The notes under the pieces were generated by a model. It did not search any database and was not told the DNA's origin. It saw only the letters and a list, made by a program, of their open reading frames with translations. Positions 1 through 64,000 of a stretch of DNA of 64,000 bases are shown here, piece by piece (the stretch's first letter is position 1; every line of letters begins with the position of its first letter). Source of the DNA: Eutreptiella sp. 'Long Island Sound 2002' (lineage: Eukaryota > Euglenozoa > Euglenophyceae > Eutreptiales > Eutreptiaceae); contig OZ038385.1 of the NCBI GenBank assembly GCA_964036045.1, forward strand, positions 59,181,919-59,245,918. The letters are read 5' to 3'. The position numbers were made by a program, and so were the translations under genes.

Positions 1-3000
1 CTACTCGTGCAGATGGAAGCAAATGTACATAATCAAAACGCTGGCCAGCGACATTCACCCCTACAGGCAACCCCTGTAGTACTGGCTGCACCAGATGCGA
101 CGCCAGGAACTCAGATCATACCTTCATTTGCTGTGATGCTGACGCCAAGGTCCAGATTCAGATCCAGGATCCTCAAATTTACCTTGAATTTCTCAGGTTT
201 GTCCATCATTCTGCCATTGTTGTACGAAACCCAGACGTCAATTGTTCAGACAATCTTCATCTAGGAGCTCTAGGGACTTCTAACAGCCACCTCTGAAGTC
301 CGTAAGCTTCGTTGTATTTTTGGCACACGCCAATGTGAGCTCAATCCGACCTGAAACTGTTGAAAATGGTGAATCCAAGTGTCTTGTGGGACTCCATCGA
401 AAGATTGGCCTTGTCCAAGTCGATTGACACCACCGCCACTGTAAATTTGGTGTCTCTCAGTTATATACTGTCAGTAAAGCGCCTTCAGAGAACCTTCGGC
501 GCGTTACATGCCAAGGATCCAGGGCTATCATGTCCCATCATGATGCATCATCACATGATCCACATTTTGATGGAATCTGTTGGATGCTCGCGAACCAACG
601 TGCCGGAAAGCACAATTGAGCTGAATGAACGACAATATATATTAACTTTAGTCCAAACGAAAGTGTTAGTAGTTTCAGTTGTAGACATTCCGCTGCATTT
701 CACCTCCATCTCATGAATTTGCTGATTTTTAGGACAAATTAGATTGATTTCCTTGTCATCTCCTCTCATTCCTTGAAGATCTGTTTAGATCTAAGTGAAC
801 AGAAGAACATCTCTACCTTCGGTGGTTCACTTAGGGTCTGTAGACTACATGTGTATTTGTTTAACCTCTCGGTGATTGCTTCATCCCCTTAATCTCTGCT
901 CCAATTGAACCTCAATTTTGCTGAATCTTGTGATTATCCACCAGATGCGCCAATTCTGAGCCACATGCTGTACTTTTCAGAACGAGAAAAGCGGGATTAA
1001 CACGATGTAGAGTTCGGCGAGGACACCGTAGCGTGCCCGCGACAGCGAAACTGTGCCAGAGCGCTGAGATGTCACTCCAATTCTTGATCCCCCCACTCAA
1101 TCCATCAATAATCTACCTCATTCTCAACCAATGCATGGTTTGGTATCGATTCTCGATACGTTTACATGCTTTTTAGCCCTTGACCTAATGTTTTACTGCA
1201 CGGAGGACTGTTCGTCACTTCTCATTCTGTCTCATTTCAGGTTCATCCAGCCTGATTCAGTGCCAATTCAGCCCAAATCAGGTCAGATCAAGCAGATTTC
1301 GCCCCATCGAGGCTACATTTCTATGTTTTTCTGGGACTTACCCGCACTACGTTCTTCGTTGACGTAGCGACACACCCCAGTGTGTTTTTGGAGGGGGAGT
1401 GTAAGTGCGGCTAGCCCCATCTGCTCAGATTTTCAGACATTCTGCCCAGATTGGCTACATTTTGGTCATTTTCTTTGCTTCGGCGGAATTGCCGCCTCGC
1501 AGCTCAGTCACAGGATATTTCCTATATATTTCTGATATGCCGGATTTGATTCCGCGGTCCATTTCCCGTAAATCCGCCGCGTTCCGCTATTTTAGCTGGA
1601 ATCGCCATTTGCCGCTGACGCGCGCTCGCGGGCCAGATCGGCCAGACAATTTTACATAAATGGATTATTTAAATCTTTTCAGACAGTTTTGGACACTCAG
1701 ATGTATTTAGAATAATTCCCCTCAATTTTCTTCATAGACTGGGATTTTCTGCCAGATAACAATCAGCATGGACCTTGCTTCTGTTGTCGCTGCTCTCGCC
1801 TCTGTTGGTGTCCGAGTATCCGGTTCTACCCCCAATAACAACATCCAGGGAGACTCCTCGCGTGCCTGCCCCACTGGTCTTGCCGGCCCCGAGCCCTCCG
1901 GCACCCACAACGACCCAGGGCAGCACTTTCAGGCAGTTGTGGACCCAATTTGGATTGTCACCACGCCGAGTGACATGGAGATCTTTGAGAGCCAAGGGCA
2001 TGGGAGTCTTGGTTGGACTCCCGGTGGAACGCATATGGAATGGCGGATCCGATCTCCAAGCCGGCGTGGAGATATACCATTGGGGGTACCCCGGATTTTG
2101 GCTCACTTTGAGCAGCCAAAATGACCCCCTTTTGGAACCCCAATTTCACCCCCCCATGTGGTCAATTGGCGGCCCCATATCTCTATGCCCACAAGGAGCC
2201 CGGACCTAATTTCGAGTTGTGCACTCAGATATAGGTCCTAGGTCCTGCCTCCTATCCTGTGAGCCATTGGCCTTGCCCTGGCCGGGCGAGCCACGCGTGG
2301 AAATGACACCAATTTTGGTGATTTTGGCATCATGACCCCGCTTGATGAACCCCGGGTGCCCTGATGCCGGGACCTCAGGGGGAACCAGGTTGGGTGAGGT
2401 CTCCAGGGAGTTTGTACTCGAAGGGCATAGGGTCAGTTGCCTCGTCCCTACCTCTGGCGGGTCCGGACGAGGGGTCAATTTTGGAGTTTTCGGAACTAAT
2501 ATCAGCTTGGGCTGAAACAGCCCATTTTCAGCCACCAACTCCTAGGGGATAATGGCAGGGACTTATCTCCGTCTCAGAGAGGAGTTGGGACCTGCCGTTA
2601 AGGGAGCATAGGGGGCGACTGTTGGTTGGCCTTGGAGCTCCTTGGTTCCCAGAAACTCGCCTATGGCTGGGCGGTACACCCTCCCCTATTGGCAGGGTTT
2701 CAGGGTCCGGACTGAGTAGGGCATGGTTGTGTTTGAGCCCCCGCCCCCGCCAGCCACTGAGAGGGTCGGACCTGGGATCGGGATATGAGTTGGGACTGAG
2801 TGTCTATTGTCCTGTGGTGCCCTTGGCCCAGTCCAGTCTTAACCCCATGTGTACATATCCTGATGTGTTGCTGTACGTACTTTCGTTCCCTTGTTTCAGA
2901 GTGGCAAGGATCCTGAAACGCTTTGTCACATGACACGAGCGTGATGATGCCCCTGTGAGCGCAGTGCTTTGCCTGCCTGCTTGCTTGTGCGTGTCCACCG

Positions 3001-3035
3001 CAGCGTCCCGTGGCCAGGCCCCCCACGGGAACGCG
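1..3035. other. Unassigned left flank, possibly the 3' tail of the family-2 retroelement
   Basis: I recognise no gene here. Several short open frames exist on both strands, but none shows a domain, a repeat or consistent codon bias. The segment lies directly downstream, in minus-strand sense, of the family-2 pol stop. In the related nested element about 2.3 kb of noncoding DNA separates the pol stop from the 3' LTR, so part of this stretch may be the equivalent 3' region. I looked for pieces of the family-2 LTR seen at 26.18-26.43 kb and found none, so the 3' LTR of the outer element is either outside the window or too diverged to see. Confidence 0.4.
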
Positions 3036-4583
3036 TCAGTAGAGGTCGTCTAGCACGTCATAGTGCTTAAGCTGTGGGTAGCCCACTTCAACTAGACCTC
3101 CGTACTTAGGACGAGTCTTGATCCACACGGATCCTTCAGCTATATCCGTTACCAGAAATGGTCCGAAGTAAGGGCTGTCCAGCGTGTTACGCGGCCAGGC
3201 CTTGAATCTTGTGTGATGTACCAGAACCTAGTCACCAATTTGGTAGATAGCTTCTTTCCCTTTGCGGTTCTTGGTACGATTCTCCTTACTTCTTTTCTTT
3301 TCCAGTAGTGATAGGCATAGATCGGCGATCCTTTTTTGCTCGGTGAGCCATTCATCAACTTTGGGATTTCCTTCGCTCGCGCAGGGGATTCGAAGTGGAA
3401 ACCTGGCCTCCCTAGGAACAGTTCTGTAGGGGTGAAATCAGTCCTGCTACTTGCTTGATTATTCATCAAGTAGATAGCATATGGGACTAGTTTGAGCCAG
3501 TTTCGGCTCTTCTCGTTCAACATCAGAATCCTCATGACTGTTTTGAAACAGCCAATTTGGCGTTCGCACAGAGGATTCTTTGTTCGTAGGTAAAGAGTTC
3601 CGAACTGGACTTCCGTACCCATGGCTCTCATGACGCTTCGGTACCAACCAGTAGGGCTGGTAAACCGGATGTCTTGATCGCTGTGAATAATCTTGGGTAA
3701 TCGGTAGACTTGTACCCATCCTTCGAAAATCTCTTTTAGTACTCCTTCACCATCCACCTTCTTCGTAAGGGGAAACACTCCGCTCTAGCGACTGAGTCCA
3801 TCCGTCACCAGGAGGGCGAAGTCATGGCCAACGAATTTAGGTAACTCCATAAAGTCCACGTAGGGGATGTGTGCCCATTCCAACATAGTTTCTTCGTGGT
3901 CTTTGGGGACACAAATGAGGTCTTCCCTGTATAGGTGAGTTGACGTGCGGGACCATTGTACTCCATCGAGGATCTTTGAGCTCCCAATCGTCAACTGGTC
4001 CAAGATGTCCGAGTAATCAGCCGTCAGGTCTTTCATATTCCAGGACATGAGTTTTTCTTTCCTCGTAAAGAGATCGAGATGTTGATCCATCTTGGCGAAA
4101 GCTTCTTGGGCCACCATCTCGGTGTCTGCCCCCAACAGGGAATCAAAACAATTCCGTGATAGATAATCACAGAGTTCGTTTTCAATTCCCCGGATGTGGA
4201 ATGTAGCGAGTCGTAGTTGGCTCAGGTAGACCCACCATCGTCGTAGACGTTTTCCATCTGGCGGTGGTCTTTCCATAAAGTACTTCACGGAATCCTGATC
4301 ACATAGCCACGTGATGGGATTGGTACCCACGATCCTGTGTTGACTAGCCAACACTAGAACTCCAGCTAACAGCTCCTGCTCGTAGGTGTGATAATGTGAG
4401 CGGGCTGCTTTCCACTTCCAATTCCAGTGGCCAAATGGAACTACGCACCATTCTTGGGAGTCATAGTCAGATTTCATGAATCCTTCTCTTGTGACACCTT
4501 GGACTCTTAGGCGATAATCAATGTCTTTACATTGATCCGTAGTTAGCTTTTGCCACTGTAATAATGTCCCTCCTCCTCCAACG
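3036..4583 (-). pseudogene. Family-2 Ty3/gypsy pol, RNase H and integrase part (degenerate)
   Basis: This is the C-terminal part of the outer element's polyprotein, cut off from its RT half by the nested insertion at 4590-16023. It opens with the residues after the RNase H TDAS motif (SNVGGGGTL), continues through TYEQELLAG and the RNase H C-terminus, then an integrase core with VDF, SDQDIRF and CERQIG around the D,D,E positions. It ends with a beta-rich tail (DSPYFGPF) and a TGA at 3036-3038. It is broken: an in-frame TAG at about 3785, a 1-nt frameshift near 3370, a further TAG near 3225, and loss of about 65 residues that hold the H2C2 zinc-binding domain (MLEWAH joins straight to VDFMELPKF). 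It is homologous throughout to the intact pol at 7679-12577. Confidence 0.85.
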
Positions 4584-4584
4584 T

Positions 4585-4589
4585 TACTG
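4585..4589. other. Target-site duplication TACTG, left side of nested element
   Basis: TACTG at 4585-4589 is repeated at 16024-16028, immediately outside the two LTRs. Removing everything between restores the uninterrupted family-2 reading frame T-D-A-S-N-V-G-G of the RNase H domain, which proves the insertion. One base of ambiguity (TTACTG) remains at the LTR edge. Confidence 0.9.
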
Positions 4590-5406
4590 AGAAAAGTTTA
4601 TAGTGTTTTCAGCACTGTGTTTTTGCTTCTCCTGCTGCTTGTTGTTGCTGTAGGGTGTCCTGCTGCTGGTTTTGGATGATGAAAAGCTTTTGTTTGTTGA
4701 AATACAGTAAAGCCAACTCAATCCAGGATAGCCCAAGCCAATAGTATGCAAGGAGAAGGTAATTCAGGATCAAAGCATGAAGGGCTGCAGTGTAAACAGT
4801 GAAAGATGATTAGATATTCACAGAAACTGCAACTCAGGATACAAATGAATGCATATTCACAGAGATAGCTGAAATGTTTTGGGAAAAGAGTTAGAAAACT
4901 GCCTCAGGATCACTCTCTCTCCATAGTGCCATCTTAGGAGATGTGCACTCTTTGTTTTGGGTCTCATATGTGCTGAGGTGGCATGGTATGTGGCGATGAG
5001 GTCACTGCCATGTCACATGGGATCTTCCTACTTAGTTGGGATCTTCCTACTTAGTTAGGCTGACCAGGAATTGAACCCAGGACCTCTCAAAAAGAGGTGC
5101 CTAACCCCCTATGGTGCATACCACTAGGGCAGATAAGTATTCATGGAAAAACATAGATAAATTCATAGGTTCTACCTTAGGTATGTCAGTGCTCAGTCAA
5201 CTCAGGAAAAGATGTTTTACTTCTGATTGAAAGGGGATTAAGGGGTCCACTCAATATCCTGATTGGGTGTTTGGTTCCATAGGTCAAAATGTGTTCTCAC
5301 CACTTTTGGCTGGACCAATACTAAGATAAAAATGCATGGATGCTCAGTGCATCTCTAATACAACTAGAGTATGTCCCAAAGCAATGGAAAAGCACTTTTT
5401 CTTACT
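4590..5406 (-). repeat. 3' LTR of nested family-1 gypsy element
   Basis: About 817 bp that matches 15207-16023 at a constant offset of 10617. I see a single mismatch between the two copies (G at 4926, C at 15543). It is preceded on the minus strand by a polypurine tract and followed by the target duplication. The termini are not the usual TG...CA: in element orientation the LTR begins AGTAAGAAAAAG and ends ACTTTTCT, a short imperfect inverted repeat. It contains a tRNA-like block at 5067-5126. Confidence 0.93.
5067..5126 (-). promoter_or_regulatory. tRNA-like A-box/B-box block inside the LTR (3' copy)
   Basis: On the minus strand an A-box-like TAGTGGTATGC (5126 to 5116) is followed 38 nt later by GGTTCAATTCC (5077 to 5067), which fits the B-box pattern GWTCRANNC. 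The T-arm can be drawn with two G-U pairs, but the acceptor stem does not pair. This is therefore a tRNA-derived relic or an internal RNA polymerase III promoter, not a functional tRNA gene. The same block is in the other LTR at 15684-15743. Confidence 0.4.
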
Positions 5407-5414
5407 CCCCCCTT
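5406..5414 (-). other. Polypurine tract of nested element
   Basis: The minus strand reads AAGGGGGGA directly before the 3' LTR, the normal place for the plus-strand DNA primer of an LTR retrotransposon. It is absent at the equivalent boundary of the 5' LTR, where the target duplication is found instead. Confidence 0.8.
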
Positions 5415-7678
5415 GTGCTGTGGTGGCCACCACTGTCGCATTTTAGGAAAAAGGGAATTTTTCTTGGCCTTTCCTTGGTTTCCACATCTACTTTAAAATA
5501 CCTACAGTCTCCCTCACACCGAAAAATGGGCGCTCACCATGGCTGGCGTCCTTTTGCTGCTCTGATTGTACAGTTTCCTACAGAAGACTCAGCGCTCTTG
5601 GCGCTGCCGGGGCTCCTGTGGCTTGGTTGGGTTAGATTGGGAGCATGCCAAACATGTGCATATGCATCCCTTCCTCCAAGACGCAGCGTCGACACAACCC
5701 AAACGCAAGACACATTATACACACTTGCAGGGGTTCTCGTAAACCTGCTGGCGACCTGTGACCTGTCTTAGGGCGTAGGGAGTCGAAAAGAAATTAATTT
5801 GCCCCTTGGTGGGGTCTTGGTTCTGCTCAGTCTCTCCAGGCACCTGCGTTTCGGCCCGAACACGGCCTACTCAGCGAGGCTGCGCGTGGGTATCTGCAGA
5901 GGCAGGAATGGGAGAATTATGGACGAATCCACGCAAAAACGAAGCGACGACATCAAAATCCGTCAAATGACGGCGCAGAATTTTTCTGAAACGACACACC
6001 TGAGCAGAATCCAATTGTGCATCTTCAGCACATTTTTATAGAAATTATAGTCATCTCTGGATTTTTTAAATCCAGAAATTCATACGTACAAAATGGCGGC
6101 GCGCAGGAGCGGCTCCTAGCGAAGCGCCGGAAAATGGAAAAATAATGGAATTATAAACGTATGTATCACGTAGTCTTGAAAATGACGAGACACACATTAA
6201 TAAACAAACATACAGATTCCACCCACACTAATAGAAGCTTCAAAAATTCAAGAATTCGAAAATCAATTGAAAAGACTTCAATGAATCAGGTATAAACTAC
6301 AGGTATGCTCGTCTTGCATGCCGCATACACATTGCTCGTCTCGAGTCTCCGTGACCGAGTCGTGTAGCAGCGTTAACAACGATAACCACGATAGGACGCG
6401 GTAGAGGGATTGATTAGAAAGATTGCAGATGATTAGCGGTCAGATCAGGGTGATTAGTCATACACACAAGTGCATAGCAACATTCTTCGCGTGCGCCCCT
6501 TTTGTTTTCTCTCCTTGCTTCACTTCCCAGCGGTAGGTAAGGTAGGTACGCCCAGGCGGGGCCACCCCCTGGTGGAGTCAAGATTGTTGTGGAGATGGGC
6601 AGGTTTGCCCACGTGATTGTGCATAGTCGTGCATGCACACACGCATTAAAGGGTAGGCCACGCGAAGTGCGCACGGTAAACCTTGTTTAGGCTACCCAGG
6701 GGCTCCTCGGTACGTTCTTTAAGAGAACCTGAGGAGTCCCTTAACGCTTGCTTGCTTGACAAGGGTAGCTGCTCCATGCAGCGTGTTTGCGGACAGCGTA
6801 TTATAGGGCACACTGAGAAGGGTATAATACCTGGAGTGTGCCTTGGTTCCTCCGCCGCAAACGCCCTTTCATTTGCCTTTGTTTTACAGGTGGGCAGGTA
6901 GGGTGAGTGGTGCAGCAGCATTTTTTTTATGCCCTGCTAAACAGGGGCGCAGATCACACAAACAAGTAACTCCGCTCCGCCTGTGGCAGAGCAGGGAGTC
7001 CGACTTCATCGACATCTGCGCCTTGCACACGAGAGCACTCCTTCCCTCCAAGCCCTTGCAGGGGAAACGCGTTGTGGCGTCCCCTGTGAGGCCACAGTTG
7101 CTTAGCAGCGCTGTGTTCTCTTGTCATTTCACAGGTGGGTCGCTAGGACCCTCGAGAACTTCCTCTTCGCAACGCCAAGTAGAGTGTGCGTGTAGGAGTG
7201 GTAGTCCTGCGTGGGGGCTAGAGCCAGTTGCCCAGCGCTCGCCCACCAGGATGGTGCCACTGTAGGGTGTGTAGGACCTGTAGGGGGCGTGTCACTGTCC
7301 CACCCTTTTCCTGCAATTTTAGCTGGGTTGGTGGGCTGTGACAGTGGGTTAGGTTAGTGTTTTTGGCCACATAGCAAACAGGCGTTTTGCATGCCTTCAT
7401 AGCTTTTGGCCACCCCTCCCTGTAGTAGACAGGTAGGTAGGGAAAACAATACCTGGATTAACACTCTGGGTATTCCCCCAAGGTTTTGCGCCAGCACAGA
7501 AATTGGGCGCATAGGGGAGGGGAGACCCGGAGCGTACCCCGTGGCATCAATAAGCCAACCCTCCAGGTTCAGCAAGGGCGCAGACTTGGGTATAATTAGG
7601 ACACCACTTCTGCGGCTTGCTCTCAGGACCTTAGGACTAGCACACTCACACATACGCTTTGGCAGGTAAGGGTAAGGT
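5415..7678 (-). other. Long noncoding 3' region of nested element
   Basis: About 2.26 kb lies between the pol stop codon and the polypurine tract. I see no conserved domain on either strand; the best plus-strand frame (5340-5771) starts inside the LTR and looks like chance. The 6.5-7.7 kb part has scattered CAGGTGGG and CAGGTAGG motifs but no clean tandem period that I could define. Gypsy elements sometimes carry an extra 3' gene or antisense transcript here, but I cannot support one. Confidence 0.5.
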
Positions 7679-10600
7679 TCAGTCCCTAGCTTTATTCTTG
7701 GAGGCAAGCATCTCAGCGAGCCTCAACAACTCACCAAGGTTGTTCTGGGACAAGTAGTCAACCAGAACTGAGTTTAGGCGTCCCTCAGGTAGAACAAATG
7801 CAGAGAAGGGCTCCCAGGTGGCCTCTTTGACTCCAAACCCTTCCCAGAGGGTGAGGAAGCGCCAACCCTGGCGATAGCGGTGGCGTAGGACAGACTTCAC
7901 CAGGTAGAAGCCCTCCTTAGCCATCTCCTCGGCGTTCATGTCGGGGAGTTCACCTTCAACTTCCATAGGGCTGGCAGCCCCTTGTAGGTCCAGAGCGGCG
8001 ATTTCCTCGTCGTTCAGCTCCCACTCCTCCCCACAGAGGTCTTCAGGATCATGGTAGCGCTTCAGGTGTTGAGCGGCGCACACCAGGGTCCCCCCTAGAC
8101 GGGGAGAACACCGCACGGTGATACGGCGTCCATCCACAGATAGGATCTTGTACGGCCCGAAGTATGGGTCATCGCTGGTAGAGCGTGGCCAGGCGGGTAG
8201 TCGACTGTGGTGCACCAGCACCCAGTCCCCTTCTTGGTAGGTGGCCGGTACACGGTGCTTGTTCTTCTTGTTCCACTGACGCTCCCTCACTCTCTGGAGC
8301 ATAGCCTTGGCCTTGTCCACCTTCGCTTGTTGCTCTTGGACCCATTCACCCACAGAAGAATGGGTGTCCTCTGGATAGGGGGCATGTAGGAACCATGCCG
8401 GGCGCCCCATGAATAGCTCATGTGGCGAGTAGCCAGTAGCTGAACTCTCTTGGGAGTTCACCATCAAGGATATGACGGGGAGTAGTCTCACCCAGTCTCT
8501 GGTGCGTTCAGTTTTGCACCATATCCTGACGTTCTCCTTCAGGACACGAATCTGTCGCTCACATAGGGGGTTGCTCGTGTGAGAGTAGGGAATCCCCGTA
8601 GATACCTGGACATTGAGGGACCTCAGGACCCTCTTGTACCAGCCAGTATCCGAGCGTACTCGTACGTCCTCATCGGAGTTGATCTCCTTGGGCGCCCCAT
8701 AGACACAAAACCACTCCTCCAGGAGTATCTTGATAGTCTCCTCTCCGGTAATGTGCTTGGTACATGGGAACACCCTGGTAAACCTGGTCAACCCACAGGT
8801 TACCAGGAGGGCGAAGTCATAGCCCCCGAACTTCGGCATCTCCGTGTAGTCCACGTATAGAACACTGTTAGCACAGTGAGGGATGGGCAGGGTCGAGTAG
8901 AGACCTCTGTCCCTGATATCCCCTGGTTTACAGGACCTGCACGGGCACTTGTCCACGATAGGCAGGAGCGTCTTCCGCAGCTGGTCGTCAGTCCACGTAG
9001 TGTGGAACCACTGCTTGAAAAGCCTCAGGGTACGGTCAGCACCCACATGACCACTGGACTCATGGGTCCACTTCAACAGCGCTGGGACTCGGTCACTAGG
9101 CACCACGATGCGGTCCTCGTGCCAGAGGTAGCTCTTGTCCCGCTTCCACTGGTCTTGGTTGACCAGGAGGGGTTCAAGGCGTTTCTCCAGGCGCCGGTAG
9201 ATATCCCCAAACTCCTGTAGGTACTCCGATTGTTGGAGTCCATCCAGCGGGCGTATCATGGTCATGTTCAGGTCCAGGTGTACGTCCATACGGCTGAACG
9301 CTTCCTTAGCCAGCGCTTCAGACCGGGCACCAATCAGGGCGTCGAAGTTGTTGCGGCTGATGTAGTCGGCACACTCGTTCTTCACTCCCTGGATATGGTG
9401 TACCGTCAGCCGTAGTTGACTGAGGTAGGTCCACCAGCGACGTAGCTTGGCCTTCTCAGGTGGGGGGCCCTTCTGGAAACTGCGGACCGGTTCTTGGTCG
9501 CATAGCCAGACCACAGGGTTACTCCCCAACAGTCGTGCTTGTGAGGATAGCACCAGCATACCCGCGAGCAGTTCCTGCTCATAGGTAGAGTAGTTCCCCC
9601 TGGCCTGGTTCCACTTCCAGTTCCAGTGGCCCAGAGGTACTAGGACCCACTTGTCGTCAGGGTAGCTGTGCTTGAGGGTTCCATCTCGGTTGAGACCTTC
9701 CGTCCCCCATTGGGAAATGGCCGAGTCGAACTCCTCCTTCTCTAGTGCTTGCCACTGGAACAACGTTCCACCACCGCCCACATTGCTGGCGTCGGTCACC
9801 AGGATAATCTCCCCTTGTGCCCTAGGCACGCCCAAGCACTTAGCGTTGGCTACCTTGTCTTTGAGCTCGTCAAACGCTTGTTGCTCTTGTGGGCCCCAGC
9901 GCCAAGTAGTACTCTTCTTGATCAAGTCAGTCAGTACCGCGCTGGTGTAGGTGAAGTTTTTGATGTGGCGGCGATAGAAGTTGCACGCCCCAATGAAACT
10001 GCGTACATCATGAAGTCCTTTCTTGGGGTCTTCGTGTCGTACCTTGGCATCCATCAGGGGTTTGGCCTTAGAGGCCGCTGGGGTCCACCACCCATAGCCA
10101 ACGTCAAACCCCAGGTACTGCATGGTCTCCTGCATGAACTCACACTTCTCCAGCTTGAGTCGTGTGTGGTTCTCCTGGCAGACCGCAAAGAACTCACCCA
10201 AGAGGATTAGGTGATCCTCCTGGGTATTGGTCCCGAGGCATACATCGTCGATGTGAGCCTCCATCTGGGCCCCACGGGATATGAGCTCCTGCACCTTAGG
10301 TCTCCGTCGTAGGATGGACAAGATCTTGTTCATCAGCTCTTGGAACAGAGCGGGGGCGTTAGCCACGCCGAATGGCATGACCTTCCACTTGAATACCCTC
10401 CCCTGAGGGGTGATGAAGGCCAGTAGTTCCTGCGCGTTGGGCGTCAGGTCCACTTGCCAGAATCCACTTCGCTTGTCCATCTTGGTCTTGTAGCGACAGG
10501 AGGCTATCTTCTCCAGGGTAGACTCCATATTGGGAATGGACCCTGAGTGGTTCAGCGTCTTCTTGTTCAGCTCTCCATAGTCCACTACCAGCCGTTTGGC

Positions 10601-12607
10601 TGTAGACCCAGGTTTAGCCACCAGGAAACAGGGGCTGCAGTGTAGGGGGTAGTCCCCATCCTTGTACTCCAGGACTAGGCCAGCGTCGATACATTCTTGT
10701 ATCTGTCGCTCAATCTCGTCGGCCTGCTCTTTAGGAGCTGGATAGGGTCTCCTCCGGATCTTGTGACCCACGAACTCGGGTTTCAGCTTGAGGTCCATCT
10801 GTACCAGCTTGTCGCATGAGGCTGGAGGGGGTAGTTCTCCGAACACCTCCAGATAGGTCCTTATCAGCTTTTGTACCCGCGGGTCCAGTACCTTGATCTT
10901 GTCCTCCATATCCTCGTCGGAGTGTAAGTTGCTTGCCCCTTGGATAGAAGTCGGGAGGTGGTCCTCCACCGACTCTTCGCCCGCGGTAGCATCCTTCAGC
11001 CCTTGGTAGGCATACAGAAGGTCTTGCTCAACCATCTCCGGTGGACGATGGCAACATAGGCACGCTTTAGGGGGTTCACATACACATTCCTCCGAGAGGT
11101 CGTCCTCCTCTGGGGTCCTCACATGGGCACCCCATACGCTCTTCATGAGCTTGAGATCTACCTCCCTTTGCCAGGTGGTGATCTTCTGTTCGAGGTCCTC
11201 CTTCAGTTGGGATAGGTCTCCCATACGTCCTTGCTTCAGTGGCCACGAGCTGCGGGTAGGCTTCGCGTAGCATAGCTTTTTCGCCACCAACTTCCTCTTG
11301 GAATCCACATACTCCCTGAGCCTGGATCGAGGGTCCAGCTCTTCATCCACGGGGTCTTCCACCCTCATGGAGAGTAGGGGTTTTAGTGGGGCGACGTACT
11401 CGGCGTTCTCCACTTCTTCCACCGCAGTCTGCACGAAGAAGGCGTCGTGCTCAGTTTCGTCGTCTGAGTGGATAGAGCTAGGTAGCTCAGATAGTCCACA
11501 CTCAGAGACTCCATCAGGAACAGGTACATGACAGGGAGAGTTGGGGGCGTTGGTGTCAGTCACGACGTACTCATCTCCTCCGGGTGTAGTTTCAACAGCA
11601 TCTTGAGGTCGTAGACGATCCTTCAAGTCACCCAAGGCGAGTCCATCGCTTTCTCGTTGTATAGCCTGGACCAGAGTAGGGTCCAGGTCTTCCCAGGGGA
11701 TGGTGGTAAGACTTCCGTCCACCACGCTGAGCATACTCCCCCATCCGGGCTTCCCAATGGGCGTCTTGCGTCCCAGAGGCACGTAGATGGCCTCATCAGG
11801 TAACCGCACAGAGCTGATAGTCAGCTTGTCAAGGAGGGTTCGCCAGTACTCGTTGCCCCCATGGGCTCCCCAATCGGGGGAACACAGGACCATACGGGAA
11901 CGTTCCAAGGCCACCTTGGTCAGCACCTTCCCCAGTTCACTGAATCTGGGGTTCCCGTAGGCCATCCCGAAAGAGGGCCAGTAAAATTTGTAGCTGCAGT
12001 TCTTCCCCTTGCTGCAGTATAGGTCCAGTACATGCTGCTTGTCGCTGGCGAACAGTTCCACACTTAGGTCTTCTCGAGAGTAACCCAACTCCTTCAGACC
12101 TTGGTCTAGGACTCCCCCCAATAGTTGATAGTCCTCAGTTTTGGAGGCCGCCATCATGTTCGAGGGCTCCTCCTTCGATAGTCTCAGGTAACTCGAGGTA
12201 TGTTCCGACTGCTCCAGTGGCACAGACTCTCTGCCACTGCCGTGGTCCACGTACAGGAGGTAGGGCGCTTGCAGCGTCAGGGATTGTATCTGGGAGTGCT
12301 GCACGAAGAAGTCAGTACCCAGTACAAAGTCAAAGGCATCAGTGTCCATCACATAGAACCGATGGGCGATAGTCTTGGAGCCCATAGGTACCTCCACTTC
12401 GCAGTCCCCGCAGCTGTGCACCACATGTCCATCCCCCATCCGTATAGCGGCGGTGGTCATGGTGTTCTTCAGGCTCCCACAAGGTAAAATTTTCTTGGCC
12501 ACTATCGGGATTGTGGCTCCAGTATCCAGTACCCCCAGGTATTCACGTCCCCCTAGTCGGATACGTACCCAAAACACCAGGTCTTGGGTGCCACCAGAGC
12601 GTCCCCG
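7679..12607 (-). CDS. Family-1 gypsy pol: protease, NPxF domain, RT, RNase H, integrase, chromodomain
   Basis: A frame of about 1640 codons counted from the gag stop. Counting from codon 1 at 12577: aspartic protease DTGAT near residue 18; an unusual domain with VELFAS and YGNPRF near 170-240; RT from about 640, with FLVAKPGS, KMDKRSGFWQ and the catalytic HIDD near 777; RNase H from TDAS near 928, with TYEQELLAG near 1002; an H2C2 zinc domain (HESSGHVG ... CPCRSCK) near 1175-1225; the integrase core with VDYTEM, NSDEDV and CERQIR near 1242, 1302 and 1340; and a chromodomain (RHRYRQGW ... LWEGFG ... TWEP) near 1560-1600. No ATG lies near the start and the frame is continuous with gag, so it is probably made as a Gag-Pol fusion by stop readthrough. 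Chromodomains guide integration to marked chromatin in other chromoviruses. Confidence 0.95.
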   Translation of the reverse strand, partial: RGRSGGTQDLVFWVRIRLGGREYLGVLDTGATIPIVAKKILPCGSLKNTMTTAAIRMGDGHVVHSCGDCEVEVPMGSKTIAHRFYVMDTDAFDFVLGTDFFVQHSQIQSLTLQAPYLLYVDHGSGRESVPLEQSEHTSSYLRLSKEEPSNMMAASKTEDYQLLGGVLDQGLKELGYSREDLSVELFASDKQHVLDLYCSKGKNCSYKFYWPSFGMAYGNPRFSELGKVLTKVALERSRMVLCSPDWGAHGGNEYWRTLLDKLTISSVRLPDEAIYVPLGRKTPIGKPGWGSMLSVVDGSLTTIPWEDLDPTLVQAIQRESDGLALGDLKDRLRPQDAVETTPGGDEYVVTDTNAPNSPCHVPVPDGVSECGLSELPSSIHSDDETEHDAFFVQTAVEEVENAEYVAPLKPLLSMRVEDPVDEELDPRSRLREYVDSKRKLVAKKLCYAKPTRSSWPLKQGRMGDLSQLKEDLEQKITTWQREVDLKLMKSVWGAHVRTPEEDDLSEECVCEPPKACLCCHRPPEMVEQDLLYAYQGLKDATAGEESVEDHLPTSIQGASNLHSDEDMEDKIKVLDPRVQKLIRTYLEVFGELPPPASCDKLVQMDLKLKPEFVGHKIRRRPYPAPKEQADEIERQIQECIDAGLVLEYKDGDYPLHCSPCFLVAKPGSTAKRLVVDYGELNKKTLNHSGSIPNMESTLEKIASCRYKTKMDKRSGFWQVDLTPNAQELLAFITPQGRVFKWKVMPFGVANAPALFQELMNKILSILRRRPKVQELISRGAQMEAHIDDVCLGTNTQEDHLILLGEFFAVCQENHTRLKLEKCEFMQETMQYLGFDVGYGWWTPAASKAKPLMDAKVRHEDPKKGLHDVRSFIGACNFYRRHIKNFTYTSAVLTDLIKKSTTWRWGPQEQQAFDELKDKVANAKCLGVPRAQGEIILVTDASNVGGGGTLFQWQALEKEEFDSAISQWGTEGLNRDGTLKHSYPDDKWVLVPLGHWNWKWNQARGNYSTYEQELLAGMLVLSSQARLLGSNPVVWLCDQEPVRSFQKGPPPEKAKLRRWWTYLSQLRLTVHHIQGVKNECADYISRNNFDALIGARSEALAKEAFSRMDVHLDLNMTMIRPLDGLQQSEYLQEFGDIYRRLEKRLEPLLVNQDQWKRDKSYLWHEDRIVVPSDRVPALLKWTHESSGHVGADRTLRLFKQWFHTTWTDDQLRKTLLPIVDKCPCRSCKPGDIRDRGLYSTLPIPHCANSVLYVDYTEMPKFGGYDFALLVTCGLTRFTRVFPCTKHITGEETIKILLEEWFCVYGAPKEINSDEDVRVRSDTGWYKRVLRSLNVQVSTGIPYSHTSNPLCERQIRVLKENVRIWCKTERTRDWVRLLPVISLMVNSQESSATGYSPHELFMGRPAWFLHAPYPEDTHSSVGEWVQEQQAKVDKAKAMLQRVRERQWNKKNKHRVPATYQEGDWVLVHHSRLPAWPRSTSDDPYFGPYKILSVDGRRITVRCSPRLGGTLVCAAQHLKRYHDPEDLCGEEWELNDEEIAALDLQGAASPMEVEGELPDMNAEEMAKEGFYLVKSVLRHRYRQGWRFLTLWEGFGVKEATWEPFSAFVLPEGRLNSVLVDYLSQNNLGELLRLAEMLASKNKARD

Positions 12608-12613
12608 TCAGAA
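12608..12613 (-). promoter_or_regulatory. Putative UGA-CGG stop-codon readthrough site between gag and pol
   Basis: Gag ends GCG GAG TTC TGA CGG GGA and the next codons run straight into pol in the same frame. UGA followed by CGG is a known leaky stop context in some plant and animal RNA viruses. Pol has no ATG of its own nearby. I could not fold the downstream sequence to look for the stimulatory structure that usually accompanies this motif. Confidence 0.65.
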
Positions 12614-15109
12614 CTCCGCGGGACAGGTCACCTCGAACCCCTTGTTCCGCAATTTGCGGGCCATCCTCATGAAACGGCTTCTCTTCTTGGCGTTGCCGTC
12701 GTCACCACCTTCATGCTCACGCTTGGCTCCTTGTTCTTGCTGGGCCTGCGTCTGTGAGCGTGTGGTAGGTCCAGACTGCCCTCCAGAGGGCTCGGAGTTC
12801 CCCCCTGGATTAGGGTTGGGGTTACCTCCGTTCTTGTCCTTGTTCTTGTTGTCGTTCTGGCGATTAGCGCCTCCTCCTCGTCCGCCTTGACCCTTGTCTT
12901 GACCACCTTGACCACGTCCTTTCGACTTGCCCTTGCCGGAGTCGTTGCCTTTGGCCTTGCCTCCACCTTTGCCTGAGCTTTTGCCAGGATCTTCCCCCTT
13001 AAGCTTCGCCGATAGGCGTTGCTTATGGTAGCACTCGTCCTCATAGTGCTTCCGCTTACCGCAGAATGCACACGTGATGGTGCAGCGGTAATGATCCGGC
13101 ATCTTCACCTTGGCGCCGGTGATCTTTTCCTGCTGCTTCCCCTGGACAACAAAGCAGTCTCGCTGCTCGCAGTCGGAGGCATGCTGCAGGTGGCCCTGTT
13201 CATCTCTGGCATCACACCAGAATAGCTCCTTCACGTTCTCCATTAGGCGGGCGTGGGCGTGTTTGGGGGTAGTCCCCTGCCCAGGTCGGGACCCTTGGTA
13301 CCCTTTGCCTCCAGAACCTCCACCACCAGGACGGTAGTGGTTCAGGTGTTGGTCGCTCTCCTTCTCCAGCGCCATCTCCAGGAGCAGCACGCATAGATCC
13401 TCGTAGCGGAGGGATCTAGCCTTGCGCTCAGCCGTCAGACGGCACTCGTCCCATAGCTCACGGGGGAGCTTGGAGCACAACCAAAACAGCAGGTCGTCGC
13501 TGCTGTAGGAACCGGGCGTCAGTCGTCCAGCCCAGTGGTCCAGGTCCGCCAACAGCTCGGAGACCCTGCCGGGTTTGGGGTTGTTGGGCAGGACGGGCAG
13601 GTTCTGGATCTCGGCCCTGATGGAGAGGTCGGTCTCGTAGGTTGGGTACTGCCTCTCCAGGGCAACCAACACGTCGGCAAAGGTGGCGGAGTTGGTGACG
13701 ATCTGCCTGACCTGCTTCTCCAGGTACTTCGTCTTGCAGCACTGCAGGAGCAGGTCGCACTTCACTCGCCCACTCGCGTGGGTTTGGCCGGTCAGTCGTA
13801 GGAACCGGCCAAAGTTCTCAGCGAACTCGCTGAGGTCCTTGCCTGTGAATTCAGGCAGGTTCACCACTATCTTGGAGGTGGCAATAGCCTTCGCCTCCTG
13901 AGCTCGGCGTCCTTCAGGGCGTCGGGTCTTCTTCTTCTTCTTCTTCTTCTTCTTACCCTTGGAGTCCTCGGGGTCCTCAGGGTCTTCGTCATCCGATGGC
14001 GAAGAAGAAGTCATCGAAGGCGGCCCATCATCGGAGGGGTCTCCGCCTAGATCACTGGAGCCATAAGGCTCCACGTCCACCATAGCCCTTAGGGCTGTCA
14101 GCCCCAGCTGGTCCAGCTCGGCCCTCGTCGAGTTCGTCACGTGACTGTAGGGCGGCTGGGCTGTCCTCGGGACGAATGGGCTTCTTGGTACTGCTGCAGG
14201 AGTCGGCATCGGTCGGCTCCTCAGGCTCCCCAGGGTATTCGTCAACCCTGCCGCCAGGTGGTTAGCCTGTACTCGGTGGGGTGACATCCCCACTGTCGTA
14301 GGTGACGCATGGGACGGGATCATCAGGGGCTGCAGTTTCTCCCTGATCTCTTGCGTGAGGTCGCTCACGATTTTCGAAGTGGCTCCTTGGAGCACCTCGT
14401 TGATCTCCGACCGCGTCAGGGACCTGTTGGAGGATTTTCCGGATCCTCTACTCCTGCCTCCCAGAGACTCTGGTCCTCTCCTCAACCCACTCAGGGGTGC
14501 ATACCCAGGTGTACACCCAGGAGCATACCCAGGAACTTCCATGTAGGTTCCCGTGGCGTGGAGTGGATGGGGATGGTCAGCCGCATACCAACGCGGCGCA
14601 GAGCTGGAAGCCACCGGCTCACTGGCAGTAGTTGCCTCAAGGAGCGCAGTGGTAGGTGGGCCCATGCCATAGGCGGGGTAGTGAGGCATGCCAGTAAAGC
14701 CTGTGCCCTCTGCCATAGGCTGGTTGGTTGTGGAAGTGGATGTAGCGGCGGCTGGGAGTGTGGTGGTTATGGGAGAGGGTGATGCATGGAGGCCAGAAGC
14801 GCTTGGTGCGCCTTCGAAGGTAGGGACATCCGTCGGGTCTTGCCCTTGCTCCTCTCCTTCGTCTGTTCCTTCTCCAGCATCCTTCTCGCTCTCGTTTCCT
14901 CTCTTCCTCTTCACAGGCTGAGGCTGAGAGACCATTTCCTTCACCGACAGGGCCCCAAAGGCCGTCTGGAGGCCATCCAAGGAGTCCTCCGCCGTATCCA
15001 TTGGCCCATGTAAGGGCTCCACCGAAGGTACAGCGTCAGGCGCCGGCCTTGCCGGTGTCTCTGGCGCTGGCGCTGTGTTCACCTCGGCGTCCACTCTTCC
15101 TGGATCCAT
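12608..15109 (-). CDS. Family-1 gypsy Gag with CCHC zinc knuckle
   Basis: An 833-codon Gag beginning MDPGRVDAEVN. The N-terminal half is low-complexity (Pro/Ser/Thr-rich, with the repeats PGYAPG and TPGYAP). A basic run of nine lysines follows near residue 395. A retrotransposon-type capsid region starts at about 410 (VNLPEFTGKDL) and continues to about 580. A zinc knuckle, CAFCGKRKHYEDEC, lies near 680, and a Gly/Lys/Gln-rich basic tail follows. This order matches Ty3/gypsy Gag: assembly, RNA packaging, nucleocapsid. The start ATG lies 80 nt downstream of the primer site, with no better candidate upstream. Confidence 0.92.
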   Translation of the reverse strand: MDPGRVDAEVNTAPAPETPARPAPDAVPSVEPLHGPMDTAEDSLDGLQTAFGALSVKEMVSQPQPVKRKRGNESEKDAGEGTDEGEEQGQDPTDVPTFEGAPSASGLHASPSPITTTLPAAATSTSTTNQPMAEGTGFTGMPHYPAYGMGPPTTALLEATTASEPVASSSAPRWYAADHPHPLHATGTYMEVPGYAPGCTPGYAPLSGLRRGPESLGGRSRGSGKSSNRSLTRSEINEVLQGATSKIVSDLTQEIREKLQPLMIPSHASPTTVGMSPHRVQANHLAAGLTNTLGSLRSRPMPTPAAVPRSPFVPRTAQPPYSHVTNSTRAELDQLGLTALRAMVDVEPYGSSDLGGDPSDDGPPSMTSSSPSDDEDPEDPEDSKGKKKKKKKKKTRRPEGRRAQEAKAIATSKIVVNLPEFTGKDLSEFAENFGRFLRLTGQTHASGRVKCDLLLQCCKTKYLEKQVRQIVTNSATFADVLVALERQYPTYETDLSIRAEIQNLPVLPNNPKPGRVSELLADLDHWAGRLTPGSYSSDDLLFWLCSKLPRELWDECRLTAERKARSLRYEDLCVLLLEMALEKESDQHLNHYRPGGGGSGGKGYQGSRPGQGTTPKHAHARLMENVKELFWCDARDEQGHLQHASDCEQRDCFVVQGKQQEKITGAKVKMPDHYRCTITCAFCGKRKHYEDECYHKQRLSAKLKGEDPGKSSGKGGGKAKGNDSGKGKSKGRGQGGQDKGQGGRGGGANRQNDNKNKDKNGGNPNPNPGGNSEPSGGQSGPTTRSQTQAQQEQGAKREHEGGDDGNAKKRSRFMRMARKLRNKGFEVTCPAEF

Positions 15110-15189
15110 CTTAATCCACCCTTCTGCTTATGTTTGCCTGCTCGGAGCACTGGTTGTACGGCGCGGGGTCGCTGCCGGTGCACAGAGAC

Positions 15190-15207
15190 AGGCTGCCTCT
15201 GCTACCA
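15190..15207 (-). other. Primer binding site (initiator Met tRNA type)
   Basis: Directly after the 5' LTR the minus strand reads TGGTAGCAGAGG, the first T being the last LTR base. These 12 nt are the complement of a tRNA 3' end CCUCUGCUACCA, which is that of animal-type initiator tRNA-Met. Land-plant elements usually show TGGTATCAGAGC instead. Confidence 0.8.
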
Positions 15208-16023
15208 GAAAAGTTTATAGTGTTTTCAGCACTGTGTTTTTGCTTCTCCTGCTGCTTGTTGTTGCTGTAGGGTGTCCTGCTGCTGGTTTTGGATGATGAA
15301 AAGCTTTTGTTTGTTGAAATACAGTAAAGCCAACTCAATCCAGGATAGCCCAAGCCAATAGTATGCAAGGAGAAGGTAATTCAGGATCAAAGCATGAAGG
15401 GCTGCAGTGTAAACAGTGAAAGATGATTAGATATTCACAGAAACTGCAACTCAGGATACAAATGAATGCATATTCACAGAGATAGCTGAAATGTTTTGGG
15501 AAAAGAGTTAGAAAACTGCCTCAGGATCACTCTCTCTCCATACTGCCATCTTAGGAGATGTGCACTCTTTGTTTTGGGTCTCATATGTGCTGAGGTGGCA
15601 TGGTATGTGGCGATGAGGTCACTGCCATGTCACATGGGATCTTCCTACTTAGTTGGGATCTTCCTACTTAGTTAGGCTGACCAGGAATTGAACCCAGGAC
15701 CTCTCAAAAAGAGGTGCCTAACCCCCTATGGTGCATACCACTAGGGCAGATAAGTATTCATGGAAAAACATAGATAAATTCATAGGTTCTACCTTAGGTA
15801 TGTCAGTGCTCAGTCAACTCAGGAAAAGATGTTTTACTTCTGATTGAAAGGGGATTAAGGGGTCCACTCAATATCCTGATTGGGTGTTTGGTTCCATAGG
15901 TCAAAATGTGTTCTCACCACTTTTGGCTGGACCAATACTAAGATAAAAATGCATGGATGCTCAGTGCATCTCTAATACAACTAGAGTATGTCCCAAAGCA
16001 ATGGAAAAGCACTTTTTCTTACT
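15207..16023 (-). repeat. 5' LTR of nested family-1 gypsy element
   Basis: This is the partner of the LTR at 4590-5406, with one visible mismatch. It is flanked on the outside by TACTG (16024-16028) and on the inside by the primer binding site. It should hold the element's promoter; I do not name a TATA box because the TATAAA at 15213-15218 lies at the very 3' end of the LTR, which is an odd position. The tRNA-like block recurs at 15684-15743. Confidence 0.93.
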
Positions 16024-16028
16024 TACTG
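16024..16028. other. Target-site duplication TACTG, right side of nested element
   Basis: This is the partner of 4585-4589. It is followed by the family-2 codons for T-D-A on the minus strand. Confidence 0.9.
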
Positions 16029-19000
16029 GCATCAGTGATTAGAATCATCTCGCCGTAGCGTTGGGGTACTCCAAGTACTAGGCATTCTCGGATTTTCTTC
16101 TTGACATCTTCGATTGCTTGCTTTTCAATAGGTCCCCAGCGCCGCTGAGTCTCCTTCCTGATGAGATCCGTTAGTGGTGCGCTGGCTTCCGTGAAATTTC
16201 GGAGATGCCGCCTGTAAAAAATAAAGGATCCGATGAATTGTCGAATTTTCTGAACTCTATCAGCTTTAGACATAGAATCCGTTAGGTCGAAGTCCATCAG
16301 GGCCTTCATCTTTTGATCCTGCGGTTTCCACCATCCATCTCCGATGTGGAATCCGAGGTAGTCTGTTTCCGTCTTGAGAAATTCGCATTTTTCCAGCTTG
16401 ATGCGGAGGTGATTTTCTTGACAGACGGTGTAGAATTCTCGGAGTAGTAGGAGATGGTCATCGATGGTGTTTCGTTTCCAGGATGACATCTTCGATGTGA
16501 GCCTCCAGGACAGCACCACGCTGTAGGAGCTCTTGGACGGCCGGTCGTCGTTTACACAGGGCGATGATTTGATTCATCAGCTCCTGGAACAACGCCGGGG
16601 CGTTAGCAATACCCAATGGCATTACCCGCCATTTGTAGACCCGTCCATCCGGAGCAATGAATGCTGTTAGATCTTGGGCTTGCTCCGTTAGGTCAACTTG
16701 CCAGAAACCGGACCGCTTGTCCATTTTAGTTTTGTATCTGCATCCAGCAGCGGTTTCCACGGTATTCTCCAACAGGGGCAGCGAACCGCTGTGCAGTTTT
16801 ATTTTCTGGTTCACCTTTTTGTAGTCGACCACCAATCTTTTTGCAGTGCTTCCTGGTTTAGGTACCAGGAAGCATGGACTTCAATGCTTAGGATAGTCCG
16901 TCTTTTTGTACTTGTAGACCAAACCGGCCTCCACGCATTCTTTGATTTGGCGAGTAATCTCAGCAATGTCATCTTTTGATGCTGGGTACGGTCGACATCG
17001 AACTCGATCTGTGAGAAATTCTTCTCTTAGTTCTAGGTCCATGGTCACGAGTTTCTTCAGCGATCCGGGTGGAGGTAACGGACCAAAAATGTCTGAGAAA
17101 TGCAGGATGATTTTCTTGATCCTCTTGTCCACATCCATTTTGTCGAGCGAAATCTTGAGGTCTTCAGATGCGTGCAGATTGGCCGCACCTAATTCTTGTT
17201 TCTTAGGTTTTTCATCTTGCTCCGTCAATTTCTTGAGGGCTAGGACCTGTTCGGGGTCCCAAATCATCTGATTCTCTTGGTGATCAATTTTCTTCTTTTC
17301 TTTGACTTTCTTTCTTAGCCTCTTGATGTCTTTCCGGCGTAATTGATCTTTTCTTTCTTCTTTGTTTTCTTCTTCTCCTTCGATTTCTTGTTCTTCTTGT
17401 TCCAATGCTTCGTGTAGTTCGTGAAGCATGACCAATTCTTCGCCAACATCGAAATACGTCCCATCTTCTCCGTCGTACTCATCGAGGTAGACCATGCTTT
17501 TCCATTCTTCTTTTAGCTCCAGTTTTTGGAGTCTGTCAATTTGATTTAGTAGAAGGAGACGAGTTTCTTCCAAATCTTCCTTCAAAGAAGGGAACGAATT
17601 TTTACTCGGGCGTGCGTGTAGGAGACGGAGTTCACGTTCGTCTCCTTCGCTCGTCATCGATTCAAGTGGGACAGAAACGTGTGAAAGAAGTTCTTCGGGG
17701 TTAGGAGTTTCGGAAGGGGTCGAAGGAGCCTCTAGAGGTTCTACGTCTTCCAAGAACAGGTTGGCGACCAAGTCGGTGTAGTCCATAGTGGTGTAGGAGT
17801 TGTTCGAAAAGGGTATAGTCCACTCGGAAGGAGCTTCGGATATACTTCCGCTTTCGTCGGAGGTTTCTTCGCTCTCTTCTTGCGTTTCTCTTGCCTCTTT
17901 CGGACTTTCTTGAACCACTTCTTCGACTTGAAACTCAGGCGTCTCGAACTTGTACTCTTCCTTGCTCTCGTCCACGTCCGGAAGCTTTTTCATCATCTCT
18001 TCTTTTCCGTACCCACGGTGGTGCTTTAGCACGAACTTCTTTATCTCCCCAGACAGGTTTTCCATGGGGTTAGAGGACACGTTCTTCCCCGAGACTAGGT
18101 ACATAGCGGTTCGCCAACGGGGCCTTGGCAAAACCTCTTCTTTTGGGTTAAGTCGGTAAAGAGGAACGTCAGGTAAGAGCAACTTTGTCACCGTCAACTT
18201 TTCGAGTACAGGCCCCCATAGCTTTTCTTTTTCTTCCCACTTCTTCCCTTCGGGAATAACCAAAGCGACCGTAGCTTGGTCCACGTAGACTTTCACCAAC
18301 GTGTGGAGTATTTTTGAGAAAGGGGGGTTCGCGTAGAGCATCTTCCAAGCTCTCAACTTTCCCCAGTCATACCACCACGTGTTGTTGGTTTTGGGAGTAC
18401 AAAAGTACTCTGCGTCGGCGTTCTCTTTGGACGCAAAGAGTTCAACAAAGTCGCTGTTACATGTGTTCGGGTTAAGGTTAAGTTCTCGAAACACGTCACC
18501 CTTGGCGGCGGAGTCGAGAGTGTAGTTCTCCGTTCGGTGTAGGCTCAAGGTAGCGAGGATACTCTCTTGCTTCACCTGGCTATCGAGTGCCAACAGAAAA
18601 CTCTTGAGAGTCTTGAGCGTAGGTCTTGGACACTTTGTCTCCTTGAGGGGTATTGCTTCCCATTCTTGCTCTTCGTTCACAACCAACAAGTGAGTGGGTT
18701 CTTGAAGCGATAAATATTTTATCCACTCATTTTGCGCAAAGAAGTCCGTCCCCAATACGGCTTCAAAGGCGTCGGTGTCGAACGCTTGAAACTTTTGAAG
18801 TACTTTTCGGTCTCCCACTTGTACTTCTCCTTCTATCTCGCCTTCGGTGAGAGTGACTCCCCCTTCTCCCGTTTTTACCCCACAAATATTTTTGGGAACT
18901 AGGTCCTCGTAGTGTACAAACCTAGAGGAGACTAGGGAGATTGTAGCGCCGGTATCAAGGTATGCATCCACCCATACACCATTGATAGCGACCCTCAATA

Positions 19001-19033
19001 GGTAGCAATACCTCGGTGAGTCTCGGTGTCCAC
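16024..19033 (-). pseudogene. Family-2 gypsy pol, protease to reverse transcriptase (damaged)
   Basis: This is the N-terminal half of the outer element's pol. It begins with RVAINGVWVDAYLDTGAT (protease), then a domain with VELFAS and YANPPFSKIL, a long Glu/Lys-rich linker, and RT with LVPKPGS, KMDKRSGFWQ, MPLGIANAPALFQ and LGFHIGDGWW. It is broken by a TGA at 16881-16883 (the second copy has TGC there) and by a 1-nt frameshift near 16500. The first Asp of the RT catalytic pair reads Glu (HIEDV). The frame is cut at TDAS by the nested element and resumes at 4583. Pol is in the -1 frame relative to gag and has no ATG at its start. Confidence 0.88.
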
Positions 19034-20886
19034 CTAGGCTTCCCCCGGAGTTTGACCCGCGAGAAAGTCCTTGAGGTTCTTAGCTTGCCTTTCGAGCTTG
19101 AGAACTCTGTTTTGCTTCTTTTTGCGCTCTCCTTCCGTCAACTGTTCCAAGCGTTTCTTCTCTTGAGGCTTTCCTTTGTCGTCGTCTTTTCCTTTGCCTC
19201 CTTTTCCTTCGTCCGCCTTTCCTCCGTTCGCTTTTCCTCCACTTCCTTTTTCTCCTCCTTTCGCTTGGTCCTTTCTGCCTTTGCCTTGACCTTTCTTCGT
19301 TTGCTTTTGATCTTCTTTCCTCGCGTCAAGCCTCTCTTGCCACGCCTTGTCTCTTACGTTGTGTTTTGTCCCACAATTGGGGCAAAACACGGTGGTGAAG
19401 AACGTGGGCGTGGTGGAGTTGTCCTCCGCGACTTCCCTTCGCCAATACCATTGCCCTTGGCCTTGTCCTTTGCCTCGTCCACCTTTTCCACGGCCGCGAC
19501 CACCACCACCACGGTTGCCGTTGCCTTGTCCTCGTGCTTGTTGGAAGGATACGAAGCACTCCTCACATAGCGAGTGGGCAAAGGCTTCTTCTTGGTTCAT
19601 AGGGGCGTTGGAGTGGGCGTTGGTGTTGCCGTCTAGCCACTTGAGTTGCGCCATCGAGTGCAAGTTCTTCAAAGTAGCGTCCGACTTTCTTTGGAGGGCC
19701 AACTTGTAGAGAAGGTCAACGAGAGAGTTGAAAGTGTGTATTCTAGACAACGTCTCGGGAGTAGCACATATTTCGTCCATGGTTTTGGGCGGAACACGAG
19801 GTAGGAGGTGTAGGAGGGCTTTGGAGTCGTCGTAGTAAGATGTAGCCAATTGGTCCGTAAGCGTAGTAAACGTTTTGACGTATTGGGCTATGTCCGCGGT
19901 TGTCGGGTATTCCTTCAACCGAGGGATACACTCTATCTCTTGAATAAGCTCTAGGTCGGTAACGTAAGTGGGGTAGAGCTTTTCGAGCGTGATAAGGAAC
20001 CTTACCCAAGAGTCACTTTTATTGAGTGCCCCTGAAACCACTTCCTTTACGTCCTTGTTATCACAACCGTTGATAACAACTTCCGCTTTGGCTATTGCGT
20101 TGAGGTCTTCTTGTTCCGTCGAGCTCAAGAACCCCAAAAACATCTTTGGCGTGAACGTCGAGGTCTCTACCCGAAAACTTGGGTAGTTTCGTTTCGGTTT
20201 GGGGTTTGAAAAAAGCTTTGATTCCTCTACCGGTATGTGGCACACCTTGTGTGGGGTCGGGGAGTAGCGCCATAGGCGCTAGTGGACCGAGTCCTAGGGC
20301 GAGGGCTTGGTCGAGGGTGTAAACTTCGTAGGTAGTGGTAAAGCATGCAACCGGTTTGGGTGCTTTGGTACGGGGTACAAAGGGCGACTTGACTCCAGGA
20401 GGCACACCGGCAAGCCGGGTGCACACTCGGGTTAGAGGAGAGGGGTGGTAAGGTACACAAGGGTTAGTGGTTAAGTTAGCACTAGTGCTATTTTCTAAGT
20501 TTTCAAGACGACCCTTGAGTTGTTGCAACGTCGACAAAAGGATAGTGCTCTCTTCCGAAGAAGGAGAGGCTTCGAAAACATGAGGCCTTTTGGGAGCGTG
20601 AGGCTCAGAGAAAAACTTAGGCTCAGGAACTCCGGTAGGCACTCCATGCACAATAGGTTCTCCATGTATAGGGGGTTGAGGCATAGTGGCGTAAGTCACA
20701 TTAGAACGCCATGGCACGGATTGAAAGAAAAGTCGAAGACAATGTGGTCCCCGACTCATGAGTCTGTGGGGCATTGGTGAATGAACCTTCATGGTGTTCG
20801 ATTTCTTGAACCATTTGTTGCAACCGACCACTCTGGTTGAGCAACGATAGGACTTCCATAGCTTTTGCTAGTTCAGCTGTCGTCAT
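19034..20886 (-). pseudogene. Family-2 gypsy Gag, frameshifted copy
   Basis: Starts MTTAELAKAMEVLSLL at 20886 and aligns along its length with the intact gag at 23956-25809. A 1-nt insertion near 20140 (five As then C, where the other copy has six As) and small changes near 20720 break the frame. The C-terminal part has FCPNCGTKH (a reduced zinc knuckle without the usual last Cys), an upstream CEEC pair, and a Gly/Lys/Gln-rich tail ending TPGEA. Confidence 0.85.
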
Positions 20887-21243
20887 GTTACTCGCTGAAG
20901 GCTCTGGACGTGGGGCTACAGCTTCAGCATGCTCAGGACATGTAGGCGCAGGAAAACGATAGGCTTCGAATCAAGATCCGTCAAGAGGTACTTCTGGGGT
21001 TCCAAACCCGGCCATGGTAGGCGCGACTAGTTCCTCATCGGAGACAGGTATCAAGACTCGCACGTCGTTTTCAGAAGCGCCCGTAGCTTCTAGGCTGCTT
21101 GGAGTTGTCACAGGGTCCATCTCAATTCTTCAGACTCGATTTTCTGAGTTCAGGAATTCTTCTCCGTCCCTTACTAAATTTCCAGGCTGGAATTGAATCG
21201 AAATTAAATCCAAGGGATACTGGATTTAGGCAGAGCAGGTTTT
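20887..21243 (-). other. Family-2 untranslated leader, first copy
   Basis: This is the noncoding leader between the primer binding site and the gag start of the outer element. It is nearly identical to 25810-26166. No open frame of note. Confidence 0.6.
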
Positions 21244-21254
21244 CTCTGCTACCA
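21244..21254 (-). other. Family-2 primer binding site, first copy
   Basis: The minus strand reads TGGTAGCAGAG, the same initiator-Met-type primer site as the nested element. It is followed by AAAAC rather than G, so 11 nt match. Confidence 0.7.
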
Positions 21255-21505
21255 GTCAGATTTTGGCGGCCTCCTCAACAACAGCAAAGTAATGGGGTCA
21301 TAGAATTGTAGTCTTCCAGCTTAGTCCATCGCAAAAAGGGACTATGAACCACAATCACTATTTACACTCATGTTCACTCCTTACCTCTCTTCCACTCTCA
21401 CCATACGAATATCCCTCGTGTAGTAAAATACACCTAGTTAGGACTTACCTAGGAAGCACCACGTGCTCCCTGGTGTCGCCGCCAGGCGCCTCTCCTCTAT
21501 CTATC
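21255..21505 (-). repeat. Partial family-2 5' LTR, first copy
   Basis: The LTR segment adjoining the primer site. It stops abruptly at 21505, where reverse-transcriptase sequence begins, because of the 4.92-kb tandem duplication. The same LTR sequence continues without interruption past 26427 in the second copy. Confidence 0.7.
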
Positions 21506-23955
21506 CTGGAACAACGCCGGGGCGTTAGCAATACCAAATGGCATTACCCGCCATTTGTAGACCCGTCCATCCGGAGCAATGAATGCTGTTAGATCTTGGG
21601 CTCGCTCCGTTAGGTCAATTTGCCAGAAACCGGACCGCTTGTCCATTTTAGTTTTGTATCTGCATCCAGCAGCGGTTTCCACGGTATTCCCCAACAGGGG
21701 CAGCGAACCACTGTGCAGTTTTATTTTCTGGTTGACCTTTTTGTAGTCGACCACCAATCTTTTTGCAGTGCTCCCTGGTTTAGCTACCAGGAAGCATGAA
21801 CTGCAATGCTTAGGATAGTCCATCTTTTTGTACTTGTAGACCAAACCGGCCTCCACGCATTCTTTGATTTGGCGAGTAATCTCAGCCCTGTCATCTTTTG
21901 ATGCTGGGTACGGTCGACATCGAACTCGATCTGTGAGAAATTCCTCTCTTAGTTCTAGGTCCATGGTCACGAGTTTCTTCAGCGATCCGGGTGGAGGTAA
22001 CGGACCAAAAATGTCTGAGAAATGCAGGATGATTTTCTTGATCCTCTTGTCCACATCCATTTTGTCGAGCGAAATCTTGAGGTCTTCAGATGCGTGCAGA
22101 TTGGACGCACCTAATTCTTGTTTCTTAGATTTTTCATCTTGCTCCGTCAATTTCTTGAGGGCTAGGACCTGTTCGGGGTCCCAAATCATCTGATTCTCTT
22201 GGTGATCAATTTTCTTCTTTTCTTTGACTTTCTTTCTTAGCCTCTTGATGTCTTTCCGGCGTAATTGATCTTTTCTTTCTTCTTTCTTTTCTTCTTCTCC
22301 TTCGATTTCTTGTTCTTCTTGTTCCAATGCTTCGTGTAGTTCGTGAAGCATGACCAATTCTTCGCCGACATCGAAATACGTCCCATCTTCTCCGTCGTAC
22401 TCGTCTAGGTAGACCATGCTTTTCCATTCTTCTTTTAGCTCCAGTTTTTGGAGTCTGTCAATTTGATTTAGTAGAAGGAGAAGAGTTTCTTCCAAATCTT
22501 CTTTTGAAGAAGGGAACAAATTTTTACTCGGGCGTGCGTGTAGGAGAGGGAGTTCACGTTCGTCTCCTTCGCTCGTCATCAATTCAAGTGGGACGGAAAC
22601 GTGTGAAAGAAGTTTTTCGGGGTTAGGAGTTTCGGAAGGGGTTGAAGGAGCCTCTAGAGGTTCTACTTCTTCCAAGAACAGGTTGGCCACCAAGTCGTCG
22701 TAGTCCATTGTGGTGTAGGAGTCGTTCGAAAAGGGTATAGTCCACTCAGAAGGAGCTTCGGATATACTTCCGCTTTCGTCGGAGGTTTCTTCGCTCTCTT
22801 CTTGAGTTTCTCTTGCCTCTTTCGGACTTTCTTGAACCACTTCTTCGACTTGAAACTTAGGCGTCTCGAACTTGTACTCTTCCTTGCTCTCAACCACGTC
22901 CGGAAGCTTTTTCATCATCTCTTCTTTTCCGTACCCACGGTGGTGCTTTAGCACGAACTTCTTTATCTCCTCAGACACGTTTTCCATGGGGTTAGAGGAC
23001 ACGTTCTTCCCCGAGACTAGGTACATAGCGTTTCGCCAACGGAGCCTTGGCAAAACCTCTTCTTTTGGGTTAAGTCGGTAAAGAGGAACGTCAGGTAAGA
23101 GCAACTTTGTCACCGTCAACTTTTCGAGTACAGGCCCCCATAGCTTTTCTTTTTCTTCGCACTTCTTCCCTTCGGGAATAACCAAAGCGACCGTAGCTTG
23201 GTCCACGTAGACTTTCACCAACGTGTGGAGTATTTTTGAGAAAGGGGGGTTCGCGTAGAGCATCTTCCAAGCTCCCAACTTTCCCCAGTCATACCACCAC
23301 CTGTTCGTGGTTTTGGGAGTACAAAAGTACTGCGCGTTGGCGTTCTCTTTGGACGCAAAGAGTTCGACAAAGTCGCCGTTACACGTGTTCGGGTTAAGGC
23401 CAAGTTCTCGAAACACGTCACCCTTGGCGGCGGAGTCGAGAGTGTAGTTCTCCGTTCGGTGTAGGCTCAAGGTAGCGAGGATACTCTCTTGCTTCACCTG
23501 GCTATCGAGTGCCAACGGAAAACTCTTGAGTGTCTTGAGCGTAGGTCTTGGACACTTTGTCTCCTTGAGGGGTATTGCCTCCCATTCTTGCTCTTCGTTC
23601 ACAACCAACAAGTGAGTGGGTTCTTGAAGGGATGAATATTTTCTCCACTCATTTTGCGCAAAGAAGTCCGTCCGCAATACGGCTTCAAAGGCGTCGGTGT
23701 CGAACGCTTGAAACTTTTGAAGTACTTTTCGGTCTCCCACTTGTACTTCTCCTTCTATCTCGCCTTCGGTGAGAGTGACTCCCCCTTCTCCTGTTTTTAC
23801 CCCACAAATATTTTTGGGAACTAGGTCCTCGTAGTGTACGAACCTAGAGGAGACTAGGGAGATTGTAGCGCCGGTATCAAGGTATGCGTCCACCCATACA
23901 CCATTGATAGCGACCCTCAATAGGTAGCAATACCTCGGTGAGTCTCGGTGTCCAC
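21506..23955 (-). CDS. Family-2 gypsy pol, truncated but open copy
   Basis: A frame of about 800 codons covering protease (DTGAT), the VELFAS/NPPF domain, the charged linker and the first part of RT (FLVAKPGS, KMDKRSGFWQ, MPFGIANAPALFQ). It runs into LTR sequence at the duplication junction, so it lacks the RT catalytic Asp pair, RNase H and integrase. Unlike the first copy it keeps the Cys codon where the other has TGA. The frame is -1 relative to gag and is open back through the gag stop, with no ATG near its start. Confidence 0.85.
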
Positions 23956-25809
23956 CTAGGCTTCCCCCGGAGTTTGATTCGCGAGAACGTCCTTGAGGTT
24001 CTTAGCTTGCCTTTCGAGCTTGAGAACTCTGTTTTGCTTCTTTTCGCGCTCTCCTTCCGTCAACTGTTCCAAGCGTTTCTTCTCTTGAGGCTTTCCTTTG
24101 TCGTCGTCTTTTCCTTTGCCTCCTTTTCCTTGGTTCGCCTTTCCTCCGTTCGCTTTTCCTCCACTTCCTTTTTCTCCTCCTATCGCTTGGTCCTTTCCCC
24201 CTTTGCCTTGACCTTTCTTCGTTTGCTTTTGATCTTCTTTCCTCGCGTCAAGGCTCTCTTGCCACGCCTTGTCTCTTACGTTGTGTTTTGTCCCACAATT
24301 GGGGCAAAACATGGTGGCGAAGAACGTGGGCGTGGTGGAGTTGTCCTCCTCGACTTCCCTTCGCCAATAACATTGCCCTTGGCCTTGTCCTTTGCCTCGT
24401 CCACCTTTTCCACCGCAGCGACCACCACCACCACGGTTGCCGTTGCCTTGTCCTCGTGCTTGTTGGAAAGATACGAAGCACTCCTCACATAGCAAGTGGG
24501 CAAAGGCTTCTTCTTTGTTCATAGGCGCGTTGGAGTCGGCGTTGATGTTGCCGTCTAGCCACTTGAGTTGCGCCATCGAGTGCAAGTTCTTCAAAGTAGC
24601 GTCCGACTTTCTTTGGAGGGCCAACTTGTAGAGAAGGTCAACGAGAGAGTTGAAAGTGTGTATTCTAGACAACCTCTCGGGAATAGCACATATTTCGTCC
24701 ATGGTTTTGGGCGGAACACGGAGTAGGAGGTGTAGGAGGGCTTTGGAGTCGTCGTAGTAAGACGTAGCCAATTGGTCCGTAAGCGTAGTAAACTTTGGGA
24801 CGTATTGGGCTATGTCCGCGGTTGTCGGGTATTCCTTCAACCGAGGGATACGCTCTATCTCTTGAATAAGCTCTAGGTTGGTAACGTAAGTGGGGTAGAG
24901 CTTTTCGAGGGTGATAAGGAACCTTACCCAAGAGTCACTTTTCTTGAGTGCCCCCGAAACCACTTCCTTTACGTCCTTGTTATCACAACCGTTGATAACA
25001 ACTTCCGCTTTGGCTCTTTCGTTGAGGTCTTCGTGTCCCGTCGAGCTCAAGAACCCCAAAAAATCTTCGGCGTGAACGTCGAGGTCTCTACCCGAAAACT
25101 TGGGTAGTTTGGTTTCGGTTTGGGGTTTGAAAAAAGCTTTGATTCCTCTACCGGTATGTGGCACACCTTGTGTGGGGTCGGGGAGTAGCGCCATAGGCGC
25201 TAGTGGACCGAGTTCTAGGGCGAGGGCTTGGTCGAGGGTGTAAACTTCGTAGGTAGTGGGAAAGCACGCAACGGGTTTGAGTGCTTTGGTACGGGGTACA
25301 AAGGGCGACTTGACTCCAGGAGGCACACCGGCAAGCCGGGTGCACACTCGGGTTAGAGGAGAGGGGTGGTAAGGTACACAAGGGTCAGTGGTTAAGTTAG
25401 CACTAGTCCTATTTTCTAAGTTTTCAAGACGACCCTTGAGTTGTTGCAACGTCGACAAAAGGATAGTGCTCTCTTCCGAAGAAGGAGAGGCTTCGAAAAC
25501 ATGAGGCCTTTTGGGAGCGTGAGGCTCAGAGAAAAACTTAGGCTCAGGAACTCCGGTAGGCACTCCATGCACAATAGGTTCTCCATGGATAGGGGGTTGA
25601 GGCATAGTGGCGTAAGTCACATTAGAACGCCATGGCACGGATTGAAAAGGATTAGTCGAAGACGATGTGGTCCCCGACTCATGAGCCTGTGGGGAATTGG
25701 TGAATGAACCTTCATGGTGTTCGATTTCTTGAACCATTTGTTGCAACCGACCACTCTGGTTGAGCAACGATAGGACTTCCATAGCTTTCGCTAGTTCAGC
25801 TGTCGTCAT
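23956..25809 (-). CDS. Family-2 gypsy Gag, intact copy
   Basis: 617 codons, MTTAELAKAMEVLSLL to TPGEA. The capsid-like region begins at about residue 230 (KLPKFSGRDLDVHAEDF) and runs to about 420. It is followed by CEEC, a Gly/Arg/Gln-rich stretch, FCPNCGTKH and a Lys/Gly-rich basic tail. The stop is TAG. Just before it the run G GGG GAA offers a spot where a tRNA could slip by -1 into the pol frame, since GGG re-pairs with GGG. This is the undamaged partner of the gag at 19034-20886. Confidence 0.88.
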   Translation of the reverse strand: MTTAELAKAMEVLSLLNQSGRLQQMVQEIEHHEGSFTNSPQAHESGTTSSSTNPFQSVPWRSNVTYATMPQPPIHGEPIVHGVPTGVPEPKFFSEPHAPKRPHVFEASPSSEESTILLSTLQQLKGRLENLENRTSANLTTDPCVPYHPSPLTRVCTRLAGVPPGVKSPFVPRTKALKPVACFPTTYEVYTLDQALALELGPLAPMALLPDPTQGVPHTGRGIKAFFKPQTETKLPKFSGRDLDVHAEDFLGFLSSTGHEDLNERAKAEVVINGCDNKDVKEVVSGALKKSDSWVRFLITLEKLYPTYVTNLELIQEIERIPRLKEYPTTADIAQYVPKFTTLTDQLATSYYDDSKALLHLLLRVPPKTMDEICAIPERLSRIHTFNSLVDLLYKLALQRKSDATLKNLHSMAQLKWLDGNINADSNAPMNKEEAFAHLLCEECFVSFQQARGQGNGNRGGGGRCGGKGGRGKGQGQGQCYWRREVEEDNSTTPTFFATMFCPNCGTKHNVRDKAWQESLDARKEDQKQTKKGQGKGGKDQAIGGEKGSGGKANGGKANQGKGGKGKDDDKGKPQEKKRLEQLTEGEREKKQNRVLKLERQAKNLKDVLANQTPGEA

Positions 25810-26427
25810 GTTACTCGCTGAAGGCTCTGGACGTGGGGCTACAGCTTCAGCATGCTCAGGACATGTAGGCGCAGGAAAACGATAGGCTTCGAATCAAGAT
25901 CCGTCAAGAGGTACTTCTGGGGTTCCAAACCCGGCCATGGTAGGCGCGACTAGTTCCTCATCGGAGACAGGTATCAAGACTTGCACGTCGTTTTCAGAAG
26001 CGCCCGTAGCTTCTAGGCTGCTTGGAGTTGTCACAGGGTCCATCTCAATTCTTCAGACTCGATTTTCTGAGTTCAGGAATTCTTCTCCGTCCCTTACTAA
26101 ATTTCAAGGCTGAAATTGAATCGAAATTAAATCCAAGGGATACTGGATTTAGGCAGAGCAGGGTTTCTCTGCTACCAGTCAGATTTGGCACCCTCCTCAA
26201 CAACAGCAAAGTAATGGGCTCATAGAATTGTAGTCTTCCAGCTTAGTCCATAGCAAAAAGGGACTATGAAACACAATCACTATTTACACTCATGTTCACT
26301 CCTTACCTCTCTTCCACTCTCACCATACAAATATCTCTCGTGTAGTAAAATACACCTAGTTAGGACTTACCTAGGAAGCACCACGTGCTCCCTGGTGTCG
26401 CCGCCAGGCGCCTCTCCTCTATCTATC
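25810..26427 (-). repeat. Family-2 leader, primer site (26167-26177) and LTR start, second copy
   Basis: Leader at 25810-26166, primer site TGGTAGCAGAG at 26167-26177 on the minus strand, and LTR from 26178. The LTR continues to the right past 26427, but I cannot place its outer end because the matching 3' LTR is not in the window. Confidence 0.65.
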
Positions 26428-27000
26428 TCTCTTCTCTCCTCTCATGTTTGGGGCTTGGCTTAGGCCTAGGTATACTCTTGGGATCCCCCAATACTTGAAA
26501 CCTGCTTGGGACCCACCAAATAGGAATTCAAATACATGTAGCAGTGGGGACAACCATGGAAGAGGGTTGTAGAGTAAATAGAGGTCCCTTAGGGGCCATA
26601 GACTCCTTCAAAGGTAGTATGTGTGGTATCCCTCACAAAATGAGTCGATCATGCATGACATGCATGACAATTGATGATCCCAAAAATGTGATCATTCAAA
26701 TTCAAAGAGTTGTGAAAAATGAATAGTATAACCTTCTTAGGAACCCATAAGAGTGGGGTTGTGGTCGTGTTAGTTCTGAGCGAAAGTGAGGTTTTGGGTT
26801 GGAATGTGAAAAACACATGGTAGGGCGCCAGCATGTCATGACACATGATGCATGACACATGATACATGATGCATGATGAATGATGTTGATGATGAATGAT
26901 GATGAATGATCTGAATCTGCTCTGAGTTCAAATAAAGTACATTCTGAGTTCAAAATATATACTCCATGGGGCTCATTCTCACTCTCCTCCTCGAGCCGAG
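26428..27000. other. Outer part of family-2 LTR and adjoining noncoding DNA
   Basis: No gene. 26640-26680 and 26830-26920 are rich in CATGATGCATGA-like repeats. The LTR border is somewhere here or a little beyond. Confidence 0.4.
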
Positions 27001-27600
27001 GTATGAAAGCTCGAGGCAGGGATCTTCAAGTGCCGGTCTCGGCGAATTGGCTACATCTCACCATGATGGCTGGGGCCCAAAAGAGGGCGGAAATGCTACA
27101 TCACCCCTGTATTCTCGGGGGTCCCCAACGAAGGGAACAAAATCAGAAGTCAAAACCTACGCCGGGGGTCACCCTGATGCACCACGCAACAAGGCGTGGA
27201 TTCAAACATTGTCCCGGTTTCATCAATAGCACCGGACGGTTGGGGCCCAAAAGAGGGCGGAAATGCTACATCACCCCTGCATTCTCGGGGGTCCCCAACA
27301 AAGGGAACAAAATCAGAAGTCGAAAGCTACGCCGGGGGTCACCATGATGCCCCTAGGGGCCCCTAGTATATCAAAGTATGGGTGTCTAGTACGGCCAGAC
27401 GCCCAAATAGCCACCGCTATAGAGCGGGGAGGCAGAATCAGAATTGGCTCACTTGTGGGCAAGGATGGGGCAAGGTGGCTATATAACCCCTGCCGCCTAG
27501 GGGATCCCCACCGCCTCAGAGCGGGGGGCAGAATCAGGAAAGGGCCCACAAGTGGGCAAGGTGGCTACATAACCCCATTGGGCGCCTTCGGTGCCCGTTG
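27001..27600. repeat. Degenerate minisatellite region
   Basis: A block of about 106 bp at 27073-27178 recurs at 27243-27348 (offset 170) with a few substitutions; its core is AAAGAGGGCGGAAATGCTAC. A second pair follows at about 27410-27480 and 27500-27575, sharing AGAGCGGGG, CAGAATCAG, GTGGGCAAGG and a TGGCTA..ATAACCCC ending. No coding sense is apparent. Confidence 0.7.
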
Positions 27601-27639
27601 GCTCCTTGGGCCCATACCTTTGACAACTAACTGTCGGCC

Positions 27640-27836
27640 GGAGGCCCCTGGGGGGGGGGTAGTTGGCGTCCTAGGACCCGCGGAGTCGCCCCCCCCCTAC
27701 CTCCCCCCCTACCCCCCCCCTACCTCCCCCCCCCTACCTCCCCCCCCCTACCTCCCCCCCTAACTCCCCCCCCTACCCCCCCCAACCCCCCCCCCCCTAC
27801 CCCCCCCTACCTCCAAGGTAGGGGGGGGGGGCGACT
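27640..27836. repeat. C-rich array inside a long inverted repeat
   Basis: The plus strand has more than ten runs of 6-10 cytosines separated by TAC or CTA. The array is bounded by GTCGC(9)TACCT-type sequence at 27685-27702 and its reverse complement AGGTAG(11)CGAC at 27816-27835. The DNA could form a stem of about 18 bp, and the G strand could form quadruplexes. Confidence 0.75.
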
Positions 27837-30800
27837 TCGTGCGATACTCCCGAATTGCGGGTTGTTGCACGCAACTCTGGTCCTCGCGTGCGGCAAATGC
27901 CAATTTGGGGGCCAACTAGTAAGATATGTATTTCTATCGAGAATTAAAACCTAAATCAAATTGAGATAGTACTTTTAAACAAGCAAGAAGATAATTGTAC
28001 ATGCAAAACGGTGCACCACGGTAGTGCCGAAATTTTAACTGTTTGGAAAAAACAACGACAAATGGCCAGAATGAGCGCGCACGTCACATAGTACCTTGCC
28101 TGCAACAGAGCTAACAGAGCACTTTAGGATTAGAGATGTGTGATGTCACACACAAGCAACGACACATGCACGCACACTCATTCCGCACTCTCCCCTTTCT
28201 TTGTGTCATTGCATCATCTTGTTTGTTCCTTCGTGCTGCACCCCCGTCCTTTTGGTGGTCCTCCAGCTGTGGCCGGGGCGGAGCCCACAAGAAATGGTGG
28301 AGAGGCAGAAGCGCTTGTGGTATCCCCTACCGTGGGAAAGCGCTACATCACCGAGTTTCATTCTACCCCAGAAGCTTCGCTAGAGCGTTCTAGCCTGGAA
28401 CGTTGTAGCCTGGAAAAGATCAATAGAAGAACGATATAATGGGAACCATGACGTGCCATTTTCTCCGTTGTCCCTCCATGCACGCTTGCTATTGCCCATG
28501 GTGCATTGTGCCACGTTCCTTTCTCTCACGCTTACATACATTCCATTTCTTTGCAATGAAACGCCCCTTCACTTTTTCAGTTGCTCCCTGTTGTCTAAAG
28601 CACTATGGGACTTGAGTGGGGCTACTAGGCTCAACGATGAGCGGGTGGGCCATTATCTGGCCACAAGGGCACTACCATGCGCCCTAGCACGGCGGCAATT
28701 CAAAAATGCCATCCAATATGCGAACGCCGCCACTTCCGCGGTTACTACAGGTAGGGCATGCAAGGCTACCGTTGAGGCATATGCTGCCTCCCTACTTCCT
28801 CCCACTACCATGTCCAAACTTCTGCCCAAGTTGCGGGCACGCAAGTCCTCGTGGACGACACTCTCAGAGCTCTACACACTCCGCGAGGTAGAATACCACC
28901 GGAGCGTCCCCAAAATACCACCGGAGCGTCCCCGGTGGCCCCTACACCCGGCCTCTTTGCACCAAGCGGGACTTCCAAGCCCGTTGGAAAGAGCTCGCTG
29001 CCCGTGAAGTTGGATTACCCCGTTGCCACGGCCTTGCCCAAAGCGACCGGGATCTCATAGCCCTTACCCTGATGGGTGAAGTACGTCCTCTTCCTGTTGG
29101 GCTTGGTGAGGTAAATTAAGAGCTTCTTCCCGTTGTTCTTAAACGTTCGGGAGGGGCGGTTGCCTACCCCATGGTTGGGGGCAATTGGACCGACGTCACC
29201 ATCTCCTTGGTCACTTTTAACCCCTTGGTCCGCTTCCCGGCTGGCCTTTGGGTGTTGAGCATAGCCAATTGTGATGACAAGGCCAGGGACAGCCTTGGGT
29301 CGTTTTGGAAGCCATATCCCTAAACGGATTATTAAACAATATGAGGGCAAAAATAACCACCCAGCATGGCTCAGTGCACTCCTCCACACAATGGTACACA
29401 CGGGGGTAACTAGGTAGGTAGGTAGGTTGGTCATCACGGGACTGGGTTTGCCCCCGGAGGGGTTTTACCAAGGGGCTTTTGCTCACCGACCCACGGCCCT
29501 AACTTCACATGCCCCCACAAAGCGGCTCGCCGACTCGGGAAGAAGGGCGCAGTTGCCGCGAGCAGTACCATTCACCGAGTTCTGCCCACAGGGGTAACCC
29601 ATGTTGGACCAAAGCCTCACATCCCCCTCCTTCGGGCGGATATTGCGTGGGGGAGGGTCCCATCGCATCTCGTCATCAACCTCCGGATTCTGGGGTGTAG
29701 GGGCCGAAGCTTGTCCCGCTCACCCCCGCCTGGGCTGGTTTTCAGTATGCATAAGACAACTTGAAGAAGCAGGTGCCAACCTGGGCACACATAGCGACCA
29801 GGGATAGCTTAGACTACAAAATCCGCAATGCCTTTTCCTTTAAAGACCCAACCCCGCTTGAAGAGCAACGAGGCAAAGGCACCCATTGCCATTCATATTA
29901 GCATACATGTACGTCTGGGACGACACCTCCCTGTAGGCTAAGACCTCACCCTATGTAGTGGCAATCTTGCACGCCACGAATGTTTTGCCTCGTAATGTCA
30001 ACCACACGATAACTTTGTACTCTGTATACCTTACCCTCGTGTGAGGAAGGGCAAATTGGTATAAAACCATCATGCCAAAGACAAAAAGCGAAAATGGGTT
30101 GTACCCGCCAACCCACTCAGTTTTGTAAGCCAACGCCAGCGTTGGAGCCAATGTTTTAGCTCACTGGCTTGGGTAAAGGGTTAGGGATTGTCGTGGGGTC
30201 GTGGCTTTAGTACGGGGCGGCACTCTAAAACCTTGTAAACACCACCATACGCAAGACCCGGCCGACCTTTCTGAGATTGCTTGCCATGTTCCTAGTACCC
30301 TTGGCGGGGGGCGTCATTGTGAGCAGGATCTAGTCCTAGTGGTGGTAGGAGCGCTCTGATAAGGCCCAGGCTAGGGGTTTGAATGGCTCCACTTCCAACC
30401 CAGGCTTTACGCCACCCCACCCCACCCCAACGACTCTCAAGCCCAGCGGTGAGGGAAGTAGACAGTGGGGTAAACCTGCGGTACCCACCGCCCTCCTCCG
30501 GTGTCGATTTTTGTAATCGAAGGGCGCGCCCTGCATGCACATTATTGTACCTGTCTCCCTTCTGCTTCTCGCTCTCTCCTCCCTTCCCCACACAAAGATG
30601 TGGCCACATATCTTTTTTTCTTGCTCGTGGCACCATCAGGAAGGCGTTCCACCAAGGTGGGCGAGTAGGTCAATGGCTTGAGTGAGGTTATGAGTCCTCA
30701 CATATAGGGTTCGGAACCGGTTTTACCAATTAATTGGAGAAAACGGTTATCGACAATAGTCGGAGATTATTTTCAAAACAATTGGCACAACGGGTTATTT

Positions 30801-31186
30801 TGAAAACTGATTTAAACCAATTAATCGGAATGGTTCCAAAGTTTTTGGGTTTTTTGCGGCAGTACATTTTGTCAAATTTTTTTTGGACTAAACAGCGGCT
30901 TTGGTAGCAATACGCGATGGCCGATGGTGACTTACAACTTTTGACGTAGTTCTAATCACTATCCTCCGACTTGTATGGGCTCTCTTTTGCTGATTGCAAG
31001 ATTTTGGTTAGTAAAGGGCAATTCATCGGAAAAACCGGTTGTTTTGAAAACTATTAATCAGCCAGACCGGTTATTTTTGTAAAAATAATCGTTTAAAACC
31101 GGCTATTTTCAAAAGTAGCAGGTTCTAAACCTCACTCACATACTCTCGCCAAACCTTGTTTTAGGAAGGTAAGAAGGTCTCAACCG
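27837..31186. other. Noncoding or unrecognised stretch
   Basis: I see no recognisable gene. The plus-strand frame 28453-29007 (184 codons) and the minus-strand frame 29015-29437 (140 codons) are the longest, and neither has a motif I know. 30720-31130 is AT-rich, with repeated AACCGGTTATTTT-like words. Confidence 0.4.
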
Positions 31187-32255
31187 GTGCTTTACACATC
31201 TTCGATGGTCATTTTAGGTGATCAAAATATCAAAAAAATTGCTTGGGAAACTTTGATGTTTGAAGCTGTATGGGCTGAAAATCTGCACAAGCAGGTTGTT
31301 TACCAATCCCTTGGGAGCCCCCCCCCCCCCCGCCCCCCGACCCGCGCCCAGTACCCAAATAGTGTGAAAAACACATGGATACGGCCTAAAACATGCTTTA
31401 CATACCTTGGATGGTCCGTTCAGGTGATCACGGTATCAAAAAAAATAAGTTTCGAAAACTTCCATTTTTAGAGCCACCTAGGGTGAAAAATTGTATACGC
31501 AGGTTGTGAAATCCCTTGGGAGAACCGCCCGCCCCCCCGCGCCAAATGCCCAAAGCATGTGAAAAACACGTAAATGCGGCTCAAAAGGGAGTACTCGCAT
31601 AGTGCGCGCACCGTGCGCACCCTGCGAGCTATTTGAACAACTTCTCCAGTAAATGGTCCAACGGGAGAGGGGCCGTAGATGGTAGGCTCTTAAGTGTTAC
31701 CTTTCACCCTGGTTGGCTCCCAATGGCTGCTTGGGGACCTTGGATGGTCACTATGAATTCCCGTGGACTCCAATTTGATGTGCTGGTGCTCGTGGGTGGT
31801 GGACAACATGCCCATTGACTTCATACCTTACCTGATCACCACGAATTGCCCGCATTCAGGCGGTGCTTCAATAGTGGCTGCAACTGGGGTGCCAGTAGAA
31901 CGGGTGTACGTGACAGCGACACCACCGGGAAGCCGCGAAAGAGACATTGCTGTGTGGGAAAACAAAATGAAAGATGTGGGCAGACAATTTGTGGCCTTTT
32001 GCCCGAACAGCAGCATGCGGTACCTTCCAAATTAGAAAAAGTGGTCCCCTAAACAACTCAGATAAACAACTCGTAACCACCCGTAAAAAACTCAAATACT
32101 TGCACCGTGCGTGCACCGGGCCCAGTACTCCCTCTAAAACATGCTTTACATACCTTGGATGGTCATTTGACGTGATCACAATATCAAAACAAAGTTTCGA
32201 AAACTGGGTTTTTTCAATTGTCCAAGGTGAAAACCCGCACAAGCAGGTTGTGCAC
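31187..32255. repeat. Three copies of an about 120-bp dispersed repeat
   Basis: Copies near 31187-31300, 31388-31510 and 32138-32255 share a core ATGCTTTACATACCTTGGAT, followed by GTGATCA..(A)TATCAAAA, AAACTT and GCAGGTTGT. The first two are about 200 bp apart and the third is 750 bp further on, with unrelated sequence between. I recognise no function. Confidence 0.6.
31763..32035 (+). other. Short open segment with PVERVYVTA motif
   Basis: A 90-codon plus-strand frame. Its middle (IVAATGVPVERVYVTATPPG) resembles part of another plus-strand frame near 43165-43260 (IVAGSCSPVDRVYVTAMPA). The similarity is in protein sense, with a clustered difference at the DNA level, so both may be exon remnants of one gene family. 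I do not recognise the family. Confidence 0.25.
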
Positions 32256-32567
32256 CGGCCCATTCACTCATGTACAGTGCCACTGCTCCAGGAAGAATAT
32301 GATTATAAGAATATGCAGGCTACAAAAAATCCAAAAATTTAAGAATATGTGCAGCCTAGGAATTTCGCCCGTATTCCGTGATTTCATCAACCTGGCATGT
32401 GCATGAAACAGGAAGGTCACCCCTACCACCTCAAGGGCGGAGGTACCATGCTCCTTGTTTCATGCGACATTCACATGCAAAAAAATGCCAACACATGCTA
32501 CATGCACATGCAAGAAATTGCCAACACATGTATGTCCAATAACCTCCAACTCTTGTGCATTTCGTCC

Positions 32568-34632
32568 TCAAGGGGGGGTGCCTTGCAACAACACCCATTT
32601 TCCCTTTGGCCCATATTCCTCCAAGGGAGGCAATGCTTGGTACCACAACACCCCTTCAAAATTCAGGACATATTCACCCTTGTGGGTGCCCGTGTGGTAA
32701 AATTTTGAAAAACCGCCAATCTCCCACCCCACTTCGCGGCCGTAATCCAATGCAATGCACAACTTGAGTTTTTTCAAGTTGTGCATTGCCATGTCCTCGG
32801 GGGGTTGGGGGAGGATCGCAGCCCATGCGGGGTTCACGAAATGCCCTTGTTGGCCAACATTCACGGGCCCGAGCACCTCCGAACCATCTGATGCCCCATC
32901 CGAATCAACCTCATCCACCTCATTCTCATCATCACCGCCTTCCTCGTCATTTGCATCATCATCTTCCTCTTCATCTTCCTCCTCTTCATCTTCCTCCTCC
33001 GAATCACTTTCAGATGGAACATCACCACCATCATCCAAGCTGAAAGTGTACTCCTTTTCCAAACCTTGGAGCTTAATGTCCTTTTGGTTGGAGAGGTCTT
33101 TTGCCAAGCCTGAACCAGTTTTCAGGGCCAACCTGTCAAAATCCATCTTTGCACACACGTGGTCCCAAGCATTGCCCAACCACTTTGTCAACAAAATCTT
33201 TTTTTTTTGAAACAGGGACTTGTCGATTCACTATACGATAATTGTTATCCTCCTCCTCCAACCACTCATCATATGCCCAGTGCATGTGATTGTTACACAT
33301 TCTTCCCACCCCTGCATCAGTCACAGCAATCTCATCAGTGCATTGTGCTGGTTCTAAGTGCTGCTTTGTGTTGCACTTACGCCGCAGGAGGCGCCTGAAT
33401 CGTGCAGTGGTCTGTGCTGACAAGTTGTCGGAAAACAAGCAAACCTCCTCTCGTTGGTTGATGGACTGCAAGAACGGCTTGAAAACCCGCAGGACCCACT
33501 CACATGCAATTTCTTCATTGACCCATGCCTTTTTCTGTCAAAACACTACAACTCTGTTGTCATACTGATGAGTCTCTACTTTAGGGATTCTTTGCCCAGT
33601 GCCCTTGAACACAATCCCTACCTTTGGCTGCACGCCCCCTTTGGGAATGAATCTGCAACAAAGCTGCAGGCTGCAGTCCTTCTTAACATCAGTTCCACTG
33701 TTGGGGGGCAACCTGACCCGTGGACCATCCTCCTGACAGTGCAATGTGACAGGGTCTTTATTTCCAAAATAGCAGGGCACTTGGTCCACATCATACCTGT
33801 GGCTGAGGGGCCATCGACCGAAAATGGGGCACAACTGCTTACCCCTGGCCAATCGTTTCACGAGGCGGACGTGCCACCTCTTGATTTTTGGAAGGCGGTC
33901 AGACAAAGGCTTCCTACTGTTAATTTTGCGACGCAAGGAAATGCTCCACCGCCAGCAAAATTTGAACCTCCAGGAAAGGGTGGATTACCAATTCTTTGCT
34001 GCATCGTCACCATGCTCCTTACTGATCAATTTTTTCATGTGTATCCGGATCCATTTCGTAGTCACCCTCAAACCCTTAGCCCTTTTTGTGCGGATATCAG
34101 TGTACAGTTGTTTTTCCAAAAGGGGATATTTACCTAGTCTTGGCTTCACAATGCAACTGATCCGCTTCCTGGCTGCCCCACCCTTTTTCAGGGCCTCTTC
34201 CAATTGCCTCTCCTTTGCACCCCACTTAGAAACAAAACTCTGTGATATGTTAAACACATCCGCAACTGTTTGCTGTGGGCTGTCCAGTTCCTTCAACCTC
34301 TTGAGTTCCTCCATGCCGCGCAACTTATTGACAACCCGAAGCTTAAACTTCAGCTTATATACTGTCCTGACTGGCATCCCCTTGTTTGCCTGGCGCCCTT
34401 TACCCTTGCCTTTGGTTGCCGGCATTGATGAGGAGGAGGAAGAGGCTGGCATTGATGAGGAGGAGGAAGAGGCTGGCATGGATGAGGAAGAGGAAGAGGC
34501 GTCCTGAAGGACTTGAGGTTCCTCCACAGCCTGATGTTCCTCCAAAGCACAGGGGGCAGGAGGTACGGCTCCAGTGAACTTGAAGAAAGGGGTCAAAGGT
34601 GTCGTCTTCTTACGCAGCACAAGTAGACGCAA
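32568..34632 (-). pseudogene. Decayed pogo/Tigger-like (CENP-B type) DDE transposase
   Basis: Read from 34632 on the minus strand: three SSSSSSMPA repeats; a Psq-type helix-turn-helix (KLRVVNKLRGMEEL ... FNISQSFVSKW); a CENP-B-type HTH (KYPLLEKQLYTDIRTKRAKG); then a DDE_1 core with YDVDQVP near 33790, LFSDNLSAQ near 33430 and TDAGVGR near 33310. A long acidic region and a C-terminal segment follow, ending at 32568. The frame is interrupted by TAA at 33985-33987 and TGA at 33538-33540, and by a frameshift in the run of As near 33200. Family members cut and paste short-TIR elements and duplicate TA. I did not locate the terminal repeats. Confidence 0.75.
34421..34501 (-). repeat. Three 27-bp tandem repeats in the transposase N-terminus
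   Basis: Units built on GGCATTGATGAGGAGGAGGA (plus strand) encode SSSSSSMPA three times on the minus strand. The third unit has two substitutions. Confidence 0.8.
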
Positions 34633-34659
34633 TCAGCAACACCATTCAGCAGGCCTCGT

Positions 34660-34762
34660 GCGCGACGGCTTCACCATTTAGCTTTGACGAGCGTAGCGCG
34701 ACGAAAGAACTCATCTCCTTAGCAACATAACAGTCCCCATGCGCAACGGCTTCACCATTTAG
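34660..34762. repeat. 81-bp tandem repeat; second copy split by the palindrome transposon
   Basis: Unit 1 is 34660-34740, starting GCGCGACGGCTTCACCATTT. Unit 2 starts at 34741 with GCGCAACGGCTTCACCATTT, is cut after TTTAG at 34762, and resumes at 41163 as CTCTCACGAG..., matching unit 1 at 32 of 38 positions up to ATCTCCT. This gives an independent proof of the transposon borders. Confidence 0.9.
34758..34762. other. Target-site duplication TTTAG, left
   Basis: TTTAG immediately outside the left terminal inverted repeat; its partner is at 41158-41162. Confidence 0.9.
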
Positions 34763-34791
34763 CTTAGGCGGCTCAAGTTGCATGGTCAAAA
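34763..34791 (+). repeat. Left terminal inverted repeat (29 bp)
   Basis: Perfect inverted match to 41129-41157. It starts CTTAGGCGGC and ends GGTCAAAA. Confidence 0.92.
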
Positions 34792-34958
34792 ACGAAGGAA
34801 AAGGTAGGAAAATGACAGGTTTCCAAAGGCATCGAAAAATAGTTGTTTTGGTGGATATTATAAAAGCGTCGCAAACAAGTATGGTGGATTAAATATTTCT
34901 ATAAGAATGATGTGTCCCATGGGCGAGACAGGGAAAAGTATTGCTTTGTGACTATTCT

Positions 34959-35264
34959 TTGCGCGAGGCCTCGCGCAACGACGTTCATTTGCGTCAGATT
35001 AATGTGCTACAGCACGACGCATTAGGCAGGTTGTCGAAAAATGGAACGCTGTCGTATTTATACACGTAACTTAGTAACATTATCAGGATTGCGTGATAGA
35101 GGTAGATCTATTAACGAATAAACTGCAACAATGGTGTACCGAATAATCTTGAAAAATATAAATGTTCCGGAACAAACTGCAGTTTCAAGCGCGAGGCCTC
35201 GCGCATGGAACGGCGCATGAAAAACATTAAAGTTTTGGTGATCATTGCGCGAGGCCTCGCGCAA
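34959..35264. promoter_or_regulatory. Left palindrome cluster (three copies)
   Basis: TTGCGCGAGGCCTCGCGCAA is perfect at 34959-34978 and 35245-35264. The 16-bp core GCGCGAGGCCTCGCGC is at 35189-35204 with altered outer bases. The cluster lies between the left inverted repeat and the 661-codon gene, where a promoter or transposase-binding subterminal region would be expected. Confidence 0.9.
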
Positions 35265-35650
35265 TGGAGGTCACAAGCGTTCATAAAAACCAAAATTGGA
35301 CAGATCCACCAGCTACACAGTATGTACGTTCCCTTGATGCGACGCTGCTGCATGGGCGCCCATACAGGTCCCGCCGGCATCTCCGGTTTTCATACTGTGG
35401 TCACCACTGACTTCACTGCCCAACAGCGATGGTAGCGCGCCGCAACTGGGTACCACAATCAGGATTAACTAGTGAAATGTGGGATCACCGGACAGTTACA
35501 GGTAACCGAAAATGGTGCATGCGACAAGCGAATCACAGAATAATCGGTCGCGCGAAAACTGAGTGACAGGTTGATGTTTCAAAGCAAGAAAATTTTTCAA
35601 ACAGCGATTTTTACGCAGATACAGTTACGCAATTATTCTTTACAGCAACA

Positions 35651-37636
35651 ATGCCCCTGCGAAAAGAGGTGGACGTCGAGAAGACAGTGGCCGCAGCATC
35701 CGGAGTTTTCCGCGATGTCTGCTCAGAGGAACCGCCGTACCACACGGCAGAAGAACTGTGGGAAGGGCTAAAACAGGGGGACGAGGGCGCGCGATTGTTG
35801 TTTGTGTGTTTTCTGCGTCTGCGCAAAAATGAACGGACGCGTTGCAGCGTTGAAAAGGCGATTGCGGCAGAAGGGAAGAGATGGGTTGGTGTTTTGATAG
35901 AGGAGGCCTGGCGCCTCTATTTGCTGATGCGCCACCGCGCAGTTCCATACCAGGGAAAACCAAAGTCGGTTGTTGCGGTAGAGGGAAGTAGGGCGCAGCG
36001 TCGCATTTTAGCAAGGTCAGGTCTGGCGCGATACAGCGCACCTTCGCTGAAGGAGAAGGCCGCAGTCAGGTTACAGACTACATGGGACAAAATTTACCAA
36101 CAGTGGGTTGTGTTGTGGATGGACAACTGGTACAACAAACAGTTTACCACAAATCCCGACAAGAACGACAAAAGCCTGAACGCAACAGCGTTGGCTGTGT
36201 TGCTACTCAAGGATGCACCCCGCTACTGGCATGGTCATCCTAGCCTGGAAGACCTTGAACGGCGTGTTCCTATTGTTGCACGCATGCTGGGAAACACCGA
36301 GGGAAAGTTTGCACGTATCCTGCAGGACCTAGGATTCGCAAGCACGCGACCTGTTGTGCGAAACATTAGGGCACCACTTGACATTATTCGCCCTGTACCT
36401 GCCAAGAGACCACATTGGCGACCCCTCTGTCTAAGCAAAGAAAAGGTAAGCGGCAACGTATCGCTTCTTAACCTACTGCAATTTACTAGGGACTTGGCGC
36501 AGCACAGCCGACCAGTTGTCCCTGTCTTATGTGATGAAAACATCCATTACCGCATTTGTAAGATGATGTACGGTGAAAAAACAACGGGTTGGAACGTCCG
36601 GCTTTTTTTGCGTTCACACCCTATATTATATGGTTTCTGGCACGCGTACAAATTTTGCGTTACACAAACGTTTCGCTCATTTTGGCCGATTGTGACTTTT
36701 TTCCGTAAGGGTTTGTTGCGCAGCGGTGACACAGTCCCCTGTTTTCCCAAGCTGATCACAATGGAGATAACTGTTGGTGCACTGCTGTTGGGTATGGGCC
36801 CCCACATACGGCGCCTTAACCGAAAATGTCGTTCCCTTGAGCTGGCACGTCCTGCAAATCGGCGAAGTCGCCTCCGTTACGCTGTGTGTAAGGCCATGCA
36901 GGTTCTGTTAACACAATACTGTCCCATGTTACTGTACCTGGGACACCTCGTTAGGCAGTGCAATTGGGCTGGGGAGACGGCCAACACGGGTGTTTTTGCT
37001 TCTGAGGGATTGCAGATTGTTATGTGTCTGTTAGACCGTTTGAACATGGGGGACACACTTTTAAAATACGAACGCACTGTTGCAACTGCGCTATTGTGCC
37101 ACACTGCGTGGCACACAGCCATGCCTGGACAGGCTTTTGCCGAGGAATTTTGCGAAAGTCTGCTTTCCAGCCTTGTAACAAAGAAGGGCCAGAAGAGAGG
37201 TGCAGTAACCATTGAAGATGTTGACGATCTGTATCAGCTCATCACTATCCGCAAAGAAGGTCACAGGGTGAACGTCTGTAAAATCCCCAATTCCTTTGTC
37301 AATTCCGTGCGACAGCGGTTAACTGCTTACTTGAACGCAGAGCGTGTATATGTGCCTTGGGTTAGGTGGTGTGCTGAGCCTACTTGTGCAACTCAGGCGC
37401 ATTGGCCGCGCAGGGGTGTACCTAACTTTCCACCGTCTCTTCTAATTCCAAAGGGTTCTAACCACTACAAACAAGTCCTTGTGTCTGTGTTGTTGGTGCT
37501 AACGCACCAGGGGCCACTTAAGGCTGGTTTCAAGCGAAAACTGTCGGAGCTGATCCCCCAACGCAGTGTGTTGGAGGAACAGAGAGAGGCCGACACGCTG
37601 CGAAACGTTCGAAGAAGATTGGAGAACATGCAGTGA
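35651..37636 (+). CDS. Unrecognised 661-aa protein, candidate transposase
   Basis: A single uninterrupted frame from ATG at 35651 to TGA at 37634-37636. It is basic, with Lys/Arg-rich ends (AHWPRRGVPNF, RNVRRRLENMQ). A central block has VVPVLCDENIHYRICKMMYG, then WNVRLFLRSHPILYGFWHAYK, then later FAEEFCESLLSSL and TIEDVDDLY. The Asp in CDENIH, the His in WHAYK and the downstream acidic residues could form an RNase H-like active site, which would suit a DDE-type transposase, but I do not recognise the family. The KDZ superfamily is one candidate, yet the N-terminal CxC cysteine motif is missing. It is the only long intact frame in the transposon, which supports the transposase role. No palindrome lies within it. 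Confidence 0.6.
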   Translation: MPLRKEVDVEKTVAAASGVFRDVCSEEPPYHTAEELWEGLKQGDEGARLLFVCFLRLRKNERTRCSVEKAIAAEGKRWVGVLIEEAWRLYLLMRHRAVPYQGKPKSVVAVEGSRAQRRILARSGLARYSAPSLKEKAAVRLQTTWDKIYQQWVVLWMDNWYNKQFTTNPDKNDKSLNATALAVLLLKDAPRYWHGHPSLEDLERRVPIVARMLGNTEGKFARILQDLGFASTRPVVRNIRAPLDIIRPVPAKRPHWRPLCLSKEKVSGNVSLLNLLQFTRDLAQHSRPVVPVLCDENIHYRICKMMYGEKTTGWNVRLFLRSHPILYGFWHAYKFCVTQTFRSFWPIVTFFRKGLLRSGDTVPCFPKLITMEITVGALLLGMGPHIRRLNRKCRSLELARPANRRSRLRYAVCKAMQVLLTQYCPMLLYLGHLVRQCNWAGETANTGVFASEGLQIVMCLLDRLNMGDTLLKYERTVATALLCHTAWHTAMPGQAFAEEFCESLLSSLVTKKGQKRGAVTIEDVDDLYQLITIRKEGHRVNVCKIPNSFVNSVRQRLTAYLNAERVYVPWVRWCAEPTCATQAHWPRRGVPNFPPSLLIPKGSNHYKQVLVSVLLVLTHQGPLKAGFKRKLSELIPQRSVLEEQREADTLRNVRRRLENMQ

Positions 37637-37871
37637 TGCGCGAGGCCTCACGCAAACAGCATGAAACAACAGGTTAGTACACCCCCTCTCTTGCGCGAGG
37701 CCTCGCGCAAGGTTGTCAGTCAAAAACAGTGGCGTGCCCCTTCAGTTTTGCATTCTCAACCATACTGTACTCGTATTCGCTAAAAGCACCCCACATATGC
37801 ATTATCGACGACGATTTTACCCATTTTTAATGTTATGTTTCCTTCAATACAGGCTTTCTTCTTATCGCAGA
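37637..37871 (+). promoter_or_regulatory. Inter-gene region with two palindromes and a possible 5' UTR intron
   Basis: A palindrome with one mismatch (TCACGCAA arm) begins one base after the stop codon at 37637-37655. A perfect copy is at 37691-37710. GTTAGTAC at 37673 could be a splice donor, with acceptors at 37719 or just before the ATG (TTATCGCAG, ending 37870). If so, the second copy is also intronic, in the 5' UTR of the downstream gene. Confidence 0.5.
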
Positions 37872-38202
37872 ATGGCAAGCCCCGCCCAAAAAACAGCCGA
37901 GGAACGAGAAGATACCGACTATGACCCTGGGACCTCAGGATCGGAGGCTGGAACACCAAAGAAGGGGCGTAAGAAGAAGGAAACACCAGATCCTGGCTTA
38001 ACCTTGGGTACTGACATCGAGGACCACCTGAAGCCGGACGGGAGGCAGGTGGAGGTTGAGCTGGACAACGTGAGAATCGACCAGGAGAAGACAAAGGGGC
38101 AGATCAGACGGAGAGATGCGAAGTTACTGCAGAAGCGTATTGTGTCACTCGAAGCAGCACCGCCAACAGGCCCATTACACGTCGTTCTCTAGGAAGATAA
38201 TA

Positions 38203-38275
38203 GTATGTTACCAACCGATTTTTCGCTCTTCTCGTTGCGCGAGCCCTCGCGCAAAGACGTGTCTCATATTTGCAG
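38203..38275 (+). other. Intron 1 (73 nt) carrying a palindrome
   Basis: GTATGTTACC to ATATTTGCAG, phase 1. The palindrome at 38235-38254 has one altered central base (GAGCCC). It starts 32 nt from the donor and ends 21 nt before the acceptor end. Confidence 0.8.
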
Positions 38276-38637
38276 ATGGCGATTATTGGTGTGTATCTGG
38301 ACAGCACAGCGTGGAAGCGGTTGCGAAGATTCGGGAGAAGCGACGCACCGCGTGTCTGGATCTGCAGCAGTGGCATACTACATGCATCGCCGATATTCTA
38401 AAGCCTACGACACCGTGGGCCTTCCGTGCAAAGCTGGCGGGATAAGCACAAGGAAGCGCACAAGACGTTGAGCCAATTCCGCTGTATGAGGCAGCAGATA
38501 ACCTCATTCGATGTGTTGAAGATCAGCGGCGGCGAGGCCTACCTGACACGTACAACAATCTCAAGATCGCCATTGTGGATGCTGTGCAGATGAGTGCCCT
38601 GGTTCCAACCGCTGAACTGAAGCAGCCTGGTCAATTC

Positions 38638-38708
38638 GTATGTTCATTAATCGTTGTTTCGGCGCTCTTCGTTGCGCGAGGCCTCGCGCATAACGTTGTC
38701 ACTTTCAG
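38638..38708 (+). other. Intron 2 (71 nt) carrying a palindrome
   Basis: GTATGTTCAT to CACTTTCAG, phase 0. The palindrome at 38672-38691 is complete except for its last base. It starts 34 nt from the donor and ends 17 nt before the acceptor end. Confidence 0.85.
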
Positions 38709-39006
38709 GACAAAACGTATAAATTGTGGAAAGATTTTATGACGTTTGCCTACTATGCTGGTCCGGAAGCTGTGAAAGGTCTGCAGAAGTTCCACGACAA
38801 AGGAGAGAAAGTCACGAAGAACGCGCTGAAGAAACTGGACGGGATCCTGTTGCCGGAGTTCTACAACAAACTGGCAGAAGTGATGCAGGAAGAAAAAACA
38901 ACCCTTAAATCCTTGCAGAATTCGTTTGACGACATCATCCTTGAGCAGTGGGTCTCAATGCATCTGGACCACCCGCACAACGGCCAGTACGTTCGACCTG
39001 AGAAAG

Positions 39007-39080
39007 GTGTGTACCATCGACGCGACTTGGGTTCCATTTCTGCATCAGTGCGCCGCACTTTCTCCACTTCTGTTCTTTAG
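39007..39080 (+). other. Intron 3 (74 nt) without a palindrome
   Basis: GTGTGTACCA to GTTCTTTAG, phase 1. It has a clear pyrimidine tract and is the only intron of the gene lacking the palindrome. Confidence 0.8.
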
Positions 39081-39778
39081 CCAAAGACATGCGGACCGGC
39101 AAAGAGGTTGCTGCACTTGGAAGGCCTGCCCTGAAGGTGACTCTTGGTACATGGGGCTATTGGCGTGAGTCTGAAGGCAAAAGTCGCGGTCCATGGCCGG
39201 CATGGAAATCCATGATTCGCGCACCACTGTGGCAGGTGGCAGAGAAAGGCAAACCCGCCCCTCTGAAAATCCTCAACGTCCAAAAACTCCTGGGTCAAGA
39301 GCCTACCAAGAGCCGTGTGGTCCCCCCACCTGCTGGCGTTACTGGTGACTTCAAGACAGTGGAACAGCAGGATCCATCATTGAGTCAAACTATCACAGTT
39401 AAGGCGACCCGAATTGCAGCGTTGAACCACGAACCTCCGAAGCGGTTCATGGAGATTGACAAGAACCTGATTATCATCAACGGCGACATATTTGAACATC
39501 TTGCTCCTGAGACGATGTGCCCAGCCTGGCTGTATGAAGAGATGGCGTGTGCCGATACCCTTATCTGCGGCTCCAAAACTGTTGCTGAGAACATGTTCCA
39601 CGTGCTGGAAACGGAAACAGAGAGGCGTCTCAACGATGATTTCAACGCGCCGCGCATTGGCCACATGTTGCTTATTCCCATCTTCAGTTGGCCAGTCAAA
39701 CCGAAGCCTGCAGGGGATCTTACAACGTTTGACGTTCGCTGGTTGCTGATGGCGTCACCGGATAGCTGGTCGAGAAAG

Positions 39779-39845
39779 GTATAATTCCCTCATTACGTCC
39801 GCTCTTTGCGCGAGGCCTCGCGCAATAACTTCTCCCTCATTGCAG
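39779..39845 (+). other. Intron 4 (67 nt) carrying a palindrome
   Basis: GTATAATTCC to CTCATTGCAG, phase 0. A perfect 20-bp palindrome lies at 39806-39825, 27 nt from the donor and 20 nt before the acceptor end. Confidence 0.85.
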
Positions 39846-40680
39846 ATTCCGAATTATCTGACGTTTGGACCTCCTCAAGTAGAGGAGATGGATCCTGCTG
39901 AATTTGGCGGTCACCTTCCGATAACGACCGTTATGTGGTATTTCGACACTCACCTCTTTCACCTGAAGCAGGATAAGACCTTCAAGCCTGCGTTTGTGTT
40001 CATTGATCATCAGCCGGATCTGGTGTGCAAGATCGTGTCCGTCGAGCTGGATTCTCGCATGTACCTTCTTGGTGTTACCTCCGACAATCTCTCCGATTGG
40101 GTCAACAGGGTGCAGACTCAGTTGAACCATGTATTGACACAAGAGTCGAAACTGCACGCGTCTGGTGATTGGGACCAGCAAGCCAACTGGGCAAACCGTG
40201 GTATTCCCCTATGGGTTTGCGATGACAAGGTGGGTTATGAGGCGTTGTCGCTGAAGGAGGAAGAGACTGTTGAGAAAGGTCAAGCTGCAGAAGCACTGGC
40301 CCCTGCAAAGCGGAAGTCTACTGCTGGGGAACCAGCCCCCAAGAAGAAGAAGACTGCCTCCAAGCCTCAGGCAGCGAAGTCGGTTACCGGTGCAGAATCC
40401 GACGAGAGCGATGGGGATGAAGAGGAGGAGAGCGAGGAAGAAGAGGAGGAGGAAGCGCAGGTCTCCCAGGGCAAGGCAGCGAAGAAAGTGGCAGCGAAGC
40501 CGAGGTCCGAGGAAACTGGGGCCCGAGCTCCATTCAAGCAGCCAGCCCGTCAGTCCCAACCAAGAAGCGCGCCCGCAAAGCCACCTCCTAAGGGTAACAC
40601 GTCCGTTGCTAAGGCTATGGGTTCTAAGATGCAAACTGTCCCGAAGAAAAAGTAATTTCTTCGCTTGTTCTGATATATTA

Positions 40681-40809
40681 TGCGCGAGGGCTCGCGCTAT
40701 GCATTCCTCTTCGATGACCTTTATGCTGTCACCTTGTGCGGCACATTTTTCTCTGTGATGCATTTTATTGCGCTGTTGTGTATGTGTGTTTGCGCGAGGC
40801 CTCGCGCAA
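40681..40809. promoter_or_regulatory. Right palindrome cluster (two copies)
   Basis: A copy with a central and an outer mismatch (TGCGCGAGGGCTCGCGCT) is at 40681-40698 and a perfect 20-bp copy at 40790-40809. Both lie downstream of the five-exon gene, towards the right inverted repeat. Confidence 0.88.
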
Positions 40810-41128
40810 AGAAGTGGTACCAAAAAATGCTTCTTGTGGTGCTGCGTGCAACATGGTTTTCGAAAAATGGTTTTCCAAAAGATTGAAAGCTCACGGGTGT
40901 TTTTATTGCAAAGCATAAATGGTAGAAGAAACAAAAAGTTGTGGTTTTCCCAAAAAAGAAGTTCATTTTGGTGGAAATAAATCATTTTCCCGGGCAGTCG
41001 GTTTTGTTGAAAATAAAGGAAAATGGACCGGTTAATTGCTTTTCACGGGATTTTTGGTTCTTGCGTTTTACGTCCCCGCCAAAAGGACTATTTTTTCGCA
41101 GTGCCGTAGAGAGGCAGTCTTGGGCGCA

Positions 41129-41157
41129 TTTTGACCATGCAACTTGAGCCGCCTAAG
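41129..41157 (-). repeat. Right terminal inverted repeat (29 bp)
   Basis: Perfect inverted partner of 34763-34791, followed by the TTTAG duplication at 41158-41162. Confidence 0.92.
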
Positions 41158-41218
41158 TTTAGCTCTCACGAGACTAGTGCGACGAAAGAACGCATCTCCT
41201 CATGCACCACAGAATACC

Positions 41219-41696
41219 TCATCTGATGTGCTTGTCCTTGTGCGCGGCTAAGGCAGGCGCGTGGCTGAAGGTCTGTGTGCATCCCACGTACGGAAATGCC
41301 AAAAGGGCCGCCTTCTTCACTGCCGGCGGCTCTTTCACTGCGTATACTGCACCATCTCTCTGACGAACGAAGGTTTGGGTCACCCCAAAAGCAGTGAGGG
41401 TCTTCTGCTTCTTTACAGCTGGTTCTTGTGGCGGCACTGTTGGTGGCGGCGACTGTTGGCTCTCCTCTGTTGGCGCCTCCTCCACATGAGGCTGTGGCGG
41501 TGGACCGGATGCTTGCTCTGGCTCCTGTAGCACATATATTGTTCGACTGAGACCACTGCACCAAGCTGCTACACCATGCAGGACAAGCGAAACAGAATAC
41601 CTCGCCCTCCAACGCCGCTGGCAACTTGTGGCCACAACTGCGGCAGAATGTGTCTCCATCTGCAGCCTGGGCACCACACTGCCCGCAGAACCCCAT
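41219..41696 (-). CDS. Small zinc-ribbon plus C2H2-like protein, two exons
   Basis: Exon 1 (41696-41601) encodes MGFCGQCGAQ...FCRSCGHKL, two CxxC pairs of a zinc ribbon. A 76-nt intron (41600-41525, GTATTC to GCTACAG) keeps the frame. Exon 2 (41524-41219) continues EPEQASGPPP, a Pro-rich linker and KKQKT, then a C-terminal finger (GCTQTFSHAPALAAHKDKH) in which the first Cys position is Phe. Total 133 aa. Without the intron the two motifs lie in different frames, which supports the model. It is just outside the palindrome transposon, in the opposite orientation. Possible role: nucleic-acid or protein binding. Confidence 0.6.
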
Positions 41697-41768
41697 TGAC
41701 AAAGCCTGCAGGCGGAAACAGGCAACAGACACGATGCCGCACTTAAGCTGCAGAAAACTTAGTGCCAA

Positions 41769-44700
41769 ATCTGTCGCTTTTGGCCTTTGATATTGGTTTC
41801 TGGAGTGTGGGCGTCCTAACCATTGATTTCATCCATTCTGGCATTGATCCGCACTAGCAAGATCGCGGCGGAATTTACCGGAATATACAGCTGCTGGCGC
41901 TAGCCTGGCAACATTGTCATATTCCGAAATTTTCCTTGGAATATTAACAAGCTGGCAGTTGGAAAACGGCATTCTTCCTGGCGCGATTGCGCTGTAAGCC
42001 AGTATTGGTGCAAGCAATCATTGCACGTCTTTGGCACGGGTTTTGAGTGTCTCTCGGCAGTGCTACAGGCTGCCAAAAACGTCCTTTCGTATCCTAGGAG
42101 GCATATACTGTCACACACATCCCCAGTCACACCCCTTATAGTGGGTAGGTAGCACAGGGTCCCCAAGCCAAAACAAACAACATAGCAAAAATGGCTGAAA
42201 AATGCATAAACTGCATTAGCGCTCATCCCACTCCGCCCCATACAATTCCCGTGGAATCGGGACCCGCAAACATTTTTCCGGTCCAAAATCGAAAAAAAAA
42301 CCCCCAAGAGATTCATGATTTTCGACCCCAAAAAAAGAGGTGGGGGTCATTTTTTCGACATTTTTGACCCCCCCCCCACCCTCCCTCAAAACCTCAAAAA
42401 AGTAGGTTTCAAGTGGGGGGGGTCTAGGGGGGTCCGGACCAAAAACTCATTGGGGGATGCGTTTCTTGGACAAAATAATGATTTTACAAAAGGTTAAAAA
42501 ATTCAACCCCTTGAGGTAGGGTACGCGAATAGGCCCAAAATGGGGGGGGGGTATGTAGCGTTTTCCGTTAAATACGGGACTGCGTGGCTTTGATCTAACA
42601 ACCTCTGCAAGGTGATTTCCGGGATTTGAACCCCACCAATTAATTCACTCGCTCACCACACCACGCAGGACCCCCTATCCAGTGCTCCAATCAGGGAAAT
42701 CCAGGTCCGATACACTGTTCCCCAATCGGAGCACCAGAGAGGGGGGCATGCTCGGGATACAATTTTCCCCAAATGGGAAGCCAGCCTCAGATTCCAGCCA
42801 GAAACTTACGCACTGATCCTAGGGACTGACAGTTGGCCATTGTGGAATTGGCGGGATTTTAGCCCCCTACACCCTGTCACCCTGTGCCCCCTAACATTAG
42901 CAATGAATCTACAGTACCCACCTACAGGGGCTGTTCTCCCCACCCCCTTGCGCAAGCACGCTGAAAGTCAGGACAATAATGGTCAGACGGGGTCCCCATG
43001 CTTGTACAAAGCCGTGTTTGCGCCCCACACGCGGTCCCAAAAGCATGTACGCTGCAAAAACCTCACAGCAACCACAATCGGATCGGATTGGGAAGAGGAC
43101 ACAGTCCAAAGGAGCATGATGCTCAATCTCATGCCCATTCTGCATGTCCTTCACTCATCTCCATGAGTAGAAAAATTGTGGCGGGCTCATGTTCACCGGT
43201 GGACCGGGTGTACGTAACAGCCATGCCGGCAATAGCAACATCAGCCATAGCTGAAAATTACATCCAGACGCACAGCATCGGGGTGCAGTTGCAAGCAGAA
43301 TGTTGCTATGAGCAGGAGGAATTACGACAAGCATGATCCAGCCCCCATCTCCCTTGACAATCGGAGCACAACCGCGTCATGTTAAATTTCTGACCACAAA
43401 ACTGCGGTCAGAGAAACCAGGAAAATGACAGTCAGACGGGGTCGCTGTGCTTGGACAAGCCTGTGCTTGCACAAGGGGGGTAGCCTTGCAACACTCAGTG
43501 TTTTCAGGCTGAGGGGGGTGTTAATCACCAGCTATTCAACTACATTCATGCTTAGGCCTTGTGACATGGAGACCAATAATTTTCAGCTCTGATTGGGATT
43601 GAGTGGGCTTCAAGTTCAACCGAGTTGATGCAACAGCCACTTGGTAACTTGATACTCAACCTAAAGGCATCGTAGGCTGGTGCAGAAATTCACCGATGTG
43701 TCAAAACACCAAAATAACATAAAATAACATGTTGCATAGTTCACCAACCAAATGAAAACCAGTTGGGCAGCAAAATAGTGATAGAAACTGATGTCGGGAG
43801 GCCCCACCCGGATAGCTGGGGGCAACAGTATAAGAAATAGAAACTGATGACCTCAAATGACCTCAGGCCTGATCCAGAACCTTGACGACAACATCATCAC
43901 CCTCTGATTAGCCAACACCTCAGAGATGGGTGAAAACAATTTTTCTAGGCAGAACTAATAACAGAAATCGATTTGCCATGTAAAAAAAAAATAGAATTGC
44001 ACCAACAACTTCTTGTAAGTCATTTTCTGCAAGGGCCTGTATTACTCAGGACTATTCAACGCCGTAGGGTCTCCTCAGAAATTCAGAACGGGCCCCAAGA
44101 CCCCAAATGAGTCAAGAAAAGGCAAAAATGACATGAATAGTCTACGGATGTGGAACTTCATGCTGATTCCAAATATGCTATGTAGTAATTTTACAACATG
44201 TGGGAGAAATCTACCAATACAGAGCAGTAAATAGACCAGTTGTCTGAGATTCTGAACCAAGTCAGAACTAGCTAACTACATAAATGTCACTTTAGCCAAA
44301 AGTTTAGTTCCAATTGGCAAACCAAGGCAAATCAAGGTAGAGTCCAACCAATCATACACACCTACACAAAGACTGTGCAAGTGAGCCAAAAAGGCCTAAT
44401 AAATGGTCATTGAGAAGGACCAAAGGCGGAGCTATTGGCTGAAACTGAGCTGTCAATGATCATGTCGAATACAAAAATAAACCATGTCAAAACACCCAAC
44501 CATGCAGGCACCAATCACCAATCACATGCTTTTTTTTACTGAGCATTCGTCGAGTTCGTCTGATGGCGCATTCTGTGCTGCCGTCACCGTGCCCGTCATG
44601 GAAAAAAATCGCTCCCCAGCACCACTTGAGGTGGGGGGCCAGTATCAAAGAGGGAACAGCTTCACAGAATCCAGGGGACATTGGTGGTTGTACCCTCACA
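41769..44700. other. Mostly noncoding stretch
   Basis: No gene that I can support. 42290-42440 has A-, C- and G-runs. Two related segments share CAGACGGGGTC..TGCTTG.ACAA (near 42985 and 43434). A plus-strand frame near 43165-43260 contains SPVDRVYVTAMPA, similar to the frame at 31.9 kb. 43700-44470 is AT-rich, with no open frame of note. Confidence 0.4.
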
Positions 44701-44734
44701 CCCCTTGAAATATCCCCCACTAGCAGGTGACGGT

Positions 44735-45230
44735 CTCCTAGGAGGGGGGGGGGGGGGCGTCCAAGTGACGGTCTCCCAAGGGGTGGGGGGGGGGGGGTTG
44801 CAAGGGTATTTCAAGGCAAATCATGGTGTCCTCCAATGATGCAAACAGAGCCCGGGTGGATGGACAGCCTCGGCAAGAGTGGGAGACTGGGGACGCTTTG
44901 GGGAGCTGGGGTTCCTCCACATCTGGTCCAAAGGTTTTTTTTTCAAAGGGTTGATTTGGACCATGTCACACCGTTGGTAATTTGGGGTAGTGTTCAGGCT
45001 ATGAGAGTTGGAGTGTTCTCGTGATCAGCGCTTTTGGAGAGAGAATATCACAGAACATGCACCGGTGAATTTGAGGTACTGGGAAACCAATGCAAGGCCG
45101 TGTGTGACAGATGGGCAACACAAACCGCCGTAATGGATGTTAACTAGAAAAACATTGACGTGACGGCTTCTGGGGGGGGGGATTGCAAGGGGTGAGAGAT
45201 TTCAAAGGGGTGGGGGGGGGGCAACCTGCT
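44735..45230. repeat. Poly-G tracts with repeated GTGACGGTCTCC motif
   Basis: Runs of 8-15 guanines near 44745, 44785, 45172 and 45215. The first two follow two copies of GTGACGGTCTCC. These may form quadruplexes. Similar G- or C-runs recur at 45830, 54225, 58182 and 59465. Confidence 0.6.
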
Positions 45231-45938
45231 TTGGCCATAGCATATGTGGAGCCAGCACCTGCCAGGACAGGTGTTAGCAGGTGTCACAAATAGAAACCGC
45301 GAAGCAGGCGAGGGAGTACAGGCTCACTAAGAGCCTGGAAAGCAGGCCGGTGTACATACAGCAAGGTCTCGTTTGCCCTATACCTTACTGTTGAATATTT
45401 CACCGCACTTTTGCATGGCAGAGGATTCTCCCCCCACACACACATCTTCAAACGCCCTCTCATGACTTGCTGGCAGCCTTCAGTCAGATGGCTGCTGACA
45501 GCGTCCGCCTTGACGGCAGCGGAGCCCCCCAGCCAAGAAGGCTGACCGCACTGACCACACCGACGCTGCACGGGTGACTCTGAAGGCCCTGAGACTTCAC
45601 CAGTCCTCATCGCTGGTTGTTGCCGGGATCGTTTGACTGTTTTTGCCGTCCACGCGCCTCTGTCGACAGGCCGTCCATGACCTGCCTCGCTGTGTTTCCG
45701 CGTGCGTGAGGCCCAGGTGCCCTGCTCCTCCACGTGTTGTCCCGACCGTCCACCATATGTCCCTTTCCCCCTCAAGGCTGGTCTGCCCCTAGTGGGCTCC
45801 CGCTCCTGTTGCGCAAACACCCCGGGGGGGGGGGGTCACTTACCTGGGGTTTAATTCGGGGATCCACCCCCCCCAGAACTTGGGTGACAGTAACCCACCC
45901 AAGGACCCAGAAAATGCCCCAGGCCGAATTAATCACTT

Positions 45939-46304
45939 TCACCATCCGGATCGTCTGTAGCACCATCCGGATCGTCTGTAGTGGGTTTGTTGACATACAT
46001 CATAGCGCAAAGTGTTGTTGCCCATATGCAAACGATCCTTTGTCTGGATGTGGCCCATCAAACTGAACGTTCGCTCGACATCGCAAGCAGAGTGTGGTCG
46101 TTGGACAAAGAAAACAGCAATGGTGTGCTTGGTGTTGACTGTTGACTGGATGTTGTTGGTGCAGATGACTGATTCATGACAAGACAAATAAAAACAAACT
46201 GGGGAGACATGGGGCAGGCAGAATGTCTCCCGTGCAAACAGAGCAGGAACAGGCAGCCAGACACATGAACTCAAAAAATTGGATGCTGCGGCATGCTGCG
46301 GCAT
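45939..46304 (-). pseudogene. hAT transposase C-terminal dimerisation fragment
   Basis: The minus strand encodes FVQRPHSACDVERTFSLMGH followed by IQTKDRLHMGNNTLRYDV. The S-x-x-x-x-E-R-x-F-S pattern with a following R-x-x-x core is typical of the hAT C-terminal dimerisation region. No other hAT domain is seen, so this is a fragment or a last exon. The frame ends after two 21-bp tandem units (CACCATCCGGATCGTCTGTAG at 45939-45979 in plus sense). Confidence 0.6.
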
Positions 46305-46380
46305 GCTTCCAAACCCCTATGTGCAGCTCCAAAAAACGGGTGCTGCGGCATGCTGCGGCATGCTGCGGCTGCACATGCTT
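46280..46380. repeat. GCGGCATGCT tandem motif
   Basis: GCTGCGGCATGCTGCGGCAT-type units occur in two blocks near 46287-46310 and 46342-46370, each after a copy of CC(A/T)ATGTGCAGCTCC-like or AAAAAATTGG-like sequence. No function recognised. Confidence 0.5.
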
Positions 46381-46583
46381 GGCTGCGCCCAGTACCCCCT
46401 CGCCCCGTACTGCCACACACACCGGCCATTCCTTCACCAAAGCTCGTTTTCCACGGTCAAACCATGGGTGACCCTCCCCCCCTGGGGGATGGACAAGGGC
46501 AGGGGGCGGACAAGGGTGGAGGAAGTACAAGGGCGGGGGGAAGTAGCTCCCGCCAACCCAACCCGAGGCTTTGCCCATACAAC

Positions 46584-49500
46584 TTAGTCTGGATCGAGGC
46601 CTGTCTGGCCTTTGCCCTTGGAACGAACGAGGGGGTTTGCGGCTGTGGCGGACGGCGATCCCAAGGGGCGCGAAGGCCCCGCAGGTGCGCGAGGGACGAG
46701 CGCAAGTGTCGGACGCCCCGCACCAAAAGTGCCGCGCTCCCCAAGCGGCATCACCTCGCAGTCGGTGGTTGTGGGGGTTACGCACCGCGGGATCTGCATC
46801 CCCGGGATGTCCGGGAGCATTACGGCGTCGCGCGGTGGGAGGGCGGCATCGCGGTGCGGAAACTCGAACGTATAGGCCTGCGGCTTCAGCTGTTCCCCCC
46901 CGTCGCCCTGGATCACGACGCTGTAGGAAATGCCGGGCGCGCAGCCGGGCAGCGGGAGCGCATACCAGCGCAGGGCATTCAGTGCGTGATACGGCACGAC
47001 CTCCACGCGGCAGCCCAAGTGCGGGACGCCAGGCCCAGCGGCATCGGCTGACTGCGGCTGCAATGTGACCCAGAAATTGCGGCAACGCGCCGACGAGCGC
47101 CACACCAGCAGCGCCTCCGTCGGACTCACAACGCTGACCAGCAGCCCCACGGCGTGCGGGGGCGCGCCGATGGGGCGACGCGCAGGCCCCGCGGAGGCGG
47201 GGGATGGGGGTCGGAGACCGTCGCCGGGGTCCGAGGCGCGGCACCGCCGTGCGACCGCCCAAAACAGCCGCAGCGCGTGCAGCGCCGCGAACGCGACGAC
47301 CGCCGCGAAGGTGAGCACGTGGTACTGATCGGGGGCGGGCATCGCAAGGGCGTCGCGCCGGAGCTGCAGCCAGTCCACCTGCTGGAACGCCACCCACAGC
47401 CACGGCAGGTGCTGGTACAGCAGCGCCCCCGCGAGCCCCGCCAGCGGCGAGGGGGCGTGGAGCGTCCGCAGGAGATGCGCGCACGCCGCCGCCCCGCCGT
47501 CGGTGTGGCACACTGGGCAGCAGTCGTGGGGCTCTACGCTGTCCGCCGGGCCGTCGCTCAGGGGGGGGCTGCCGCTCGAGGGGGGCTGCAGCGACTGCCG
47601 GGGACTGTGGAGAGCGGCGTAGGCGCCGGGCCGGAACAGCGAGAGGAGCTGCCGCCGGGGCGGCCGCTGGGGGCCCCTGTCGCCGCCGGGCGGGGCCCAC
47701 GTCCCGGCCACGGCCCCGGGCAGCGGCGGCGTGCCCGGCGCCGTGACAGGGGTCGTGGGCATGCAGACGGGGCTGGCCGGGGCCGACGGCACGTCCCCCA
47801 TGACGGCCTCCAGGTCCTGCAGCGCAGGCGCCCCTGGGAGCGGCTCCCACGGCCGGAGCCGCTCCCGCAGCGCGGCCCAGTGTGGGAGCCCAGCCTCGCG
47901 CACCGCCCGCCGCGGGTCCTCCGCCGCCAGCCACAGCGGCAGCAGTGGCCAAGGCAGCACGTCGCCGGCGCACAGCAGCCCCGCGACGGCCGCGTGCGCT
48001 GGTGCGGTGGCCAGCAGGTGGCACAGCTGCAGCCACTGCGGCTCCTGCCACGCCGCGCACTGCGCCTCGCACCGCCGCCAGACCGCGGAGGTCGCGTCGC
48101 CGGCGGCCCAGCCCGGCTCCGCCAGCAGCGACGGCAGTGCGGGCTCCACCAGCTCCTTCAGAGCGTCGAGCACTGCCTGCGGGGCTCTATCCGCGACCCC
48201 CTGCAGGAAGTCCGCGGGGCGCTGCAGTGCGCCCAGCAGCTCCGGGAGGCTGCAGAGCCCGCGCACCGCGTCCGCCACGCGCCGCGCCGCGTGCGCGTCT
48301 GCCCCGGTCAAGTCGCGGTACGCCGCGACGTGAGGAAGCACGCGGTTGAGGCACAGCGACTGGACCGCGCCGAGCCGCGCCGCGAGGGCGTCCCGCAGTG
48401 CGGCCCCTGGGTCGTCTGCCTCGAGCCACGCCCGGAGCTGCTCTGGCGTTGCGTGCCCGGCGGCGCACAGCAGCAGGCAGAGGGCGGGGGGCCACGCATC
48501 GGACTTGATGGCGCAGTACAGGGCTTTGACATGGCGCGGCTGGAGGCATAGGCGGTCCAGTTCGAGGCCTTGTAAGGCCGTCTGCAGCCAGTCCGGGCCC
48601 GTGAGCTTGAACGCGGTGGTGATGAGGGTCCGGGGCCGGGCGCAGCAGCAGCGGCTCCAGCAACAGAGACAAGCGCTCCCGCACGCGAGCAGCCAAGCGG
48701 CCCCGGCGCGCGGCATCTCATTGTTGGGGGGCGTCTGGAGATGGCCCAAGGCGGGGACCAGCGCGTGGAATGTGGAGAGGCTGTCGATGGCAAACAGGGC
48801 CTGGGCGTAGATACTGACGGAGAGGGCGCAGTGCGAGCGGACCCAAGTTCGAAACCCGGCAACGGACGTGGACTTTGTTGCGTGGAACGCGACGGTGATG
48901 ACCCCGTTGATGACCAGCGGCATGGCCACCAGCAGCAGCATCAGAAGCTGAAGTGTCATGGCGAACACACAGTCTAGGGCATGCAGGGGGGCTGGGGGCG
49001 GCGCATGGGCGGACGGTGGGGTCTGTGTGGACGTGGACGTGGACGTGGAGGTCGCTGCGGCGGTGGGTGTGGCTGTATGCGTCGGCAGGGGTGTTGAGGT
49101 GGGTGCCGGTGTGGGGGTGCAGGTGCCCGTGGACGTCCGCGTGGGTATCAGCGTGGGTGTGGGGGTCGCGGTGGGTGTTCGCGTGGACGATGGTGTCGAT
49201 GTCCAGGTCGGCGTGGGGGTGGGCGTGGACGTTGGTGTCGGGCTGGGCGTCGCGGTGGGCACTGGTGTGTCTGTGGACGTCGGGGTGCCCGTCTGCGTCG
49301 GCACCGCGGTGGTGGTGGGCACGACTGTGGGCGTCGGCGTGTGGGTGGGCGATCGGGTGGGCAACGGAGTGGAGGTGCTGGTGCCAGTGGGCGACGGGGT
49401 GGGAGTGCGCGTGCGCGTGGCGGTGGCAGTTGCGCCGGTGCATGTGGCTGTGCCTATCAGCCACGGGGTCGGGGTGCTCAGTGGCGGTATCAGGGAGGAT

Positions 49501-51146
49501 GCGGTGGTGCTGCCTGTTGGTGTCACTGTGGCTGCTCGTCGGACTTCACTGTGCCTGGGAGTGAGGGACGCCGTGGATCCACGCACGGCGGTGCACGTGG
49601 TTGACGCCGTCATATTGCTGGTCCCCGGCACCGACGCGTTCGTCAGGGACGAGGTGGGCAGCGGAGGCCGCTCACTGAGGGTGGGCGTCAGTGTCTGCGT
49701 GGGATGGGCCGAGGGGGTCGTGGTGTGGGCAGGGGCAGAGCAGTTGAGGGCGGGGGGGTCGGCCTGCAAAGGGGCCCGGTAGAGTAGGACGCTGCACAGC
49801 AGCAGGAAGAAGATGACAGCCGCCCAGCACGAGCGCACCACCACTGCAAGTGCCGCCCGATGGGGCGTGCCGGCGGTGCCGGGGTCGGACGGAGAGGGCA
49901 GCCCCGAATCCCCCGGGAGGCACACGGCGGATGCTGCGGCCCCGTACCCGCCCTGCCGGCCCAAGGCCCGCACGGTGCACCGCAGCTCCAAGCCCGCGAT
50001 CCCCCACAAGTGCAGTTCCGTGGCCCCCGACTTCACGTACTCCGTGCGCTGCATCCATCCCCGCGCCACGCTGCGCACCAGGACCTCCACCAAGTACCCG
50101 AGAACGTCCCCTGGGACGGGCTCCCACTGCACCACCACGCACCCGCCCCCGAGGGGCAGTAAGCGCAGCGTGGAAGGGGCGGGGGTATCTCGGGTAGCGA
50201 CCGTGTCCGTCTCACTCTCCACATCAGCGGGCGGCGCCGGCGCTGGCGGTGGCACAGGCGCGGGGAATCGAACAGAAACAGCTAGAATCGTTGCGGATTC
50301 CTCTGACATCAAAGACACCCGCTCCTGCAACTCTCGTTCAACAACCCTCGAGATGTATGATGGAGGTAGCACGGGTCGAGCAAATCGCACGTGTAGGGCA
50401 AGAACTGCGGCGGATTCCTCTGTCAGCAATGCAACGCGCTGCTGCGCCTCTTCGACCAGAAGATGCACGTGTGATGGTGATGGTGGTGACGGTGGTGGTG
50501 GTGTGAGATCCTCCTTCTCCTGCTTCACCAGCACCTCACGCCTCACAGAAGGCGCTAGTGGTCGCTCAGGTGCGCGAAACGGCATGACCAGAGCAAGAAT
50601 CATCGCCTGTTCCTCCGTCGTCAACAGGGCCCTCTGCCGCAGCTCTTCTTCCACCAACAATTGCACGCGGGCTGGCGGCGCTGGTGACGGTGAAGGGGTA
50701 TCAGTGTGCGTCTGCTGATCAAGCGTCTCCTCCTCCTCCTCCTCCTCCTCGGCAGATGGCACGGCCCGCACGGGCGCGGACGGTGGCACAGGCGCTGGAA
50801 AGTGCATGAAAAAGGCGAGAATGGCGGTACATTCCTCCGTCATCAACGACGCCCGCTGCAGCAGCTCCTCCCCCACCAACACATACACGTCCGGTGGTGG
50901 TGCCGGTGGCGGCGGAGGAGCATCGGTCTGGGTCTGCCAGTCCCATGTCTGCCCTTCCTCGTCCCCCTCAGAAGCAGGCAGGGGTGGAGGCACCGGTGCT
51001 GGATCTGCGCTCACGGCACGTTCAAGATGGATACAGGCGGAACGGGTGGCATGGATACTGAGAACTGCAAAGCAATGGTGAGAGTAATCGCAGACTCTTC
51101 CGTCATTAACAGGACCCGCCCTTGCTCCTCTTGACCCATGACACAC
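46584..51146 (-). CDS. Very large membrane protein, C-terminal part: helical repeats, FN3, Thr/Pro stalk
   Basis: 1520 codons, GC-rich. The order from the N-terminus is: four copies of an about 60-residue repeat (core [16 protein letters not shown]...ILA...F.APVPP) separated by acidic/Pro linkers; a fibronectin-III-like domain near 320-410 ([19 protein letters not shown]); a hydrophobic helix near 435-460 ([18 protein letters not shown]); a Ser/Thr/Pro stalk near 500-720 (TPTPTP repeats); a second hydrophobic segment ([15 protein letters not shown]); a Leu/Ala-rich helical region; a third hydrophobic segment ([17 protein letters not shown]); and a second FN3-like domain near 1360-1460. The upstream frame 51011-53623 ends in the same repeat, so the two are probably one gene. 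I do not recognise the protein; a surface or secreted structural role is an inference. Confidence 0.6.
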
Positions 51147-53623
51147 AAATACGGTGGTGGTGCTGCCACCGCCGGCAGTGCGATCTGGGTCTGCGCGTCC
51201 ACGACTGGCGGGGCATCGGTCTGGGTTCGCATGTCTCGCGCCGCTGGCGCGGTATCAGTCTGTGTTAGCTCGTGCACTGCCTCACGGGGAGCGGTCTGGG
51301 TTTGTCGATCCCGTCCCGATGCCGGGGTATCAGTCTGGGTTTCGGCGTGCAGTCCCGATGCTGGGGGGTCAGTCTGGGTCTGTCCGTGCAGTACCGGTGC
51401 TGCGGTATCAGTCTGGGTTTGTGCGTGCAGTCCCGGCGATCCGAGGTCAGTCTGAGTGTTTGCGTCCCGTGCTGCGATATTCGTCTGACTGTTTGCGTCC
51501 CGTCCCGGCGCGGCGGTATTCGTCTGAGTGTGTGCGTGCAGCCCCGGTGATCCGGAGTCGGTCTGAGTGTGTGCGTGCAGCCCCGGTGATCCGGAGTCGG
51601 TCTGAGTGTGTGCGTGCAGTCCCGGTGATCCGGAGTCGGTCTGAGTGTGTGCGTGCAGCCCCGGTGATCCGGAGTCGGTCTGAGTGTGTGCGTGCAGTCC
51701 CGGCGCCAGGTTATCAGTCTGGGCTCCCCCGTCGACTGCTGGTGCGGGGGGATCAGTTTGGGTTTGCCTTCCAGCAGGCGAAGGGGCGGCCGTCTGGGTC
51801 TCTCTGTCTGACACGGGCGGTGGAGCCTCCGTCTGCATGCTCCTCCCTCGTGCAGGGGACGGGGCGTCGGTCTGGGTGTGCGCCCCCTGTGTGGGCAGTA
51901 CGGCCTCAGTCTGGGTGCCCTGGTCCACTGCCCGCGGAGGCTGTGGCGGATCCCTCACAAGGGGCAGTGGCGCGGGGGTTGACGCCGGGGTCATGGGCTC
52001 AGAGGCCCCCGTGTCCTCGGCCGGGTCCGTGGGGCTCGCCGGCGGCGGCCTGAAGGCGGGGGGGACGTCCGCGGGGTCGGGTGGGTCGGGGGGCGGGGCC
52101 GGCAGCACCCTGCAGATGGCCGGCACGCCGAGGGGGTTGCCGTACGCGGTGGACACCCCCCCTTTCTCCGTGTCCATGACGCACTTGTACAGTGTGATGT
52201 AGTACTCGTCGGGGCGGCGCGGGGCGGCCAGCCCGAAGCAGCCCTGCTTCCGCTTGGGGTTGACGGCCACCGCGCTGGCGTCCCCCACGTAGTTCTCGGG
52301 CGCCTCCCCGACCGGCTGCCCGTCCGGCTTCACCTCGATGAAGCCGCCGCCGGACGTGTTGTGCCAGTACACGCGGGTTGGCACGATGGCGATGAAGAGG
52401 TACTGCGTCCGCAGGATTGGGTCCGCGATGGGCAGGCCGTCCGGCTCGGAGACGGTCTCGGTGCCGCGCTTCTGCCGCAGCTCGGCGCCCGTGGTCTCCC
52501 AGTACGCCTGCTGCAGGGAGTACCGCACCCAGATCGTGTCGCCGGCGGAGTACTGCGCGCCGTCGAGCAGGACGAGGTCGCCCGCCGACCGCATGGCGTA
52601 GCGCATCAGGTGCTGGCGCAGGACACCGCGGGAGACGGGCCCCACGCGGCTCGCGTCGAGCAGGGGCATGATGTCCTTTTTGGTCCACCACCACTTGAGC
52701 TGCTTCTTCTCCTCAAACGACCGCGGCCGCACCGCCCGCGACGTGACGCCCGTCCACTCCTCCAGCAGCGCCGCGCAGTTTTCGGGGGTGGCCGTGGGGA
52801 TGACCCGCTGCATGTGCTCCACCGTGAGGTCCTTCGTGTCGCGGATCATCCGCTTGGTCTTGCCCTTGAGGTACCAGTGGTAGAAGAGCCGAGACGTCGC
52901 CTCCGCGGCGCCACACGGCACGTCGCGGATGCCGGGGGTCCGCCCGGGGTCAAGCAGGTCCACCACATTCGCGCACTCCTCCGCCGTCATCGCCTGCCGA
53001 AAGCTGTCGGCGTCCTTCGGCCGAATGTCCAGAATGGCACACAGCTCCCGGAACCGCTCCTTGCTCAGCACCGTTTGCCCGTTCGAGTCCAGAACTTGGC
53101 AAAGCCCTTCCAACGCATTCTTTGCCTGATAAGTGCTTGCCAGTGGCGCGAAGCCCTCGCATTGCAGCATCAGAAACGAGGTACGGATGCGCGAAAAGTC
53201 CTTTCGCGGGGCACCCGCCGCTAGTGCAATGCGGATGTCCATTTTGTCGGGGTACTGATTTTCAGTGGGTGCGGCTTCCAAACCAAATCTTGACCATGCC
53301 CCAATCGCGTGAATGCACCGAATAAGAGTCCACAGGTTGAAGTCCTCGTGATCCAACCCGATTTCGTCGAACACGGTACCCCATTCCAAGCGATCCAGCT
53401 CTTGCAAGAAAACTTCCGCGGAGGAGTACCTGTGCATCACAGCACTGCGGAACTTGCAGAGCACCGCCATAAGCTCGATCGGTTTGGCGCTTGGGCCGTG
53501 TGCCTGGTCCTCATCTTGCGAGTGGTCATCTTGTGAATGAACCTCATCTTGTGAGAGACTAGCAACAGGCTCCGCCATTTGGAGTTCTATGGGAAAGAAC
53601 AATTCAAACAACTTACATTGCAC
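51011..53623 (-). CDS. N-terminal part of the same large gene: unknown domain and QTD repeats
   Basis: 870 codons; the likely start is ATG at 53578 (MAEPVASLSQDE), with an upstream in-frame ATG at 53623. Residues 50-520 are a globular-looking region of unknown family (WGTVFDEIGLDHEDFNLW, LKWWWTKKDIMPLLDASR, IWVRYSLQQAYWE, YLFIAIVPTRVYWHN). A Pro-rich part and about 20 Q-T-Q-T-D motifs follow, four of them in perfect 13-residue units. The C-terminus has [20 protein letters not shown], a copy of the helical repeat found downstream in the 46584-51146 frame. The frame stops (TGA) 136 bp into that downstream frame, which lies at -1. A missed intron, a sequencing indel or a true frameshift would each explain this. 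Confidence 0.55.
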   Translation of the reverse strand: MQCKLFELFFPIELQMAEPVASLSQDEVHSQDDHSQDEDQAHGPSAKPIELMAVLCKFRSAVMHRYSSAEVFLQELDRLEWGTVFDEIGLDHEDFNLWTLIRCIHAIGAWSRFGLEAAPTENQYPDKMDIRIALAAGAPRKDFSRIRTSFLMLQCEGFAPLASTYQAKNALEGLCQVLDSNGQTVLSKERFRELCAILDIRPKDADSFRQAMTAEECANVVDLLDPGRTPGIRDVPCGAAEATSRLFYHWYLKGKTKRMIRDTKDLTVEHMQRVIPTATPENCAALLEEWTGVTSRAVRPRSFEEKKQLKWWWTKKDIMPLLDASRVGPVSRGVLRQHLMRYAMRSAGDLVLLDGAQYSAGDTIWVRYSLQQAYWETTGAELRQKRGTETVSEPDGLPIADPILRTQYLFIAIVPTRVYWHNTSGGGFIEVKPDGQPVGEAPENYVGDASAVAVNPKRKQGCFGLAAPRRPDEYYITLYKCVMDTEKGGVSTAYGNPLGVPAICRVLPAPPPDPPDPADVPPAFRPPPASPTDPAEDTGASEPMTPASTPAPLPLVRDPPQPPRAVDQGTQTEAVLPTQGAHTQTDAPSPARGRSMQTEAPPPVSDRETQTAAPSPAGRQTQTDPPAPAVDGGAQTDNLAPGLHAHTQTDSGSPGLHAHTQTDSGSPGLHAHTQTDSGSPGLHAHTQTDSGSPGLHAHTQTNTAAPGRDANSQTNIAARDANTQTDLGSPGLHAQTQTDTAAPVLHGQTQTDPPASGLHAETQTDTPASGRDRQTQTAPREAVHELTQTDTAPAARDMRTQTDAPPVVDAQTQIALPAVAAPPPYLCVMGQEEQGRVLLMTEESAITLTIALQFSVSMPPVPPVSILNVP
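51541..51696 (-). repeat. 39-bp tandem repeat encoding HTQTDSGSPGLHA
   Basis: Four near-identical 39-bp units begin at 51541, 51580, 51619 and 51658, differing only at C/T positions. Diverged units extend the array to about 51225 on one side and 51920 on the other. The period is a multiple of three, so length change keeps the frame. Confidence 0.9.
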
Positions 53624-53699
53624 TTTTCATGCAGAATGGCTCAATTTTGATCTCGAAAGCGAAACAGTTGCGCTTCGCTTCCACAAACTGTTAATCTAG

Positions 53700-55660
53700 A
53701 AATCTAGAAAAAGCCGTCCAAAACGTGTACATTGACCGGTTGATCCATACCAATGGGTGGCACAAGCAGCACTCGATTGCGGGGTGCATCACAAAGCACA
53801 ACACCCCCTCCTTCTTCCATCCCAAGAAGGAGGAAAAGCGTGGTACGATGGGGAGGGGTGTTTCGTGGTGGTGATTGATGAACACACACTTGTCCACCAA
53901 GACATGCACTGGCCTCACCACTCCTTGATGGAGGAAGGGACCCATGGGGGCGAGAGCACAACTTGAAGCAAAACAGTTGGACGTTGGACGTTGAGTTGCT
54001 GGCCATAAATCAGCGATGGTTGTGACCCTCCAGAATCATTCTGGCATCCTCAACAGTACGACAGGTCTCAACGCGGCGAAGCCGTTGAGTCATTGGACGA
54101 AAGGTTGGGTCGATGCTGAACATGTAGTAAGTGAACAACAAAACAATACAAGTGCAGTATGCATAAATTTCTAAACTAGGTGTGGTAGGCGGTTCAAATG
54201 GTTGTGGTTCACAGCTGGTTCCCCCCCCCCCCTGCCCCAACTGAACCGATTCGCCTTTTTCTCCCATGCTGGTAGCAGGGTTTTTTCAGATGGTGTCAGG
54301 AATCAGCTTGTGGCCTTCGATTTGTGCCTACATTTTCATGTTCCTGTGCCACGCGGACTTTTCCCACAAACACAAGTCACATGCAGCACCTTTCCTTTCG
54401 CTTGAAAGGTACACAAGGAGGCTGTTTCCTGATTCTGAATTTGACTATGGCGCCCCTGATGACCCCTGCCCCATTGCCCTCGGTTGGCATTTGAGAAGCA
54501 ATTGTACTCCTTGTGCCTTGTGCCTCGTGGATGGGGTGAGACCACGGAGTCAGCGAGCCCACAACCCAAGTTAGGGAAAGTAGACAAAGGAGGTTCCACC
54601 CCCATTGCAATAAAATTTTGTGAATCAACCGCCTGCAACTGTTGGTCCATCATCTTCAGCATTTAGGGGGATTACTTGCACTGCGGGCACACCGCACACC
54701 ACTGTGCACGCACCACACAACGTGTTGAAACACACTATGGGGAAAAGGTTATTCCTTGATTCCTTGGTTACTCGATGCTCACATACTGCCTACACTCGGA
54801 GGTGGAGATGATGGTGGCAGGCATCGATGCACACCTGACACTACCGCCAAAGCAGCAACATGCTTTGATGGGTTTGGAGGGAAAGAGAAACATTCGCTTT
54901 CTTCTTCGGGTTGCCCAGGGAATTCCTAAATTTGTGTAGCTCAAGCATGTAGGTATTGTAGAATCATTGTACTTGTCATTGAAAGAGAAATTGCTTGTTT
55001 TTTTTTTTAAAGGCATGGCAGTGCCCCGCTGAAAGAATTGCACCAAAGTGGCCTGACCGTGGGCTGAACAAGCGTGCATGTGCCATACAACCCTGAAGGA
55101 TGTCATCAAACACACAGCAGCACACTGCACAGTATGCATCGTCAAGGTAGCCTGGTTGTTTCCGACTACGAAGATGGACACAATTGTACGTGACACAACG
55201 ATGAATCTCATGTCAATCTACCAAGGCACCAAATAGCCTCCACGGCTACACATGATAATGAATGTTGACGAGAGGTGGAAGGTGTGAATAGTCAGATGTA
55301 CAGACAAAAATCGCACTTTGATTGAGATGATCAACTAGTGCAGCAAGGGGAGCAAGGGGATCATGGATTCGGTCCATCGAGAATGGGAGAGACAAGGGTA
55401 ATAAAAATATCCGATGGTGGACAAAGGTGTTGTGGGGCCGGTCCTAGAGGCTGGCAATGGACGATTCACACATGATGACAAATTTAAGAGGCCATGCAAA
55501 GGAACAAGCAAGACGAGCATATCTCCCTAGATCTTCGAGACTGTGGCGCTTCTTCTTTCCCCTTTCTTTTTTTTGCTGTTTTCTGTCTTTCAGGACTCTG
55601 GAGTTGGACCAGTTGAGAAGCACCACTAAGCAGTTCATGGGGGCGTTGTATGTTACAGTT
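53700..55660. other. Noncoding or unrecognised stretch
   Basis: No gene recognised. Short frames occur on both strands (for example 54768-55211 minus), without motifs. There is a run of ten Cs near 54225 and of ten Ts near 55001. Confidence 0.4.
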
Positions 55661-55915
55661 CGCCTCCCCCAGTGCTGCAAGTGCCTGGGTCCCACTGGCT
55701 CCTGCTGCATTATACTGAAGATGAAAGGTCAGAGTATGCAGCGAAGGAGCCTCCCTCAATGCTGCAAGTGCCTGGGCCACTGTCTCCCACTGAATTAGAC
55801 GGTCGGAGCATGCAGCGAAAGAGCCTCCCTCAGTGCTGCAAGTGCCTGGGCCCACTGTCTCCCACTGAATTATACTCAAGACAAAGGGTATGCAGCGAAG
55901 AGGCCGATTGACCAT
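55660..55915 (-). pseudogene. Leucine-rich-repeat relic (ribonuclease-inhibitor type)
   Basis: About three 80-88-bp DNA repeats share CCTCCCTCA(A/G)TGCTGCAAGT. On the minus strand they read QALAALREAPSLHTLTF and GTQALAALGEA, the pattern of LRR-RI repeats. Frames change between units, so this is a remnant of a larger LRR gene or a short degenerate one. The DNA repeat can also be called a minisatellite. Confidence 0.45.
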
Positions 55916-56842
55916 TGCTTTTTTTCTTTTCTTTGTTGTTTTGGATTAATTTAGAGTTTTTCATCCGACCCCACCTGCCAATTTATCCATTGTTTTCCCT
56001 TGGCATTTCCCGGACTTGAGTCTATTCCTCCCTTTGGACTTGTCTTGCACCATGGCATTAACAAAGGTGGGTGTTTCAGACCTACTTCAGGCCTATGGTG
56101 AATTTTTTTTGCAGTGTTTTCCCACCTAATTAGACCTCTACATGTCTGCAACGGTCCTTCGGCAAGCTTTGGCTTGCCACAGGTACACATCTGCGCTAAG
56201 TGCATTACAGCCCAAATCTTGTGTCTCCACACATAAGCAAGATGAGGCCTGGCATGGAACCAAATTTTGGTTCATCTTGGAATTATCATCGCCAGAGCGA
56301 AACAGTTCAATGCAGTACTGATTTCATGCAATTGTCAAATTACTGATGCACCCTCTATGAGTGACTCATGCATGTTGTTGCAACATTTGCATGCACAACC
56401 CATTGTTCTAGAGTTGACGCTTCAATTGATTTGACATGTGTCACCATTCAACTAGGATTAACCAAATTTGTTATTGGTTGCTTCAGCTCACTGGTGAGGT
56501 TTGACACATTTCAGGACTTCGCCATTCGCATAGCATCACTTGCGTGATGACGGAAGCGAAGCCATTGGTGATGAATTGTGAACATTGGCGTCAATAGCCT
56601 CGTTTCTGTGACACAGACTCATCATCTAATACACCTCATAATGATGGCGAAAATGCTTGTTGAGACTTTGTCATGCTCCTGGTGGCAAATATTGCGGGGC
56701 ATTTTTTTTATTTGGCATCGGACCTGTGCCTGGTGAGCACATTGCTCCTGAGGCGATGTTCAAAGCTGAGAAGAGGCAGAAGGGGAGCAAGCACAGTGGG
56801 CACTACACATGCAATTGCCTATGGCCTATGGCCTTCGGGGCC
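55916..56842. other. Noncoding stretch
   Basis: Nothing recognised apart from T-rich tracts near 55918 and AT-rich DNA at 56280-56480. Confidence 0.4.
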
Positions 56843-57330
56843 TCAGTGACTGCCCATGTAGCAACCAATGTGTGGACTTATGTATACACTTCGTGTAGTC
56901 GCCCTACACTTACTTACTGTAAATGAGGGCCACAATGCGCTTATTGCGATCAAAAGATGGCTGTGGTCCCGGCTGGTGTTCAACGGCACCAAACGCAAGT
57001 CCAGAGCCATGCCAGTCCGACCAGCATAAATGCCTGACACGGCCACAAAGTCGTCCTTTGCCATGTGTGCCGTGTTCATGGCCTTCGCAAACTCAAGCAT
57101 CCCATCCTCTACAACTCCATGAGTCCACATATCCTCCCATTGCTGGATTGTCCACTCCTGTGGGTACAACTGGGACCTGGGTAGAATCGGATACACATCG
57201 GGAACCCCTGTTAAGAACTCATGCGGGCAGTTGCCGCACGCTATCGGCTTTGTCGATTGTCAACTCCATGATAGGCAGATCATCAGACCAGGAGTCCTGC
57301 GCCAAGCCCTCGATTTTGTTGGGCATGAGA
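56843..57330 (-). other. Unidentified coding-like fragment
   Basis: Two minus-strand open pieces, DSWSDDLPIMELTIDKADSV (about 57290-57230) and VPDVYPILPRSQLYPQEWTI continuing to FAKAMNTAHMAKDDFVAVSG and DLRLVPLNTSRDHSHLLIAI (57210-56935), have the composition of a real protein. They lie in different frames, with a possible acceptor (TTCTTAACAG) between them. I do not recognise the family. Confidence 0.3.
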
Positions 57331-60300
57331 ATCGCTCTAGGCATGTGCAATTAGTGGGCAAGGCTACCCTTGGCACAGGCAAAGACAAACAAACTCTAAA
57401 CACAACGGGCATTAAACCATGAGAAATTTTCAAACTAGGACTAGAGTAGGTGAAGAACACCTTATCCCCAATACTGAGATCCATGGAGAATATGGGTCTA
57501 AAGAGATGAGGTTGGAAGTATGGTGAAGATGTATCACTATGTTTGGCCAAACAACAGCAATGGCTAAGGCAAGGGTATTGGGAAAAACGGGCCAAAAATA
57601 ACCCACTATTCTCACGGCGCCGGCACAACACACAATGTGCCCCCCAATACGCTGCAAGGCGCGACTGGGCAAAAGGGCCTGAGTCATTACATATCCACAG
57701 GCCTTTTTTAGAATGTGGTGTTTGCCCCTGCTTGGGTGCACATTCAAAACTAAAGGAGTTCAAAGGGTGTATGATACAATGTAAATACAATTTCAATTTA
57801 GGCAACCTATACTTGTTGTCAATATGTGTGAATTTGCCATCCATACATATGCATGAGGAAGCAATTGTCGGCCCGGCGGGCACAAGCAACGCCAAAACCG
57901 CCCAACGGGGTCGGCCCGAAACATGTATCTCAAAGAACCCCGGGCAGGGTACACCAATCGCCGAGAATTGGCCCAATGGCAAGTGCCACACACAAACCAC
58001 ATGTTGGAGTGTTTCTTCACCCACCTTTACCTCACGTATTCTCCCATTCTTTCCTCTACCCTAGTCACGTGCTTGCAAGAGCAACACCAAAGTCCCAAAA
58101 TTTGACAGAAACAGCACCTACCATTGCTCTACAAGGGGGCGTGTTTATAAAGAGCAAAGTAGGACATGGTGCTGCCACAAGGGGGGGGGGGGGGGCGTAG
58201 TTAGCATTGCCTGGGTAGGGCAACATGCGGTGTATTGCATGGTGGCTTGGTGTGCCGTCCCCATGGTGCAATGTGGATTTTCGTGTGTGCTGTGCCCGGG
58301 GACCTTTGGAAGAGTGTTTCCGGTTGTCCAGCAGAGGAGAGGGAGGGTAAGAAATCGTGCAAAGCGGACCCCAACCCGGGCCCGGGCTAAGGGGAGGCCA
58401 GCAGTGTGCCTTTAAGGCCCCCAGGACTAATGGGGCTGTGGTGCCGCAACCTGAGAGCCATCCCGGGTAGGTTCCCAAGCGCTCAGCCCTGGAACCCCCC
58501 TCCAACTGCCCCATGTGGGAGTGTGGGACCCAGCCTGCAAGGCAGTGCCACCTGTGCCGTTGGGCAGTCAAGGAGCGTGGGTCCCCCCTGTCGTGCCCAG
58601 CGCATAGCTGCCCCTGTATGATTGCAATCGTAGGGCGGCCAGGCAGCATCCTGTGACCTAGAGGCTGCAATGCCCTAGCCCAAGACTCCTTTGGTGGCCT
58701 CAACGTTAGGCTCCTAAGCCTCCCCACCGGGGCGCGGAGCACCATGCACACACAACCTCTCCAGGGCACCCACACTCTCACACACAGGCACTATGACAGC
58801 ATCTCCCACTCACCAACGCTATCGTGTGGTCCATGGGGGCTACTCCAGTCCGCTCAGCAGTGCTGCACAGGGAAGGATGTGCCGGCCTACAATCCCCGCC
58901 TATGAGAGGCCCTGTCCCGACCCGAACCAACCCACCCCTGGGGCATGGCACAACACCCCGACCTACACTCCGCCCCAGCCTCCCAGTGCAGGGCATCTCC
59001 CCACCCTGCCAACCCTAGGCAAAGCACAACCAGCTGGTCAGCTCCCCAGCCTCTCTACCCTGGGCTATCTTTATGAGACGGGGCCCGTGTCCCTACGTGC
59101 ACATGGGCAACAATGGCACAAAAACCACAAACTGTGGGAGCTCAACAAAAGTTGCCATGAGAGCTTTAAATGTCAAAGCGTCTGAGGGTCCTTGCCACTC
59201 TGAATAGATGGAGAAACATATATGCACATATGGCAAGCATCCAACATGAGCGGCAACACCCCTTTTACGCACAGTAGCCACAGACATTGGGGAAATGGAG
59301 GGTCAGCCATTTGTGGTTGCCAACTGGAACTGCTGGGTGTGCTTTTCAAAGAATGTAACGCTTAACCCCTAGGGTGTTGGATAAAACATTTCCACCAAGG
59401 GGAAAAGAGGGTTGAGACCTCATTAGGGCTCAGATATTGTCAAAATGCTGGCGAAGAGGGGGGCAGGGGGGGGGGAGGTTCCTGAGACCCAAAAAGAGAG
59501 GCATCTTCAAATGGTGTTCACCAAAGGTCTCGTGCCCTGATGCCTTGTTCTTCCTGTTTTGCTCTTCAAACCTCTGCCAGAACACGTGTTGTGCCAACGG
59601 TAGCCCACGACTTATCTTGTTTGACTACCCGCACCTTCTGTGAACAGGGATAGACTTTCCCTTATGTCAGGGTCAACATTATCAATTGTGCCCTCCTATG
59701 GGGACCGGTCTGTGCCTAGGGATGTCAGCCCCAAGTTCATAATAATGCCCACAAAATGCTGACCATTTCTCTCAAAATGATCAGTACTGTTGGGAGAATT
59801 CTTTTCAAAAACAGGGGTGTTCCCAACCCTGACACCCCTTCAGGGCTTAGATACTGGCAACCCGTACAATCTTACTTCCAGGCATTTTCCCACCTACCAA
59901 CGGTGGTGGTGCTTGTGCCCTGTCAAATCTGGCTGAGACCCAAAAACATGTATGTGTGTGTGTGGGGGGGGGGGTTGTAGTGCCCTAACATGGCCAACCT
60001 GACATTGTAGACAAATGGGAATCAGGAATAGAGATTGAATCTGAAGAACTGAATATGGAACTGTCTGAGTCTGAATGGCCACAAGAGGTAGAGACTTGGT
60101 TCGAAAAAGAGGTAGAGACTTGAACCAAAAGCAAAACTTGATGAATCTGAGCCATGTGAGGAGGGAGCGCAATCAGTGTCCCAAAACAGGAATGCGTCTG
60201 ATTGTTGGACTAAACATGCAAGATCGAACCTGAAACAATCAAGATACAAAGAACACGGTTCACAGCACTTCTGGTGGTAACCTGGAGTGCTGCTTTGATC

Positions 60301-60340
60301 ACCATTTTGGATAAGGTTATCATCATCTCAGCAGTCTCAC
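57331..60340. other. Noncoding or unrecognised stretch
   Basis: The minus-strand frame 57260-58024 (254 codons) is the longest but shows no motif. There is a G-run near 58182. 58200-59100 is GC-rich, without recognisable genes. Confidence 0.35.
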
Positions 60341-60738
60341 TGCTCAACCATCTGGCACATACAACATCAGCCTCATTGGAATTAGCATCCTTTTGCAAAC
60401 ATCCTCCAAGTGTGGAACAGCAACTTCCTCCCAGTACCACATGACACTCTTAAAGTATATGGATGCAGTTTGGGGTTCTGCAAAACTGAGAGGATACGCT
60501 GCGTCTTGCTGTAGCCTTGCTGTGTTGGAGTCCCCAAAGCAAGGAGGATCCAAATGAGTATTTCCCATGGACCATGTAAAAAGAAAGCACGAACCTCCAT
60601 AAAACTTCCAAGAGGAGGTTGAGGTTTCATTGACATCCTGCTCCTCAGCCAAATTTGGCGCAACCAAGGTTGCCTAAAGGAGACTTCCAACCTTTGAGTC
60701 CCCCCAGATCCGTTTTCACAGGGCTCAACCTCCCCCCC

Positions 60739-60819
<81 letters not shown>

Positions 60820-60848
60820 CTACAACAACAACAACAGCAGCAACAACA
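60739..60848. repeat. (CAA)n microsatellite
   Basis: About 110 bp of CAA, with a single TAC and two CAG interruptions at the right end. Frames through it give poly-Q or poly-C and are not evidence of a gene. Confidence 0.95.
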
Positions 60849-60849
60849 C

Positions 60850-62100
60850 AAACCTTTGCACCCTTACACTAAGAATGCTTACAACCGTCACCCAAGCATG
60901 CCATGCGGCCTGCAGGTGAGAGGTTTGCCAAGTTGGACTGTTGTGTGCACATGGGTCATGCATACATTTGGGAACTACGTGGTGATTGAAATTTGCGGAG
61001 GCAAGAGCATGTGCCTCTGATGACTGTGGACTGTGCGTAATTTGCTCCTTCTTGAGCACGGCATGTAAGTGATGGAATCCCCATGTTAGTAGTGCAGGCA
61101 GCGAGGCCCGGGGCGAGGGGGAGAGGGGGCAAATGGAGTGTTGGCCAACCCACCAACCCACATCAGAGATGATAGGTTGGCGGGGGAAAGGATAGCATTG
61201 TGGGGCAATATTGAACCCGCAAAGCCTTGACAACCCCTGTAGGGGTAGGGGTGCACCCCAGCTGAACCCAGCGCCAACAACTCAATTCAGTCATTCCAGC
61301 AGCCGTGCACCAGGACTTCAATGCTCTCGAAATGCAGAGCTCCATCCCATAAAAGTGCATTGGCAAACAAGTCCGAGTCTTCCCCCAAAGGGCCAAAACA
61401 CAAATCCATTTACCCTCCCTTGGTGTCACTTACTCGCTGCACCTTGACCCGGTGGGCACCTGCAGAAACAGCCTACTGCACCATGAATTCCTTCAGTTTC
61501 TCCAATTACGCATGGATTGTCAAACACACTTACCAATGGCGTCTGCACAAACAACCCATCAATGATATGTGGTCAGGAGCATTGAAATTGCATCCCAACT
61601 TTCGTGTGAAGCATACTTCACCCTCTGAACTGTCAATTTTGGTGACCCTCTGCCTAGTGTTGGCCGAGAAGCGTAACTCAAACAAGGGAGACAGTTTTTT
61701 GCCCCTGTTGGAAAACCAAAATGCTTATGACACCTGACGTTTAGGATTTTAGGAGGTGTGCCCAACAGCAAAAACCCATCCACTCCAGGTGCTGTGGTAC
61801 ACAAATGATGCGTTGAAAGATTATACTAAGTAGGCAGGGGGGTGCACAGGTGATGTGTAGAAGGATTGGAATCAGTGTTGTGTTTTTTTTGTATTTGCAC
61901 AATACCATCAGGTTGTTTGGTCAGCATGAGGAATTGAAATGAGGGATAGATTGGCAGAGGGAAATGCACAGGCTTGGGTGTGGGCTGTTGAGGCTCTGCT
62001 GGCAAAGGGAAGGGAAGACACCATCTGCGGTGACGGCCTTAGGCAAGGGCCTTTACGATAACATTGACGAAAATCACCAGGACAATTTCAGTTGAATCCA
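60850..62100. other. Noncoding or unrecognised stretch
   Basis: The plus-strand frame 61321-61737 (138 codons) is open but carries no motif I know. Confidence 0.35.
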
Positions 62101-62127
62101 ACAGAATAGGATTCCACATCAAGCCGA

Positions 62128-62243
62128 CACGCACACACACAGACACACACACAGGCATGCACGTACACACTTATGTCCGCACAAATACATGTGCCTTTGC
62201 ACATACACACACAAGCACACACACAATACGAGAGGAGATCAAG

Positions 62244-62326
<83 letters not shown>
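62128..62326. repeat. (CA)n microsatellite
   Basis: Imperfect CA-rich DNA from about 62128, becoming a pure (CA)41 run at 62245-62326. Confidence 0.95.
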
Positions 62327-62328
<2 letters not shown>

Positions 62329-62329
62329 A

Positions 62330-64000
62330 GTGCCAAAGGGAAACCACTTGCGACCACCACTGCCCCTGTTAGGGACTCCTGTCCAGAGGCAGGTTCTAGT
62401 ACTACTACCATTTCCAAGGGCAGAGGGGTACACCGGACACCTGTTTTACCAAAGGTGGAGCTTCACAGCAATGCAGAACAGCTTTTCTACTCAGTGGGCA
62501 GCCCGAGTTGAGCCGAGAGGACAAGGTTAGACAATAGTACAGCTAGGGTTGGCTGGGAAGCTCGGACAGACTCCCGGGTTTGGTGGAAGGCGGGGTTGAG
62601 GTCATACCTGCAAGCCATGGGAAGAGAATCTTCAGGTTGCCTCGTGGTTCGAATAGACTTGCGAAAGGTGACCGGGGAGCCCCATGACTGCCCCCATGTG
62701 GTCCGGAACCCGCTTGTCACAAGCGGAGCCTTCGTACCTCGGATGGTGCACTAGTTCCTTCCCGCGGGGATGATTGGGGGGGCCTCCATATGAAGGCAAA
62801 AGGGAAAGGGTGGTGTAGTGGGGAGGGGTGTAGTGGGCAGGGGGGATTAGCAAGGAGGGGCCCCAACCAACCGGGGTAGGGTGGCAGCCCTATGGCGGCA
62901 AGAGTCCAAGCGGGCCAAGAGCCAGCCTCCCACCATGGCGTAGTCACAGATGTGGTCGTACCCCACAGTCCTAGGGTGTGTAGCTCTATGACCCAGTCAC
63001 ATAGGGCACCACATATGGCATCCCATCAGGCCTAGATCAGCCAACCTAACCCATCTTGGTGGTCCACGCATAACGTGGACATGGGGCCGAGTTGTCCCAT
63101 GCGCGCGCGCTCCTTGCCGCACAGGCACCCGTACTCGAAACCAACAACCATGTTCCCGGAGAAGACTGGGGTGGGACAGGGTTGTGTCAAGCGGTGGCGC
63201 CTGTCGGTGTCCACCTCAAGCCCCATGTGAGGGACTAAAGTTGTGCCATGTGCCCTGGTACTGGATGTAGGGCCTCCCATGAATAGAGGATACCTAGGAG
63301 AATGCCTCGGTTCACGAGACGGCATTGGGCTGACAGCTCCCGAGGGCTGAAGAGAGGAACCCCTCCAAGGGGGACCAAGAAGGTGTGCAGAGGACAGTTG
63401 AGGGTACCCGTCCACCTCTTGTGGCTAAGGAAGGGGAGGAGCACCTCATTGTGTCCACCAGCCATGATCACCATGGTCCAAGGGCGGGAAGCCCCTAGGA
63501 GCTCGGCGTGAGGAGAAGGAGGGTGCCCCCATCAACACCCCTATGCCACAAATAGCAGTGCAGCCATACTCGGTGACAGTGCCACAACTAGCCGCTGAGG
63601 CAAGGGAGAGCACGAACAAGGCCTCAAAGGGTGGGGTGAAGATGATGTGCAGTTCCCGGCGCAATGAGGCGGTTGCCTGGGCTGCCTTGAGGCACAAATG
63701 CTGGGACTACGGGACGGCCGGTGCCCCTAGATCAGTGGGCCACACGCGGTTGGTGCACTCTTGGGGCCGGTCCTCAGTGGTGACTTGGGCTGCCAAGGCT
63801 GGGACGTCACTCTAACGCCGCTTCTGCCAAGCGGCGGACCAATTTTGGTGCCACCACGTCCAGAATAGGGTCAAGTGGGAGGCGGCCCTCGTGGGCGGCG
63901 ATGGTGTTCTTAAAAGATAGACGTGCTTAGAGGATGCTCACGTGGAAGAGCTCACCAACATCCAAATCCATCATAAGGAAGGGGTCATAGGGGAGGTTGG
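62330..64000. other. Unrecognised right end
   Basis: Overlapping frames of 60-127 codons on both strands, GC-rich, with no motif that I can name. On the minus strand, 63446-63697 and 63032-63415 look protein-like in composition but could not be joined into a model. Confidence 0.3.

Follow-up and report, generated by a model that had tools for sequence, protein, structure and literature searches.

The self-marking of transposons and their resistance to silencing are, to our knowledge, understood for a small number of systems, most of them in plants. In maize Spm/En (PMC2613891), a transposase is accompanied by a second gene, a short repeated motif lies near both ends in an asymmetric arrangement, and non-autonomous elements are mobile when these cis sequences are kept. 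For the VANDAL elements of Arabidopsis, which are MULEs, passages of PMC5735166 place the targets of VANC21 outside coding sequence, in introns and upstream regions among other places, and describe VANC targets as differing between families. Among algae, excerpts of the report on Sola1-1_Ec32 (PMC12477816) mention ParB-like and DNA methyltransferase accessory genes in transposons of brown, green and red lineages. For kinetoplastids, the lineage adjoining the euglenids, DNA transposons were first reported in 2021 (PMC8101967).

The element examined here, whose host is most probably a euglenid, lies in a 64-kb window (the whole stretch of DNA that was analysed). Like Spm/En with its TnpD and TnpA, it combines a putative transposase with a second gene and has a repeated motif near both ends, but its ends are CTTAG instead of CACTA, its target-site duplication is 5 bp instead of 3 bp, and its motif is a dispersed 16-bp dyad, present also in introns, with the same arms in two families. 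With VANDAL/VANC, as far as the cited passages go (PMC5735166), it shares a family-specific motif located mainly in its own non-coding DNA, introns and upstream regions; here, however, single palindromes at near-fixed places replace tandem arrays, the arms are conserved while the outer bases are family-specific, and anti-silencing is only putative. Sola1-1_Ec32 is likewise a DNA transposon of an alga, and its accessory gene is proposed, in those excerpts (PMC12477816), to act on the element's own DNA; they mention no site. In the gene 2 described here Pfam found no methyltransferase domain, ParB is resembled only at the motif level, and the gene lies on the same strand as the transposase. Bacterial ParB-parS is similar in its 16-bp palindromic site and in its ParB box, which the GQH box of gene 2 resembles, but the present case is a eukaryotic transposon with ten dispersed sites per element and no recognised ParA or helix-turn-helix (HTH). 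No description of the palindrome or the element was found in a literature search whose coverage lay largely outside subscription journals. In two families with otherwise unalignable non-coding DNA, one 16-bp dyad has unchanged arms, the same number of copies and largely similar spacing, a clean and testable DNA code in a euglenid.

The element and its palindromes

The original prediction of a eukaryotic DNA transposon was borne out by the 29-bp terminal inverted repeats, which are 100% complementary in the window copy, by the exact 5-bp duplication that flanks both ends, and by the existence of further copies; inverted repeats and duplication together place it among the DNA (TIR) transposons. 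It is a high-copy transposon in this euglenid genome, where its terminal repeat has 1941+1892 matches at ≤3 mismatches (control 0). Exact 5-bp duplications also surround 10 of 14 other paired copies, two more having one mismatch and two having inverted flanks, as well as one copy of a sibling family. ORF1 probably represents a transposase family not recognised by Pfam: the window ORF1 has no Pfam match up to E 1, P0001, P0073, P0082 and P0090 gave a single chance-level Pfam match at E ≤10 (JAMP, 0.14), and a profile search of PDB gave none. Six peptide patterns searched in IMG/VR confirmed no ORF1 relative, and a viral origin was rejected, the one exact IMG/VR match of the 18-mer core, on a phage-like contig, being taken as chance. 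Gene 2, whose exon/intron borders are splice sites read by eye from the DNA alone, is broken in the window copy and intact in other copies; Pfam profile searches recognised no DNA-binding domain in gene 2 or ORF1.

In the palindrome, which extends over 16–20 bases, a 2-bp centre is flanked by the arms GCGCGAG and CTCGCGC of 7 bp each. At ≤3 mismatches the 20-mer has ten matches in the 64 kb, five of them perfect, all between 34959 and 40809 (Table 1), with 0 expected from 100 shuffles. The ten copies announced inside the transposon were all recovered, seven at exactly the predicted starts and three (35189, 37637 and 40681) displaced by 1–2 bases and corrected to 35187, 37636 and 40680. They are single dispersed sites without tandem arrays, and gene 2 holds four of them in its introns. 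Their absence from coding sequence, also predicted, holds with the exception that the site at 37636 overlaps the ORF1 stop codon by one base, its first; since 29% of the element is non-coding, the probability of finding ten of ten in non-coding DNA by chance is ~4e-6.

Table 1. Features of the window element (positions in the 64-kb window)
Feature	Position	Strand	Remarks
DNA transposon, 6,395 bp	34763..41157	+	TSD TTTAG at 34758-34762 / 41158-41162; further copies found
Left terminal inverted repeat, 29 bp	34763..34791	+	inverted-repeat match to right end
Palindrome 1, perfect	34959..34978	.	leader; 198 bp between left end and core
Palindrome 2, 16-bp core perfect	35187..35206	.	3 mismatches; leader; 426 bp between left end and core
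Palindrome 3, perfect	35245..35264	.	leader; 484 bp between left end and core
ORF1, 661 aa, putative transposase	35651..37636	+	open throughout; no Pfam hit
Palindrome 4	37636..37655	.	2 mismatches in window copy; directly behind ORF1 stop
Putative 5'UTR intron of gene 2 (GT..CAG)	37673..37852	+	by eye; parallel stretch in sibling
Palindrome 5, perfect	37691..37710	.	in putative 5'UTR intron of gene 2
Gene 2 exon 1	37872..38202	+	start codon 37872; in-frame stop near exon end in window copy
Gene 2 intron 1	38203..38275	+	by eye
Palindrome 6	38235..38254	.	1 mismatch; gene 2 intron 1; centre CC not GC in 12/12 aligned copies
Gene 2 exon 2 with GQH (ParB-like) box	38276..38637	+	in-frame stop in window copy
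Gene 2 intron 2	38638..38708	+	by eye
Palindrome 7	38672..38691	.	1 mismatch; gene 2 intron 2
Gene 2 exon 3	38709..39006	+	
Gene 2 intron 3	39007..39080	+	no palindrome in window; one in sibling's intron 3
Gene 2 exon 4	39081..39778	+	
Gene 2 intron 4	39779..39845	+	by eye
Palindrome 8, perfect	39806..39825	.	gene 2 intron 4
Gene 2 exon 5	39846..40655	+	ends in acidic, lysine-rich tail
Palindrome 9	40680..40699	.	3 mismatches; centre GG, as at same place in sibling; 460 bp between core and right end
Palindrome 10, perfect	40790..40809	.	350 bp between core and right end
Right terminal inverted repeat, 29 bp	41129..41157	-	inverted-repeat match to left end

Conservation across copies, families and gene-less elements

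In the 2.28-Gb genome the 16-bp core has 11,014 exact matches, against 0 for its reversed control. Of the first 50 sites listed, 39 were read, and every one of these falls in a copy of the window element or of an apparently gene-less element. These counts, with the shuffles of the 64 kb, reject chance or a general genome motif, including a genome-wide motif unrelated to the transposon, and in the sample read they support confinement of the palindrome to the superfamily of this transposon. In an alignment of 12 copies, which share ancestry and are hence not fully independent, palindromes diverge by 1.8%, other non-coding DNA by 4.3% and coding sequence by 3.0%; none of 2000 draws of ten random non-coding 20-mers (mean 4.3%) was as low as the palindromes. 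Covariation across the dyad, in 157 sites selected at ≤3 mismatches with families pooled, exceeds shuffles at pairs 10 (0.70 vs 0.52) and 11 (0.49 vs 0.28) from the centre, partly because of that pooling; pairs 12, 14 and 16 are below the shuffle means, and core pairs are not above shuffles because they scarcely vary.

The sibling family, represented by one copy (L057), has a transposase 46% identical and a gene 2 41% identical to those of the window family, and at the DNA level it aligns with the window element only across 258 bp of ORF1, at 64%. It nevertheless carries ten palindromes, at 199/424/610 bp from the left end and 346/505 bp from the right among other places, including its introns; a post hoc simulation with uniform placement gives such a coincidence of positions a chance of ~3e-5. 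The arms are identical in both families and the outer bases, TT..AA or AGT..ACT, are family-specific.

Three apparently gene-less elements (L002, L051 and L017) have the same ends as the window element, exact 5-bp duplications in all three and longest stop-to-stop frames of 122–173 aa. Every blastn match (E ≤0.05) between them and the window element touches a palindrome or is confined to the terminal 39 bp; to judge from these alignments, inverted ends and palindromes are all that the two have in common. A subterminal repeated motif, which is a cis-determinant in Spm/En and putatively one here, was seen at all 30 ends inspected (26 elements; the first on contig C1, picked by exact inverted repeat), each of which carries 2–3 palindromes. 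In the coding type these lie at 198–199/425–427/483–485 bp from the left end and 349–351/457–459 bp from the right end, and in the gene-less type at 357–387/463–493/648–680 bp from the end, the last site being absent in two ends.

A putative binding site and its possible readers

Since it is retained both by a relative that cannot otherwise be aligned and by apparently gene-less elements, the palindrome is very probably a binding site needed for the movement or activity of the element. The protein-site system originally proposed appears sound, given the conservation, the sharing with gene-less elements, the sites of the sibling and the spacing from the ends. We favour, with a probability of roughly 0.55, a reading in which the palindromes would be bound as dimer sites by a sequence-specific protein encoded in the element itself, with gene 2 as the likeliest candidate, and would serve both mobility and the maintenance of an active element; alternatively, a host factor or ORF1 could bind them. 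Palindromes close to either end (core at ~198 bp on the left side and at ~350 and 460–505 bp on the right) would, together with the inverted repeats, be cis-determinants of transposition, whereas through the internal sites, in the leader, introns and between genes, the same protein might occupy the element over its full length, maintaining transcription or open chromatin. The element would then be a two-gene system of transposase and site-binding accessory protein, comparable to Spm/En with TnpD and TnpA, whose sites had spread into introns in a VANC-like manner. Against this reading, two functions must be assumed, because a role restricted to the ends needs no internal sites and gene-less elements need no transcription. 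Palindromic CpGs, though they change less than other CpGs, still do so mostly by transitions (18 of 25), and are hence not fully shielded from the CpG-mutating process.

The accessory protein might instead serve anti-silencing only, coating the non-coding parts as VANC does and blocking heterochromatin or DNA methylation, while the inverted repeats alone suffice for transposition. That the sites are restricted to non-coding DNA and occur in introns and upstream regions, as described for VANC21 targets in the cited passages (PMC5735166), agrees with this, as does the equal conservation of internal and terminal palindromes (divergence 0.5–3.4% and 1.3–2.7%). CpG change also amounts to 2.8% in palindromes, 5.5% within 40 bp and 8.0% further off in non-coding DNA. 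However, the near-fixed distances between sites and ends in gene-less elements fit a role in mobility, the sites do not form arrays, and their arms are the same in two families as divergent as these, at variance with the family-specific VANC targets of the same passages (PMC5735166), all of which makes anti-silencing alone rather unlikely.

It is more doubtful that the transposase itself binds the palindromes, the internal copies being leftovers of site expansion or decoys that limit activity. Subterminal positions that are nearly fixed for each type and similar in three lineages would be expected of such binding, but it leaves unexplained why intron sites are equally conserved and occur in two families.

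Of the original interpretation, the ParB/sulfiredoxin affinity of gene 2 is the part that stays putative. The GQH box is present, and a profile comparison with 119 YbdM-type ParB-like domains aligns it in register with their DGFHR box at a marginal score of 22.0, reached by 3 of 150 column shuffles and nearly by the reversed alignment (20.4, elsewhere); the same region (residues 68–110) weakly matches phrog_35935, an uncharacterised phage family (E 0.0077). By contrast, PF02195 matched neither the joined exons nor a single one of the 27 sequences in alignment A4, which combines relatives with pieces from the window itself; E ≤10 was allowed, but HMMER filters drop most matches above 0.1, and phage P1 ParB likewise misses this profile. 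NCBIfam and PDB returned nothing ParB-like. AlphaFold models of gene 2 have low confidence (pLDDT 33, and 35 for exons 4–5) and leave a ParB/Srx fold neither shown nor excluded. The ParB-like label is accordingly weak. Two genes were recognised in the element, and neither ORF1 nor the gene 2 exons gave a ParA domain in Pfam, which also found no methyltransferase in 710 residues of the spliced sibling gene 2, low-complexity tail excluded.

In ParB itself the ParB/Srx box forms the CTPase part, and parS is read by a separate HTH. Partition is the least supported of the three functions first proposed, because the ParB identity is weak, the parS-reading HTH is separate from the box and no ParA was recognised. 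Although the 16-bp dyad would suit a ParB-type CTPase loading onto the palindromes for partition or clamp spreading, such a system is improbable. The same low probability applies to a superfamily with a centromere-like code, in which gene 2 would be a nucleotide-driven ParB-type clamp that loads at palindromes, spreads, holds the ends together and prevents silencing, and gene-less elements would parasitise it through their ends and loading sites.

Least credible of all are RNA hairpins controlling splicing or processing of transcripts: in the six introns folded (those of the window with boundaries as much as 3 bases too short or one too long) each site forms a 7–9 bp stem with a 4-base loop, and intron 2 of the sibling copy reaches z -2.8, but the other five are not clearly above shuffles in stability (z -0.15 to -1.8), and palindromes also lie in gene-less elements and far upstream in the leader.

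Palindromes and their confinement to element copies

The ten palindromes claimed for the transposon in the original prediction are all present: ten matches to TTGCGCGAGGCCTCGCGCAA (≤3 mismatches) lie at 34959-40809, where chance would yield none. The palindrome consists of the arms GCGCGAG and CTCGCGC around a 2-bp centre, giving a 16-bp core and, with its flanks, a 20-mer. The centre varies, being GG at 40680 in the window and at 6730 and 4903 in L057 (a copy of a sibling family), and the arms hardly do. The element (table) is flanked on left and right by TTTAG and surrounded by direct repeats (34650-34689 and 34731-34770, 85%; 34677-34719 and 41158-41200, 86%), which we read as duplicated sequence in two units, with the element interrupting the second one at TTTAG. 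This arrangement (34650-34770, 41158-41200) leaves an empty-site reference next to the element.

Principal features of the window element, its sibling and the gene-less elements
Feature	Position	Length	Description
Terminal inverted repeats, window element	34763-34791 / 41129-41157	29 bp	Perfect; bound the element holding all ten palindromes
ORF1 (putative transposase gene)	35651-37636	661 aa	No interruption of frame
L057 (sibling family)		6,860 bp	CTTAG ends; target duplication AGAGT
L002, L051 (apparently gene-less)		1,709 bp each	Same inverted repeats as window element; exact 5-bp duplications
L017 (apparently gene-less)		1,323 bp	Same inverted repeats as window element; exact 5-bp duplication

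In the assembly holding the window (2.28 Gb, 2,205 contigs), the 20-mer occurs 13,886 times with ≤2 mismatches (once in the reversed control), the exact 16-bp core 11,014 times (control 0) and the inverted repeat 1,941 + 1,892 times with ≤3 mismatches (control 0). Confinement of the palindrome to the transposon family held in the sample that we read, which represents one end of one chromosome: of the 50 distinct exact 20-mers heading the list (contig C1, first 26 Mb), 39 had their surrounding DNA read, and every one of these lay inside an element copy, 26 alignable with the coding element and 13 with the gene-less one.

The gene-less elements L002, L051 and L017 have longest stop-to-stop frames of 122, 173 and 128 aa, respectively. 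With 214 collected proteins as tblastn queries, L002 was not matched; L051 and L017 each had a single short match of marginal score (39 aa at E 7e-4 and 24 aa at E 4e-4, respectively). All their blastn matches to the window element (E≤0.05) touch a palindrome or fall within the outermost 39 bp; with the sibling, just one or two matches of 20-24 bp occur beyond those touching palindromes. With 94% identity between L051 and L002 over their full length, and L017 alignable to portions of that family, the three represent a single lineage. By eye, one palindrome of L002 forms the centre of a longer imperfect inverted repeat of ~55 bp (2300-2358).

Conservation and placement of the sites

Fourteen copies with two exact inverted repeats in opposite orientation were fetched, a selection made by the inverted repeat and not by the palindrome. 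Leaving out L037 and L038 (inverted half-copies) and L040 (a 1.9-kb deletion derivative), the remaining 11 were aligned with the window copy, using exon borders ≤3 bases off the parts list. Across these 12 copies, which share ancestry, palindromes differ from the consensus in 41 of 2,265 cells (1.8%), non-coding DNA ≤40 bp from them in 247 of 6,533 (3.8%), non-coding DNA further away in 546 of 12,572 (4.3%), and coding DNA in 1,451 of 47,852 (3.0%). None of 2,000 random draws of ten non-coding 20-mers from these related copies was as low as the palindromes (mean 4.3%, lowest 2.35%). The rate of change at CpG positions is 2.8% for palindromes and 5.2% for coding DNA, and in non-coding DNA 5.5% up to 40 bp from a palindrome and 8.0% beyond. 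Outside palindromes the CpG excess over other C and G consists of transitions, not transversions, and 18 of the 25 CpG changes in palindromes are transitions as well. The palindrome at 38235 has the centre CC in 12/12 aligned copies. In L037 and L038, two half-copies are joined as a palindromic structure whose genomic flanks are themselves inverted; these may be genuine inverted duplications or errors of assembly.

The sibling family, of which one copy was read (L057), encodes a protein (P0073) 46% identical to ORF1. A genome search with P0073 yielded 68 scored matches (8,465 candidates); 65 contain no stop and most are equal in score, suggestive of a recent expansion. Plus-strand alignment of the window element with L057 is confined to 258 bp of ORF1 (64%). 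Ten sites nevertheless occur in L057: the 16-bp core is exact in eight, and the other two have the centre GG; seven of the ten carry AGTGCGCGAGGCCTCGCGCACT, a 22-mer found 2,910 times in the genome (control 0). The cores lie 198/426/484 bp from the left end of the window element and 199/424/610 bp from that of L057, and 350/460 and 346/505 bp, respectively, from the right; a post hoc simulation with uniform placement put the chance of such shared spacing at ~3e-5. The GG-centred site behind gene 2, the second gene of the element, is common to both. In the gene-less lineage, one site stands ~208 bp from one end, and sites at ~377, 483 and 670 bp are counted from the opposite end. Across coding and gene-less types, each of the 30 ends found by exact inverted repeat (26 elements) holds two or three sites, at nearly constant distances within each type. 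In the window element, one site each lies in introns 1, 2, 4 and the 5'UTR intron; in L057, in introns 2, 3, 4 (71-97 bp) and the putative 5'UTR intron, intron 1 having none.

Proteins of the element and the ParB question

At E≤0.01, ORF1 has 90 relatives: ENA contigs supply 88, and the other two, both short, come from another source (P0082, 39% identical; P0090, 28%). Searches of Pfam and PDB with ORF1 gave nothing above chance level. By eye, D158 and D295 of P0001 are unchanged across nine sequences, and an E further along reappears wherever the position is covered, a pattern compatible with ORF1 encoding a DDE transposase.

Gene 2 comprises five coding exons, with a putative 5'UTR intron and four further introns (GT..AG, by eye). 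In the window copy, in-frame stops interrupt exons 1 and 2; at least one other copy (P0102) is open at both places, and gene 2 of L057 is open once spliced. Its ParB-like part has 177 relatives (E≤0.1). PF02195 matched none of the 27 gene 2 sequences scanned, a negative that is not decisive because PF02195 also misses phage P1 ParB, our yardstick. Residues 68-110 of the joined window exons, the region of the ParB-like GQH box (exon 2, 38276-38442), weakly match phrog_35935 in PHROGs (function unknown, E 0.0077). Against a profile built from 119 proteins of the YbdM-type ParB-like group, the top-scoring alignment places ITAWEDGDGSLYVLNGQHGTETCRKI on IVVTHTDKNAMEIVDGFHRHEIGKG with a score of 22.0, equalled by 3 of 150 column shuffles; the reversed alignment reached 20.4, elsewhere. 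For P1 ParB, used as control, 1 shuffle in 60 scored as high; ORF1 in the initial run reached 20.4 over 8 columns. Both structural models predicted for gene 2 were unusable.

A candidate site system and neighbouring sequences

Judged from sequence, the palindromes are a real, strongly conserved candidate site system on a transposon superfamily of which our literature search found no description. Their similar distances from the ends and their presence in gene-less elements argue that sites near the ends may act in cis in mobility; their equal conservation in introns and between genes argues that sites there would have a second role along the entire element. The gene 2 protein is a putative binder of the sites, for which the ORF1 protein and a host factor are also candidates. 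Both proposed roles are combined in maize Spm/En, where TnpA recognises subterminal repeats that determine excision in cis and also serves as suppressor and as positive and negative regulator (PMC2613891). The VANC21 motifs are described as lying mainly in non-coding parts of VANDAL21, including introns (PMC5735166). The system would be classed as a 'transposon with accessory protein and dispersed motif', the protein's role being putative. For algal transposons, the Ectocarpus authors suggest that ParB-like + methyltransferase proteins might bind the element encoding them and modify it (PMC12477816). Were gene 2 a distant relative of these, the palindromes would be a candidate for such a site, although a Pfam scan of 710 residues of the spliced sibling protein gave no methyltransferase domain.

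Elsewhere in the window, long minus-strand open frames (7679-15127, 16881-20867, 21497-25893) with reverse-transcriptase, RNase H and integrase-like features are read, by eye, as Ty3-type retrotransposons. The minus-strand frame at 33985-34632, adjoining the element on its left, resembles by eye a CENP-B/pogo-type helix-turn-helix protein and weakly matches BrkDBD (E 0.11). At 46000-53000, GC is 61-78% over long open frames, most neighbouring DNA having ~48-52%. In the assembly, plastid-type ATP synthase alpha (AtpA) frames on chromosome-scale contigs (L064, C17:30642600-30644300; L066, C23; by eye) are probably nuclear insertions of plastid DNA. A mitochondrial ATP synthase beta fragment from the same genome is closest to the Euglena gracilis structures 6tdy/6tdu (nine differences over 214 aligned residues), followed by the trypanosomatid structures 6f5d and 8ap6; taken with the AtpA frames, this makes a photosynthetic euglenid other than E. 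gracilis the most likely host. A bacterial flagellar-type ATPase gene (L063, contig C297; by eye) implies that bacterial contigs are included in the assembly.
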